Source: Diploptera punctata
Taxonomy: Eukaryota; Arthropoda; Insecta; Blattodea; Blaberidae
Assembly (NCBI GenBank): GCA_030220185.1
Contig: JASPKZ010004200.1
Location: 1-64,000, forward strand
DNA: 64,000 nucleotides
Direction: 5' to 3'
Below, piece after piece: positions 1 through 64,000 of this stretch. Under the pieces are notes generated by a model, which saw nothing but the letters and a program-made list of their open reading frames with translations, was not told the DNA's origin and did no database searches. Each line of letters starts with the position of its first letter. Positions within the stretch are counted from its first letter, which is position 1. Both the position numbers and the translations under genes were made by a program.

Positions 1-238
1 CAGGTAATCCTAAAACGAACCCAACCCTAGGTTTTATTTAAAAAAGGAAATATAAAAACTGAATTTTGTAAGAAAATATATATATAAAAATCTAAAATAC
101 TTATGATAAAAATGTTATTTTACTAATTTTTTTGAAAATACTTATTATTTAATTTTCTTAAAAAATTCAGTTGTAAATAACATATTTCAATTACTAAATT
201 TTACAACATTTTTATTTGAATCGCACTTATATAATTTT

Positions 239-1143
239 TAACACGTGGCATATACTTTAACCATGTTTTAAAAATAATACCTGGCTTTACAAATGTACCA
301 CAAGCAGTGTTAAAGGCAGCTGCTTAAAACATAGTTCTTCACAAAACACAATTTTTTTGCTTTTTCCCATTTTTCAGCATATGACCATTTTTCATAATGT
401 TTCTTACTTTTATAGCACGAACTGCACATTTATTCAATTACTAAATTTTACAACATTTTTATTTGAATCGCACTTATATAATTTTTAACACTGAAAAATA
501 CGTTTTTTTAAAATTACTATTTACACACAAAAAGTTCTAATATGAGACAGTTGTTACAAATATCGCATACGTAAACGTCTGTTTGTCGCTGTGTTAAAGG
601 CAGCTGCTTAAAACATAGTTCTTCACAAAACACAATTTTTTTTGTTTTTTCCCATTTTCAGCATATGACCATTTTTCATAATGTTTTTTACTTTTATAGC
701 ACGAACTGCACATTTTGCAAATAATATCGCTTTTGTACTTTTCGCAAATTAATACGCTTTTCACCATTATACATGTTAAAGTTTTTAAACTGTTCCATTC
801 ACTTTTTTTAAATCTTTTTACGTAACTTTCATTATAAGTCTTGTTGCCGTAATATATTAAACCCTCAAAATCACTTCTTTTCATTTTACGTATTATTTTC
901 GTCTTCAGTTAATTAAATAGGTGACCAATATTCTGCAAAAAAAAAACAAACATATCTTAAAAACGTTGTTTTGTATTATATTTACTCTCTTAATAAATAC
1001 AATATTCGTATTACATACCTTTTCCACAGATGTTGTAAAAAGTGATGCAGTCGTTAGCGCATTCACGAGCTTGTCTGCTTGTGGTACATTTGTAAAGCCA
1101 GGTATTATTTTTAAAACATGGTTAAAGTATATGACACGTGTTA
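239..1143. mobile_element. Unclassified element bounded by a ~69-bp inverted repeat
   Basis: Positions 239-307 and 1075-1143 are reverse complements with one mismatch over at least 62 bases (core 'taccacaagcag' / 'ctgcttgtggta'). The interior has two overlapping direct duplications: 187-244 recurs at 434-491, and 307-432 recurs at 591-715. This looks like a foldback or MITE-type DNA element, or an inverted duplication. No transposase is recognisable and no target duplication was found, so the class is open. Confidence 0.45.
594..884 (-). CDS. Small cysteine-bearing ORF of unknown function inside the inverted-repeat element
   Basis: This 96-codon minus-strand ORF is rich in Lys, Tyr and Cys and has a C-x2-C-x2-C cluster (CKMCSSC) near residue 57, followed by a basic stretch. 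I do not recognise the family. Part of it lies in the segment duplicated at 307-432, where the frame is not kept. It may be a fragment of an element-encoded zinc-binding protein, but it could equally be chance coding in a repeat. No promoter or splice context supports it. Confidence 0.2.
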   Translation of the reverse strand: MKRSDFEGLIYYGNKTYNESYVKRFKKSEWNSLKTLTCIMVKSVLICEKYKSDIICKMCSSCYKSKKHYEKWSYAENGKKQKKLCFVKNYVLSSCL

Positions 1144-1306
1144 TTTTTTCACGCAGTGGGAGGTGTGAGCGGACATCTTGCGCGCTCTCTGCAGGCGGTT
1201 AAATGTATAAAATTAAAAAGTTTACGTAATGCACTTTTGCGCAAAAAATCCACTTTTAACAAGCAGCGTATGCGGACATATGCTACTTAAGTCATTAATC
1301 CACAAC

Positions 1307-1727
1307 GAGATTATATATGTGACGTCACAGGCGGCGTATAGACAACGCTCTCTGCAGGGGGGTAAAATCAATCAATCAATTAAATCAATCAATTAAATCA
1401 ATTAAATCAATAAAATCAATAACACCTTAGAGTGGTCAGCACCCATCAGTGGTCACGGACCCCCCGCGAATATTGGTCAATTGGTCAGGGACCCCCCACG
1501 AAGAGTGGACATTGGCCAGGGACCACCTGTTGACCCCCCGCGAATAGTGGACACTGGTCAATGGCCACCTGTTGACCCCCCGCGAATAGTGGACACTGGT
1601 CAGTAACCACCTGTTGACCCCCCGCGAAGAGTGGACACTGGTCAGCGACCACCTGTTGCGACCCCCCGCAGGTGACCCCCCGCAGACCGGGCCACTACGC
1701 CGCCTGTGTCGTCACATATATAATCTC
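1307..1727. mobile_element. MITE-like element with 32-bp terminal inverted repeats and internal minisatellite
   Basis: Positions 1307-1338 and 1696-1727 are inverted copies, 31 of 32 identical, ending 'gagattatatatgtgac' outward. The 421-bp interval has no coding potential. It contains a poly(ATCAA)-type tract (about 1366-1422) and a GC-rich minisatellite. The short length, terminal inverted repeats and tandem-repeat core fit a non-autonomous DNA transposon. No clear target duplication is visible. Confidence 0.5.
1430..1685. repeat. Minisatellite, ~40-45 bp unit
   Basis: Imperfect tandem units built on 'gaccccccgcgaa', 'agtggacactggtca' and 'ccacctgtt' repeat about six times. It is much more GC-rich than its surroundings and lies wholly inside the inverted repeats at 1307-1338 and 1696-1727. 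Confidence 0.85.
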
Positions 1728-1904
1728 CCTACTCCGTTACATAAATACAAAGACACTCTTTTTGATTTTCTGATGATTCTGGCCAGGATTTCAGAAAATA
1801 AATATGAAATTATTGTATTGTCACGGGTCCTTTACAAGTATTCAAAATTTCAACTCGATCCAATTATTTTAAGTGGGTGAAAAACGCGTTGAAAGCTTCA
1901 GTTA

Positions 1905-2183
<279 letters not shown>

Positions 2184-3790
2184 GGTCAAGCTAATATAAA
2201 GCGTGTAAAAAAAAGAAACATAACAATATTACAATTAGATAACAATACAATTACATTATACATTAACTTAGTTATGTAGAGTTATTAAGAATTAATGGTA
2301 TTGCAATTTAATATATTCATTTATTCATGAATGAGTGTTGTTCTTATTTTCCGCCTTTTGCCCAGAAATCTGCCCACGTTTATCCAATTTTCTGGGCTTA
2401 CCAGTAACTCGTAGCATGCCAATCTTTCACGATTTGAATTTAGAAATCTTACTGGTAATAACTGACGCCTCCAATATTCCAAATCGTTATATTTTCCTAA
2501 TTTATGTATCTCATCTTCAAAGCTCCCGCAGATTGGACATATAGGGCCTACGCATATCGTGATCGTCGCTAATTTTTAAAACTTCCCATGCCCCTATCCT
2601 AGATTGAGTATATATGATTATTTTCCCCACACTTGTTTTAGGTCTCTTTGTAAAAACAGTGATCGTCTTCCCGCACATTCGGCCATAATATTTTGTCGGT
2701 TTGTATCTAAGTATCTCCTTCTTATTTTCCCCCACACATTCTTGCGATTTTCAGTCCCTCTTTCCCATGCCCAACCCATCCTAATCTTTTGGAGTTCTCT
2801 CCTAACCTCGTCTGTCCAGAATTTCCCATTTGCGTTTCTAATTTGGTGGTCATAACAAATTGCTCTGAGCATTGTATGTTCACCTTGGATTAGCCGCAAC
2901 CAATCCCTGAGTACACGAATTTTGCAGTTTATGTCGTCCTGAAATTGCCCAAATTCATATAAAATTCCACTGTTATTAACGGCCTTACTAAGTCCTGTAA
3001 TATATTTTAGAAAATGCGAATATATCTTATATAGTATTTCCGTTCTTTGAAATCCCCAAATCTCACTACTATAGTACATTACTGGCATAACTATCGCTCC
3101 ATACATTTTTTCTAACGTACTAACTGGAATATCAGTCACTCTATCCAGAATACTGAGAATACTATTAAGTTGTCCACACCCTTTGAATAATGCTATATCA
3201 AAGTGTTTCTTCCACTTTCCGTTCATTTTCAACATCGTACCAAGATATTCAAAATGTTTCACGTTTTGAAGTATTTGATCTCTGTATTTCCGTTCCTTTG
3301 CTCTACCATAAACGGTCCCATTTTTGAACGTCATTGTGTTTGTCTTACTAATATTTACAGTCAATCCCCAAGTGCTACAGTATATTTCCAGTCGGTCAAG
3401 ACCTCTTTTCAATCCCATGATTGTCTTGGAACAGATAATTAAATCATCTGCATACAATAGAACTGGGACTTTAACATTTCTTATCTCAGGAGCCTCAATG
3501 TCTCCTAGCATTATGGCTGCTGTATCAACAACGAATGGATTAAATAGCATTGGTGACAAAATGCAACCTTGTCTAACTCCCCGATTGGCTTGACTGCTCT
3601 CTGTGATGTGCCCTTGGTCTACTTTTATACAAAATTTAACATATTTATAAATTGACATAAAATCATATATAATTTTATGTGACAATCCTTTCCGATTTAA
3701 TTTTTCACACGGTGCACTTAAGTCCACAGTATCGAATGCCATTTTAAAATCAACGAATGCATAAAATATGGTAGTCTTAGTTAAGGAAGG
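2184..3790 (-). pseudogene. 5'-truncated non-LTR retrotransposon, reverse transcriptase and C-terminal domain
   Basis: The minus-strand ORF at 2618-3742 (374 codons) holds the C-terminal half of a LINE reverse transcriptase. Motif A (FVDFKMAFDTV) reads through from about 3778 just upstream of its first Met. Next come RGVRQGCILSP and the catalytic motif C, LLYADDLIICS. After a frameshift near 2618-2735 the reading continues in another frame through a C-x2-C zinc-knuckle-like segment (CPICGSF, near 2525) to a stop near 2325. About 140 bp of A/T-rich 3' UTR then runs into (TATC)n. The endonuclease and N-terminal RT are missing. Zinc knuckle and RT are typical of I/Nimb/R1-type LINEs; the clade is my inference. 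Confidence 0.85.
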
Positions 3791-4416
3791 CTTTTCAGAC
3801 CGTTTTTTTATTCCTTTGTCCTCTTTCTTTTGGGCCCTGCCTCATTACTTTCTGTTTTGGAAAAGTCCTTTTCTATTAATGAGACATGCCGTCTAAATAT
3901 CAGTTAGTACCCAGTTAGTATATCCTGAGCTGTATGATGAGGAATTCATTAAGATATGTGGAAGGATCTTTTTTTCTGTTTTGTTAAGTACGTCCGAACG
4001 TCCTATCGCAACTTCAGAAATATCGACGACTGTATCAGATTGCCCAAACTCTGGATAGGTAGTAAGATAGTTCAAAATGATGAAAAGAGCGCGTCTAATT
4101 TGACAAACGTTTTTCTTTTTTTTTTAATTTTAGAGCCTTTTTTGCCTTTATTGGTATTGATAAATTCGTTCAGTTTAATTACGGCATTCTCAAAAAAAAA
4201 CAGCTTTGAGGTTAAGTTCGACTTATTGTTCGAATTTTGTTACTTAACGAACTTGATCGTACTTTCTTAATTAATGGTTACACAGTGGCCACAATTATTT
4301 TTCTTGCAATGAAATTTGGTATATATGATTTATTTACCGAAAGAAATACATATTCCATTAATTTTCAAAATTGGACTAATAAGACTAAATATATGACTAA
4401 ATAAATACCTAAAACT
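3791..4416. other. No recognisable feature
   Basis: A/T-rich sequence with short random ORFs only. I see no transposon end, SINE box or splice-flanked exon here. Confidence 0.5.
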
Positions 4417-4725
4417 TGCTCTCTAACACTATCGAACCCCTAGGTTCATGGCCGAGCAGACATAATCTCTCCATGTATCCCTATTCTGATCCAACATCTT
4501 GCAGTCATCTCCCTGTATAATTTATCTCCATAAAATCGTGGTCAATGTTATTCTTCCACCTCATCCTTGGCCTACTTACTGGCCGATTTCCCTCTGATTT
4601 TCCTACAAATACTTTACATGCCTCTATTTTATTCCACACCATATTCCGCACCGCCCTGCCCATCGCAGTCTATGAGACGTAACTGTTCTTACTATATCTG
4701 GTTTCCCATAATGATCATATTTTTG
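4417..4725 (-). mobile_element. LINE 3'-end relic, family A
   Basis: The reverse complement encodes a broken version of the LINE C-terminus seen repeatedly in this window (pattern GKPEGKRPVGRPRMRW ... RDVWRAYV.AAMNLR). Similar relics lie at 11448, 17195, 21485, 22285, 41108 and 49050. Only the 3' end is present, as expected from abortive target-primed reverse transcription. Confidence 0.75.
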
Positions 4726-4917
4726 GTTAGAGGTACACCTGGAATTCAAAATGTTAAAATTTCTCTAGGGATCTCAATTTGTTTTCTCGCAATGAAACAG
4801 AGGACTAATAGTTTTAGTAACAAATTAAATATATATTCCCTAAACCAGGAAAATCGGCCATAAATTCATTTGATTTACAAACTGCGTGATGAACTTTCTG
4901 TTTTTCCGTATACTCAC

Positions 4918-5134
4918 CATGGCATTCACCATTTGAACATCCACAAGGACAAGTGAGTACACAGTCTCCCTGTTTGTTTAGAGTGAAACCTTGGTAACAG
5001 GCGCATGTCCAGGGTTCTACACACATTCCATTGTTGCATTCGCCCTTACATTCCGGATAACACAGGTCTTCTTTTCCCAACACGTAGTCAGAACAACACG
5101 AAGGTACTGTCTTCGTTCTCGTCACGTATTCCGT
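4918..5134 (-). CDS. Internal exon of a Nimrod/EGF-type cysteine-rich extracellular protein
   Basis: On the minus strand an acceptor (ttacag at 5135-5140) opens this 217-nt exon and a consensus donor (ATG|GTGAGT, intron from 4917) closes it. The frame encodes about 72 residues. First comes a CC-x-x-Y element after a run of Val/Thr/Arg residues, then repeated EGF-like cysteine patterns such as CNNGMCVEPWTCAC, CPCGC and NGEC. A CCxGY-type motif followed by short EGF repeats is the hallmark of Nimrod/Draper-type phagocytic receptors and secreted Nimrod B proteins, so haemocyte or phagocytosis roles are possible. That is family knowledge, not shown here. It is the strongest host exon in the window. 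Later EGF exons must lie beyond position 1. Confidence 0.8.
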
Positions 5135-5136
5135 CT

Positions 5137-5137
<1 letters not shown>

Positions 5138-5180
<43 letters not shown>
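5138..5180. repeat. (AAT)n microsatellite abutting the Nimrod-type exon acceptor
   Basis: About fourteen AAT units lie immediately upstream (minus-strand sense) of the acceptor of the 4918-5134 exon. They take the place of the usual polypyrimidine tract with TTA repeats. Confidence 0.95.
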
Positions 5181-5181
<1 letters not shown>

Positions 5182-5300
5182 TTAAGAGAGAGAAAAAGTA
5201 TTCCTACATTTACACATTAATGAAAACTAATTGAAGAAGACATCATGGTGGACAATCGAATTCTTGGCGGATATATAAGTTATTATAAATTTTAATGTGT

Positions 5301-5358
<58 letters not shown>

Positions 5359-5379
5359 TCTCTCTCTCACCCTGTACCT

Positions 5380-5438
<59 letters not shown>

Positions 5439-5446
5439 CCTACACC
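5301..5446. repeat. Compound (TC)n-(AC)n-(AT)n-(GT)n microsatellite
   Basis: (TC)n runs from 5301 to 5370. It is followed by an (AC)n(AT)n(GT)n block at about 5380-5438 that is its own reverse complement and could form a cruciform. Confidence 0.97.
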
Positions 5447-5559
5447 ATTCATTCTATGACTTTACAGCCGAAGCCGGACCCTAACCTCCCGTTTAGAGGT
5501 TTCTTGACCAAACTATTTCAATTACGCTTATATATATTAATGTAAGAGATGAAGATAAT

Positions 5560-5645
5560 TCCAGAGGAACAAGATGGACTCCACTTTTAACTTCGCCGGA
5601 ACAGGCTGCATAGCCTAAACCCTGTAGTAGAAGAAGAAGAAGATT
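5560..5645 (+). mobile_element. Short LINE 3' tail, family B
   Basis: The segment ends 'ccctgtagtagaagaagaag'. It resembles the terminal sequence after the stop codon of the family B LINE copies at 5690 and 17700, including the (GAA)n tail. Only the last ~85 bp survive. Confidence 0.6.
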
Positions 5646-5689
5646 ATTTTTCGTGCGATGTTTTAGCAGCCTCATTTCCTGGAACTGTC

Positions 5690-5990
5690 AAAAAATCTAT
5701 GAACTTCCTTAGAAGAACAAAAGGCTGCACAAGATTGGATCGGATAAGTAATGAAGATATAAGAACAGAGTTAAATATATATCCAATGGATGAGAAAATC
5801 AGAGAATACAGAGAGAAATGGTTTACACATGTGGAAAGAATGAATGTATCAAGATTACCAAGAGCAGCATTCAACTACAAGCCAAGAGGTTCAAGGAATG
5901 TAGGAAGGCCAGTGAAAATATGGAGAGAACAACTGTGAGGCGGAACAGGCAATTTGCCTAGCCCGTGAAGTGAAGAAGAAGAAGAAGTGA
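5690..5990 (+). mobile_element. LINE C-terminal fragment, family B, with (GAA)n tail
   Basis: An open stretch at 5699-5938 encodes the end of a LINE ORF: FLRRTKGCTRLDRI, then EKWFTHVERM and GRPVKIWREQL. It is followed by a stop, a short 3' UTR and gaagaagaagaag. The YxxKWxxHxxRM ... GRPxKxW pattern marks the C-terminus of this LINE group. The copy is 5' truncated. Confidence 0.85.
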
Positions 5991-6530
5991 AAAAATCTTC
6001 TGTTTAAACCACCCTGCTGAGTGTCACTTAACAAAAGCCGACCGACTTTCAACCTTCCTTAGGGAGAAAGAAATGAAGATATTCCGAAATTGTCAAATCA
6101 ACTAACCGATCTGTTTTCAGGTATGTGCACGTTAAAATATCATAAAATGGTTTAATATTAAAATAATATTTTTAAAGAATAATGTGGATGTGGCAACATT
6201 GGAAAGTGGAATCATTGGCGCGTTGTAGTTGTATTAGCTTAGGTTTCGTAGGGGGTGAGAGAAGGTCGTTACAGCATGACCTATGCTATACATACTGTAC
6301 ATACCACGTTTAGTTTTTCTCCTCTTGGCCCTGTTTGTATGTGGAATCCAACAGGCACTTCGTATCTGAAATGGTAAATCAAATTCTAAGCTCGGATTGA
6401 AATTATATATGTCACATTTTAAAGTATCATTAAAGAATAAAATTAATTAAAAGTATACAGAGATTTGGTCCTGCGAGTTCATGCGTCTCCAATGCCTTCT
6501 TTGCGAACCTAACTCTTTTCCGTCGGTGAA
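5991..6530. other. No recognisable feature
   Basis: Intronic sequence of the minus-strand host gene. No exon with good splice sites and no repeat end was found. Confidence 0.45.
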
Positions 6531-6535
6531 ATTCT

Positions 6536-6887
6536 TCTTCTTGGATCTTATAAGCACATGTTTCCCTTAACAGAGATTTAGGCGCTCTCTCCCTACAACC
6601 ATACTAATTTAGTTACATTTGTTTTCGTATAGATGTCATTTGAGTGGTCCATGGTCAGCGTGCCGCCTCATACTGACATCTAGGAAACCAAGGTAGTACT
6701 AGGACGGGAGAATTCGGTAAATTTTGCTTAGAGGCCTTTTCATTCAGGCTTAAGGATCTTTTACGAGCCTGAATATCTTCAGACTCGGGACCCACGACTT
6801 AAAGTCCCTTCCGGAGGACTTGCTCCTTGGATTTTTCCATCCTAAAAATCCATCGACCCCGGCCGGGTTTGAACCCGCGACCCCCGG
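6536..6887 (-). mobile_element. tRNA-derived SINE, family 1
   Basis: In minus orientation a box-B-like 'gggtttgaaccc' (near 6870) is followed by the family 1 body: 'ggatttttaggatggaaa', 'cttcaggctcgtaaaag', 'ggcctctaagcaaaattt'. The 3' end is 'gcgcctaaatctctg' and an AAG-rich tail. The box A part of the head is missing. Family members occur at 13779, 16476, 18640, 19748 and 21115. Confidence 0.85.
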
Positions 6888-7107
6888 TGAAATTAGAATA
6901 TTAAATAGAATTGTTGCAAAAAACTTGTTCCTTATAATGATATTGATATATATTTTTAATGCTTTCATATCATAAGCAATGCCAAGAATGATTTCCAATT
7001 TATATAGAGAATTTGGAAATCAAGAGTGACATTTGTTAGGACTATTTAACGAATAAAATTAAGCTGTTTACTCATAAATCATTATTTAAATATACATCCA
7101 GAGTAAT

Positions 7108-7246
7108 TCTGCCCGAGGGCAGTTCTGTCACTGCAATCATAGCATTTTGATGCTATGCTTTGCAGCTTTACTAGGGAATTATATGTATGGTAGCTTCCCG
7201 TTGCTTTCTGCACCGGTGAAGGATGATGATGATAACGATAAGGATG

Positions 7247-7306
<60 letters not shown>

Positions 7307-7672
7307 TATTTATTCTGGCAGAGTTAAGGCCATAAGGCCCTCTCTTCCACTCAACCAGCACAAATACAAATAAATATTCGACAGTTATAGATATACACTG
7401 TACTAATTATAAACAGTTAAAGATACAATAAATGTAGCAATGTAAATGTCATGTACAAACAACATTTCATAGGGTAATAACAACATTTCATAGGATGATG
7501 ATGATGGCCGGATAATCTTCGGGGACCGTTGTGCCCTATGCTCTCTGACATTTGTCTTACAGGTGAGGAAAAACCCCGAAAAACCTCACCCAGGAGCCTG
7601 TCCCGACCGGTATTCAAACCCGAGCCCATTGCGTGAAAGGCAGCACGCCACCTCGAGACGACAGTGGTGGAC
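7108..7672 (-). mobile_element. tRNA-derived SINE, family 2, with an inserted retroelement tail
   Basis: In minus orientation the head (7672-7600) has tRNA-like boxes ('ggtggcgtgctgcc', 'gggtttgaatacc'), followed by 'aaccccgaaaaacctcacc'-type body sequence and an internal GAT microsatellite. The 3' part (7240-7108) ends 'tgccctcgggcagaatt'. The copies at 49612-49940 and 51262-51665 lack the 7246-7490 insert. That insert carries (AAT)n and the 3' end of another retroelement. Confidence 0.8.
7246..7490 (-). mobile_element. Retroelement 3' end with (ATT)n tail, inserted in SINE family 2
   Basis: In minus orientation the insert ends 'aactctgccagaataaa' then (ATT)n. A second, diverged copy with the same terminus is at 62640-62800 on the plus strand. 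It has no coding sequence; it is probably a LINE or SINE 3' UTR. Confidence 0.7.
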
Positions 7673-8559
7673 TAGTCAAATAGTTATTTTAAAATATTTA
7701 TATATTTAATGTAAACGGCGATGTTTGAAAACAAATAAGAAACGTCTGTTATGTTTCATTTGTTCATCACTGTAACCAGAACATATTATTTATTGCCAAA
7801 TAGGATCGCAATATTGTAAGATTTCACCCTAGTGGAGAAAAACTGAAACACATCAAACTGTTTATAACCAACATTATAGGTTATTAGTTAATTTCTGATG
7901 TCCTATGATGTAAATATGTCAATTATACTTTTCTGGAACGTAAATATCTAGGAAATAATACGTTTAAGAAAGTACAAACAGTGGTTTATTTTAATTGTGG
8001 TATAATCAATTGCTAATTATTTTTCTATTATATCCCGCAAGCGGTACCTGGTTGAATTCGTACACTATATATACAATCTGGGAAACACATGCATTCTAGG
8101 ATTCTTACGTCTTAATATATAAATTGCTACATTCAACGTATTTCTTAGAGAGTCAGACACTGCAAAATAATGCTGTAACCTGTTCAGAATATTAAAAAGG
8201 GGGGGGATCTTTCTTTAATATGATAAACTTAATTTGATAAATATCGAGGTGAAACACTACTGTGATTGGTTATAAAACAAAATTCATTGAAACTTGATTG
8301 GTCATTGACACTTGATTGGTCATTGACTCCCATTTTGTGGCATTACTTAAATAGTCAACATAAATGTATTCGTGGTAGAAGCAACCCTACTATAATGTGA
8401 ATAAAAGTTCATTATTATGGGTACATGGGATTTAAAAGATAGAGGGGGAGATTTGTGTCAGTTCCTGGATAGCTTAAAATTAAATTTCCAGCGCACAGAG
8501 CTGGATATCCTACGTTCAAATTCCGATTCATGAAACTTTTTTTTTTTTTGGTTGTAATA

Positions 8560-8800
8560 ACCCCAATATCATAGAGGCCTATTCATTAATGTGGGAAATC
8601 TATTTCGGCTATCCCGACTATAAACCCAGATTCGAATCCTGGCGGTTCCATAGGGATACCCATCTTTTATAACGGGATTTTTCGGGATTATCAGGGATTC
8701 TCCAGTTTCCCTAATTTGATCCCATCAACACCTGTCATTCCCTCTTACCTCCCCTTCATGACGTTTAATTTTGTTTAATTTCGCTCTTAATTTCATCTCA
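8560..8800 (+). mobile_element. Possible tRNA-derived SINE (unassigned)
   Basis: A box-B-like 'gattcgaatcctgg' near 8629 follows a tRNA-like stretch. The downstream body ('gggatttttcgggattatc', 'ttccctaatttgatccc') is of a kind seen in insect SINEs. No second copy is in the window. Confidence 0.35.
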
Positions 8801-9216
8801 TGTCAGGCAAAATAGTTTGGATTGCAATGGTGTTGAAAATATGTGGTTGCTGAGATTTAGTGGAGTGATCTACCAGGGTCTTACCTCATAATTCCAAGCC
8901 TGAGCAATACAAATTATAGGAAGGGACCAGCGGAGGATGGCAGACGCCCATCAGAGCCAAGGGCCTAACCCAAAAATGGCGGTATGGATCATGAGATTAG
9001 AGCCTGGCACATTGGACCGTGAAGACGACCTTCAACTTACATAACACCGTATAGTAAACTTACATACCACTTCATTTCTATAATACTGGGATAGTACAAT
9101 AGATCTATCAGATCGCCGTTTTCAGGACAGTCTGCCCTCCCAGTCCGATTAAAGAACTAAGAAATAACTAATAATATGGGAAGGCGGTGAAAAGGATGAA
9201 ATGTCAATTAACTTAC

Positions 9217-9305
9217 TGAATAGTGGTTGTACCGCACACTCCATACAGATTGGACATTCCTCCTCTATGCCTTTTCTGTAGTTTTGCAGCTATGGTGCTG
9301 TTTAC
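9217..9305 (-). CDS. Putative second exon of the signal-peptide/Nimrod-type host gene
   Basis: On the minus strand a good acceptor (pyrimidine-rich tract then tttag, 9306-9310) precedes 89 nt that stay open in the phase left by the exon at 14908-15015. A consensus donor (CA|GTAAGT) follows. The about 29 residues include a basic KLQKRHR stretch and one Cys. The exon ends in phase 2, while the exon at 4918-5134 starts in phase 0, so at least one further exon must lie between, or this call is wrong. The sequence itself is not diagnostic of any family. Support comes only from splice signals, strand, order and frame continuity. Confidence 0.45.
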
Positions 9306-9374
9306 CTAAACAAAATAAATAACAAAATGATACAGCGTGTTTAACAAAATATGTTGCAAAATGTAAGAATTAGA

Positions 9375-10490
9375 AGTCGGAAAGTCCGTCACGCAAGAAC
9401 TGCGTAACTAGGCAAATTCCTCGGAAAGTCGAATTCATGGTCCGATTTTGCTGGTTTAAGGAATATGTTTTTCTTCTATTAATTAAATCGTTGCGAGAAA
9501 ATAAACATGGCGGCTACTACAGCTATTTTTAAATTACAGTTTTCATGTAAAAACACTGCATCTAATGGACGAATTTCGCTGATTTTGAGATAATACATTT
9601 CTGATGCAATTTCAATGTCGTATACCGAGTTTTGTTGAGAAAAATCGAAAATTGTGATAACTAGAACTATTTTTAATTTTAGCTTCGAGTTAATTCCAAT
9701 CCCTAATGGTCCGAATTTTACTGGTTAACAAACTCGAACTTACTTTTAGCGAATTCCATAGGAATGAAGCTATTGAGGTTGTTCTCCTGAAAATATGTTT
9801 AAAAAATGTTTACAGATTCACCGATTCTATTTAGTAAACGCCGAAAATAACGAAGACCACAGTTTATACAGGCAGATATATATATTTGTGTGTGTGTGTG
9901 TATGTGTGTGTGTGTGTGTTTGAGGACCATTAAGGCTCTAGCACCCACGATTTTTGTTTTACAAGAACCTAACTTGGTTTACAGTAGTCCATTAGCCTAA
10001 AACTAGTAAGGTCGAGTTCATTAGACAGCAAAATTGGATCATGATGTGTAGGAGTTCAGTAGAAACCAAAATTTAAAAATCGCTTTAGCAATCGCAATTT
10101 TCTAGCAATGAAACGCACTAAATACAATTGAAATGAAATGAGAAATATATTCTCCAAAAATCACGAAATCTGATCATTAAAAGTGAGGAATTACCTGAAG
10201 CCCGAAATTAAAAATCAACTCCAGCAACCGCCAAATTGGTTTACCACAGTGTGTACCATACAGTTTAATCAACAGTTTAATTAAGATATATTAGTTTAAT
10301 TTATTTAAAATTTAATAAAATAAAGAAAAAATAGTCTTATATCTATATGCAAATAGATAACTTACGGTTATGCATGATTCGTTTCACTGCAGTCCCACAT
10401 GAATTTTCTGCACATTAACAAATGTATTCCGTAAACTGCTTAGTTTGCGCAGTTACTTATTGACGGACTTTTTTATTGCTATATGCCGAC
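9375..10490. repeat. Inverted pair of a dispersed repeat (family alpha)
   Basis: 9375-9860 (plus) and about 9930-10490 (minus) belong to one repeat family. Both have 'agtccgtca', then 'aactgcg', at the outer end, and both carry '...catg...ttttcaggtaa'-type sentences. Related copies are at 16770-17100 and 50030-50515. Ends facing outward could make the pair a single foldback-type element. There is no coding capacity. Confidence 0.5.
9888..9921. repeat. (GT)n microsatellite
   Basis: A short, slightly interrupted GT tract between the two halves of the family alpha inverted pair. Confidence 0.9.
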
Positions 10491-10539
10491 TTTCGTACCA
10501 AAAAAAATTGCGGCCACTAGAGCGTTAAGATGCACAGAT

Positions 10540-10567
<28 letters not shown>
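10540..10567. repeat. (AC)n microsatellite
   Basis: About thirteen AC units. Confidence 0.95.
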
Positions 10568-10570
<3 letters not shown>

Positions 10571-10687
10571 AGCACACACCTTCGGATTTCACTAAAATAT
10601 TTAATACACAGCTTTTGTTTGTGCGTTCGTATTTTCCCAATATATTTTTTCCCAGCACAAACGATATTGTGGAACACTCTTTGAGAA

Positions 10688-10935
10688 CCCGGTAGGTTAA
10701 GGATTTTTAAACTGACCAAACCTTCTAGTGGCACCATGACCCTGGGATCGACTCAGCCTCTAACGTAATCGAGTACCAGATGCTTGTACTGGAGGTAAAG
10801 ACTGCCCTCACGCAGGGCTGACAACCCGGCTGACATCAAGTGCCGATTGTCTAGAAAAGTGAGAGCCTTAACCTCTTACTACCCCAAGGGTCTTGTATGG
10901 CCTGTAGTGGGATCACTTTACTTTACTTCTTTGAG
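10688..10935 (+). mobile_element. tRNA-derived SINE, family 3, head-truncated
   Basis: It matches the body of the complete copy at 12191-12497: 'aggatttttaaactg', 'gtcgactcagcct'-like, 'gcagggctgacaacccgg', 'gattgtctagaaaagtg', 'ctaccccaagggtct'. The tRNA-like head is absent. Confidence 0.85.
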
Positions 10936-11084
10936 AAACCTTGTGTTATATAGCAAGACTAGTGAATGGCTTTTTTATGGCGATAATTGGATGTTTATCA
11001 GTTATGACACTCTAGGCTGTACTACTTGTTACGATTTAGAAAGATACTCAGGAAAATCCATGGTCCAGTTAACTATCAAGGAAG

Positions 11085-11375
11085 TTGGAGTTTTAGAAGA
11101 AATTAAGAATTGAGGCAACTATGCAGAGAATATCGAATCTCTGACGTCATTAGATTGAATAGACTCAACAGATTGGTCATGTGGCAAGAACAGACGAACG
11201 AGAACAAATAAAATTCTTATAGGCGCACTATGGAAGGAGGAGGACCCTGGGACGACCGAGAGGACGACTACAATACGTGCTGATGTCACTATGCTTCTGG
11301 GAGTAAGGAATTAGAGGTCAGTAGCTTTGAACAGGGAAGAATGAAGCGGGAAATTTGGGGAGACCAAGGCACGTA
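11085..11375 (+). mobile_element. LINE C-terminal relic
   Basis: With frameshifts the plus strand gives a LINE tail: YREYRISDVIRLNRLNRL, then HVAR-like, RRRTLGRPRGRL and a Trp/Asn-rich end. The R-x-GRPRGR block marks it. It is 5' truncated and broken. Confidence 0.6.
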
Positions 11376-11447
11376 AATACGAGCATGAAATTTGGTAATA
11401 TAACATCGTTTTGAAACCAAGTCACTGTGATCTTGACTTGTTAATAG

Positions 11448-11700
11448 AGTGAAGAATATCAACATTGATTGTCGAATCCGGAGCTTCATGACCGCGCGGA
11501 CATTAGCTTGCCACACATCTGTATCTTGACCTAATGTTTTCCAAACATTCCCTGTTTAATTAACCTCCCTCATATCATAGAATAGTTATTTCATTTTCCA
11601 TTCTTGTTTTTTTTTCTATAACAAATTTCTAAGTCTCTCTTTCAGTCCCCATCATGTCATGCCCTGCTTATCACAATCTACGAGACTCGAACAATAATTT
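11448..11700 (-). mobile_element. LINE 3'-end relic, family A
   Basis: Reverse complement of the family A tail: 'atgaagctccggattcgac' at the 3' side, then decayed VRAAMNLR and RPRMRW coding upstream. Confidence 0.7.
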
Positions 11701-11934
11701 ACAGATAAGATAAAAAAAAAGATTATATCAAAATAAAAATGTACCTGTGATTTCAGTCGTCCTCAACAATGTGAAACTTCAGATAAATAAACTTCGTTGG
11801 ACTTTCGTAACATGTCCCATCATCAAGTTTTTAGGAGGAATTATTTTAAATGTTCCGAAAGGCCTACGAAGATTAACTAATATTTTACATAGTTGAAGAT
11901 GATTAAGATCTCAGAATAAAAATTTTAACCTTGT

Positions 11935-12180
11935 CGACCGATGTGATCTCACATGTCAGTGTAGCGTCGCTACCTCAGACGCAGCGGGACTGGGTTCGAT
12001 ACCTGGCGGGATACGTATCCTGTCTAATTTTATTTAAGGTATTTTCTCACTTATAACACAATTCTCAGGAATTTTTAAGGCCAGAACATCATTTGGCCAT
12101 CATAATCATCATGCAACTTTTAAATAATGACCTCAATGAAATTTTGTAATGTAGACTGTTATAAAAACATAATCATCATT
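11935..12180 (+). mobile_element. tRNA-derived SINE, family 4
   Basis: The head carries box-A-like 'tagcgtcgctacctcag' and box-B 'gggttcgatacc' at about 11992. The body runs to 'cataatcatcatgc'. Only one copy is in the window. Confidence 0.6.
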
Positions 12181-12190
12181 ATCATATTCG

Positions 12191-12497
12191 TTATGTGGGG
12201 CACGCCGTAGCTTAGTGGTTAAGGCAGTGCGCTACAAACCGGAAGGTCGAGGGTTCTAGTCCCGGTGGGGTCAGGATTTTTAAACTGGCCCAAACCTTCT
12301 GGTGGCACTATGAACCTGGGGTCGACTCAGCCTGAAACGGAAATGAGTACCAGACGCTTATTCTGGGGGTAAAGGCGGGCGTTACGCAGGGCTGACAACC
12401 CGGCTGACATCAAAATGTCGATTGTCTAGAAAAGTGGGAGCCTTAATCTCCTACTACCCCAAGGGTCTCCTATGGGATCAGTTTACCTTTTACCATA
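12191..12497 (+). mobile_element. tRNA-derived SINE, family 3, complete head
   Basis: The polymerase III promoter boxes are clear: box A 'tagcttagtggttaagg' (about 12209) and box B 'gggttctagtccc' (about 12251). The body is shared with 10688-10935 and ends 'tgggatcagtttacc'. Confidence 0.85.
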
Positions 12498-13019
12498 TTC
12501 GTTATGTTTAGTATGAATATGTGTTTCATCATAAATGTCCGTGCTGTCTCAACAAGGCTCTGGATTGAGCTGCTCACTCATTCGGGGAAGTCCTCGATAT
12601 CCTTCTGTGGTCAAAAAACGTGTGTGTTGTCCCTCTCCCAACACTCTAAGAGCCAGGTGGGTAGGACATGTAAAATATCTATAAGGTGAGAGGTTAAAAA
12701 CTATGGAGAATAAGAATGTATAAGAACCTTAACGGTGGTACAAAACTGCCTTTTATAGTGTTAACAAATAAAACAATTATCAACGGATAGATCAAATGAA
12801 ACGTGCGGGAAAAAACGAGGTAAGTCACTTTTCCATGAAATCCTGAAAAACCACTGTTAATTACACAACGCACCCATTTATTCACCGTGTGGCAAACTTT
12901 GAAAATAATTAAACTCATTATTAAACTGCTTACTTAGTTACTTACTTATTGGCTTTACGACCCTTTGAGTCTAGCCATAGTCTCTCCTTTATTAGGAGGT
13001 TTTAAACCAAACTAATGTA

Positions 13020-13773
13020 CCGTATTTTACGGACTATAAGACACACATTTTTCGTCGAAAAATTGCCTCCAAAATGCAGGTGCGTCTTATACTCGAAATT
13101 AATATAAACATATCCAGTGTTTGATTTAAAATTCCCGCCAGTCTTAAAAATGTCCATATATTCGATGCCGCGGGAAACCTATCTTTATATGGCAACATTG
13201 GATTCAACTGGCAGCAGCAGTGTACCTATGCGACGAACATGAGTTGCGGGGATTCAAAAGCTTGCTAACACTGTTTCCCTCCCGCCCCGCCTTCACAAAC
13301 CAAGAACACTGTCTAGCCTATGGATGCGTCAATGCAGTGTCTACGATGCCAGTGATCTTGATCAAATGGATGATGGATCAAACCCAACATGAATTCACAC
13401 CGAAGGGAGCTTTAAAAGGACATGCAATCAAACAAATGTGTCAGTGGATAAAAAGTCATGGTCTAGAGCGAGAGAAAACATTATTGTTAAATATTTCAAG
13501 AAGTGCAGCGTAAGTAACGCTTGTTAGGGCAGTGAAGACCATTTTATATATGAAGAGGACAACGATGACGAAAAGTAAGAAGAAGAACAAAAAGAAGACA
13601 GTTCAGATGACGATTTTCAGGTATTTTAAAGACAAAAACGGTTTTATAAAATATGTTTTTTTTTGTCTGGCTTTGCAATCTAGTAATAAAAATGGTAAAA
13701 ATGTTATTTTTAATTACTTAAAATTTAAGATGCGTCGCATAGTCCGTAGCGTCTTATAGTGCGTGAAATACGG
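13020..13773 (+). mobile_element. Pogo/Tigger-like DNA transposon, internally deleted
   Basis: TA dinucleotides at 13018-13019 and 13774-13775 flank inverted ends ('ccgtattttacggactata' versus 'ccgtatttcacgcactata'). The 754-bp interior keeps broken coding for the end of a pogo-type transposase. Frame shifts near 13460 give FKKCSVSNA, an in-frame stop, then SEDHFIYEEDNDDE and an acidic, Lys-rich tail. The S-N-A-x-x-G-S-E-D sequence with a D/E tail is the usual C-terminus of pogo/Tigger transposases. The DDE core is missing, so the copy is non-autonomous. Confidence 0.75.
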
Positions 13774-13778
13774 TAGTT

Positions 13779-14092
13779 ACCTCATTTCCATGCAGATTTC
13801 ATAAGTGACATGTGGTCGGCATACCTACTCAATGAGACATCTAGTAGGCAACTAAGGTTCAATTGAATGATGATAGTCGGTAAATTTGCTTAGAGGCCCG
13901 TTTTTTTCGGATTTAAATACATTTTACAAGCCTGAAAACCTTCAGACTCAGGACCACGGCTTAAAGTTCCTCCCAGAGGACTTGTTTGTTGAATTTTCTC
14001 ATCCTAAAAAATCTATCAACCTCGGCCGGATTTAAAGCCTCGACTCTGGGACTAGAGGCAAGGAACATAACCACTAGACCATCGCAGTCCCC
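13779..14092 (-). mobile_element. tRNA-derived SINE, family 1
   Basis: Minus orientation. The head is at 14092-14030 ('gcgatggtctagtggttatg', with a decayed box B). Body marks are 'ccttcagactcag' and 'ttgcttagaggcc'. It abuts the pogo-like element within 6 bp. Confidence 0.8.
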
Positions 14093-14114
14093 TTTAGTAT
14101 TTCACATTTCTAAA

Positions 14115-14830
14115 AGATGATACTTTCCATGGACTGTTTAACTCATGCCCCAAATGGGAGTCAATGACCAATCACGTTACAATTAGTTTTTATTTACAAC
14201 CAATCACAGTCGTATTTCGCCTACAATTTACCAACTAAAATTTATCATAATAAAGAAAGCACCCCCTTTTTAACATTCTGAATAGGTCATAGCATTATTT
14301 TTGCAGTGACTGACTAACTAAGAAATACGGCTACCAGATTGTATATATAGTGCATGCATGTCAACACGTACCGCATGCGGGAGTTAGTATGAAACATTTG
14401 TAGCAATTGATTATACCACAAAAAAAAAGGAACCACTGTTTGCACTTTCTTAAATGTATTTTTTCCCCCAGAAAAATATAATTGTCATATTTGCATCATA
14501 GGACATCAGAAATGAAGTAATATACAGTTTAATGTTTCTTTTTTCTCCACTAGAGTGCATTCTTACAATATTGCGTTCCTTTGGCAATAATTAATATGAT
14601 ATTGTTGCACTGACGAACAAAAGAAGCAAATGAAGCGTACCAATCGTTTCTCATTTGTTTTCAAACATTGTCATTTACATTAAATATATAAATATTTCAA
14701 AATACCTATATTTAATAATGATTTGTGAGTAAACAGCTTAATTTTATTCGTTAAATTGTCCTAACAAATGCCAGTATTGATTTCCAAATTCTCTAGATAA
14801 ATTGGAAATCACTCGTGGCATTACTAAAGA
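14115..14830 (+). repeat. Copy 2 of the unclassified ~0.8-kb repeat (inverted partner at 6960-8345)
   Basis: It is uninterrupted here. Reading plus: CCAAT-type boxes ('gtcaatgaccaatca', 'caaccaatcaca'), 'tgtatatatagtgca', then A/T-rich sequence to a terminal hairpin-like 'gatttccaaatt...aattggaaatc'. It has no ORF. Confidence 0.6.
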
Positions 14831-14907
14831 CAATCTAATGGTATCTCAAACTTCATTTAAAAAAAGTGATTTATCTGGTTCTTTCCTGTACATTCAAATG
14901 AACTTAC

Positions 14908-15015
14908 CTGAAGAATTCCTGGACTGCCAGGATTAGGACAATTATCACCTAATCCTAAATCTAGGATAAAATATGTTAGAAAGATTGCTAACCAATAATT
15001 GTTGAGCTGATTCAT
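14908..15015 (-). CDS. Signal-peptide first exon of a secreted/membrane host protein
   Basis: The start ATG is at 15015 on the minus strand. It opens 36 codons ending exactly at a consensus donor (CTTCAG|GTAAGTT, intron from 14907). The peptide has a polar start (MNQLNN), a hydrophobic core (WLAIFLTYFILDLGL) and a small-residue site before DNCPNPG, the layout of a cleavable signal peptide. It ends in phase 0 and the frame continues openly into the candidate exon at 9217-9305. The Nimrod-type exon at 4918-5134 lies on the same strand downstream, so all three probably belong to one phagocytosis-receptor-like gene. The linkage is inference. The 5' UTR and promoter should lie just above 15015. 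Confidence 0.6.
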
Positions 15016-15419
15016 CTTTGCAACAGAAGAAGTAATTTCTAACTGCTGCAGTTATCATATGTAGCAGACACTTTATCAGAGACGTGGGAATTAGTTTGAA
15101 TATATTTATCTCGTACACCGTACACATAGGCCTACAGTATTGTCCAAACAACCAATTAACTGTAACTGCAATGAATTGTGATACACAATATCAATTTGTG
15201 ATTAGCAGTTTTATTTTTAATTGTTTCCACGGCATTTGTTGGTTGATAAAACTACAAATATTATTTTTTCGAAAAGATTATATGACAGTAACAATGCAAA
15301 GATTATTCTAAAACAAATCATATAAATTATCCGAAACAAATAACTTAAAAAAAGAACAAACAGGATATAAGAAAAAAATTAACAAAATAATAATGAAATA
15401 AATAATAATGGATAGAATA

Positions 15420-15538
<119 letters not shown>

Positions 15539-15589
15539 TTATTTTACCTGGCAAGAAATAAACGAAATTATAGGTGTGTAGGAGAAGCC

Positions 15590-15853
15590 GGACATCATAG
15601 ATATTATAGAAAACAAAACATTTCAGTGGTATTGCCTTGTCAAAAGAATGCCAAAGCAAAGATTGCCTAAACGTATTATGAAATGGATACCAATGGAAAA
15701 GAAGAACAAATGAAGGCCAAAGAAAACCTGAACAAGCGGCTATAGAATAATTGGGCGGGGGAGTGGAGTTAAAATCAATATAAAAAGGCAGAGAGGAATG
15801 GCGTTGTTTCAGGAGGACAGCGGCAGATGTCATGGTACCCGATGATGATGATA
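15590..15853 (+). mobile_element. LINE C-terminal relic with (GAT)n tail
   Basis: Broken coding: TFQWYCLVKRMPKQRLPKRI, then a RPKK-rich stretch and REEWRCFRR, ending 'gtacccgatgatgatg'. It is similar in layout to family B/C LINE ends and 5' truncated. Confidence 0.65.
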
Positions 15854-15859
15854 ACAAAG

Positions 15860-16437
15860 AAAACGAATATGACATAAGAAATTACGACGACAACAAATAA
15901 ATTACTATCCTTTTTTTTTTTTTGGCATGTATGTTTTTCTTCCAAGATTTTCTCGAAATTCTCACAATCGACGAACTTTTGAGATTTTAATAATGATAAT
16001 AGCCTAATAATAATAATAATAATAATAACAATAATAATACTAGTAAAGGGTTAGACCTTCAGGAGTTAACTGAAGTCTAGAACTAGTCATTCATCGTCCC
16101 ACATTTCGTCGTCCAAAGGATATGCAGTTCTTGGAAATCGGTTTAGTGAGATTGCTTGTACATGTACACGCCATCTGTGTGATACGTTTATTGTATTTAG
16201 AATGTTCAAATCCCTATCTAATGCCTTCGTTTTGTTTGTTATCTAATAGTTTATAAGCTGCCTCAACTGCTTTATTTATGGTGCTTCTATTCTTCTCTTT
16301 TGTTTAGGTAGGTCCTAAACCTCTGAGCCATACCCCAAAAAATTGGCATCCCATCATTCAGTAAAATTTCAGAACTATCGACTCATTGCCTTTCATAAGA
16401 ACTTTTTAAAATAATAATAGTAATAATAGTAGTAGTA

Positions 16438-16475
<38 letters not shown>
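15860..16475. other. No gene; A/T-rich with AAT microsatellites
   Basis: AAT tracts at about 16005-16040 and 16410-16475 lie in otherwise featureless sequence. Confidence 0.5.
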
Positions 16476-16745
16476 CGGCCGCGGTGGATTAGTGGTTATG
16501 CCCCTTGCCTCTGGTCCCGAGGGTCGCGGGTTCAAACCCGGCCGGGGCCGATGGATTTTTTTAGGATTGAAAAATCCAAGGAGCAAGTCCTCCGGGAGGG
16601 ACTTCAAACCGTGGGTTCCGAGTCTGAAGATTTTCAGGCTCGTAAAAGATCCTTAAGCCTAAATGAAAAGGCCTCTAAGCAAAATTTACCGAATTTTGCC
16701 GTCCTGTACTACCTTGGTTTCCAAGATGTTAGTATGAGGCAATAA
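16476..16745 (+). mobile_element. tRNA-derived SINE, family 1
   Basis: Clean polymerase III boxes: A 'tggattagtggttatg' (about 16484) and B 'gggttcaaaccc' (about 16529). The typical body follows, but it lacks the distal part seen at 19748-20262. It inserted directly after an AAT tract. Confidence 0.9.
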
Positions 16746-16769
16746 GTAGAATTTATGGTACCATTTTAC

Positions 16770-17100
16770 AAGTTTGCGGAATTGTTCTGTCATTAAAACC
16801 TATAAATTCAGTTACATTGCGAGAAAACAAACATGGCGGCATCTGTAGAGATTTTTAAATTTCGAATTTGTGATAAATCCTCACTTCTAGTGGTCGAATT
16901 TCACTGATTTTCGGGAATACGCCTTTCTCGTTTTATTTCATCAGCATATACTGTGTTTCGTTGGGAAATATCAAAATTCCTGCCACTTCAGATTAATTAC
17001 CATTCTTCATGGTCCGGTTTTGGTTAAAGAAGACATTACAATTTTTAATTGATTTCCATATCCAGAGCTTGGTTCCGAAAAAAAAAAATGTTGCCGCAAA
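16770..17100 (+). repeat. Dispersed repeat, family alpha
   Basis: Shares 'ttgcgagaaaacaaacatgg', 'cactgattttcggg' and 'atggtccg' sentences with 9375-9860. Confidence 0.6.
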
Positions 17101-17194
17101 TGCGTTTAAAAATACACGCACACATTTTTCTCTCTTAATTCTTTACTTCTAGAAACCCATGCTTTAATATATTACAAGGACTCTTGTCATCCAA

Positions 17195-17660
17195 CATCTC
17201 TTAAATAACATTAAATTAAACATATATTATATTATATGGATGCGAAAGAAGAAATCTTACTTTAAGGGAAGACAAGATTACGAATACTGGAGAATAAAGT
17301 TCTTAGGAAACTTTTTGGACCAAACAGAGGCGAATAGACAGGTAAGTTCAGAAGACTACATAGCAGTGAGCATGATCTTATGTAATAAGAACCGTTTAGT
17401 GACATAGACTCCAATGGGCAGGACATGTAGCATAAATTGGAATGAAGAGGGAAACAGAAACTTGTTATAGGAAAACCAGAGGGAAGTGCCCGTTGATAGA
17501 CAAATAATGAGATGGATGCATAATATTAAACATGATTTGAATTAGGTGAATTATTGAGGGGATGATTTGAAAGCATTAGTTTAGGATAGGGATATATGGA
17601 GGGAATATGTCCGCGCGACCATGAAACTCCGGGTTCGATAGTCACAGTGAGTTGGGATTA
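17195..17660 (+). mobile_element. LINE 3'-end relic, family A
   Basis: It starts in the LYGCERRNLTLRE region and runs through 'gggcaggacatgtagc' (WAGHVA), GKPEG..P and a decayed RDIWREYVRATMKLR. It ends in 'gttagtaagtagg', a degenerate (AAGT)n tail. Many stops. Confidence 0.8.
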
Positions 17661-17699
17661 GTTAGTAAGTAGGTTCGACAAAGATTGGTAAAAGTGTTT

Positions 17700-18234
17700 A
17701 ATTGAAATAATAGAACAGATAGCACACTTTAACTATCTTGGTTCAGATATAACATACAGCTACTATTGGAATATACACAATAAATTAAACCGATATCAAA
17801 TGATGTGTGGCACCATAAGAAGAACCACCCGAAAGACTCGAAGAGAAACTCAGCTCAGGTTTTATAAAATTATGGCTGTTCCTGTTCTTTTATATGGATC
17901 TGAATCTTGGGTACGTACAAAAAAAAGATATCTCACACATTGAAGCCACTGAAATGAAATTTTTAAGATCCGTAAAAGTATGTACACGCTTGGATACATT
18001 ACACAATGAATCAAAAGAACTGAACTGGAGATATTTTCAACACTCGATAAACTAGACGAGCACAAATACCAATGGAAAGAACATTTAGACAGAATGGAAT
18101 TTCCAAGATTACCCAAAAAGATCAACGCCTACAAACCACATGGAATAGGATATTTGGGACGGCCAAGGAAACGATGGTCTTGAGACCGGAACAAGTCGCA
18201 TTGACCTAATCCTGGAAAGGAAGAAGAAGAAGAA
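17700..18234 (+). mobile_element. LINE C-terminal fragment, family B, with (GAA)n tail
   Basis: Broken coding for FNYLGSDIT-like, then VPVLLYGSESWV, EMKFLRSVK, KYQWKEHLDRM, KPHGIGYLGRPRKRW, a stop, the 3' UTR and gaagaagaagaag. It is the longest family B copy here; the RT domain is absent. Confidence 0.85.
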
Positions 18235-18639
18235 GAAACGTCTTGTATTCAGAACAACCCAATAGGTGACAATATTACTTTTCTAAGTTGCATTTTTATT
18301 AGTTTTAATTACTGCAGCCATGGCATCAGTTACCTGTTATTATTTTTCTATGTTTAGGTATAATAGTAAATAGTCAGGTAGGGCCTATGTAAAGTATGTT
18401 TGTTATCGATAGGAAGGATTCTATCTTTAAATGGAAAATGTTCTCTTTTTTGCATGAAGGATAAATTATATTCTTAAAAAAAAGAAATATAATGTAAGAA
18501 ATGGGCCAAAACAAAATAACATAAATCTAAATATTAAAAAAAAATATATGTATTAACCACATACGTCCCGCATGGAAACAAGGATGCTCCCTAGCGGGAG
18601 TTCCTTAACCAAGCTAGTTTAGTTATGCTTATTTGCCTA

Positions 18640-18902
18640 CATATGTCAACGGGTGACATGTGCTTAGTACATCGCCTCAATGATACATCTAGTAGACAAA
18701 GTATTACTTTGATGGATGAAAGTTGGTTAATATTGCGCGGATACCTTCTTATTCTGGCTTGCGGTTTTCTTCGAGCCTGAAAATCCAGGAGACTTGTCCT
18801 TTGGATTTTTTGATCCTCAAAATCCATGGACCCCGTCCTGTTTCGAACTCGCGGCCCTCGGTATTAGAGGCAATGAACATAACCAATAGATCCCCGCGGC
18901 CG
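18640..18902 (-). mobile_element. tRNA-derived SINE, family 1
   Basis: The head is at 18902 ('cggccgcggggatctattgg') with box B 'gagttcgaaaca'. Body marks include 'ggattttgaggatcaaa' and 'gaagaaaaccgc'. It is more diverged than the copy at 16476. Confidence 0.8.
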
Positions 18903-19099
18903 ATATAAATAGAAAAGTGTAAAAAATCTAACACTATACTTATATTAAAACCTATAAAATAAATTTAATATGACATCCGCGATTGTAACAGAATGTGTAT
19001 GAATGAGACATCTGTTGGGAAATGTGCATACTACATACTCTTCAGACATAAGTTTTCGGTGTAACATCGATAATAAGCGGTAAATAATATTACGTCTAT

Positions 19100-19325
19100 A
19101 CATGGAGTTGGAGGTCAATAACAAACTAAAATCTTGCAAGAAAATAATGCGTTCTGTATATGAAGAACGTCTCCAAATAAATATCAATAAAACCAAACAA
19201 TTGCACATAGGGGCCATTCAACCTAACCCTCTAACTCTATGCGGCGGCATAATTGAAAGTGTGAAAGAATTCACATACCAGTGCAACATAGGGGGCATTC
19301 GGCGGCCAAAGCGCTGCAAAATATA
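19100..19325 (+). mobile_element. LINE RT palm fragment
   Basis: A 74-codon stretch resembles the region after LINE motif C: LQININKTKQLHIGAIQP, then GGIIESVKEFTYQ (compare the usual VxEFxYLG). Upstream and downstream parts are lost. Confidence 0.6.
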
Positions 19326-19329
19326 AATA

Positions 19330-19745
19330 ATGTACTGCCAATGAAGTTTCTCATGACAATTAATTTTATTACCCAGTTCTTTACACACTCCGACAATTTC
19401 ACTTAGAACATCATCTTGTCTTTACATTTACATTACTTTTACTCGTCTGCACTTTGGTCAAAGCTGAATTCATCCGACTCTTCACCTCCTCTTATATCCG
19501 AGGGTAGAAATAATCTGGAACCATTCGTGACACTTCTTGAATAGACTTGAGAACCGAATTTTCCAGACTGGAAGTATAGATGCATGTGGACTTTTCTCTA
19601 CAGAGATTTCATCTCATGGCTCCTTCTTTACCATACAAGACTGGATCTAATTCTCGCTTTTACCTGAAAAAATAAAAAAAAACAGCCCAACGATGCATCA
19701 TAGCACCATATTATTACATTATAATTTAGAAGTTATCAACCTTTT
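19330..19745. other. No confident feature; possible short exon-like stretch on minus strand
   Basis: The minus strand at about 19440-19655 has an acceptor-like 'tttttcag' near 19660 and an open end with an acidic tail (GGEESDEFSFDQSADE). I cannot identify it. Confidence 0.3.
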
Positions 19746-19747
19746 GA

Positions 19748-20262
19748 TCAGCCGCGGTGGACTAGTGGTTATGCTCCTTGCCTCTGGTCCCGAGGGTCGC
19801 GGGTTCAAACCCTGCCGGGGGCGATGGATATTTTAGGACGGAAAAATCCAAGGAGGGACTTTAAGCCATGGGTCCCGAGTCTTAAGATTTCAGGCTCGTA
19901 AAAAATCCTTAAGCATGAATGAAAAGGCCTATAAGCAAAATTTACTGAATTTTCCCGTCCTAGTACTACCTTGGTTTCCTAGATGTCAGTATGAGGCGGA
20001 ACGCTGACCACGGGCCACTCAAAATGACATCTACACGAAAACAGGTGTAACTAAATTAAGATGTAGTCAATTGAGTTGGTGTTTACTTGATGAAAATCCA
20101 TAATTATTAATTAAATAAAAATGAAACTATGTTTTATTTTTATTTAATTAATAAATTAATATGGTTCAAATTCTTCCCTCTAGGAGGAGAGTGCCTAAAT
20201 CTCTGTAAAGGGAAAACGTAGGCTTATAATACAATACAATACAATACAATACAATACAATCA
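19748..20262 (+). mobile_element. tRNA-derived SINE, family 1, long form with (AATAC)n tail and an internal insert
   Basis: The complete head (boxes near 19756 and 19800) is followed by the full body through 'gtgcctaaatctctg' and 'ggcttataat', then a pentanucleotide (AATAC)n tail from 20228. Compared with 6536-6887 there is about 95 bp of extra A/T-rich, partly palindromic sequence at 20062-20160. Confidence 0.85.
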
Positions 20263-21110
20263 ACCTTTTGCTGTGTTCACCTCAAAATGAAATATGTCAA
20301 CACAATATACATGTGTTCCTTAAAGAAGGTTACCACTATGGTTAAAATATATTCATTTTCAAATCATGAATGGAAACATGACATTATTTACGTTTTTAAT
20401 GTTACTAGCTGTGTAATTCAATGTAATACGTAAAATATTCATGTAAGAGTATGAGTTTAATGTAAAGTCCATAGCGCAACAGCCAGCTGCTAGCCTCACA
20501 TCCCATGTGTTAGTTTTTTTCTCAATAAGCCAAGTAACTTATTGTAGCTACCCAAATTTCTCATGATGCCGGATGGGGACCAGTCTGATATTAGTCGAAA
20601 CTTTATAAGACATATTTTTTCTCACGTGGAGACTCAAACCAACACAAGTCCCATAGCTCTGCACCAAGGCATCATACCTTAAATCACTCGGGCGTGGCGC
20701 GGGACAAGATTTTATTACAATAGATATAACTTTAATTTAATTCCATTCATAAAAAATAAATAAATACACTTACTTTGATAATAGTTAATTTATGCACAAT
20801 TAAGTATACAATTTTCATTATAAATATGTTTGCTTTTCGTTTTTTGAAGATTTTTTTTTCTTAACCAGGATTTAAGCCCACAAACTCTGATTCATAGCAC
20901 ACTAATCATTGTGCTATTCAGGCATCCCTTTCCAAACGCAGATTTTTCTTTCTCTTTTATAATCCCCATTTCCCTGTAGATGAACCTTCTTTCACATTGC
21001 TTGTAATTCAAGAAGACTTCGTCACGGTATCATTAATAGTACCGTAATTATGATGTTTACACTTAGATTGAATAATAAATCATGTTTATTTATGATAAAG
21101 TAGAGGCCCT
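20263..21110. other. No gene; two weak tRNA-like heads on minus strand
   Basis: Minus-strand stretches at about 20640-20720 and 20860-20935 show box-B-like 'ggtttgagtctcc' and 'gcttaaatcctgg' after tRNA-like sequence, so they may be SINE relics. The remainder is featureless. Confidence 0.35.
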
Positions 21111-21114
21111 GTAT

Positions 21115-21420
21115 TATGTATGAAGTTACTTGCTTCTGGTCTTGAGGGTCATGGGTTCAAATCTAGTCAGTGTCAATGGATTTTTAGGTTGGAAAAATTC
21201 AAGGGACTAGTTCTCTGGGAGGGAATTTGTCCAATGGATCCCGAGTCTGAAGATTTTTGGACTCGTGAAAGAACCTCAAGCCTGAATTATTGCTTCTGAG
21301 TAAAATTTAATTGGTCTTTCCCTCATCCATGTAATATCGACCAGTGGTGTGTGGACCACATGCCACTCGCTGACATCTGTAAGAAATAAGCATGACTAAT
21401 TAATGTGGGAAAGAAACTGC
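21115..21420 (+). mobile_element. tRNA-derived SINE, family 1, diverged
   Basis: Box-B-like 'gggttcaaatct' (about 21152) is followed by 'caatggatttttaggttgga', 'ccgagtctgaagattttt' and 'cctcaagcctgaatt'. Confidence 0.75.
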
Positions 21421-21484
21421 CATTAGAGAGCACCAATCTCCCCACATAGGGATTTATGGGGGTATATATCATACCATTGGCCCT

Positions 21485-21715
21485 TACTTACTTACTTAAT
21501 TACTCACTGGCACTATCGAACCCGTAAGTTCATGGCCGCGCGGACATAAGCTCTCCATACATCCCTATCCTGAGCTAATGCTTTCCAATCATTCCCTGTA
21601 TAATCTACTTCCCTCAAATCATAGTTAATGTTATTCTCCCACCTCATTCTTGATCTACCAACTGGGCGTTTTCCCTCTGGCTTTCCTACAAGAAACTTCC
21701 ATGCAAGTCTCTATT
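21485..21715 (-). mobile_element. LINE 3'-end relic, family A, with (AAGT)n tail
   Basis: In minus orientation it encodes GKPEGKRPVGRSRMRWENN almost cleanly. The end decays through RDVWRAYVRAAMNLR and is followed by a TAAG-type tail (21486-21503). It is the best-preserved family A tail. Confidence 0.85.
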
Positions 21716-21719
21716 TCTT

Positions 21720-22067
21720 GACGGTTGTATTTTTACGCTGAAAGATCGTCACTCTTTCGACCAAGGTACTTTTTTCGTCTGGCTTATCACCTTCGACCAG
21801 TCCGGCATGGGTAACCCTATCGGCAGCAATGCTACCGCCGGTATAGCTCTCAGAATCATTTAAGCATGCAAGCCATTCCACCACGGCAAGGTAAAGATAC
21901 CATGGAGGGAACAATGGCCCTATGATATCATATTGAACATTTTTAAAAGTCCTCGTGCCTACCCCCAAAACTTTGGGGAGGTGCAAGACACAGTTTTTCC
22001 TATTATAATTTGCACAATATGGTCGATTATATAAATAGGGCTGAGCTGAGCTTACTGCACAAACCAC
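21720..22067 (-). pseudogene. Ty3/gypsy-type integrase fragment
   Basis: A 118-codon minus-strand ORF contains YCANYNRKN followed by FKNVQYDIIGPLFPPWYLYL and a later GSIAADRVTHAGLVE. The C-x2-... / F-x-x-V-x-x-D-I-x-G-P-L-P pattern with a following Tyr-Leu hydrophobic stretch is that of the integrase zinc finger and start of the catalytic core in gypsy LTR retrotransposons. The first catalytic Asp is the D of YDIIGPL. The other acidic residues cannot be placed. No LTRs or RT lie next to it, so it is an orphan fragment. Confidence 0.55.
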
Positions 22068-22284
22068 AAAAAGCTGTGCAACTCCGTGCTTTAGTATTGT
22101 CTCTGTATTTATTCTTCAAACATGTTTTAGCCATTTATGTTCACGTGGACCTAATTTATTGACTTATTTATGACTTTAAATTGTTCTCCAATATCTAAAT
22201 TTATTTTTTAAATCTAATCTTGAGAGTCTTAAAAGAGAACTTAAAATGTTCTTGTGCTACCCCTGTCCATGTTCTATTTCATTG

Positions 22285-22640
22285 TTTAATCACTCTTTTG
22301 GACCAAAGAGAGATGAATAGAAAGGCAAATGGAGACGACACTTATTAGTGAGCTACATGATCTTTATAGGAAACCACATGTAATAAGAACAGTTAAGGTT
22401 CGTAGACTGTGATTGACAGGACATGTGGCACGAATGAGGAATCAAATAGGGCATGAAACTTGAGAAAACATTCGTATGCAGGCCTATAATGAGATGGGAG
22501 AATAATATTAACAATGATTACATTAAATTACACAATAAATGATTGGGAAACATTAGCTTAGGGTAAGGTAAGGATTTATGGAGAGCTTATGTAAGTATGG
22601 CCATGGATGTACAGGCTCGATAGTGCAAGTTGGTTATTAT
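22285..22640 (+). mobile_element. LINE 3'-end relic, family A
   Basis: It runs from 'ttttggaccaaagagag' through 'gacaggacatgtggcacga' (GHVAR) to 'gctcgatagtgcaagt'. Coding is broken throughout. Confidence 0.75.
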
Positions 22641-23275
22641 TTATGTTAATAGTATTTCTTAAATGGAATCTTTTAAAATGGAATAATGTAGGAGCTAAGG
22701 TGCATATTCCATGCACTGTGCATACAAAGTTCTTCTCTGTGATTTTTACACAATGAAAATTAGTCTCTTGTTGTTCCACATGATCTATTATTTCAGCCTG
22801 AAACATATTTGAACATTATAAAAATATTTAACATGTTTCACTTTTATGTACGTTCTTAGCAAAATAATTATTTTCTGTAAAGCAATATATAAAAATCTTT
22901 TCGAAAAAAATTCCAAAGACAGGTACTATGAATTAGAAATATGGAAAATAGAGAATCTTAGTATAAGATTCACTTCAAAAAATTACGTTTCCAAAATATT
23001 TTAAACAAAGAGTTACAGTTTGAAGCAGAATCTTTCACTCCGACTCCTAGATTAATAAATTAAAATAATAAATGAATTAGGACGTATTATTATCATGTTA
23101 AATGTCCATAGGACGAAATAATCGTCGCAAATATATGAAACTTATATGGAATCTAATCGTGAGAACACGAGGATTTTGATTTTCATATAATTAAATTAAA
23201 ATAAATTGAATCAAACGAAGTTGATAGAAGTAGGAATAAACGATCAGTTAGGTAATAACTATTTCATTTAACAAG
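22641..23275. other. No recognisable feature
   Basis: A/T-rich sequence with no transposon end, SINE box or plausible exon seen. Confidence 0.5.
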
Positions 23276-23277
23276 TA

Positions 23278-24618
23278 CACGGTGATTACAAATGATTGGA
23301 GCGATTTCATGATTTTATTGTAGCGATCTTATTTGACATATCTTCACAGAACTTTAAAGTTATGTATAAAAACTCATAAGGTTTTTTTTTGTTTTCTCTC
23401 GCAGCCGTGTTTCAGCTTTAAACCGAGAGAGCGCAGCAGTTATCAAAGATGGCGACAGGCGAGGAGAAAGCATATGCTGTGCTTGAATTTCATTCAACTC
23501 AATCTGTGATAACTGTGCAACGACACTTCAGAACGAAGTTCGAGAAAGATGCACCGAGTGCCAACTCCATTCGGCGATGGTATGCGCAATTTAAAGCTAC
23601 AGGATGCCTCTGTAAAAGTAAATCAACGGGTCGTCCTTCAGTGAGTGAAGAAAAGGTTGAGAGTGTGCGGATGAGTTTCACACGTAGCCCACAGAAATCA
23701 ACACGAAAAGCGAGCAGAGAGCTGAACAGTCCACAACCGACCGTTTGGAAGATCTTGCGGAAAAGATTGAAGCATAAACCTTACCACTTGCAATTTCTAC
23801 AAGCCCTTACGCCCATTGACAAAGTGAGTCGGTTTGAATTTTGTACACAAATGCAGCAGTTTATGGATGAGGATGGTTTTTGTGAGAAACTTGTCTTCAG
23901 TGACGAAGCAACATTCTTTGTGAATGGCAAAGTGAACAAACACAATGTGCGAATCTGGGGCACAGAAAATCCCCGCGTTATTGTGCAGCACATTCGCGAC
24001 TCCCCAAAAGTTAGTGTGTTCTGTGCGGTTTCTCAGTTCAAAGTTTATGGCCCTTTTTTCTTCTGCGAGCAGAACGTTACAGGACACGTGTACCTGGACA
24101 TGCTGGAAAATTGGCTCATGCCGCAGCTGACGACCGACAGTGAGACCTTCATCTACCAGCAGGATGGTGCTCCACCACACTTCCATCACGATGTTCGTGA
24201 ATTTTTAAACATGAGATTGCCAAACCGATGGATCGGTCGCAGTGGAGAGAATGATCAGAAATTGTTGTCATGGCCTCCACGCTCCCCCGATTTGACGCCG
24301 TGCGATTTTTTTGTTTGGGGGTATGTGAAAGATTCAGTGTTTGTGCCTCCTTTACCAGTAGACTTACCAGAACTGCGAGCTCGCATAATCAATGCCTTTG
24401 AACAAATTAATAGGGACATGTTACGTCGAGTATGGGACGAACTTGATTACAGACTTGATATCTGCAGAATCACCAAGGGGGAGCATATGGAGCACCTGTA
24501 ACATCTCAAAAAAACCTGGGAAGTTGCTCTATGTATCTGTAAAAGTTCGTGAAAATATGTCGAATACTACAGCTACCATAAAATCATGAAATCGCTCCAA
24601 TCATTTGTAATCACCCTG
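23278..24618 (+). mobile_element. Complete mariner-superfamily transposon
   Basis: TA duplications at 23276-23277 and 24619-24620 flank a 1,341-bp element. Its terminal inverted repeats, 23278-23324 and 24572-24618, agree at 45 of 47 bases (start 'cacggtgattac' versus 'cagggtgattac'). The single transposase ORF between them is uninterrupted. Near-identical ends and an open ORF point to recent insertion. Confidence 0.95.
23449..24501 (+). CDS. Mariner-type DDE/D transposase, intact
   Basis: 350 codons starting at ATG 23449 and ending TAA. The N-terminal half carries two helix-turn-helix-like units (about residues 1-60 and 68-112, linked by GRPSVSEEKV). They would bind the terminal inverted repeats. 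The catalytic triad is visible: D152 in VFSDEATF, D239 in YQQDGAPPH, and D286 in WPPRSPDLTPCDFF. Cut-and-paste transposition at TA is expected from the family. There are 46 residues between the second and third Asp when counted as in Mos1 (34 there); residues 266-274 look like extra sequence. The start is preceded by 'aaagatggcgac', a reasonable context. No frameshift or stop is seen, so it may encode active enzyme. Confidence 0.95.
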   Translation: MATGEEKAYAVLEFHSTQSVITVQRHFRTKFEKDAPSANSIRRWYAQFKATGCLCKSKSTGRPSVSEEKVESVRMSFTRSPQKSTRKASRELNSPQPTVWKILRKRLKHKPYHLQFLQALTPIDKVSRFEFCTQMQQFMDEDGFCEKLVFSDEATFFVNGKVNKHNVRIWGTENPRVIVQHIRDSPKVSVFCAVSQFKVYGPFFFCEQNVTGHVYLDMLENWLMPQLTTDSETFIYQQDGAPPHFHHDVREFLNMRLPNRWIGRSGENDQKLLSWPPRSPDLTPCDFFVWGYVKDSVFVPPLPVDLPELRARIINAFEQINRDMLRRVWDELDYRLDICRITKGEHMEHL

Positions 24619-24639
24619 TACATGGTACCGCTTTTGTTA

Positions 24640-24992
24640 AGCGACAGGTTCTTGACGCGGCTACAAAAGAGTTAAAATTTAAGAAAACTTATTGTACTAG
24701 AGGATTACTGGACATTTCTTTGTGGACCAGTAATCCATGATCTTAAACCGAGCTTCGCTGACAGGTCATTAACAAAGCATGATTTATGGCTTGGGAACTA
24801 CAGCGTCGAGTAAACAACGCATTATAACGAACTCGACAAACCGCGAGGACGCGAAGCCTAGCAAACAGGAGGGAAAAGGCCACTGACCCAAAGGAGTGTC
24901 CATACAGGGAACATGGTGGATCCTTGTCCAATGGAAAGACGGCGATTCCTTCTTTGGTAATAAGGAATCGTTGTCAACCAATATAATAAAGT
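24640..24992. other. No recognisable feature
   Basis: Mixed-composition sequence between the mariner element and the LTR candidate. There are short antisense ORFs only. Confidence 0.4.
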
Positions 24993-25512
24993 GTTGTATC
25001 GCGACAAGGTAATGACCTCATGACGACACGATGACGGGGAGAGGGTAACGAAGTTTACCTTATACCCAACAATAATTATGGTAACTTAGTTCTGCATTCA
25101 GAGTTCAGCGTTTTGGAGTTCAGCGTTCGGAGTCCTGAGTCCGGCGGAACTCACCGAGGCGGGAGTCGGGACAGACTCACCGATATGGCCTTAAATTAAC
25201 AAAATACAACATAACTTCACTTATAATTTAGGCATCCGTGATATGATCATTAGAGACTCCATCTTGAGTTCTAAATGCGTTACTGCGGTCAATACCTTGT
25301 CCGACATCAAATGTGTCAACAATCTTACATATGTATAGTGTCCATCGATTAATAAAATATTTTTATTAAACTTCATCTCGCGTAGTCTTGCGCCGGCCAG
25401 CTCCTTGCTTATTCCTAGAGAACGAACCTCAACTCTACCGATTACCAACCTGAGCAACCTTAAGATCTCACACATGGAGATATCCTTTCGGTACTCCTGG
25501 CGCCCAACATCC
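24993..25512 (+). mobile_element. Probable LTR with adjoining primer-binding site
   Basis: A possible LTR begins 'tgttgtatcgcgac' at 24993. It has a poly(A)-signal-like 'aataaaat' near 25351 and ends just before 'tggcgcccaacatcc' (about 25498). That matches the TGGCGCCCAAC primer-binding site common in gypsy-type retrotransposons and retroviruses. No coding region follows, so this is a solo or truncated copy. The 5' boundary is uncertain. Confidence 0.45.
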
Positions 25513-25514
25513 TT

Positions 25515-26430
25515 TACTAACCATTAAACCCACATTAATACCTTCTTAAGTTATAGTGCAGATTATGTATGTATCTAACCATTGCTCAAGAAAACACAAC
25601 TTGAAACAAATAACATACAGGTTTTTTAATATAAAATTGAAAATTTCTTGAAGGAACAAAAAATATTACACGTTAACCAATTTCTGAGTACAGCTGTTAT
25701 TTTATATTTTTGTCACTAGACATCAATTTACACTGAATAGAATTCAGAGGTTCTATATACAAATATAGTACACCATATTCATCTTCATGTTGGTAATTAG
25801 CTTAATACATGGCACATCTGCTGTAATTGTGATACTTCAAAATGGGAGGTTTTCTGAAAATATAATATAGAGATTGTAATTTAAAAAATCATCACACCAC
25901 ATAAGTAGATATTATTTGGCGTATATGTTCACAATGAGAGGTTTTTGTAGAAATCCAATTTAGAAATGTAAATATAAAATATCATCACCCACATAAGTAC
26001 ATATTGTTTGGCAGAAAATTAGATGAATTTGTAGTTAAGGCACATTCCATCCTTGTATTATCGAACGTTTCACCACGGTTCATCCAAAAGAGTCTTGTGG
26101 CTGAGGTAAAAAATGTGCAGGATCATTGTCTCTGAATCTTGAATTCAAATAATGCACCTAATCAATGTCAAATTCTATAAAACATTAAATAACATTAACT
26201 TACTCAAACACATTATAAATTACATACATTTATAAAGTTCTAAAGTAAAATATTACCTGCTTCTTTCATGAAACCTCACGATGATCACCGTATCCCCCAG
26301 AATACTTTCAACCTGAAATATTATTATATATTACAATAAAACTGCATTTAAATACTTTGGAGTAGTAATAATAATAATTGAACAGAGTTTCAAGTAGATG
26401 ATAAAGTTTTACAAAATACAGAAGTAGATT
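25515..26430. repeat. A/T-rich stretch with a duplicated ~90-bp motif
   Basis: 25835-25925 and 25945-26015 share 'tttagaaatgtaaatata'-like and 'atcatcac.cacataagta' text. A third copy, inverted, lies at 38585-38690, on the other side of the palindrome. There are no genes. Confidence 0.5.
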
Positions 26431-26439
26431 ATAAATTAA

Positions 26440-27081
26440 CAGAAGTGAATGTACAATACTTCATAGCAACATAGTAAGAAACAACAAGGCAACTGGACCA
26501 AGAGGAATACATTTGGAAATGTTAAAAATTGAGGACCAAAATTAGTAACAAGTTTGTCCAAACTGTATAAAAAGATTTTAAATGGAGACGTAATACCAAG
26601 CAGATGCAACTGGGATACATCACTTCCATATACAAAAATAAAAAGACACAGAAAATTATGCTGCACCGATGAATTTGTGTAATAAATCCTATAATGAAAG
26701 TTTTTTTCTGAAAATTGTCAAACTAAATGTAGAAGAAAGGTAAATTGACCTCGAGAAACAATGCTGGAAGGTTCTGCATAGATTACACTTTTACACTATC
26801 ACTCTTATTGGAAATTTGTAAGGAAAAGTCAAGGATGTCATATATTTGGAAAAGGCATACGATAGTTTCCCAAGGAAACTATTATGGCTAGATCTAAAAG
26901 AAGCATTAATAGATGAAAAAACAATGAAAATGTTAAAATCAATATATTGAGGAAATACATAGCAAATTAAAATGGGAAGTAAGCTATGTAGAGTGAAGAT
27001 TTCACAGCAGAACTAGAGGTGAAGGTAAATTACAATGTGAAAATGTGGAAATTAAAAAAGTTGAAAAATAAAATTATTTAG
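26440..27081 (+). mobile_element. LINE (RTE-like), left half of an interrupted copy
   Basis: Decayed RT coding: NNKATGPRGIHLEMLK, then a motif A remnant LEKAYDSFPRKLLW near 26850, ending at EIKKVEK. The coding then resumes as KYLGSILESD at 37612, after the inserted palindrome. There are many frameshifts. The junction leaves 'aaaattatttag' here (27070-27081) and 'aaaaatatttag' at 37610-37621. Confidence 0.75.
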
Positions 27082-27205
27082 TACTAGTAAAATCCATCTC
27101 AATTTCCGTTGAAGTGAAGTCATATGACGAAAGTTAAAAATTAAATTGTACCTGTTGGTAGGTGCCGTCGTCCTCAACTTGTTAATATATTGTATATAAA
27201 ATTAA

Positions 27206-27243
27206 CTGGAGCGCTTTCGGAAGTTACCTTCCATCTTCTGCAG
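27206..27243 (-). ncRNA. Hammerhead-ribozyme-like motif, PLE family 1, left arm
   Basis: In the minus orientation: CUG, CAGAAGA, stem II U-GGAAG / CUUCC (loop GUAA), GAA, then A-GC-GC-U, C and CAG. The two outer triplets can pair (stem I) and AGC/GCU is self-complementary (short stem III). Position 4 of the conserved CUGANGA box is A instead of U, which would weaken cleavage. Confidence 0.6.
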
Positions 27244-27539
27244 GTTGAGTTTCCGTTGCTTGTTGTTGTGTACGGTGATGTATACTCCAACTGTTTGTAG
27301 CAGCAACTGACTTGTTTTTGACGATCTCGTATAATGGGTTTGACTGGGGTGTGTTCTCATTGAGAAGTGAGTGTTCTTTGTTTCCTTTATAATTTAAAGG
27401 TCTTCAAATATATTTATCCTAGCTGGAATGTTTTCTCGGTGGATTATCGTGAGAGTGTTTTCAATTGTGTTCATTCGATGACCTGCGTTAATGAGATGTT
27501 TAGCATAGCTTGATTTATCATTAGCGTGTATGAAATCTT

Positions 27540-27740
27540 TTAGATGTTCTTTAGCCTATATCTAGTATTGAAATTTCTGCTTGTCCTGCCAATATAAAAT
27601 TTATTACAATCTTTACATGTTAGTTTGTAGACTCCCTTGTTTTTGAATTTGTTGTGTTCTTCTATGCCATTGTATATTATGTTGTTTAATTTGTTTCCTC
27701 TTTTATAAGCTGTGTTAATGTTTTTATTTATCTTTTTCAC
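27540..27740 (-). pseudogene. PLE GIY-YIG endonuclease fragment, left arm
   Basis: Sixty-six codons include GVYKLTCKDCNKFYIGRTS. The G-V-Y ... F-Y-I-G pair is the GIY-YIG signature, and the Cys pair between is typical of Penelope endonucleases. After NFNTRY the frame shifts, and the rest of the domain (HLKDFIHAND-like, then HLINAGHRMN) runs in another frame to about 27260. In PLEs this domain nicks the target to prime reverse transcription. Confidence 0.8.
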
Positions 27741-27840
27741 AGTTATGGCTAGTTTTGTGGTTTCATTTTCTGTGTATGTTAATGTTACCCATGTTTTGTT
27801 ATTGTTAGATTCTCTTTCAAGTTTTGTTATATTTTTTGCG

Positions 27841-28560
27841 TCATTTTTTCTTTTTTTGTTTCTTTATGAGCTTATCAATGATTTGTTTGTTGAATCCGTT
27901 GTTTTTCGCCATGTTTTTAAGATATTGCAGTTCTGTGTTGTAATTTGGTTTGTTCAAGGGTAGTTTAAGCATTATGTTGATTAAACTATTAAATGTGCCG
28001 ATTCTATGTTGGTATGGGTGTCTAGATTTGTTATTAATGGTGAGCATATTATTTGTGGATTTGCGGAAAATATTTATTTCAAGTTTCTTTTGTTGTATGT
28101 TTTTCATTATGGTAAGGTCTAGATAGTTTATTTTGTTATTCAGTTCTATCTCTTCCGTAAATTCTATTTTAGGATGTATATTGTTTAGTTCTAGCAGAAT
28201 TTCCTTTTCTTTTCTGTTCTCATTTTCATAAATAATCATGACGTCATCCACACATCTTGTAATTAGCTTTATATTGAATTTATTTATTAAAGTTTCATAG
28301 TATTTGTTTTCCAAATCTTGTTGAAATATTTCTGTCATTAAACCTGATGTGGGTGATCCCATAGGGATTCCATCTTCTTGTTCATATATTTGGTTATTGA
28401 ATTGGAAATAATTTTGCTTCATCATTGTATTTATGACTATGTGTAATTTGTTTATGTATTCTGTATTTAAGTTACTGTTATCTAGTTTATTTTTTATTAT
28501 GTTTACAGTTTCGTTTATTGGAATGTTAGTGTATAGATTCTTTATGGCAAATGACGCCAT
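27841..28560 (-). pseudogene. PLE reverse transcriptase core, left arm
   Basis: 239 open codons on the minus strand. Fingers/palm begins with IKNLYTNIPINETVNII, then the primer-grip-side motif GIPMGSPTSGLMTEI and the catalytic RCVDDVMIIYEN (D-D pair). NKINYLDLTI and KSRHPYQHRIGTFN follow, all characteristic of Penelope RTs, which are related to telomerase. The N-terminal third of the protein is cut off by the LINE inserted at 28819 and resumes at 31976-32377. The copy is dead because of the insertion and later frameshifts. Confidence 0.85.
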
Positions 28561-29166
28561 TTTCGTATTCTTATTTATTTCTATGTTTTTAAGTTTATAT
28601 GCAAAATCATATGTGTTTTTATTGTGTATTTATCTTCTAATTTCATGTATTCTTTTAGTTTTTGTGCAATTAAATAGGAAATTTTGTAGTAGGGGCGTTA
28701 ATGCAGTTTACTACTGGCCGCATTGGGTTATTGGTTTTGTGTATTTTAGACAAAGCTTTCATTATCGGTACCGTTGGATTGTTGTTTATGAACTTATTTG
28801 TATACTTGTTAAATTCATGGCTTCTTAGGCGGATAAAGAGTTTGGAATCTCAACGGCGAAGAAGGCAGAAGAGATTACCTCAGGATAGGGAGCTGTTGCC
28901 TTGCAGGATGGGAGTTGGTCCTCCAAAGGCTAGGGGAAGACATCAACGATTACAAATTACCTGGTCCTCCAGGTTGGGGGTTAGGCAGAGGGCTAGCACC
29001 CCGATCCTATAGAACAAAGCTTGCTACGTTTCCCAAGAAATTAGCCGGACGGATTAATAGGCATCGACTTTGGCTACGTAAACGGACTTTGGTGTGTGGA
29101 ACTTGGGTATACAAGGAATAAGTGGAAAACTAGTAGAAATAGTTTAAAGAACTAGATACTCTGGAT

Positions 29167-30003
29167 ATGGATATAATCGTTTTAAATGAGACAAAAAAGA
29201 AAGGACAAGAAGTGGTTGGGGATTATATACATTTCTGTAGTGGAGTGCCAAAATCAGAGAAAGCAAAATCACGAGTGGCTGTCCTCATAAAGAGAAAATG
29301 GAAATCTGGAATAGTTAATTGGAAAGAAATAAGTGACAGGATAATTAAGATAACTATACGCATTCATGAAATTACTGTGGAAGTAATAGGGGTATATGCC
29401 CCCAACAATTGTGCTTCAGTTGATGAGAAAAGGGCTTTTTATGAAGATTTGAGAGAAGTAATTGATGATTGTGTGAATGGACATGAGCTCTTGCTAATGG
29501 CAGATTTTAATGGACGTGTTGGTAGAAAAATTAATAGTAACATTGTTGGAGGCTGGGGAGAAGATACAGAAAATGATAATGGTAGGAGGTTGATTGAATT
29601 CTGTAAGGAGCGGGAATGTGTTATCATGAATACAAAGTTTAAACACAAGGATATACATAAATATACCTGGGTAAATCACTCCAGGAATTTGAAGTCTATT
29701 ATAGACTACGTAATAGTAAGACAGCAACGATTGATTAAAGTACAAGATGTTAGAGTACGGAGGAAGATAGAATGTGGATCGGATCATCATATTGTTGTAT
29801 CAAAAATTGCGTTCCCAATGAAAACTAAATTAAAAACAACTAAAACTCAGAAAAATAAAGAAATGACTATTATAGATGACCCCAGATATTTGGTGCATCT
29901 ATTACAGGAAGATAGTGTACGCTACCTATATCAGGAAAGGATGAACAATAGACTGAAAGTAGTAGAGGAGGATTTGAATGCTGAAGGCCTGTATGTTTTT
30001 TAA
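29167..30003 (+). pseudogene. LINE AP-type endonuclease domain, left arm
   Basis: 278 open codons. Motifs in order: DIIVLNETKKKG (catalytic Glu), VYAPNN, LLMADFNGRVG (N/D of the active site), YTWVNHSRNLKSIIDYVIV and GSDHHIVV (terminal catalytic His). All the usual APE-endonuclease residues are present. The true start is upstream: VCGTW and GISGKLVEI are encoded from about 29095 in shifted frames. The ORF ends at a stop at 30003; the linker to the RT (30004-30415) is broken by several stops. In RTE-type LINEs this domain nicks DNA for target-primed reverse transcription. Confidence 0.85.
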
Positions 30004-30415
30004 AAACATTGTGTTAATGGAGTAGCTGAGGAAGTGTTGGGAAGGGAGAGGAAAAGTGGAGGAAGGACAGAATGGATGACTATGGAAGCACTGAAGTTAT
30101 TAATAAAAAAAAAAGAAATTGTACTATAAGTGGTTGCGCTCTAAGAGTTAAAGAAGATCTACAGAAGTACAGAGAATGCAAGAGAAAGGTAAAGTAGGTT
30201 ATAATAAAATGTAAAGAAGAATCATGGGAAAACGTATGTGCTGAAATCGATCATTCATTAGGATACAGAAGATCTGCAGAGGCATGGAGAGTTATAAGGA
30301 GGATGAGGGCAGTTAATAATCCATCACCAGCCTTGAATCTTGTGAATATGGAACAATGGGAGAAGCACTTTAAAAATCTGCTTGTTGAAAAAGGAAGGGA
30401 CAAAAATGTGAAAAT

Positions 30416-31975
30416 TTGGAGTATATGGACAATATATCGTCACGTATGGAACCTATTTTGGAGGAAGAAATAAATCTGGCACTGAAAAAACCAAAGAATG
30501 GTAAAGCCAGTGGACCCAGTGGAATAATGACAGAATTATGGAAATATGGACCCCCCTTATTAAAAAGACTTATCTGTAAAATGTTTAATCAAATTTTGGA
30601 GGGTGATGAAATACCAAAGGATTGGTGTATGTCATATATAACATCTATTCATAAAAAGGGAAATCGTAAAGACCCTGGAAATTACAGAGGAATCAGTGTG
30701 ATGTCATACATGGGTAGAATTTTTAGCAGTATCATCACAAACAGACTTGAACACACTATCGAAGGAAGAATGTTGGAAGACCAAGCAGGATTTACCAGAG
30801 GGAAATCATGCATGGATCACATTTTTAGTCTGAGGCAGATAACAGAAAAATCACATGCTAAGGGCCAGGAAATTCATTTGATATTTGTTGATTTAGAAAA
30901 GGCCTATGGCTCAGTGCCAATCAACCAACTTTGGGATGCAATGGTTGATGTTGGTATCGATTTACCAACGATTTCACTTGTCCGACGGTTGTACCAGCAG
31001 TGTCAGGCTTCGGTTAAAGTGGGTAAGATGATATCCTCTCCATTCAGAACTACTAAAGGCCTGCGACAGGGCTGTAGTATGTCCCCTACTCTGTTCAAAA
31101 TATACATCCAGCATATATTGGAGCAGTGGAATCGATATTGTGGAGGCATGGGAGTACCAGTTCAAGGTGGCACAGTACATTCCTTATTATTTGCAGACGA
31201 TCAAGTGTTGATAGCCCAGAGTCGTGAGGATGTGAAATGCATGATGAGTAAACTTCTAAATGCTTTTGAAATAGGAGGATTAAGAGTAAACATGGAAAAA
31301 ACTGAATATCTTGTAGTAGGAGGAAGTGGACGAGATATATTCCTATCCCAAGGAATTATTAGACCTGTTAAAAATTTAAATATTTGGGATCACTTATTGA
31401 TGAATCAAGGAGTTGTAAAGCTGAAGTAGATAGCAGGTTAGTACAAGCACGAAGAGCCATAAAAATGTTGAATGGAGTTCTGTGGAGTAGGACCATGTCA
31501 AACCACACGAAGAAGAGGATTTTGAAGTCTGTTGTGGAAAGCATAATGACTTATGGTGCTGAGGGATGGACTTTGATAGAGGGACAAAAAACTAAGATCT
31601 TGGCAGTGGAGATGGATGGAATAAGACGCAGTGCCAGGGTGTCCAGGTTGGAAAGAAGATGAAATGAAGAAGTGAGGCAGATGATGGATATGGAGGAAAC
31701 TGGTGGAAAGGATCGAAAGACGAGCTCTTCAGTGGTACGGCCATGTCAGGAGAATGGAGGATGATAGGTGGCCCAAAACTCTTTTGGAATGGTCACCTTC
31801 TGGTAGAAGAAAACGGGGCAGGCCAAGAACAACTTGGAGAGGAGAGATCCATAGATTGATGAATGACCGAGGTCTGGAGGAGGATGAATGGCGTGATTGG
31901 CAAGAATGGCGAATTGGAATACAGGGTAACCGCCGAAAAGTGGAGAGACCCTCAAAAGTAAATAAAAAAAAGTAA
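30416..31975 (+). pseudogene. LINE reverse transcriptase and C-terminal domain, left arm
   Basis: The first 337 codons (30416-31429) hold the RT: KNGKASGPSGIMTELW, SYITSIHKKGNRKDPGNYRG, EDQAGFTRGKSCMDHI, motif A FVDLEKAYGSV, TTKGLRQGCSMSPTLF and motif C LLFADDQVLIA. The second Asp usual in motif A (AYD) is Gly in both arms. A frameshift near 31400 moves reading to 31384-31662, and a stop plus shift to 31703-31975 (WYGHVRRMEDDRWPKTLLEW, RPRTTW). Three breaks make this copy non-functional. Confidence 0.85.
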
Positions 31976-32377
31976 GTTAAATTCATTGGACATGTTTTTG
32001 TTAGTTCTTTAAATTTTCTGTCAAAATTTAACTGTTGGATCTTTGTCGATTTTCTTGAATTTATTTTCATCTATGAATTGTTTCGTTTTTTCAGTATAAT
32101 CATCTTTGTTCATTAGTACCGTTATGTTACCTTTATCGGCTTTGTATGTATTATGTTATTATTTTTGAGTTAAGTTTTTAATTTATTAAGGTGTTTTAAA
32201 TTATTCTTTTCTTTATTACTTACTGCGGGTGAAATTTCATTGATGGTTTTAGCAACTTGGTATCTTGCATGGTCTTTATTATTTATTTGTAATTTATTAA
32301 TTGCAATTTCGCTTTCGATTATCATATTTTCTTTTATCCTGTTGGTATTCGTTGTGGAGAAACAAGAATACTTGAAA
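31976..32377 (-). pseudogene. PLE N-terminal coding part, left arm
   Basis: The minus strand carries the decayed PLE N-terminus, best seen near 32000-32100 as MNKDDYTEK, QFIDENKF and KFDRKFKELTKTCP. The basic N-terminal 'MNKxDYxxK ... DPT' segment is typical of Penelope RT proteins. It mirrors 32407-32780. Confidence 0.7.
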
Positions 32378-32406
32378 ATGGATACAAGTTCATTTTCCCC
32401 ACTACC
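32350..32406. other. Asymmetric spacer at the palindrome centre
   Basis: Fifty-seven bases that are not reverse complementary separate the arms, flanked by 'gttggtatt' and 'aataccaac'. They do not resemble a sequencing adapter. Confidence 0.8.
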
Positions 32407-32780
32407 AATACCAACAGGATAAAAGAAAATATGATAATCGAAAGCGAAATTGCAATTAATAAATTACAAATAAATAATAAAGACCATGCAAGATACCAAG
32501 TTGCTAAAACCATCAATGAAATTTCACCCGCAATAAGTAATAAAGAAAAGAATAATTTAAAACACCTTAATAAATTAAAAACTTAACTCAAAAATAATAA
32601 CATAATACATACAAAGCCGATAAAGGTAACATAACGGTACTAATGAACAAAGATGATTATACTGAGAAAACGAAACAATTCATAGATGAGAATAAATTCA
32701 AGAAAATCGACTAAGATCCAACAGTTAAATTTTGATAGAAAATTTAAACAACTAACAAAAACATTCCCAATGAATTTAAC
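32407..32780 (+). pseudogene. PLE N-terminal coding part, right arm
   Basis: Plus-strand coding with frameshifts: ENMIIESEIAINKLQINNK, QVAKTINEISP, then MNKDDYTEKTKQFIDENKF and KFDRKFKQLTKTFP. It is cut at 32780 by the LINE and resumes at 35941. Confidence 0.7.
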
Positions 32781-33330
32781 TTACTTTTTTTTTTACTTAC
32801 TTTTGAGGGTCTCTCCACTTTTCAGCGGTTACCCTATATTCCAATTCGCCATTCTTGCCGATCACGCCATTCATCCTCCTCCAGACCTCGGTCGTTCATC
32901 AATCTATGGATCTCTCCTCTCCAAGTTGTTCTTGGCCTGTCCCGTTTCCTTCTACCAGAAGGTGACCATTCCAAAAGAGTTTTGGGCCACCTATCATCCT
33001 CCATTCTCCTGACATGTCCGTACCACTGAAGACCTCGTCTTTCGATCCTTTCCACCACTGTTTCCTCCATATCCATTATCTGCCTCACTTCTTCATTTCA
33101 TCTTCTTTCCAACCTGGACACCCTGGCACTGCGTCTTATTCCATCCATCTCCACTGCCAAGATCTTAGTTTTTTGTCCCTCTATCAAAGTCCATCCCTCA
33201 GCACCATAAGTCATTATGCTTTCCACAACAGACTTCAAAATCCTCTTCTTCGTGTGGTTTGACATGGTGCTACTCCACAGTACTCCATTCAACATTTTTA
33301 TGGCTCTTCGTGCTTGTACTAACCTGCTAT

Positions 33331-34458
33331 CTACTTCAGCTTTACAACTCCCTGATTCATCAATAAGTGATCCCAAATATTTAAATTTTTAACAGGTCTA
33401 ATAATTCCTTGGGATAGGAATATATCTCGTCCACTTCCTCCTACTACAAGATATTCAGTTTTTTCCATGTTTACTCTTAATCCTCCTATTTCAAAAGCAT
33501 TTAGAAGTTTTCTCATCATGTATTTCACATCCTCGCGACTCTGGGCTATCAGCACTTGATCGTCTGCAAATAATAAGGAATGTACTGTGCCACCTTGAAC
33601 TGGTACTCCCATGCCTCCACAATATCGATTCCACTGCTCCAATATATGCTGGATGTATATTTTGAACAGAGTAGGGGACATACTACAGCCCTGTCGCAGG
33701 CCTTTAGTAGTTCTGAATGGAGAGGATATCATCTTACCCACTTTAACCGAAGCCTGACACTGCTGGTACAACCGTCGGACAAGTGAAATCGTTGGTAAAT
33801 CGATACCAACATCAACCATTGCATCCCAAAGTTGGTTGATTGGCACTGAGCCATAGGCCTTTTCTAAATCAACAAATATCAAATGAATTTCCTGGCCCTT
33901 AGCATGTGATTTTTCTGTTATCTGCCTCAGACTAAAAATGTGATCCATGCATGATTTCCCTCTGGTAAATCCTGCTTGGTCTTCCAACATTCTTCCTTCG
34001 ATAGTGTGTTCAAGTCTGTTTGTGATGATACTGCTAAAAATTCTACCCATGTATGACATCACACTGATTCCTCTGTAATTTCCAGGGTCTTTACGATTTC
34101 CCTTTTTATGAATAGATGTTATATATGACATACACCAATCCTTTGGTATTTCATCACCCTCCAAAATTTGATTAAACATTTTACAGATAAGTCTTTTTAA
34201 TAAGGGGGGTCCATATTTCCATAATTCTGTCATTATTCCACTGGGTCCACTGGCTTTACCATTCTTTGGTTTTTTCAGTGCCAGATTTATTTCTTCCTCC
34301 AAAATAGGTTCCATACGTGACGATATATTGTCCATATACTCCAAATTTTCACATTTTTGTCCCTTCCTTTTCTCAACAAGCAGATTTTTAAAGTGCTTCT
34401 CCCATTGTTCCATATTCACAAGATTCAAGGCTGGTGATGGATTATTAACTGCCCTCAT
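33331..34458 (-). pseudogene. LINE reverse transcriptase, right arm
   Basis: 375 open codons, longer at the N-terminus than in the left arm because a 1-base difference near 34370 keeps the frame (NLLVEKRKGQKCENLEYMD). It has the same RT motifs, including AYGSV in place of AYDSV and LLFADDQVLIA. The C-terminal part continues in other frames at 33098-33376 and 32834-33088, the latter with WYGHVRRM and RPRTTW. Confidence 0.85.
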
Positions 34459-34758
34459 CCTCCTTATAACTCTCCATGCCTCTGCAGATCTTCTGTATCC
34501 TAATGAATGATCGATTTCAGCACATACGTTTTCCCATGATTCTTCTTTACATTTTATTATAACCTACTTTACCTTTCTCTTGCATTCTCTGTACTTCTGT
34601 AGATCTTCTTTAACTCTTAGAGCGCAACCACTTATAGTACAATTTCTTTTTTTTTTATTAATAACTTCCAGTGCTTCCATAGTCATCCATTCTGTCCTTC
34701 CTCCACTTTTCCTCTCCCTTCCCAACACTTCCTCAGCTACTCCATTAACACAATGTTT

Positions 34759-35665
34759 TTAAAAAACATACAGGCCTTCAGCATTCAAATCCTCCTCTAC
34801 TACTTTCAGTCTATTGTTCATCCTTTCCTGATATAGGTAGCGTACACTATCTTCCTGTAATAGATGCACCAAATATCTGGGGTCATCTATAATAGTCATT
34901 TCTTTATTTTTCTGAGTTTTAGTTGTTTTTAATTTAGTTTTCATTGGGAACGCAATTTTTGATACAACATATGATGATCCGATCCACATTCTATCTTCCT
35001 CCGTACTCTAACATCTTGTACTTAATCAATCGTTGCTGTCTTACTATTACGTAGTCTATAATAGACTTCAAATTCCTGGAGTGATTTACCCAGGTATATT
35101 TATGTATATCCTTGTGTTTAAACTTTGTATTCATGATAACACATTCCCGCTCCTTACAGAATTCAATCAACCTCCTACCATTATCATTTTCTGTATCTTC
35201 TCCCCAGCCTCCAACAATGTTACTATTAATTTTTCTACCAACACGTCCATTAAAATCTGCCATTAGCAAGAGCTCATGTCCATTCACACAATCATCAATT
35301 ACTTCTCTCAAATCTTCATAAAAAGCCCTTTTCTCATCAACTGAAGCACAATTGTTGGGGGCATATACCCCTATTACTTCCACAGTAATTTCATGAATGC
35401 GTATAGTTATCTTAATTATCCTGTCACTTATTTCTTTCCAATTAACTATTCCAGATTTCCATTTTCTCTTTATGAGGACAGCCACTCGTGATTTTGCTTT
35501 CTCTGATTTTGGCACTCCACTACAGAAATGTATATAATCCCCAACCACTTCTTGTCCTTTCTTTTTTGTCTCATTTAAAACGATTATATCCATATCCAGA
35601 GTATCTAGTTCTTTAACTATTTCTACTAGTTTTCCACTTATTCCTTGTATACCCAAGTTCCACAC
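34759..35665 (-). pseudogene. LINE AP-type endonuclease, right arm (frameshifted)
   Basis: 224 open codons (34991-35665) start further upstream than in the left arm (NLGIQGISGKLVEI) and contain DIIVLNETKKKG, VYAPNN, LLMADFNGRVG and IIDYVIV. A base change near 34990 shifts the frame just before the terminal SDHH region, which continues at 34759-34989. Left and right arms therefore carry different small lesions. Confidence 0.85.
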
Positions 35666-35940
35666 ACCAAAGTCCGTTTACGTAGCCAAAGTCGATGCCT
35701 ATTAATCCGTCCGGCTAATTTCTTGGGAAACGTAGCAAGCTTTGTTCTATAGGATCGGGGTGCTAGCCCTCTGCCTAACCCCCAACCTGGAGGACCAGGT
35801 AATTTGTAATCGTTGATGTCTTCCCCTAGCCTTTGGAGGACCAACTCCCATCCTGCAAGGCAGCAGCTCCCTATCCTGAGGTAATCTCTTCTGCCTTCTT
35901 CGCCGTTGAGATTCCAAACTCTTCATCCGCCTAAGAAGCC

Positions 35941-37600
35941 ATGAATTTAACAAGTATACAAATAAGTTCATAAAAAACAATCCAACGGTACCGATAATGA
36001 AAGCTTTGTCTAAAATACACAAAACCAATAACCCAATGCGGCCAGTAGTAAACTGCATTAACGCCTCTACTACAAAATTTCCTATTTAATTGCACAAAAA
36101 CTAAAAGAATACATGAAATTAGAAGATAAATACACAATAAAAAACACATATGATTTTGCATATAAACTTAAAAACATAGAAATAAATAAGAATACGAAAA
36201 TGGCGTCATTTGCCATAAAGAATCTATACACTAACATTCCAATAAACGAAACTGTAAACATAATAAAAAATAAACTAGATAACAGTAACTTAAATACAGA
36301 ATACATAAACAAATTACACATAGTCATAAATACAATGATGAAGCAAAATTATTTCCAATTCAATAACCAAATATATGAACAAGAAGATGGAATCCCTATG
36401 GGATCACCCACATCAGGTTTAATGACAGAAATATTTCAACAAGATTTGGATAACAAATACTATGAAACTTTAATAAATAAATTCAATATAAAGCTAATTA
36501 CAAGATGTGTGGATGACGTCATGATTATTTATGAAAATGAGAACAGAAAAGAAAAGGAAATTCTGCTAGAACTAAACAATATACATAAAATAGAATTTAC
36601 GGAAGAGATAGAACTGAATAACAAAATAAACTATCTAGACCTTACCATAATGAAAAACATACAACAAAAGAAACTTGAAATAAATATTTTCCGCAAATCC
36701 ACAAATAATATGCTCACCATTAATAACAAATCTAGACACCCATACCAACATAGAATCGGCACATTTAATAGTTTAATCAACATAATGCTTAAACTACCCT
36801 TGAACAAACCAAATTACAACACAGAACTGCAATATCTTAAAAAACATGGCGAAAAACAACGGATTCAACAAACAAATCATTGATAAGCTCATAAAGAAAC
36901 AAAAAAAGAAAAAATGACGCAAAAAATATAACAAAACTTGAAAGAGAATCTAACAATAACAAAACATGGGTAACATTAACATACACAGAAAATGAAACCA
37001 CAAAACTAGCCATAACTGTGAAAAAGATAAATAAAAACATTAACACAGCTTATAAAAGAGGAAACAAATTAAACAACATAATATACAATGGCATAGAAGA
37101 ACACAACAAATTCAAAAACAAGGGAGTCTACAAACTAACATGTAAATATTGTAATAAAATTTTATATTGGCAGGACAAGCAGAAATTTCAATACTAGATA
37201 TAGGCTAAAGAACATCTAAAAGATTTCATACACGCGAATGATAAATCAAGCTATGCTAAACATCTCATTAACGCAGGTCATCGAATGAACACAATTGAAA
37301 ACACTCTCACGATCACCCAGAAAACATTCCAGCTAGGATAAATATATTTGAAGATCTTGAAATTATAAAGGAAACAAAGAACACTCACTTCTCAATGTGA
37401 ACGCACCCCAGTCAAACCCATTATACGAGATCGGCAAAAACAAGTCAGTTGCTGCTACAAACATCACCGTACACAACCACAACAAGCAACGGAAACTCAA
37501 CCTGCAGAAGATGGAATGTAACTTCCGAAAGCGCTCCAGTTAATTTTATATACAATATATTAACAAGTTGTGGACGACCGCACCTACCAACAGGTACAAT
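35941..37600 (+). pseudogene. PLE reverse transcriptase and GIY-YIG region, right arm
   Basis: Plus-strand coding resumes after the LINE with SKIHKTNNPMRPVVNCI (the usual 'PKxHK ... PMRPI' segment) at about 36005-36060. The open stretch 36113-36883 (256 codons) follows, with IKNLYTNIPINETVNII, MGSPTSGLMTEI and RCVDDVMIIY. Compared with the left arm there is a 3-base deletion (NNIHKIEF versus NNIHPKIEF) and a frameshift near 36840. The GIY-YIG part (GVYKLTCK, then LYWQDKQK in a shifted frame) runs to about 37500. Confidence 0.85.
37502..37540 (+). ncRNA. Hammerhead-ribozyme-like motif, PLE family 1, right arm
   Basis: Same layout as 27206-27243, but stem II reads GGAAU/ACUUCC, losing one pair. 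CUG (37502-37504) and CAG (37537-37539) form stem I. AGCGCU gives a minimal stem III, which is known to work as a dimer in other PLE hammerheads. Confidence 0.55.
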
Positions 37601-37611
37601 TTAATTTTTAA

Positions 37612-38165
37612 AAATATTTAGGATCAATTTTAGAATCAGATGTGAAAAGTTGTATTGAAATTGAAATTAAGAGAGAAATTAGTGAAAGAAGAAAAGAAAT
37701 TGGAATGTGAAATTCAGTGATATTGAGCAAAAAATATTAGAAATAAAGCCATGACGCTTATATTTAAATCAATAGTACAAAGTCTTATGTTGTATCATGC
37801 AGAGATCTGGACTTTAGGTAGGCAGCAAGCAAAAAGATTGTTGGAAACAAAGATGGATTTTTGGTGAGCATGAAGGAAATCAAGAAAGGAGAAAATTCGG
37901 AACAAGAAAATTAAATAAATAATGAATGTTAAACATAATATTATAGTAGTAATAGAATAATGAAGATTGAAATGGTACGGACATCTGAAAAGGATGGAGA
38001 ATAAGAGTTCCAAGAATGATGCTAGATTTGGTTGCTGAAGGCAGGAGGAGGAAGGGGAAACTCAGGGAATAGTCGATGGATGAAGTGAGAAGAAACATGA
38101 TGAGTAGAGGCCTCAAAGAAGAAGATGCTGAGAATAGGTGGCGAATCAAAATACATTTGTACTGA
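37612..38165 (+). mobile_element. LINE (RTE-like), right half of the interrupted copy
   Basis: It resumes in frame with KYLGSILESDVKSCIEIEI and ends in decayed coding for a WYGHLKRM-like and 'ggaggaggaaggggaaa' (RRRKGK) C-terminus near 38060. It is contiguous with 26440-27081 if the PLE palindrome and one target copy are removed. Confidence 0.75.
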
Positions 38166-38169
38166 AGGA

Positions 38170-38960
38170 TATCTACACTAATGAAGAGAAAGTCCTTAAT
38201 GAAAATCATAATACTAATCCTAATAGTAATGAGGGTTGCCTAGTTATACCCATAAGGCACTTGTGTTGACGGTCCTCTCTACCCACTGGGAAGTTAAAAT
38301 ATGCCCTGAGGACTAGGGTTGCAACGGTGATACAGGCAATGACACTGGTCTACTTACTAGACTAAGCTGCTGTTTTCGATCAGTGGGAACTTCACTGGTT
38401 GCTCAAGAACGTCTATTCTTGATTACTGGAATTAATCCTATTTGAATGACCTGAAAAACAAGACAGGCATCATGTCAGCACAAAACACGCTAATATAGGA
38501 TTCAGCCATGATCCACAAGACACTATTCGACAAAATGAGGAACTTTTGTGAGCCAAGAACTGGCATATACCTTAACTACAACTTCATCCAATTTTACGTA
38601 ATATCTGCTTATGTGGCGTGATGATTTTTTATTTACATATCTATATTGCATTTCTAGAAAACCTCTCATTTTTAAGTATCACATTATGACAAAACGAGAA
38701 TGAAGGTGTTTACTACATCGTTTGGTATAATTTCTCCTCAAGAGTAAACAATTCCAAGTGACATAAAACTAACGGAAAATAGTAGCTGCATACAGAATTA
38801 AATCCATGTAATATGTTTCTCTTTCTTAAATAAATTTTCAATTAAATATAAAAACAACCTGTATGTGATTTTGTTTGAAGTTCTGTTTTCTCGAGCAATA
38901 GTTCTGCAAGTAAAAAAGTATGTATATTAAATTATTATAATATTTGAATTGATTTGGAAT
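38170..38960. other. No gene; contains an inverted copy of the 25835-25925 motif
   Basis: 38585-38690 is the reverse complement of the repeat at about 25815-25925 ('gaaaacctctcatttttaag'). The rest is featureless. Confidence 0.5.
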
Positions 38961-38964
38961 AACC

Positions 38965-39205
38965 TGTTTTCATCTTAAAATTCACACAACCAACTTATGT
39001 TTATTTAGGTAGAATTTGTATCAATCACCTTCGTCTTCAAAACGACAGAACAACGGTCGTGACGATACTGAGGATGGAACAGAAACTATGTTCCGAAACT
39101 AGTTTATAGTCAAATAAGAGGAACAATATTAAGTGAGTGATAAAAATTCTACCTAAATGAATATACCTCATAGTGTGAATTCCTAAAATAAGTAATCAAC
39201 TTATG
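38965..39205 (+). mobile_element. Short inverted-repeat remnant of a third PLE family
   Basis: 38995-39027 ('tttaggtagaattt...atcaatcac') and 39136-39165 are inverted copies, and further 'aattcacac' matches lie at both ends. Between them is a short coding-like end followed by the ribozyme-like motif at 39068-39111. The arrangement is the same as the outer ends of the two larger PLE dimers, reduced to about 240 bp. Confidence 0.5.
39068..39111 (+). ncRNA. Hammerhead-ribozyme-like motif, PLE family 3
   Basis: CUGAGGA (39068-39074) is followed by U and stem II GGAAC / GUUCC with a 9-base loop, GAA, then stem III ACUA / UAGU with loop GUUUA, and C at the cleavage position (39111). All invariant core bases are present (CUGANGA, GAA, UH). 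Stem I is weak or absent in the immediate flanks. Confidence 0.6.
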
Positions 39206-39209
39206 TATT

Positions 39210-39650
39210 GTGTAATGAAATCATCCATTTTGTTTCATGCATCCAGGCTACAATATTCTTACCAAACAGTTCCTCTACAGTTTTCCCTTCTCATGTAATT
39301 ATTTTATATACTTATAGCGCTGGGATTATTTGAATTACTTCCATCGCTATTGTTTTTCTTCATTCCATCAAAATTATTTTTGAATGTAGTTTCCTAGAAA
39401 TATAAAAGTTTATAACTGATTAGCACATTTTCACAGTTATGGTGGTAATTGTATAATTCCTTCTGCATATATATGCAAAATATCAACAGCAAATTATGGA
39501 CATTTCGATGAGCTTGCAACAGTAACAAACAGGAATAATTTATTCACAGGATCATCTCTGGAAAGGCATGATATAGTCTATATTATGCATGATGGAGATT
39601 CTTGCCTCAAATTCTCTCAGAAATGTTAAATTAACAACATGTAAAAGACG
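39210..39650. other. No recognisable feature
   Basis: A/T-rich, with no repeat ends or exon signals that I can support. Confidence 0.5.
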
Positions 39651-39651
39651 A

Positions 39652-39965
39652 GCCTTATGGGCTTAGTGGTCAGCGTTCCTCACTACAGTTCATGAGGTCC
39701 CGAGCTCGATTCCTGGTCAAAACTATAGGATTTTTTTTTTGTAAAGGGAATTATTCCTTTGGTTTCCCATGTTCTGGAAGTTAGGTTAGAATTATGTTAA
39801 GAACTCTCCTGACGCTTCATTATCATTTATCACCCATAATACCATCGTGGTAACGTAACTCCGCCTTCTAGGTGCCCAAACCTAAGAAATGGATTACAAT
39901 TCCGCCAATGCCAGGGGAGAAAGCTGAAATATCATAAAAGACAACCTGGTGGCATTACACAAATA
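39652..39965 (+). mobile_element. tRNA-derived SINE, family 5
   Basis: Box A 'gggcttagtggtcagcg' (about 39659) and box B 'gagctcgattcctgg' (about 39701) are clear. The body runs to 'gacaacctggtggcatt'. Single copy in the window. Confidence 0.75.
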
Positions 39966-40053
39966 TATATCTATGTGTGTATGTGCGTGCGCGTGCGTGC
40001 AAATAATGGCGATGTTAGGTACTAAAAAATGTGAAACAGATATCTTTCTTTAA

Positions 40054-41090
40054 CCCACTGGAGACACGTTTAAAGCGCCTAGCATGTTCACTGGGAACCC
40101 ATTTAAATCTCCTCACCGCTACTCCGGCTGCGCTGGACTTTAAATCAGAATACAAAATACACATACTGTGTTCTATCACTTATGTTTTCAGATATTTTGT
40201 TTACCCCTGAATTTCTTTTAGTATCTTGTACTTTTACGAATAGCAAAGGAATGTGGCCTACCTGCTACCCTCTTTTGTGCATTGTAAACCATTATGTTTT
40301 GTTATTTTCAAGGCTGTGAAAGTTGACAAACAATTCAAAAACCATCTTTTTGTAAAAGTTCTCGGACATTGCCTTGAAAGTAAACACAAATCATATGTTC
40401 AAACAAGACCGAAAAAATAACAAACGCAATATAATACTGTACATAATAAAAATAAATATATGAAATAAAATAAGCATAGACCTATACATTATAAAATCAG
40501 GAAAAGTTCTTCGTATATTTTTTAATTATCATAGTTATATATCGACCTGTAAATTATAAAATACTATAGATAAAAACTGGACGAAACTCACCTAATATTT
40601 CTACCATCAGTAGCACGCACGGTTACGTTGTCACTGTATATTATTTCATCGTCCGAATCTTCGTTCCATGATAATTCACTACAATCACTGTCACATAACA
40701 TTTCATCCACTACTTCTCAAAAGCAATACGTTCTCTCCTATTTACGCACATATTGCAAGAAAAAAAAATAAATTTAAAACTATGAATTTTAACAAATAAG
40801 CACTGAATTTATATTCACTTATATTTTACCGTAATAAATGCCTACAACTATAGTCTACTATTCTATAAATAATAACTAAAATAAACTATACAATACACTA
40901 GGCCTATACATATTTACTTTACATAAACAAACAACAAATTTTACTGATGGTGAACCGAAAATTTAAACCACTAAAAAAACCTAACGTCTTACAGTGGGGG
41001 TTATAACACAACAACGAGTCTAGCTCGTGGAGGAGCTGTTTGGACTTTCTACCTGCTCACGAGGGAGACTCGTTAAAAGTCTCCAATGGG
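40054..41090 (-). mobile_element. PiggyBac-like transposon, truncated/non-autonomous
   Basis: TTAA target duplications at 40050-40053 and 41091-41094 flank inverted ends CCCACTGGAGAC and CCCATTGGAGAC (11 of 12). TTAA plus a C-C-C start is the piggyBac signature. The 1,037-bp interior keeps only a first-exon-like piece of an acidic protein at 40592-40701. Confidence 0.75.
40592..40701 (-). pseudogene. PiggyBac-like transposase N-terminal exon (acidic region)
   Basis: ATG at 40701 opens 36 codons rich in Asp, Glu and Ser (MLCDSDCSEL, WNEDSDDEIIYSD), ending at a consensus donor (ATTAG|GTGAGT, intron from 40591). PiggyBac transposases begin with just such an acidic, Ser/Asp/Glu-rich N-terminus. 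The catalytic DDD domain is absent from the element, so this is a decapitated copy. The identification rests on the TTAA ends plus composition. Confidence 0.5.
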
Positions 41091-41107
41091 TTAATACATA
41101 AGAAAAT

Positions 41108-41465
41108 GTGAGTTTTTGAGAATAAAGTGCATATGAAGATCTATTGACTAAACAGAGACATGTAGATAGGTGAATGGAGAAAACTTCATAACAGATAGAA
41201 AACCAGATATAATATAAGGAGTTAAGTTTCGCAGACTCCGATGGGCAGGACATTTGGGGCATTTTAAAAATTGACTAGACGAATGGAAACTTATCATGGG
41301 GAAAACAAAGTGGAAATCATTCAGTAGGAAGGCCAAGACTGGGGGGGGGGTTAATAACATCTGAAGGAAGTAAATTACAAAGGGAATGATTGGATATGTT
41401 ATCTCAGTATATAGATGTATGGAGAACGTATGTCTGAGCTACAATGGTTTTGATAATGCTAGTGG
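41108..41465 (+). mobile_element. LINE 3'-end relic, family A
   Basis: Family A text: 'gagaataaagtgcatatga', 'ctccgatgggcaggacattt', 'ggaaggccaagactg' and 'gatgtatggagaacgtatg'. The 5' edge lies next to the piggyBac-like element. Confidence 0.75.
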
Positions 41466-41799
41466 TAAATAAAACTTTTGAATTAATAATTTTCCTTTTG
41501 TGTTTTTTTATTGTAGAAGTTTTCTAAGTAGACGTTGATGGCTAAATTTTTTGTAAACTAGTTTTGTGTAATTTGCATTAGTTTGGACATATTCCTCTCC
41601 TGTTATACACATAAACATCGTTTGTAAGAGAGAAGTTAAATCATCATGTTTAGGAATGGACTGGAGGCCAAACTTTTGAAAATTATATTTTGTGCTGCAA
41701 AGTATCTCGAAGCTTCGCTCTAAGCATGAGTCTTAAGGATCCTTCCCAAGATAATGATACCTACATACGGTTTTGGGAATATATTAAGTTGGATATTCC

Positions 41800-42055
41800 A
41801 AAATGAAATTCGGAAAGATATTAAATATCGTAAATGGTAATAGATTGGACACACTAAGTACTGAACCAGGCAGTGTGTCAAAGAGTGTTTTGGAATGGGA
41901 TGCACAGGGATTGCCCAGGAAAAGTGGAAAACCAAAAATTACATGTCACAGCACAATAATAACAGAAATTGAACAACAAGGAAAAAGCTGGAATGTAGCT
42001 TAGAATTTAGCAAAAACAAAGTCCGGTGGCGCGATTTCACTACTAGATCTAACAA
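41800..42055 (+). mobile_element. LINE C-terminal relic, family D
   Basis: Coding remnant: VLEWDAQGLPRKSGKPKIT, then EIEQQGKSWNVA and NLAKTKSGGAI. It corresponds to a LINE end of the 'WNPQGKRKRGRP ... GKTW' type, distinct from families A-C. Confidence 0.65.
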
Positions 42056-42059
42056 GGGA

Positions 42060-43060
42060 ACTGTCAACCATCACATGCCGAAATCTACCTTGTAATTTAT
42101 TCCCGTGAAGGGTTATGATGTACCAAGGCCGTGTCTAGTAAATTATCTGCCGTTTTTAACTGCAAGGTATTGAAATGCAGCGCCAGATCTCTCGTTTAAA
42201 CTATAGGGGAGTAATATATAACCCTCACTACCTGCTATCTGCACAGAGTTCCGCCTCACTTCTCTAAACTCTTACTCATGTAGGGAGTCCATCTGCTCCA
42301 TACAGTGTGTTGCCACTGCTGTATTCTAACTTTGATTTTTTGCCTTGCTGTTTAAAAATGAATATACTTTTTTTGGACGTATCCTTAGTATATCACAACC
42401 TTTCTCTGGGAAAAAATTGCAAGGTGGATTTTGGCATGCAATTGTTACCAGATCCCTTGCAAGTTGGATGAATGTAGGAATTTCATTGTTGTAGAAAGTA
42501 TCAAGGGAGGGAAATGTGCTTGCTCCAGTAGTACTGATATTTCTGCTACAGCTAATAAAAATTGCTCCTCTGGCATCATTTAAATAGAAAGGTATTTTCC
42601 TACTGATTCCTACTGACTAAAGTAATTAACTATGGAGAATAAGAAACTGTTGATGTACTTTGCAGATGATACAGTGAAAAAGAGAATGATCAGTAGCTGG
42701 TTCAGTAACTTGAAAGTATATTTAACTTTTTTTCAATATTTTCAATTTGTACAGAATTGTTTAGACATTTCTTTAATGTACTGTTTTTTTAGTCGTTTTG
42801 TTTTTTCTAAGCACAATATGTTAATTGCATTGTAATGAATAGGTTTGAAACATGGTTACAATGCCTGAAATGCCTAGTAATACAGAACGTGCCCAAATTT
42901 ATTAAAATTTGTCGCTATTTTAGGTACCAGTACATAAAATTACAATTTTTAGTGCTTCAAGTCTGATTCCTAAGTAAATGGATATCTACAAATTTAATTA
43001 AATAATGTGGTAATTATTTACTTGTCAAACAACAATATTATATAATATAGATTTTTCTTC
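42060..43060. other. No recognisable feature
   Basis: A/T-rich sequence. A short LINE-like phrase 'tactttgcagatgatac' (YFADDT) near 42655 is an isolated hint of an RT motif C. Confidence 0.4.
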
Positions 43061-43132
43061 TTAATTATTAAGTCTTATTAATATAAAATTATAGAATATT
43101 CACCTGAAAGGTCCGTCTCCTCAACTTAATTA

Positions 43133-43592
43133 TCATTTAACTGTAGCGCTTTCGGGACTTGTCCCATCATCGGCAGGATTCAAAACTGGTGTTTCACTGA
43201 AGATCTGGTAGAGGGGGTTACATGTATTGGGTTCGTTTTCGTTTATCAGGCTGTCGTTGTGAGCTGCTTTCATGATTTCCATCTCTTCGAGTACGTTGAT
43301 CTTCGCTGGATTATTTTCTCTGTGTATTACTGTTAGGGTGTTTTCAATATTTAACATGCGATGTCCTTCATGGATAACGTGTTTTGCATAGCTTGATTTA
43401 CCTTCTGCGTGAATGAAGTCTCGAAAATATTCTTTGAATCTGATGTTAAAACTCCTGTTTGTCCTTCCTATATAAAATTTGTTGCAGTCCTTACATGTCA
43501 GTTTATAAACTCCTTTGCTGTTGAAAATGTTATTTTCTTCAATGTTATTGTTTATTATGTTGTTTAATTTGTTATTGGTTCTGTATGCTATA
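43133..43592 (-). pseudogene. PLE GIY-YIG endonuclease domain, left copy (larger)
   Basis: In minus reading: NNKLNNIINNNIEE, GVYKLTCKDCNKFYIGRTN, then FRDFIHAEGKSSYAKHVIH and GHRMLNIENTLTVIHREN to a stop at 43133. G-V-Y/F-Y-I-G and the downstream H/E/N residues of the GIY-YIG fold are all present. It is 5' truncated, so no RT remains. The sequence is clearly a different PLE family from the 27-37 kb dimer, though the layout is the same. Confidence 0.8.
43139..43178 (-). ncRNA. Hammerhead-ribozyme-like motif, PLE family 2, left copy
   Basis: CUG, CCGAUGA, U, stem II GGGA(C) / (G)UCCC, GAA, AGCGCU, A, CAG. It overlaps the last codons of the GIY-YIG ORF. Position 4 is C instead of U. Confidence 0.6.
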
Positions 43593-43940
43593 TTATTTTA
43601 TATAGGAAGGACAAACAGGAATTTTAACATCAGATTCAAAGAACATTTTCGAGACTTCATTCACGCAGAAGGTAAATCAAGCTATGCAAAACACGTTATC
43701 CATGAAGGACATCGCATGTTAAATATTGAAAACACCCTAACAGTAATACACAGAGAAAATAATCCAGCGAAGATCAACGTACTCGAAGAGATGGAAATCA
43801 TGAAAGCAGCTCACGACGACAGCCTGATAAACGAAAATGAACCCAATACATGTAACCCCCTCTACCAGATCTTCAGTGAAACACCAGTTTTGAATCCTGC
43901 CGATGATGGGACAAGTCCCGAAAGCGCTACAGTTAAATGA
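43593..43940 (+). pseudogene. PLE GIY-YIG endonuclease domain, right copy (smaller)
   Basis: It starts at FYIGRTNRNFNIRFKEHF and continues, 1 to 3 residues different from the left copy (for example AAHDDS versus AAHNDS), to the same stop. The GVY half of the motif is lost at the truncation point. Upstream codons in this frame (43515-43592) are antisense of the left copy and not genuine. Confidence 0.8.
43896..43933 (+). ncRNA. Hammerhead-ribozyme-like motif, PLE family 2, right copy
   Basis: Identical to the left-copy motif. Stem I is CUG (43897-43899) with CAG (43930-43932). The GGGAC/GUCCC stem replaces GGAAG/CUUCC of family 1 and GGAAC/GUUCC of family 3, a set of compensatory changes. Confidence 0.6.
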
Positions 43941-44054
43941 TAATTAAGTTGAGGAGACGGACCTTTCAGGTGAATATTCTATAATTTTATATTAATTTGA
44001 ATAAACCTCAACGGAACACATCATGAATCTTGTAAAAGTTGATTATTAAGTCTG

Positions 44055-44776
44055 TAAGAATGTTTTTATTTTTTATGGTTTGTATTTTCACTCACACATT
44101 TAATTAATGTATTACTATTATTGAGAATCGGTTTTATTTTTTAGTGTAATTATTTATATAATTTCATACAGAAATATCGGAACAACTAGATGAATCATTT
44201 AAAATGTTGTCTCTTTTCCTATCCTCTTTCTTACTTATTTATGTGCTCAATTCACTACCGCTCTTCCATATGTACATTCGAATTTCACACACTAATTAAT
44301 TTATATAATCTGAATGAAATTAGTTCTTTACTCAAACAATTACTGCCCTAAGCACTACAACTTAGAATGCTATCCAGGGGTACAGTGTTGAGAGATTCTT
44401 CTACCGTCACTCATTCCACCATTTTTGGGTACTACATACCATATAGTATATTATTCAACAGTTTGTATGTTGAAGCAAAGCAAAATGGAGTCAAGAGACT
44501 TCATTCTTATTATACAATGTTGTAGGTAAAACTTTTACCCTAAAAAAAAATAATCCAGCTATAACAACAATAATAATAATAATATACACTTCTTACGTGA
44601 CCTCTATAAATATAGGAGCTTCATCTCATCTTATTCCTCGACCCAACCCTGAGTTGGACTCGAGTAGAGGAATTTTTTTTTATATTTTTTCAACTAAATA
44701 CAAAAACACATTTAATTTATTTAGGCGTAGCACGCACGACAGGTATTAGATAGGCCTAACAATATATTATTGATTT
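44055..44776. other. No gene; Helitron-3'-end-like sequence near 44690-44757
   Basis: 44692-44757 resembles the 3' part of the Helitron at 50517-51054 ('caactaaata', 'tttaatttatttaggcgtag', 'ggtattag') but lacks a clean CTRR terminus. The rest is A/T-rich and featureless. Confidence 0.4.
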
Positions 44777-45745
44777 CATCATCATCATCATCATCATAAT
44801 CATCATCATCTGCATTCATGGATTAGGTCTGTCGACCCGTTCCGACTTCAACCCATCTCTTTCTAGGTCTGCCCACATCTCGGGTGCCTTTAGGTTTGTA
44901 TTTTGTTATTTGTTTTGGATATCTATCTTCATTCATTCTGTCTATGTGTTGCTTCCATTTTTGTCTATATGTATCTATTTTATCAGTTATTGCAAATATT
45001 TCAAGTTCGTGTCTTTTTTCTTTGAGATTGATGGAAAAATTATAGAACAAGTGTCAGATTTCTCTTACTTAGGAAGTGTATTTGCAGAGTATAAGAGTGA
45101 CATTGATTCAAAATTACAAAAATATAATAAAATGAATGGGGTAATACGAAGACATTTTGGTAAACAGATGAGGACAGAGACAAAACTAAGATTACATAAC
45201 GTCACATCAAAAGCTGCTCTAAAATACGGAAGTGAAATTTGGATTTTAAATAAAAGAAAACTCTCATAAACTTCAAGTAAGCCAAATGCGCTTCTTACGA
45301 TCATTGTTAGGAGTTAATAGACTGGATCACCAAAGGAACACTACTATCAGAGGAAAACTTGGAGTAGCAAGTTTAAATGAAGATATCCAAAAATACCAAC
45401 AAGAATGGAAAAATCATCTGAGAAGAATGGCAAGAAATAGACTTCCAAAATTGGCATTCCAATATACCCCAACTGGACATAGGGACCAAGGAAGACCAAA
45501 ACATCGGTGGAAAGATCAAGACCATCTTCGCTAGGTTTACCGTACAGGCCACATGGCCTAAAACGAATTTGTTCATGATGATGATGATGTGTCTTATTTC
45601 TGTGTTCTTGATTCTGTCTTCCTTAGAGCACCCTTTAACAGATCTCAAAAATTTCATTTCTGCCGCCGTTATCCTACTTAGATCTTGTTTTTTATGTATC
45701 CAGGCTTCTGAACCATAGAGCAGTACCGGTACTGCCAACGTTTTG
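44777..45745 (-). mobile_element. LINE C-terminal fragment, family B, interrupted by another LINE
   Basis: Minus-strand coding: AVPVLLYGSEAWIHKK, AAEMKFLRSVKGCSKEDRI, NTEIRH (45745-45590). After the insertion comes ELEIFAITDKIDTYRQKW, HIDRMNEDRYPKQI, KPKGTRDVGRPRKRW (45008-44823), with a (GAT)n 3' tail at 44778-44810. The interruption is 45016-45588, with 'gtgtctt' duplicated at 45009-45015 and 45589-45595. Confidence 0.9.
45016..45588 (+). mobile_element. 5'-truncated LINE inserted into the minus-strand LINE
   Basis: Plus-strand coding in two frames: EQVSDFSYLGSVFAEYKSD through ALKYGSEIWILNKRK (45037-45267), then MRFLRSLLGVNRLDH, YQQEWKNHLRRM and GHRDQGRPKHRWKDQ (45286-45534). A stop, short 3' UTR and (GAT)n tail follow. 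It is flanked by a 7-bp target duplication, the expected product of target-primed insertion. Confidence 0.9.
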
Positions 45746-45749
45746 TATA

Positions 45750-47625
45750 TAAATTAATTGGTTTATCTTAGATCCTATTTAATACGGTAGTAACATCGAA
45801 TCATATGGCCTGCAAACAAATTCACATAACGACAGAGCCCCTTCCAAAAAAAAATTGGAAACGACTGTTCTACACACTCACTTCGATTTATCTTTTAAAT
45901 GCAACTAACTTACCTAGTATTTTAGCGAATTTTACACACAATGTGTTCAGTTCATTGGTTGTGAAACAAGATATTGTGTTCGTTTTTATGGCAATCCCGG
46001 TCTTCCTGAAATAAAATAACGCGAAATTGTAATTATTTTCATATCGAAACAAATTTTGAAATATTATTCATGCTGTAACCACGTAACCGTTATGCTATTG
46101 TTGAACCGCGTAGTATATTTGATAGAGACGACTGAGAGATCTTTCGCAGTATTTTTTTTTTGAAAGAAAGTATTTAAGAGCTGTATATGTAGTTCAGTTT
46201 GAAACAAGTTTATAGTAATGTAGGTAACAAGAAGATTATTGATTTATCTATTATGAATTTTACAAGTAATTTATTAAGAATTTTACGATTTACGCGAAAT
46301 AAGAATAAAATGTTGTCACTTTTGTCGGTTCATATCGAAGAATTTTAGGCGAATAGAAAAGAAACTTGTTATGGAGGAGGAATATAATATTTTCTACCCG
46401 GAGGTTACATCAGCGCCCCTAGCGTTAAACAAACTTAACGAGTATTTTATCTTTAGGATTTGCTGGATTATTTTCTTATATTAACCGAAGCAATTAAATG
46501 AACGGTACCCACGGTGTCGGACGAAAAATATATCATTATCAGTTGTCTAATTTCTTCGATTTAATTAATTTATACTTTATCTATCGAAAGTTAAATTATT
46601 TTAGCTATATATCCGACATTTTGTACGGTTCATAGTTTAAAATTGGATTAGTTTGATGTTTAGAGAACTACAAATAAGACCTCGCCTCCCATAAACACCA
46701 TAACATATAATATACAAGGAGCCGTCTTGAAAATGGCTAATAATTGACAGACATGGAAATCTTTTACTTTACTGTTCGTATATAACACGGTGAACAAATT
46801 GTTCAAAATAACTTGTTTATGCAAATAAATATCACATTTCTTCTTTAATTCTTACCCTTACTTTGGCACTGTATCCAATAAGATACAGTGGTTTCATTTG
46901 TTTAATATTCTTAACAAATAGTGAATCAGTAAAAAAATATTTAAATTTGTAAAAATATATATATAAAACAATATACACAAAATAAATTATGTTTAGGCAT
47001 GATTTGTTTTCACTCCAATTCGACGCATTTAAAGAAGCTGGCATGAGAAATTTAATTCCACCAATTAAGAGATAACCTTTCCCTTTTTAGGTACTACTTT
47101 TAGGTTTCCTATGCCACCCGGACATGAACTGTCGGTAGAGAATGTTTAAACTTTGAAACATACACATATTCAATCCGGGGCCACTTTAGAGACAGCACTA
47201 GACTCGCCTTTCAATCACACATTTATACTGAACAAGCCGAATATGACAGTGAATTATGATGGCCAGATAGTGTTTTAATACTAAAATTGTCGAATTTGTC
47301 TTACATGTGAGGAAAGATGTCGCGATCGTGGATCGAATACGGGCGAATTCCATGTAAAATTAAATACATAATACATGGATTTTTGTTTTGTTCCAAAAGT
47401 GGAGTATGGATTATTATAAAGATTTTGAAAGAGCTAACATTCCAAAATATTGTAGAATACGAAAAAAACAACATACGTAACAAAGAACTGTTATATATTT
47501 TCATTAAAAATCCTACACCACGCAGAAGCGTGGGTTGTTACATTAGTTACACCCAAATCCCTACTCGGGACGTACAGGAGCAAACTTCTACTACTATATT
47601 TACATGGAAATAACTCAATGGAATG
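45750..47625. other. No recognisable feature
   Basis: About 1.9 kb of A/T-rich sequence. I found no transposon ends, SINE boxes, long ORFs or plausible exon with both splice sites. Confidence 0.5.
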
Positions 47626-47629
47626 TGTT

Positions 47630-47770
47630 ATAGGTCTATTACACTAGGTAACAGACCGTGTCGTGCACTTCTCGCATCCAAGAATACTAAAGTAAGAATA
47701 TACCAAACGACCCGTGTTGGCTTATGGCTACGAAACCTGGCCTTGAAAAGTGCTAAATACCATAGGTATT
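47630..47770 (+). mobile_element. Small LINE relic
   Basis: 'gtaagaatataccaaacgac' to 'tatggctacgaaacctggcc' encodes a decayed version of the LINE segment VRIYKT...TYGSETW. Its borders are not defined. Confidence 0.5.
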
Positions 47771-48630
47771 TGTTTTCGAAAGGAAAATATTTGGGAAAAT
47801 TTTCGAGCCAGCAGAAGTTGGATAACTAGAACAAATAATGAATTGAATAAAATAATAAAAATATACATTCTTAATTTCATAAGAGTACAAAGATTAATTC
47901 TTTTGCCCATGTATGCAGAATGCGTGATAAAAGACTTCTATTGTAAAAAAAAACACATTTCCAGTGAAACCTACATACTTCTACTATTTCATTCATAAAC
48001 GGAGTAGATAATCCTGGTTTTGCAATATGGAATCCTTCTGTGTTTTTCTCTGTTTATTGTGTCGAGTGAATGGTATTTTTTGGCAACTTTTGTATAGCGT
48101 GGAGAACTGTTTCAGTGTACAATCAGGTAGGCCTACTTGGGTTCTTATATTTCCTTTTTATCACAATTTACATTTGAAAAAATGTTTTCTTACTGTTTTC
48201 AATTATATCCCACTTACGAAAATTATTATTTTCTAAATTAAGAGACAATAATATGTAGTTTTACATAAAAAGACGGAAATGGCAATATATAATGAATGAG
48301 GAAGGCAAATGAGGAACAGCTCATTCCCCAGCAGTGACATGATTGCAGGATTATTCATTTGGTCAACGACTACTGTTGTTAGGGTGAGAAAAAGTGCCAG
48401 TTAATACACCAGATTAGTTTAGCGCTCATTTGTTTGTTGGCGGGTTTTAGTGATAAGTTGGCTGCACTGTCTGAGCAATAACAAATACATATTTTACATT
48501 GAAAATATGTTAACTTTAGGTTACTTTGAGCTCAACTTCTCACTTCATTTTAAGGCATTTATCACATTTCCTAAAATAAGATCAACATATTTATTTCTCT
48601 CAGGTAATTATTCACACACTGCAATTAATG
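47771..48630. other. No recognisable feature
   Basis: A/T-rich sequence with short chance ORFs only. Confidence 0.5.
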
Positions 48631-48639
48631 TTTTTAGTG

Positions 48640-48880
48640 TATAATGCTATTGTGTTATTATTTAATTGTAATATTATTATTGTGTTTTCTTTATGTAATT
48701 GTAATGTTTTTGCTGTTTTTGTTGTTTATTTTTCTTTACGCTAGTACCAATTATTACTTTATTGTAACGGACTGTCAACAGCACGTACGGCTTACTGCCC
48801 GTGCGACCCATATTTGTAAATAATATTGTAAATATCTTACCTTTTGTCTAATAAAGTCCTACTACTACTACTAAATAAAT
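48640..48880 (+). mobile_element. Retroelement 3' UTR with poly(A) signal and (CTA)n tail
   Basis: The U-rich stretch ends 'accttttgtctaataaagt' with an AATAAA signal, then cctactactactacta. It looks like the 3' end of a LINE whose body was lost by 5' truncation. Confidence 0.55.
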
Positions 48881-49049
48881 TGTGTGTTTTTACGTTTTCT
48901 ATTTCAATTTATTTCGGTGAATCTAGGAACAATAATTACAAATAGGAATGAGATGCACAAAGAAATTAAACATAGGCTCAATTCTGCTATTATGCATTAC
49001 AGGGACTGTTATGGTCCCAACTCCTTTTAAAAATCGTTAAACTGAAAAT

Positions 49050-49490
49050 ATATAAAACACTTATATTGTATGGATGCTAAATATGGACTCTTACTTTAAG
49101 GGAGGAAAGAAGATTACGAGTATTTGAGAATAAAGTTCTTAGAAAAAAAATTGGGATAAAGGAGATGAACAGACACGTCAATGGAGAAAACTACATAATA
49201 GTGAGCTACATGGTCTTTATGGGAAACCATATATAATAACTGTTAAGTCTTGTAGGCAGGACATGTGGCCGATTGGGGAATTAAAGATGTGCAAAGAAGC
49301 TTCTTATAGGAAAACCAGAAGGAAAACGCCCAGTTGGTAGACCAAGAATGAGGTGGGAGAATAACATTATCAATGATTTGAGAGAAAAGATTATTCAGAG
49401 GATAATTGGAAAACCTTTGCTCAGGATAGGGGTGTATGGAGAGTTTAACGTACGCGCGGGCATGAACCCACGGGTTCGATAGAGCCAATG
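49050..49490 (+). mobile_element. LINE 3'-end relic, family A
   Basis: LYGC and TLREERRLRVFENKVLR-like coding is followed by GKPEGKRPVGRPRMRWENN and a decayed RAYVRAGMNPR end. The tail 'caatgagtgagtgac' is a short (AGTG)n. Confidence 0.85.
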
Positions 49491-49611
49491 AGTGAGTGAC
49501 ATAGAATCTCCTTTGTTTTAATTAATAGTTAATTTTTGTTGCTCAACGCAGAGATAAATTAAAAAGGACATGATATGATATTTAAATTACACCACATTTG
49601 AAATGTATATC

Positions 49612-49940
49612 CTTCCATAGTAATTCTGCCCGAGGGCACGTCTTTCACTGCAATCATATCATTTTCATGCTATGATTTGCAACTTTACTAGGGAATTATA
49701 GGTGTGGTAGCTTCCCGTTTCTTTTCACACCGGTGAAGGATGATGATAATGATATAGATGATGATGATGGCCGGATGATTTTCGGGGGCCTTTGGGCCCT
49801 AAGCATCCTGACATTTGTCTGACAGATGAGGAAAAACCGCGAAAAAAACCTCACCCAGAAGCCTGGCCGATCGGGAATCGATCCGGGCCCACTGCGTGAC
49901 AAGGGAGCACGCTACCTCGAGACCACAGTGGTGGACTGAA
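49612..49940 (-). mobile_element. tRNA-derived SINE, family 2, intact-length copy
   Basis: The head is at 49940-49870 in minus orientation ('gtggtctcgaggtagcgtgc', box B 'ggatcgattcccg'). An internal GAT tract (49738-49772) and conserved 3' part end 'gtgccctcgggcagaatta'. Confidence 0.85.
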
Positions 49941-50029
49941 ATGTATATAATAGTCTTAATCCGCAGCGTATTCAAGGCTCAACCTAAAAATATCCAAATA
50001 TTAAACGAAAATAATGCAGTGTGTATAAG

Positions 50030-50515
50030 AACAGAAAGTGCGTCACGCAGAAACTGCGAAAACTAAGAAAATTCTCCAGGAAATCAAATTAATGTTCCCA
50101 TTTTGTTAAAACTCAACTTTGATGTCAGCTTATCTAAAAGTGTCAGACTGTAATGAAAACAAATCATGCATTACCGCAAGTGATTACATTTATTCCCTAC
50201 TTATTGTATATTTTTGTATGATTTGACACTAATTTAAATAATATCTACCAATTCGTTATTCCACTACTTTATTTCAAATATTAAATGAATTAAACTAATG
50301 TTTCTTATAGGATACATTTAAAATTTAAGAGTTAATTAAGTTATATCTTATATATTGCAACTAGCCGAATATCGTGGTTACTAGAGTGCATTTTTAATGT
50401 CTTGTTTCAGGTAAATCTGCACTTCTAATTGCCGGATTTCTCTGACTTTGGATTACATCTTCCTTGGTTTATTTAAGAAACATATACCTAGTTTAGTAGA
50501 TTGAAATATAGCCAC
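50030..50515 (+). repeat. Dispersed repeat, family alpha
   Basis: 'aaagtgcgtcacgcagaaac' at the start and 'tgtttcaggtaaatctgcac' further on match 9375-10490. Confidence 0.6.
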
Positions 50516-50516
50516 A

Positions 50517-51054
50517 TCATTTATGTATAAAAATGAGTGTATGTCCGTTTGTCCTTTATGGACTAAAAAACTACTTGATTGATTTAAATGGATTTTTTTT
50601 TCATAATTTAGGGACCTTTTCTGGGACAATTAACGTATGTAACATATTACCCTACGTACTATAGGGCTGGAGCTAAAAAAATAAAAGGCATAGATACACT
50701 AAAAAAAAGTAGCTTTCTGGACGCTTAAACGCCTTACGCTTCCTAAACCATAACGAATACATCAAATTGATGTACACAGAATTGAATATCTAAATATATT
50801 CTACAAAAAAGTCCGCGTCAGGATATGTCTATCTTCTACAGATAAATCACAATAACAATTTGTGTTTTTCAGCTCATTGATGCCAAGAAAATCGGGATAA
50901 GTAGAGTTCGAGGCAACGCCAAGTAATCTGCACGGAGTATCTAAAAATAATTACGATATAAATTTATAATTATTTTTCTTTTTACTTATTCAACTAAATA
51001 TATAAACATATTTATTTTATTTACGCGTAGCAGCAAACGCCGGGTATTAGCTGG
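50517..51054 (+). mobile_element. Non-autonomous Helitron
   Basis: It begins TC (50517-50518) after A and ends CTGG (51051-51054, a CTRR end) before T, the A|T target of Helitrons. The 5' text ('tgtataaaaatgag', 'cctttatggactaaaaaact') and the 3' text with a small GCGT/ACGC hairpin just before 'gggtattagctgg' are typical of insect Helitrons. It has no RepHel coding. Confidence 0.75.
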
Positions 51055-51261
51055 TTATATTTAATTTACGCACTACCGCTTGAAAATTAATACGCTGATG
51101 TTTACATTTTTTCTAAATGGCGTAAATTCACTTAATGTACAATTGATAATTTTATATGCATGTATCTCTCCGTGATTACTCGTATATGTGGATGTGAGAT
51201 CGGCAGCCGGTTGGTAGGGTATGTTTTAGGTATAGTTATGTTAATATATCCATCTATCCAT

Positions 51262-51665
51262 AGTAATTCTGCCCGAAGGCAAGTCCTTCACTGCAATCAT
51301 AGCATTTTCATGCTATGCTTGCAGCTTTACTAGGGAATTGTAGGTGTGGTAGCTTCCCGTTGCTTTCCACACCGGTGAAGGATGATGATGATGATGATGA
51401 TGATAATGATAAGGGTGATGATGATTGTGATAATGATAAGGGTGATGGTGATGATGATGATGATACGGGTGATGGTGGTGATGATGATGATGGCCATATG
51501 ATTTCGGGGACCGTTTGAGCCTTAAAGTTTTCCTGACATTTGACTTACAGGTGTGGAAAAACCCCGATAAAAACCTCACCCAGAAAAACTGCCCCGACCG
51601 GGGATCTAACCCGGGCCCGCTGCGTGACAAGGCAGCACGCTACCTCCATATCACAGCGGTGGACT
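51262..51665 (-). mobile_element. tRNA-derived SINE, family 2, with expanded internal GAT tract
   Basis: Same head and 3' end as 49612-49940. The internal microsatellite (51379-51492) is expanded to over 110 bp with (GATGATG), (AAGGGTGATG) and (TGG) interruptions. Confidence 0.85.
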
Positions 51666-51712
51666 TGTTAATATATAGGCCTGTATATATAATTTTTTTG
51701 TAAATTACTTGT

Positions 51713-51965
51713 CTGTGCCGGTTGATTAGAAGTTACTATACTCGCCTCTGGTTCACATGTTCCGGCTGCGATCGGTGCAGTTTTTCAGGGCGTTAAAATG
51801 CTGAATGTGGCTTCCTTCCCAAGGGATGATTTACGGCATATAAAAAATCTTAAGCCTATAATAAGGCACACATGGTAAATTTTTGTTCGCCCTTTTCACG
51901 CCAGATTGGAATTTCGGTGCTAATGACGTGACTTGTTCATGAACGTCGTTAAATAAGTCACTGCA
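51713..51965 (+). mobile_element. tRNA-derived SINE, family 6
   Basis: The head 'ggttgattagaagttactat' and a decayed box B ('ggttcacatg') are followed by a body ending 'gaacgtcgttaaataagtc', a 3' sentence common to insect SINEs. Confidence 0.5.
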
Positions 51966-52234
51966 ACTTACATATTTGCGTCTCCATTCGGAAATTAAAG
52001 TATAAGTACTGATTTATAGCCAAATGTTTGTCTTGGTTCTCTGTTGCTAAGGGTTGTTACAACACTGTACTGAGTGTCGCAGTTAGAAACATATGAAGGC
52101 GTATTACACATTATCAACAGTAATCTAACAAGAGGACAGGGGTGCAGAAATACCTGAATTTGTAACGTGTTCTTTAGTCCGAAGGAGAGGATCCTGTCCG
52201 CTATCCAAAATATTAAGTTAGTCACTAATATATC

Positions 52235-53345
52235 ATGGAGAGACACCCTGTAAGTTGGACAATATCTATTGTAATACCAATATTTAAAAAAGGAGACAAG
52301 AAAAACTGTGAAAATTACAGAGGCATCAGCTTACTAAATACTGGATACAACATTTACGCCAATATAATTAAGAACAAGTTATACAAACATCTTAACAGCC
52401 TCCTCAGCGAAGAAAAGAATGGCTTCCGTAAAGGTCGATCCTGCTGTGATGATTACTTCTCCATGAAATTATTAATAGAAAAACACAGGGAGTTCAATGT
52501 AGAAACACATTTAGCTTTTGTGGACTTCAAAAAAGCCTTCGACAAAATCAATAGGAATAAACTGTTGGAAATTTTAGCTGACAACAATCTACCACAACAG
52601 CATATTTTAAATTGATATATCTATAAAACAAATTTGATTTCAGTCCGAGTCAATAATGCACAAACATAATGGACCGAAATTAATAGGGGCCTAAGACAAG
52701 GATGTGGCCTCTCGCCCTAGCTCTTTATCATATACATGGATAGAATACTCCAAGATTGGCGACAGATGAGACACGGTTCTATCCAAATTAATAGAAACCT
52801 AAAAATAGACTCCCTGCTTTTTGCAGATGATTTGGTGTTAATAGCTCCAACAGAAACAGATTTACTGTATTCTATACACAGTTTTAATATACTTACAAAA
52901 AGGTACAATATGGAAATCAATACAAAGAAAACTAAAGTGATGGCTTTTTGTGGGAAATACCCTATACCTAGCAAAATTGTTTTGGATGATGACATTTTAG
53001 AACGAGTTTAATTTAATTATTTGGGTTATAATTTAACATTTCAAGATGAAGCTGATATACCAAAGAAAATCACAAATTTCACAACAACAACGGGGATAAT
53101 TAACAGTATAATGAAACCATCTTTAGTACAGAACAACACAAGATTACGGCTTTAAAAGGTTCTCGCAACACCAGTAATAAGATATGGCAGTGAAGCATGG
53201 ACATACGAGGAAGAGATGAAAGCCGAATAACAGCAGATGAGATGCGATTTATGCGCCCTACAGCAGGCTACACAAAGTGGGACCATAAAAGAAATGATGA
53301 TTTGTTGTTTCACTTGAAACCTAAAAGTTAACTAAAACAATTTCA
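52235..53345 (+). pseudogene. LINE reverse transcriptase, 5'-truncated
   Basis: The first stretch (52235-52615) has IPIFKKGDKKNCENYRGISL, EEKNGFRKGRSCCDDYF and motif A LAFVDFKKAFDKI. After a stop come NRGLRQGCGLSP and, in 52736-53011, motif C LLFADDLVLIA followed by MEINTKKTKVMAF. Further decayed text reads NYLGYNLTF, TPVIRYGSEAWTYEE and RRTAGYTKWDHKRNDD-like. Stops at 52615, 52720 and 53011 kill the ORF. Coding similarity stops near 53300-53345, where the inverted repeat of the hAT region begins, so the LINE tail was probably lost in that rearrangement. Confidence 0.85.
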
Positions 53346-53678
53346 CCACTTATTTTTTATATATAATATTTTGAGGGCATTATTCTTCATTAAGGTCTAT
53401 TGAATTAATTAATTTAATTGTTTATATGATTTTTTGTGAGATTTTCATATTTTGTTGACTTCCTTGTATCGACATAATACTTCTCCGTGTATCGACGTTA
53501 CACCAAGAACAGTATCGGTCTGGCATGTATGCAGTACACGCGATTCTCAAAAGATGTCTCGCCCGTACACAAAATTGTTATAAGCACAGATCTTTTCACT
53601 GATTCAGATTATGTTGGTTTTATCTTATTGTTGCAGGCCTATTATCTCCTCTACTATTCAGTTTTCTACTAGAGCATG

Positions 53679-56313
53679 CATGGGCGTAGCCAGCATTGGA
53701 TTAAGGGGGGTGCAATTTTTTTTTACTGTATACCTTCCGGGTACAAACGAACAAATCAAAAATACAAAAAACTACCTTTATATTTTAAACTGACTTCCAT
53801 ATATTTTAGAAGAAAACTACAGCGCTATTGATGAGGAAATATAAAGAATAATAGTGAAATAATCGCTGCATTTTTAGGCTTGGTGAATTAAGATTTTGTC
53901 AAGATTACTTCGTCATTTTTTATACTTAATTGTATTGAAACTATTATCTATGTTTTAGCTACTACTCAAGTACAATTAGCCTATACACATAGTTCGACTC
54001 GCCTTTTCGTTTGAAAACGTTTTTTAAGTACGTTTTTTTTTAATTTTTCAATATAATTTTAGTAAGTTTTTTTTCTGTAGACTGAGCATGCACAGGCCAT
54101 GAAGGCAATGTTCTGTAATATATAGAACGGCACCATGTCTTCACTCTTCTTAGGGTGCTAAAAGTACATTCAATCGAAGCCGTAACGCTTGGTAAAGGCA
54201 GGCATATTACAATTGCTTTTTGATGGATGGGGAAAAAATCGCACTCGTCCACGATGTTAACGAAATCACCTTCTTTATCCATGTCACTTCGTTTCATACA
54301 TATACGGTGCCATAGTTCAATTCCGGTGGACAGACCCTCGATTTTATAATACTCTGAAATTTTGCACGCTGTTGCTTGGGTATTTTTCAGAGATGTTTTT
54401 AGGTTCTTAGGGTGCAGCATTTGAAGTTGTTCTCCAAATCTGTGTGACAAAGCTGTTATAGCAGTATTTTAATACCATAATAAATATGAAAGTTAAAGTT
54501 AATAATTTTATATTTTAAAATTCTTTTAATATTTAAATATAACTTAAATAAAGAAAAAATCTAAACAATTAATTGTTGTTCATTGTTGAATAAAAATGTC
54601 TCAATAACAATTAAAGAAATTGTATTATATAACAGTCTTTCTAAATAATGCTTTTAAAATTGTGTCTTAAGTCATTGTTGTCTGAAATATAAAGCTTTCT
54701 GTTATAACTGTAATAAGAACACCTGCTTAACTTAATATCTTTAAATAAAAGTATACTAAATTCTGATTGGATGTTAAAAAAATTAACTTTTTGATTTAAC
54801 CAATCAAATCTAAACCTGGTATTTAATGGATCATTAAACAATAGAATTTAAATTAAAATCATGTGATGTAATAATGTTCTTTAATATTATAACAGAATTA
54901 CTCTTGGAGTCTATATATAACTTTCATCAAAGATAGAAGCTATAAGAACTCTCCTGATAAAATGTGAAATTTAATACCAGAAGAGTAATTGATTTCAGAC
55001 AAGAAAATAATATATTTAATTGACAGTGAAGAATAATATCACTTAAATTTACTTAATCTGCTGGGAACCTACAAAATGAATAAATTTATTACTAGTTCAG
55101 TTATTAGTGATTTCTAAAGTGTTTTCCTATCCTGTGTACCAACTTCGACCTTGAGAAGAGAATCCAGCTCTACCGGAAAATCAAACCCAACCTGAACCAG
55201 TAATTCTTATTTATTATTTTTGGACACTAATCCTTCAAAATTGCGCCCACAACGTGGAAAATAATGAAGAACTGACTAAATACTTCTTCAAAATGTCGCC
55301 ACAACGAGGGGCACGATTCTATACTTCTTCAAATTGTCGCCACAACGAGGGCCTAATTCTATATTCCTTCACTGTGTGAAAGGAATCCAGGTAGGAATTT
55401 AAGATGGGATTACATCGTGGATTAGCTCGATTTTTCTGCTTATTGGATATTCTTGGTAGTGTGATTTATACACCTAGCTCACAAGGAATAGTTTCCATCT
55501 CTTTCGTGATGCTTTCTCATAACCTTTTTTTGCGATCTATTAACATGATTTTAATGCTTTTAACATGGGCCGTGCATTTAATTAAATCTATAGCCACGGC
55601 TTGCAGCGAATTAACGACAGGTTCCAAATAACTTGAATATTTTGCTATCAGGCACAAACAAAATATGAAAGCACTTCTACTTGCAACAGCATTCAACTGA
55701 TCAGCTTATTTTCGGCCTGGTGCGATTCTTTCTACGGCATTCAATTTGAGACCGTTCATCAATTCCACAAAGTGTTTCTTAAATATCCCAGTACTTTTAT
55801 ATTTTTGCAACCAATGTGTTTCGCAGAGCATGGGGATGTTTGGGACGTGCTGTCTTCTCAACGGCTACTCTCGAAAAAAGTTTATAATATCCTTAATTGT
55901 AGCTATCGTGTTTCTCACCTCAGACACACTATTTAAATCATTTACCACAACAATGATTTTGTGGCTCGCGCAGTGGAAGTAAATACCTTTTGAAAAAAAC
56001 TCGCGCAGACGTTTCTGGACCCTGTTGTCTTTTCCTGCCATTGTTGAGCAGCCATCATAGCTCTGACCGACCCATTGTGCGGGTCAATGTCTATTTATCT
56101 GGAAAAAAGAACTCAATATCTGCAACAATTGATTGAGCGTCGATCCTTTTAAGATTAACAAAGCCCAAAACTCTTCTAGAATTTTATTCAGTTTTTCATT
56201 TAAAAAATCGCACACCATTGGGCAATTGCTCCTTTCCAGAAATGTCACAGTATTCATCAGCTAAAACATTCTAAGCGCTAGCATTTTTTACAAGATCCGC
56301 AATCATTATCTTA
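53679..56313 (-). pseudogene. hAT transposon (ZMYM1/TTF-finger type), left copy
   Basis: Minus orientation. 56313-55378 encodes decayed transposase middle: GQSYDGCSTMAGK, FHCASHKI and VVNDLNSVSEVRNTIATIKDIINFF. After the insert, 54450-54040 is open for 136 codons: SHRFGEQLQML, KISEYYKIEGLSTGIELW, then the hAT dimerisation motif LPSVTASIECTFSTLRRVKTW. The outer 3' end at 53679 reads 'catgggcgtagccagcattg', a hAT-like terminus. It is 5' truncated at 56313, where an unrelated LINE fragment begins. Confidence 0.7.
54457..55371. mobile_element. 915-bp insert in the left hAT copy, possibly an LTR
   Basis: It is absent from the right arm and flanked by 'ctgt' at 54453-54456 and 55372-55375. The interior has a TATA-like 'gtctatatataact' (54910) and, at 55240, 'attgcgcccacaacgtgg', like an LTR primer-binding site. 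Two near copies follow ('gtcgccacaacgagg') at about 55300 and 55340. LTR origin is a guess. Confidence 0.4.
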
Positions 56314-56458
56314 ACCTATGCTGATGATTTAGTATAATTAGGCGAAAGCGAGGAGATACTAAGGGCCAACACACTCAAACTATTCAGTAACACTAATAAA
56401 TTGGGAATGAAAATTGATATCAATAAAACTAAATATAGGTTATGGTCACGCATACAGT
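56290..56458 (+). mobile_element. LINE RT fragment (motif C)
   Basis: Plus-strand LTYADDLV, then a stop, GESEEILRANTLKLFSNTN and MKIDINKTKYR. This is the segment around LINE motif C. The mariner-like element at 56468 interrupts it. Confidence 0.65.
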
Positions 56459-56467
56459 ATGATTCAG

Positions 56468-57767
56468 AAATATGGCTATACGTTTGATCGCATTTTGTGA
56501 CGAAAATATTATTATTAAAGGAAATATGATGTTATCATTGGAAAGGGAATCCTTTAAATTACAACAATAGAACAAAACAAATCACTTACAACAACACTAA
56601 GCAAGTCACTTTATTGCTTCAAACTCTTCGCCGTTTACATCCAAGCATAATTGGCATCACTTTGGGAAGTCATTCATTGCGTTATGATACATGTTTAGAG
56701 CAATATCTCTAATTTCTTCCTCAATCACTAATTTCAGCATGTCGACGTCTTGAGGTTTCCGGGCATAAACCTTCTCCTTCAAATAACCCCACAACCAATA
56801 GTCACACGCTGTGAGGTCTGGGGAACGGGCTGGCCATTCAATGGGGCCTCTTCTTCCCACCCACCTGTTTTACAAATGATCATCCAAAATTTCCCTCTCC
56901 GCAATTGCAAAGTGAGGAGGCTCACATTCCTGCAGGAATAAACATTGTTCATGGTCAGCACTTTGCATTACCAGCAGGACAATTTGTCTAAGGATATCAC
57001 TATACCGATCACCATTAACAGTCTCATCCAAAATTCGCATTCCTAACAGTTCTTCCCATCCGATCATAGCCCAAACAGTGACTTTGCCGCATCCTAAACG
57101 TGTCTCTTCAATAACATTAGGATTCTCTTTACCATAATAGTGACAATTGTGTCGATTAACACTTCCGTTGAAATGAAAACAGCTTCATCAGAAAAGTGCA
57201 ATTTTCTGTACCAATGTTCGTCGTTTGCTGATTCCCTTATAAGGAATTCACAAAATTCCATCCGCCTGTCAGGGTCGTCTTCATTATGTTCGTGGACACG
57301 AGTCGGTTTGAAGGGGTGGTACTTCTCACGCTTCATAACACGACACACACTCGATTGACTGATATAAAGCTCACGTGTAGCTTGGCAGGTTGATTTTTGT
57401 TGGCTAGCGTTGTGTCTGCATCCGTGCTAATGCGAGGCCTTCCAGGAGGTTTGATTTTCAGCATCTTTCCGGGTTTCCAGCAGTCATTTGCTCCACTTCC
57501 CCACAGTCGACGGCTGCAATTCTACGTTAAACTCACGTCTTGCCCGTCTTGAGGCCTCACGATCATTAGCATACGTTATTGCCCATGCAGCAATTGTAAT
57601 TTTATGTTGCATATTCAACGCCATTTTGACTAATGACATAAGTTCTACACTGTTTTGTTTTATTCCATTGTTGTAATTTGAATAATTGCCTTTCCAACGG
57701 TAATTTCATATTTTCTGTAATGGTAATATTTTCATCACACAACGCGATCAAACGTTTAGCCATATTT
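56468..57767 (-). mobile_element. Mariner-superfamily-like transposon, decayed, with ~75-bp inverted ends
   Basis: The ends 'aaatatggctatacgtttga' and 'aaatatggctaaacgtttga' are inverted and stay similar for about 75 bp. 'atgattcag' occurs directly on both sides (56459-56467, 57768-57776). A TA-flanked reading is also possible. The 1.3-kb interior encodes a broken transposase. Confidence 0.75.
56657..57625 (-). pseudogene. Broken mariner-like transposase
   Basis: Minus reading in at least four frames. The HTH region is near 57620 (AITYANDREASRRARREFNV). Then come SQSSVCRVMKREKYHPFKP, HFSDEAVF (first Asp) near 57190, a second-Asp region degraded to LQECEPPHFA near 56945, and RRGPIEWPARSPDLTACDYWLWGYLK (third Asp) near 56830. 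The second catalytic Asp appears changed. It is related in layout to the intact element at 23449 but clearly another lineage. Confidence 0.75.
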
Positions 57768-57779
57768 ATGATTCAGAAG

Positions 57780-58200
57780 TAAAAAAATAAAATTAAGCTC
57801 GCCAAGCCCAATCGTTATGATATACCAATTTATAAAGTACCTGTCCCAGTGGACATAAGTATCGCCAATACGCCAGAAAGGTTTAGACCTCTATTATAAA
57901 CGGCTAACGCAGCATTCACTCCTCGTATTTCAGCTGAGTACCTGAGTATGTTTTTCGACGCCTAGTCGCTTGTCGAAGCTTCGCTTGACCTCGACTCTTC
58001 ATTGGCCGCACACACTTCTAAAGTGAATGCCGTTTTTACAGCCTTATATTGTGCAACGCCCACTTACCGTATTTGGTCAAAGGTTCGCCATGACTGTACC
58101 TCATATTTTCTAGAACGTTCGATAGGCACAAATAATTATATAATTAATATGTTCTTTACTCGAAGATTCTAGACTCATGCTTTAACGTTGAACTACGCGT
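57780..58200. other. No confident feature
   Basis: Possibly the 5' part of the hAT element downstream. No terminal inverted repeat matching 60664 was found here. Confidence 0.35.
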
Positions 58201-58204
58201 ATTC

Positions 58205-60664
58205 GTACGTGTATGCGTCAGAATGGATATAATAAAATTCTTTGGTAAGTTGCCTACCTAAACAAGTTCTATCATTGCAATTTTATTTTTTCCCCCGGAT
58301 AGTTTAGAAGGCATCACATCCGAAAAAGAAGATTTACCCACCATATGATATTGTCAACTGGTTCGGGAGAAGAGAGCTAATGAGTAAAGAAGTTAAAGTG
58401 AAAATTATGACAAACTGCTGGAATCCACCCGAAAGCTACAATTGCAGCAAATATGCTGAACATTTAAACGGAAGTTCAAGTTGTTGGATCCAACAATATT
58501 CATCCTGGCTAAAGTATTCCGCAAAACTTAAGGGTGCACTCTGTATATATTGTATTCTATTGTGAGGGGCGTTAAATGGTCATTCATAGTGAGGCCCTTC
58601 CAGAAGTTTTTCAAAATGCATGAATTCGTAAAAAAAAAATCCGAGAGGCGCTGGCATATGCAAGTTACGCAGTCAACATGCTTGTTTTAAGCGAGGTCCC
58701 TGTTAGGCAAAATCTCGTAAGTGCCTATAAGAAAATTGCGGCGGGGCACGAAATATTTGTTTTCCATCTCGGATACCACTATCTTCAGTGGCTTACATGA
58801 CTTGTATTTAAGGGGTGAAACACCGGAAGAAGGCGTTTTCAGGGATTTGATTCAGTGGAGAATCTTGATACCGGTGATATAAGCTTGAAACCTCATTTAA
58901 ACGCCACGAATGCTACCTATGTTTTTCCATATATTAAAAATGAATTGACTGTAATATATGACTTGAGGTAAAGATAATGATTGCGGATGATGTAAAAAAG
59001 TATTTTAGCTGATGCATGCTGCGATATTTCTGGGAAGGAATAATTTTCCAATGGTGTGCGGTTTTTTATGAAAAACAATAAAATTCTAGAAGAGTTTTGG
59101 GCTTTGTTAAACGTAAAAGAATGGACGCCCAATCAATTGTTGTAGATATTGAGTTTTTTTTTCAGATAAATAGACATTGACCCGCACAATGGGTCGGTCA
59201 AGGCTATGATGGCTGCTCAACAATGGCAGGAAAAGACAACAGGGTCCAGATACGTCTGCTTGACTATTTTTCAAACTTCTACTGCGCGAGCGACAAAATC
59301 ATTCTTGTGGTAAATGACTTGAATAGTATGTCTGAGGTGAGAAACACGATAGCTACAATTAAGGATATTATAAACTTTTTTGAGAGTAGACGTTGAGAGA
59401 ACAGCACGTCCCATGCATCCCCATGCTCTGCGAAACACATTGGTTGCAAAAAATGTAAAAGTACTGGGATATTTAAGAAACACTTTTTGGAATTGATGAA
59501 CGGTCTCAAATTGATTGCCGTAGAAAGAAACGCACCAGGTCGAAAAGAAGCTCATCAGTTGAATGAAGTTGCTTTCATATTTTGTTTGTGCCTGATAGCA
59601 AAATATTCCAGTTATTTGGAACCTGTCGTTAATTCGCTGCGAGCCGTGGCTATAGATTCAATTAAATGCACGGCCCATGTTAAAAGCATTAAAATCATGT
59701 TAATAGATCGCAAAAAATAGGTATGAGAAGGCATCATGAAAGAGATGGAAACTATTGCTTCTGAGCTAGATGTATAAATCACACTATCAAGAATATCCAA
59801 TAAGCAGAAAATCCAGCTAATCCACGATGTAATCCCGAATATTGCTTTAAGGTGGCCATCTTAAATCCTTATTTGGATTCCTTTCACACAGCTTTGTCAC
59901 ACAGATTTGGAGAACAACTTCAAATGCTGCACCCTAAGAACCTAAAAACATCTCTGAAAGATACCCAAGCAACAGCGTGTAAAATTTCAGAGTATTATAA
60001 AATCGAGGGTCTGTCCACCGGAATTGAACTATGGCACCGTATATGTATGAAACGAAGTGACACGGATAAAGAAGGTGATTTCGTTAACATCGTGGACGGG
60101 TGCCATTTTTTTTCCCATCCATCAAAAAGCAATTGTAATATACCTGTCTTAACCAAGCGTTACGGCTTCGATTGAATGTACTTTTAGCATCTTAAGAAAA
60201 GTGAGGACATAGTGCCGTTCTAAAATGACAGAACATCGCCTTCATGGCCTGTCTATGCTCAGTCTATACAAAAAAAAACTAAAATTACATTGGAAAATTC
60301 AAATAAAACGTACTTAAAAAACGTTTTCAAACGAAAAGGCGAGTCGAACTATATATGTATATGCTAATTGTACTTGAGTAGTAGCTAAAACATAGCTAAT
60401 AGTTTCAATACAATTAAGTATAAAAAATGACGAAGTAATCTTGACAAAATCTTAATTCACCAAGCCTAAAATTTCAGCAATTATTTCACTATTATTTTTA
60501 TATTTCCTCATCAATAGCGCTGTTGTTTTCTTCTAAAATATATGAAAATTAATTAAAAATATAAAGGTTGTATTTTGTATTTTTGATTTGTTCGTTTATA
60601 CCCAGAAGGTATACAGTGGAAAAAAAATTGCACCCCTCTTAATCCAATGCTGGCTATGCCCATG
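58205..60664 (+). pseudogene. hAT transposon (ZMYM1/TTF-finger type), right copy
   Basis: Plus orientation. 58340-58565 encodes the TTF-type finger region: YDIVNWFGRRE, KVKIMTNCWNPPE, WLKYSAKLKGALCIYC. GVFRDLIQWRI, VVNDLNSMSEVRNTIATIKD (59310), LSHRFGEQLQML and GIELWHRICMKRSDTDKEGD (59852-60150) follow, then a frameshifted dimerisation region near 60180. There are frequent stops. The 3' terminus at 60664 mirrors 53679. Proteins of this kind are often annotated as zinc finger MYM-type 1-like and are hAT transposases by descent. Confidence 0.7.
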
Positions 60665-60974
60665 CATGCTCTAGTACAAAATTGAATAGCGGAAGAGATA
60701 TAGGCCTGCAACAATAAGATAAAACCAACATAAGAATCTGAATCAGTGAAAAGATCTGTGCTTATAAAAATTTGTATATGGGCGAGACATCTGTTGAGCA
60801 TTGTGTGTACTGTATGCATGCCAGACCGATACTGTTCTTAGTGTAACGTCGATACACGGAAAGTATTATGTCGATACAAGGAGGTCAACAAAATATGAAA
60901 ATCTCACAAAAAATCATATAATGAATTAAAATTTATGAATTCAATAGACCTTAATGAAGAATAATGCCCTCAAA

Positions 60975-61020
60975 ATATTATATATATATATATATATTAT
61001 ATATATATATATATATATAA
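60975..61020. repeat. (AT)n microsatellite
   Basis: Dinucleotide AT tract in the right arm. The left arm has only a short 'ttttatatataat' there, so it expanded after the duplication. Confidence 0.9.
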
Positions 61021-61148
61021 ATAAGCGGTGAAATTGTTTTAGTTAACTTTTAGGTTTAAAGTGAAACAACAAATTAACGAATGAAACAATATATATATGT
61101 TTTTTTTTCATTTACGCTATAGTATTACGACGTTATTAATTGATGAGT

Positions 61149-62323
61149 AGAGGGCGGTTTTGTGCATATTTGCATGTTTTATTCCTTCAAAGATAAACAT
61201 ATGCATGGAAGAGGAAATTGCGTTTTATGTCATTTGGAATCAATTGGCAAAATTTTATAGTGCATATAAATGCATATTCACGGGATTAGCGCATATTCCA
61301 TTAATATGTGCATATGGGTGCATATATTATACTTTTTTCTATTTAATACTAAAATATTAGTTGCTAACCTCATAAAATTACAAGTTTCTGGTTTATTGTC
61401 ATGTTTTTGCAATTGAAGACAATCTTGTTTTCATAGAAAGTCAGCATTCCTATTTCGCATTTTCGCACAACAGTAACAATGTCGAGCAGGGGTCTGCAAT
61501 TTTAAATCTCAACAGATCAATAAAGCAACCTGGCCTGAATCATATCCTGAAAGGAAGATTTCGGAAGAGATGATCGTGCTTGCCAACAAAGGTCAGTTTA
61601 TTGGTAGCAATTTCCTTGTTTTTGTTTTCAACCGGCGATATTCTTTGAAGTTCGAACATCAGATTTATTGAGACTGTCGGCATATACGACAAAGACTCAC
61701 AAATCATTCCTGAAATACTTAATTTCACACAAAGGAAGCCTGTTGTACATTATTGACCACGGTGACAAAACAAATCAAAGTTTGAATTCTTTTCTCAAGT
61801 ACAATTTTTTGAGTGTTAGTGGACCAAGACAAGTGTTTCCGATGCCTAAAGAAAAATCCAGTAAAATATATTTGCTTCATCAATGGCTTCGTGGGAATCC
61901 TACATTAACAACAAATGCAAAATTGTCCTATGCCAAGTCTGCGACAAACATGTGAGTATTTTAAATAACTTATTATCAGTTTATGACATTATTAAATCAA
62001 TATAATTCTGCCCTGAATGTCTTCTCATATACAATAAAGTAAGGTGAAATACATTTCACTAATTATTAATTTTATGAGAATAATGAGAATGACGCTATAA
62101 TATACAATTATTAACTTCAATTAGGAGCGAAAAAGTAAAAATATTACAATTGTTGCTTCATAAAAAATTATGAAAATGATATGAGAAAACAGAGTATTTT
62201 ATTATAAGAACAAAATTAATTTTTGTGCATATTTTCTAATTTTAAGAGCATACTTTGAACTTTTTTGCTGCATAGTTGCATGCATATATTTATGGTTTTT
62301 AGTGCATATAAATCCGCCCTCTT
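61149..62323 (+). mobile_element. hAT-like short transposon with BED-type finger fragment
   Basis: The direct repeat 'ttgatgagt' flanks it at 61140-61148 and 62324-62332 (8-9 bp). Short inverted ends are 'agagggcgg'. Many copies of TGCATAT lie just inside both ends (61167-61330, 62225-62310), as transposase-binding subterminal repeats do. The interior has a small exon-like ORF with a C-x2-C pair. Confidence 0.65.
61886..61952 (+). pseudogene. BED-finger-like first exon fragment in the hAT-like element
   Basis: From ATG 61886 the frame reads MASWESYINN, then KIVLCQVCDKH, and stops at a consensus donor (AAACAT|GTGAGT at 61952). An aromatic residue followed by C-x2-C-x-K is the start of a BED zinc finger, common at hAT transposase N-termini. 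The His pair would be in a second exon that I cannot find, so the element seems internally deleted. Confidence 0.4.
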
Positions 62324-62535
62324 TTGATGAGTAATTGCAATTTACTATCCAAGGGACGAACTTCCCTACTTGGATCCCTAGAGTGCAAGGAAACCAATAT
62401 ACAATGACAAATAATAGAAGAAAAATAGTTAAGCTATGCAGAACTCAATACTCTGGGATAAAATTGTTTTAGACAAAATCAGTAAACCTACATTGCAGGT
62501 TTTGTTACAAATCATATCATATGATATAGATTATT

Positions 62536-62536
62536 G

Positions 62537-62610
<74 letters not shown>
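62536..62610. repeat. (ATT)n microsatellite
   Basis: About 25 perfect ATT units. Confidence 0.97.
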
Positions 62611-62639
62611 AATAGAATGTTGTATACATGAAATTTCAG

Positions 62640-62805
62640 TTTCAATTTTAATTTATTTTAAAACCATTGTAGTTAGTATACTGTTGTATATATAATCTGT
62701 GCTGTATATATGTACCGGGATTTGTATATTTCTGCTGGTTGAGTAGAATAGAAGACCTTAGGCCTTAACTTTGCCAGAATAAAGAAAACATTGTTATTGT
62801 TCCTA
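62640..62805 (+). mobile_element. Retroelement 3' UTR, same family as 7246-7490
   Basis: 'gctggttgagtagaa', 'aggccttaactttgccagaa' and 'taaagaaa' match the minus-strand terminus at 7246-7370. It is followed by the long ATT tract, which is therefore likely its expanded 3' tail. Confidence 0.7.
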
Positions 62806-62821
62806 ATATTATTATTATTAC

Positions 62822-62856
<35 letters not shown>

Positions 62857-63175
62857 ATTATTATATTATATTATTATTATTATTATTATTATATTATATT
62901 ATTATTATTATTATTATATTATAATATTATTATTATTATTATATTATAATATTATTATTATTATATTATTATATTATTATTATATTATTATTATATTATT
63001 AATTATATTATTATTATATTATTATTATATTATTCTTATTATATTATTATTATTATTTATATTATTATTATATTATTATATTCTTACTTATATTATATTA
63101 ATATCTTATTATTATTCTATTATTATATTATTTTATTATTCTTATTACTTATTTTTTATTATTCTTATTTTTATT
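62806..63175. repeat. (ATT)n tract with TATATT/TAATATT variants
   Basis: About 370 bp of ATT repeats with increasing interruption toward the right end. Confidence 0.95.
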
Positions 63176-63241
63176 CTTTTTTTTCTTCTTCTTCTTTTCT
63201 TCTTCTTTTCCTTCTTCTTTTTCTTCTTCTTTTTCTTCTTT

Positions 63242-63272
<31 letters not shown>

Positions 63273-63690
63273 TCTTCTTCCTCTTCTTTTTCTGCTTTTT
63301 CTTTTTCTTCTTCTTTTTCTTCTTCTTTTTTCTTTCTTCTTTTTCTTCTTTTTCTTTTCTTCTTCTTCTTTTTCTTCTTCTTTTTCTTTTTCTTCTTCTT
63401 CTTTTTCTTCTTCTTCTTTTTCTTCTTCTTTTCTTCTTTTTCTTTTTCTTCTTTTTCTTCTTCTTCTTCTTCTTCTTTTTCTTCTTCTTTTTCTTCTTCT
63501 TTTTCTTCTTCTTTTTCTTCTTCTTTTTCTTCTTCTTCTTTCTTCTTCTTCTTTTTCTTCTTCTTCTTTTTCTTCTTCTTCTTTTTCTTCTTCTTCTTTT
63601 TCTTATTTTTTTTTTATTCTTATTTTTATTATTATTATTTTTTTATATTTTTATATTACTATTTTTATTAGTAGTTTTTATTATTATTAT
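63176..63690. repeat. (TTC)n polypyrimidine tract, ~430 bp, then mixed ATT
   Basis: One strand is almost purely pyrimidine, in (TTC)n with TTTTTC interruptions, over 63176-63604. It then returns to ATT/T-rich repeat to about 63690. Confidence 0.97.
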
Positions 63691-63699
63691 CCGACACAT

Positions 63700-63815
63700 G
63701 GACGTCAGAAGAAAACAGGACAACGGTAGCTGTAGAAATGAATTTTTGGAGACGATGGACACAAATCTGAAAATAAGATAAAGTGTAGAAAAATACAAGA
63801 GAAATTAATAGTGCG
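63700..63815 (+). mobile_element. LINE relic
   Basis: Decayed coding around VAVEMNFWRRW and KNTREINSA resembles the LINE segment AVEMDFWRRSARxSRxxxIRNxxI (compare AVEMDGIRRSARVSR in the LINE at 28819). Confidence 0.5.
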
Positions 63816-63908
63816 AGATCCGGCTGCAAGGTTACTACGTTCATCCAGTGGATGAACAAAAGAGATCCGGCTGCAAGGTTACTACGTTCATCCAGTGGAT
63901 GAACAAAA
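63815..63908. repeat. Perfect 47-bp tandem duplication
   Basis: 63815-63861 and 63862-63908 are identical. Each unit holds the palindrome gttcatcca-g-tggatgaac. Confidence 0.97.
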
Positions 63909-64000
63909 TCAATTTTTTCATAAAATTGTGAATTACTGAATACATTTTTGCTTAGTTGCCTATTAAAATTCGGCCGCTAGTATGTTTAATTAAAATATAC

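Follow-up and report, generated by a model that had tools for sequence, protein, structure and literature searches.

The window, i.e., the whole stretch of 64 kb that we analyzed, contains a large palindrome composed of nested mobile elements. Comparison of its left and right halves using BLASTN showed that the arms at 27134–32362 and 37611–32394 are inverted copies with 98.53% identity over 5238 columns, including 48 mismatches and 29 gap positions. The first-pass annotation had claimed reverse complementarity between 27134–32349 and 32407–37611; this was borne out over 27134–32362 and 32394–37611, and its 57-bp centre, obtained under a stricter count, was reduced to 31 unmatched bp by BLAST. 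Up to position 32349, the arms differ by 41 substitutions (22 transitions and 19 transversions) and 14 indel events. Each arm is a 5′-truncated Penelope-like element (PLE) interrupted by an antisense LINE that is the same in both, and the PLE coding direction runs outward from the centre in each arm, i.e., the two copies lie head-to-head. We confirmed that this palindrome, with a PLE and an antisense LINE in both arms, is real. The element family is ordinary; its configuration is unusual and informative.

The left PLE lies on the minus strand and consists of a 3′ part at 27134–28807, which was delimited by full-length PLE protein matches and contains the reverse transcriptase (RT) core, the endonuclease end and the 3′ repeat region, and a 5′-truncated inner part at 31987–32362. 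The right PLE lies on the plus strand, with a 5′-truncated inner part at 32394–32769 and a 3′ part without a tail at 35952–37609. Both inner parts were identified by the BLASTN arm match together with PLE protein matches, and the right 3′ part by PLE protein matches and RVT_1 (E 2.9e-7), indicating that the RT expected of a PLE is present. Full-length PLE relatives matched the two arms with E-values down to 7e-64 and 3e-65, and telomerase RT matched the PLE weakly (E 0.0079). The few named protein matches were from insects (termites, a cockroach and a firefly). The GIY-YIG profile scored 17.3 bits in the left arm, below its cut-off of 22.6, and was not listed for the right arm; relatives such as P0007, which contain a GIY-YIG domain, align across that part of the PLE. 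Unrelated Pfam families in the endonuclease part scored below the cut-off and were set aside. Relatives of approximately 800 residues (P0152 and P0211) align only from residue 160–164 onward; therefore, both PLE copies are 5′-truncated.

Hammerhead ribozymes are frequent, but not universal, in PLE terminal repeats, and we found no Rfam hammerhead match in the terminal repeat here up to an E-value of 1. The 16 Rfam matches obtained up to that value, all below gathering scores, were miRNA models on simple repeat and snoRNA/scaRNA-type models. A hairpin of CA/TA/TG simple repeat at 5374–5445 drew several of the miRNA models, which are very likely spurious. Long simple-repeat arrays were also observed at 62790–63690 and 1906–2181 (ATT/TTC-rich and ATAG in ~69 copies, respectively).

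The nested LINE, 3.16 kb in length, occupies 28819–31975 on the plus strand in the left arm (protein matches at 29095–31942) and 32781–35940 on the minus strand in the right arm, where both an endonuclease domain (Exo_endo_phos, 2.5e-8) and an RT domain (RVT_1, 6.5e-36) were detected. We placed its boundaries by protein homology, and an 11-bp repeat was then found there. The left arm carries GTTAAATTCAT at 28808–28818 and 31976–31986, and the right arm carries its reverse complement at 32770–32780 and 35941–35951. The repeat is perfect, bounds the LINE in each arm and occurs nowhere else in the 64-kb window. The same target duplication in both PLEs, as had been proposed for the antisense LINE, was therefore upheld, and the element has the endonuclease, RT, target duplication and A-rich 3′ tail of a non-LTR retrotransposon. 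PLE protein alignments are interrupted at the LINE; P0148 stops at residue 186 on the inner side and resumes at 198 on the outer, and P0141 stops at 174 and resumes at 189, respectively. Elsewhere in the window, LINE RT remnants at 2480–3889 (minus strand) and 52169–53299 (plus strand) were matched by most of the LINE proteins used.

The whole dimer is bounded by a 12-bp target duplication at 27070–27081 (AAAATTATTTAG) and 37610–37621 (AAAAATATTTAG), the two copies of which agree at 11 of 12 positions; among random pairs of 12-mers drawn from the flanks, a proportion of only 0.0003 match equally well. The first-pass annotation had noted a repeat of about this length at the junction, and it adjoins both dimer ends. 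Among the matches listed, individual proteins aligned to both flanks with their order preserved, as P0026 did at residues 250–296 on the left and 449–539 on the right. Judging from these alignments, the flanks are parts of one decayed LINE that hosts the insertion. Between the flank matches, approximately 150 residues are expected, whereas only ~200 bp are present; therefore, some sequence of the host LINE had been lost. The first-pass annotation described this LINE as reading continuously across the insertion. Its peptides EIKKVEK and KYLGSIL were indeed read in the flanks, but the continuity is only approximate, owing to the missing sequence and a frame slip within an A-run when the flanks are joined.

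Although the arms mirror each other, the ends of the two PLE copies are not alike. The left PLE carries a 52-bp 3′ tail at 27082–27133 (minus strand), located between the target duplication and the arm, whereas the right arm has none. The unmatched centre (32363–32393, plus strand) was assigned to the right PLE copy by profile score and protein reach. Using a profile of 32 PLE proteins, 18 centre residues added 12 bits in the right frame (43.2 vs 31.1), a gain reached by 0 of 500 shuffles; the same profile gained 1.8 bits across the centre in the left frame, and 239 of 500 shuffles reached that gain. In addition, the alignments of 29 of 35 PLE proteins in the right arm extended beyond the spacer, compared with 4 of 36 in the left. 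As few proteins crossed in the left frame and the profile score rose only in the right one, assignment of the centre to the left PLE was rejected. The best matches of the centre piece were E 0.95 in PDB and E 0.12 in Pfam, and its assignment rests on full-length relatives. With the centre being part of the right arm, the right cDNA would have run further in the 5′ direction.

A second, smaller head-to-head PLE dimer is located at 43064–44053, with 402-bp arms that are 99% identical and an exact 12-bp duplication. Its PLE belongs to a related family (74–75% identity to the 3′ part of the main PLE), and its ends mirror those of the main dimer. The tail is on the right (43997–44041), and the longer 5′ end is on the left, where relatives align from GVYKLTC; the right arm begins at YIGRT. 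A one-sided tail adjoining the target duplication, as is characteristic of PLEs, was thus present in both dimers, measuring 52 bp at the left end of the main dimer and 45 bp at the right end of the second, with none at the opposite ends. In one local 12-base stretch, the tails agree at 11 positions (p ~0.01). In both of the two dimers examined, a small number, the tail and the longer 5′ end lie on opposite arms.

We also considered 53358–60986 as a third PLE dimer and rejected it, as none of 18 PLE proteins matched it at 1e-6. This region consists of two-part repeats in inverted orientation to each other, with identities of about 93% and 90%, and contains a reading frame which we take to resemble the C-terminus of a hAT transposase. 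The frames between its arms presumably resemble a mariner-type transposase.

The arrangement of tails and 5′ ends bears on how the palindrome was formed. Self-priming has been proposed as a source of inverted PLE copies in a study of rotifer Penelope elements (PMC3846280); in the present case, a single LINE-carrying cDNA would have folded back on itself to prime synthesis of the second strand. A single folded cDNA would put the tail and the 5′ extension, i.e., the loop, on the same arm; therefore, the opposite-arm pattern speaks for two cDNAs, and both dimers, although n = 2 only, point to two independently started cDNAs. The centre does fold as a hairpin with a short loop, as self-priming predicts and as any palindrome centre would. 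Also in favor of self-priming is that the two 5′ ends lie within ~38 bp of each other, for which two random ends in 5.25 kb have a chance of ~1.4%. For two cDNAs, such near-coincident ends require either that the RNA end was fixed or that reverse transcription stopped at a particular site, which the centre, with its imperfect inverted repeat, might have provided. Considering both sides, we regard self-priming as quite improbable here.

The two arms also have lesions in common. In the inner PLE, both arms carry the same stop and the same two frame changes, with one further stop in the right arm only; more common frame changes occur near 28690 and 27850, and both arms have CVDD where 4 of 4 relatives have YVDD. 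As the arms share these inner-PLE lesions while differing by 2.15% there, the template was apparently already broken. The common lesions fit a dead source copied in trans and also a decayed arm that was spread by conversion. A dead source copied in trans has a reported parallel in a rotifer Penelope that carries a gene with an intron (PMC3846280).

Divergence between the arms is a mosaic, with no substitutions in a 2300-bp core of the LINE and approximately 2.2–2.7% in the outermost PLE, the LINE 3′ end and the inner PLE. Along the PLE, we counted 10 substitutions in the outermost 390 bp (2.56%), 2 in 1077 bp at 27524–28600, 2 in the 222 bp next to the LINE and 8 in the inner 372 bp (2.15%). 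Along the LINE, the counts were 2 in the first 78 bp, 0 in the 2300-bp core and 17 in the 777 bp of the 3′ end (2.19%). The possibly homogenised stretch corresponds to 28901–31200 in left-arm coordinates, and a substitution-free gap of 2312 bp was not reached in 20000 uniform simulations. As the first-pass annotation had suggested, we compared the PLE and LINE parts separately; the LINE was somewhat less diverged overall (19/3155 vs 22/2061, Fisher p 0.077), a comparison confounded by the mosaic and the variation within each part, and it leans to lower LINE divergence because the smooth core lies mostly within the LINE. At the inner LINE/PLE edge, there was no step between the last 777 bp of the LINE and the adjoining 372 bp of the PLE (p 1.0), and at the outer edge the counts (2/222 vs 2/78) were too small to distinguish the sides. 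The lack of a step at the inner edge favours a template that contained the LINE from the outset over the LINE's later transfer from arm to arm. At its 3′ end, the LINE has diverged as much as the adjoining PLE, indicating that both have been present in the two arms for about as long, as would be expected of a LINE carried by the template.

The alternative, that a PLE dimer formed first and a LINE then entered one arm and was copied to the other by gene conversion, gains from the substitution-free LINE stretch, which suggests inter-arm exchange, from the lower overall LINE divergence and from the common lesions, which may derive from a decayed donor arm. However, it requires a tract covering nearly the whole arm as well as another event within the core, the PLE parts do not differ clearly in age (2.56% outermost and 2.15% inner), and the similar divergence on both sides of the inner edge speaks against it. 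We therefore consider this order of events unlikely. As the arms have perhaps exchanged sequence, conversion is nevertheless available as a mechanism.

The smooth core contained 5 indels and no substitutions, compared with 9 and 41, respectively, elsewhere (p 0.0006), and 4 of the 5 indels lie within single-base runs. A near-identical tract bounded by diverged arms is what either arm-to-arm gene conversion or polishing would give. The core thus reflects either recent conversion, the indels being sequencing errors, or polishing with cross-mapped reads, which erased the differences. The different frameshifts of the arms, previously cited as evidence that they are not one read folded on itself, are weak evidence, since the indel pattern of the core resembles sequencing error. 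An assembly artefact affecting the core would also agree with the position of the diverged parts, which are closest to unique anchors, as expected of polishing with cross-mapped reads. Polishing might account for the core, but not for the palindrome. The right flank is a different part of the host LINE rather than a reversed left flank, a target duplication is present at both ends and a tail at one, and the substitutions outside the core, together with the unlike dimer ends, are good evidence against an artefact. As an explanation of the palindrome, we consider an assembly artefact very improbable; for the smooth core, polishing is an alternative to conversion.

From the anatomy, the duplications, the unlike ends, the mosaic divergence and the common lesions, we infer an RNA origin, two-sided priming, help in trans and an order of events. 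Our best explanation, held with modest confidence, is that the RNA of a defunct, LINE-carrying PLE was copied in trans from both sides of a cut and joined head-to-head, and that the core was later homogenised or polished. A defunct PLE copy already carrying the antisense LINE would have been transcribed, and PLE machinery supplied in trans would have used the two sides of a staggered cut in the resident LINE to copy this RNA. The left reverse transcript may have started further 3′ on the RNA, yielding the 52-bp tail, and the right one inside the tail, leaving no tail and extending further towards the RNA 5′ end. Both cDNAs would have traversed the LINE, and their 3′ ends may have been joined over short imperfect homology, producing the head-to-head dimer and the 12-bp duplication. 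Subsequently, either conversion between the arms would have homogenised their middles, or assembly polishing would have smoothed them. The earlier interpretation thus stood in its anatomy; of the two histories that it offered, the one with the LINE in the template is favoured and the one by conversion is disfavoured.

In vitro, PAc, the protein of the Poseidon PLE of Anolis carolinensis, cleaves both strands of its target and extends them, with a preference for A+T-rich DNA; it begins copying at two RNA sites, the spacing of which equals the tail (PMC11167929). Two-strand cutting and extension, two start sites and A+T-rich targets are points of likeness to the origin proposed for the dimer, whereas the PAc data are in vitro and an inverted dimer product is not described in the accessible portion of that report (PMC11167929). 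The endonuclease-bearing Penelope elements of Adineta vaga have inverted pseudo-LTRs, between which a foreign gene was mobilised, and share with the dimer the head-to-head inverted copies, short target duplications, junction palindromes and, optionally, a tail (31 bp) at one inverted end (PMC3846280). Their inverted parts are mostly short pseudo-LTRs (PMC3846280), whereas each arm here is ~5.2 kb long and contains the same nested LINE. Large palindromes with converted arms, such as those of sex chromosomes, similarly form an inverted repeat with a possibly homogenised stretch; the present case differs in being a transposon insertion in which conversion is at most a later event. Inverted PLE copies, tails and capture of foreign sequence are therefore already known, and the same LINE in both arms is new; in the open-licence papers searched, we found no PLE palindrome in which each arm contained a foreign element.

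As a caution, palindrome arms in assemblies may appear falsely uniform. For the origin of inverted PLE copies, self-priming has been proposed in the rotifer study (PMC3846280), and two-strand cutting and extension have been shown in vitro in the PAc study (PMC11167929). The LINE-tagged dimer makes the mechanism of PLE inversion testable from genome sequence. Tentatively, and as a possibility to which we give somewhat less weight than an even chance, the LINE may serve as a natural tracer, marking the arms as separate reverse transcripts of one broken, LINE-carrying RNA made by two-sided priming in trans. PLE machinery would then be able to copy a 5-kb nested transposon and insert it as two inverted copies, which may be how inverted PLEs generally arise.
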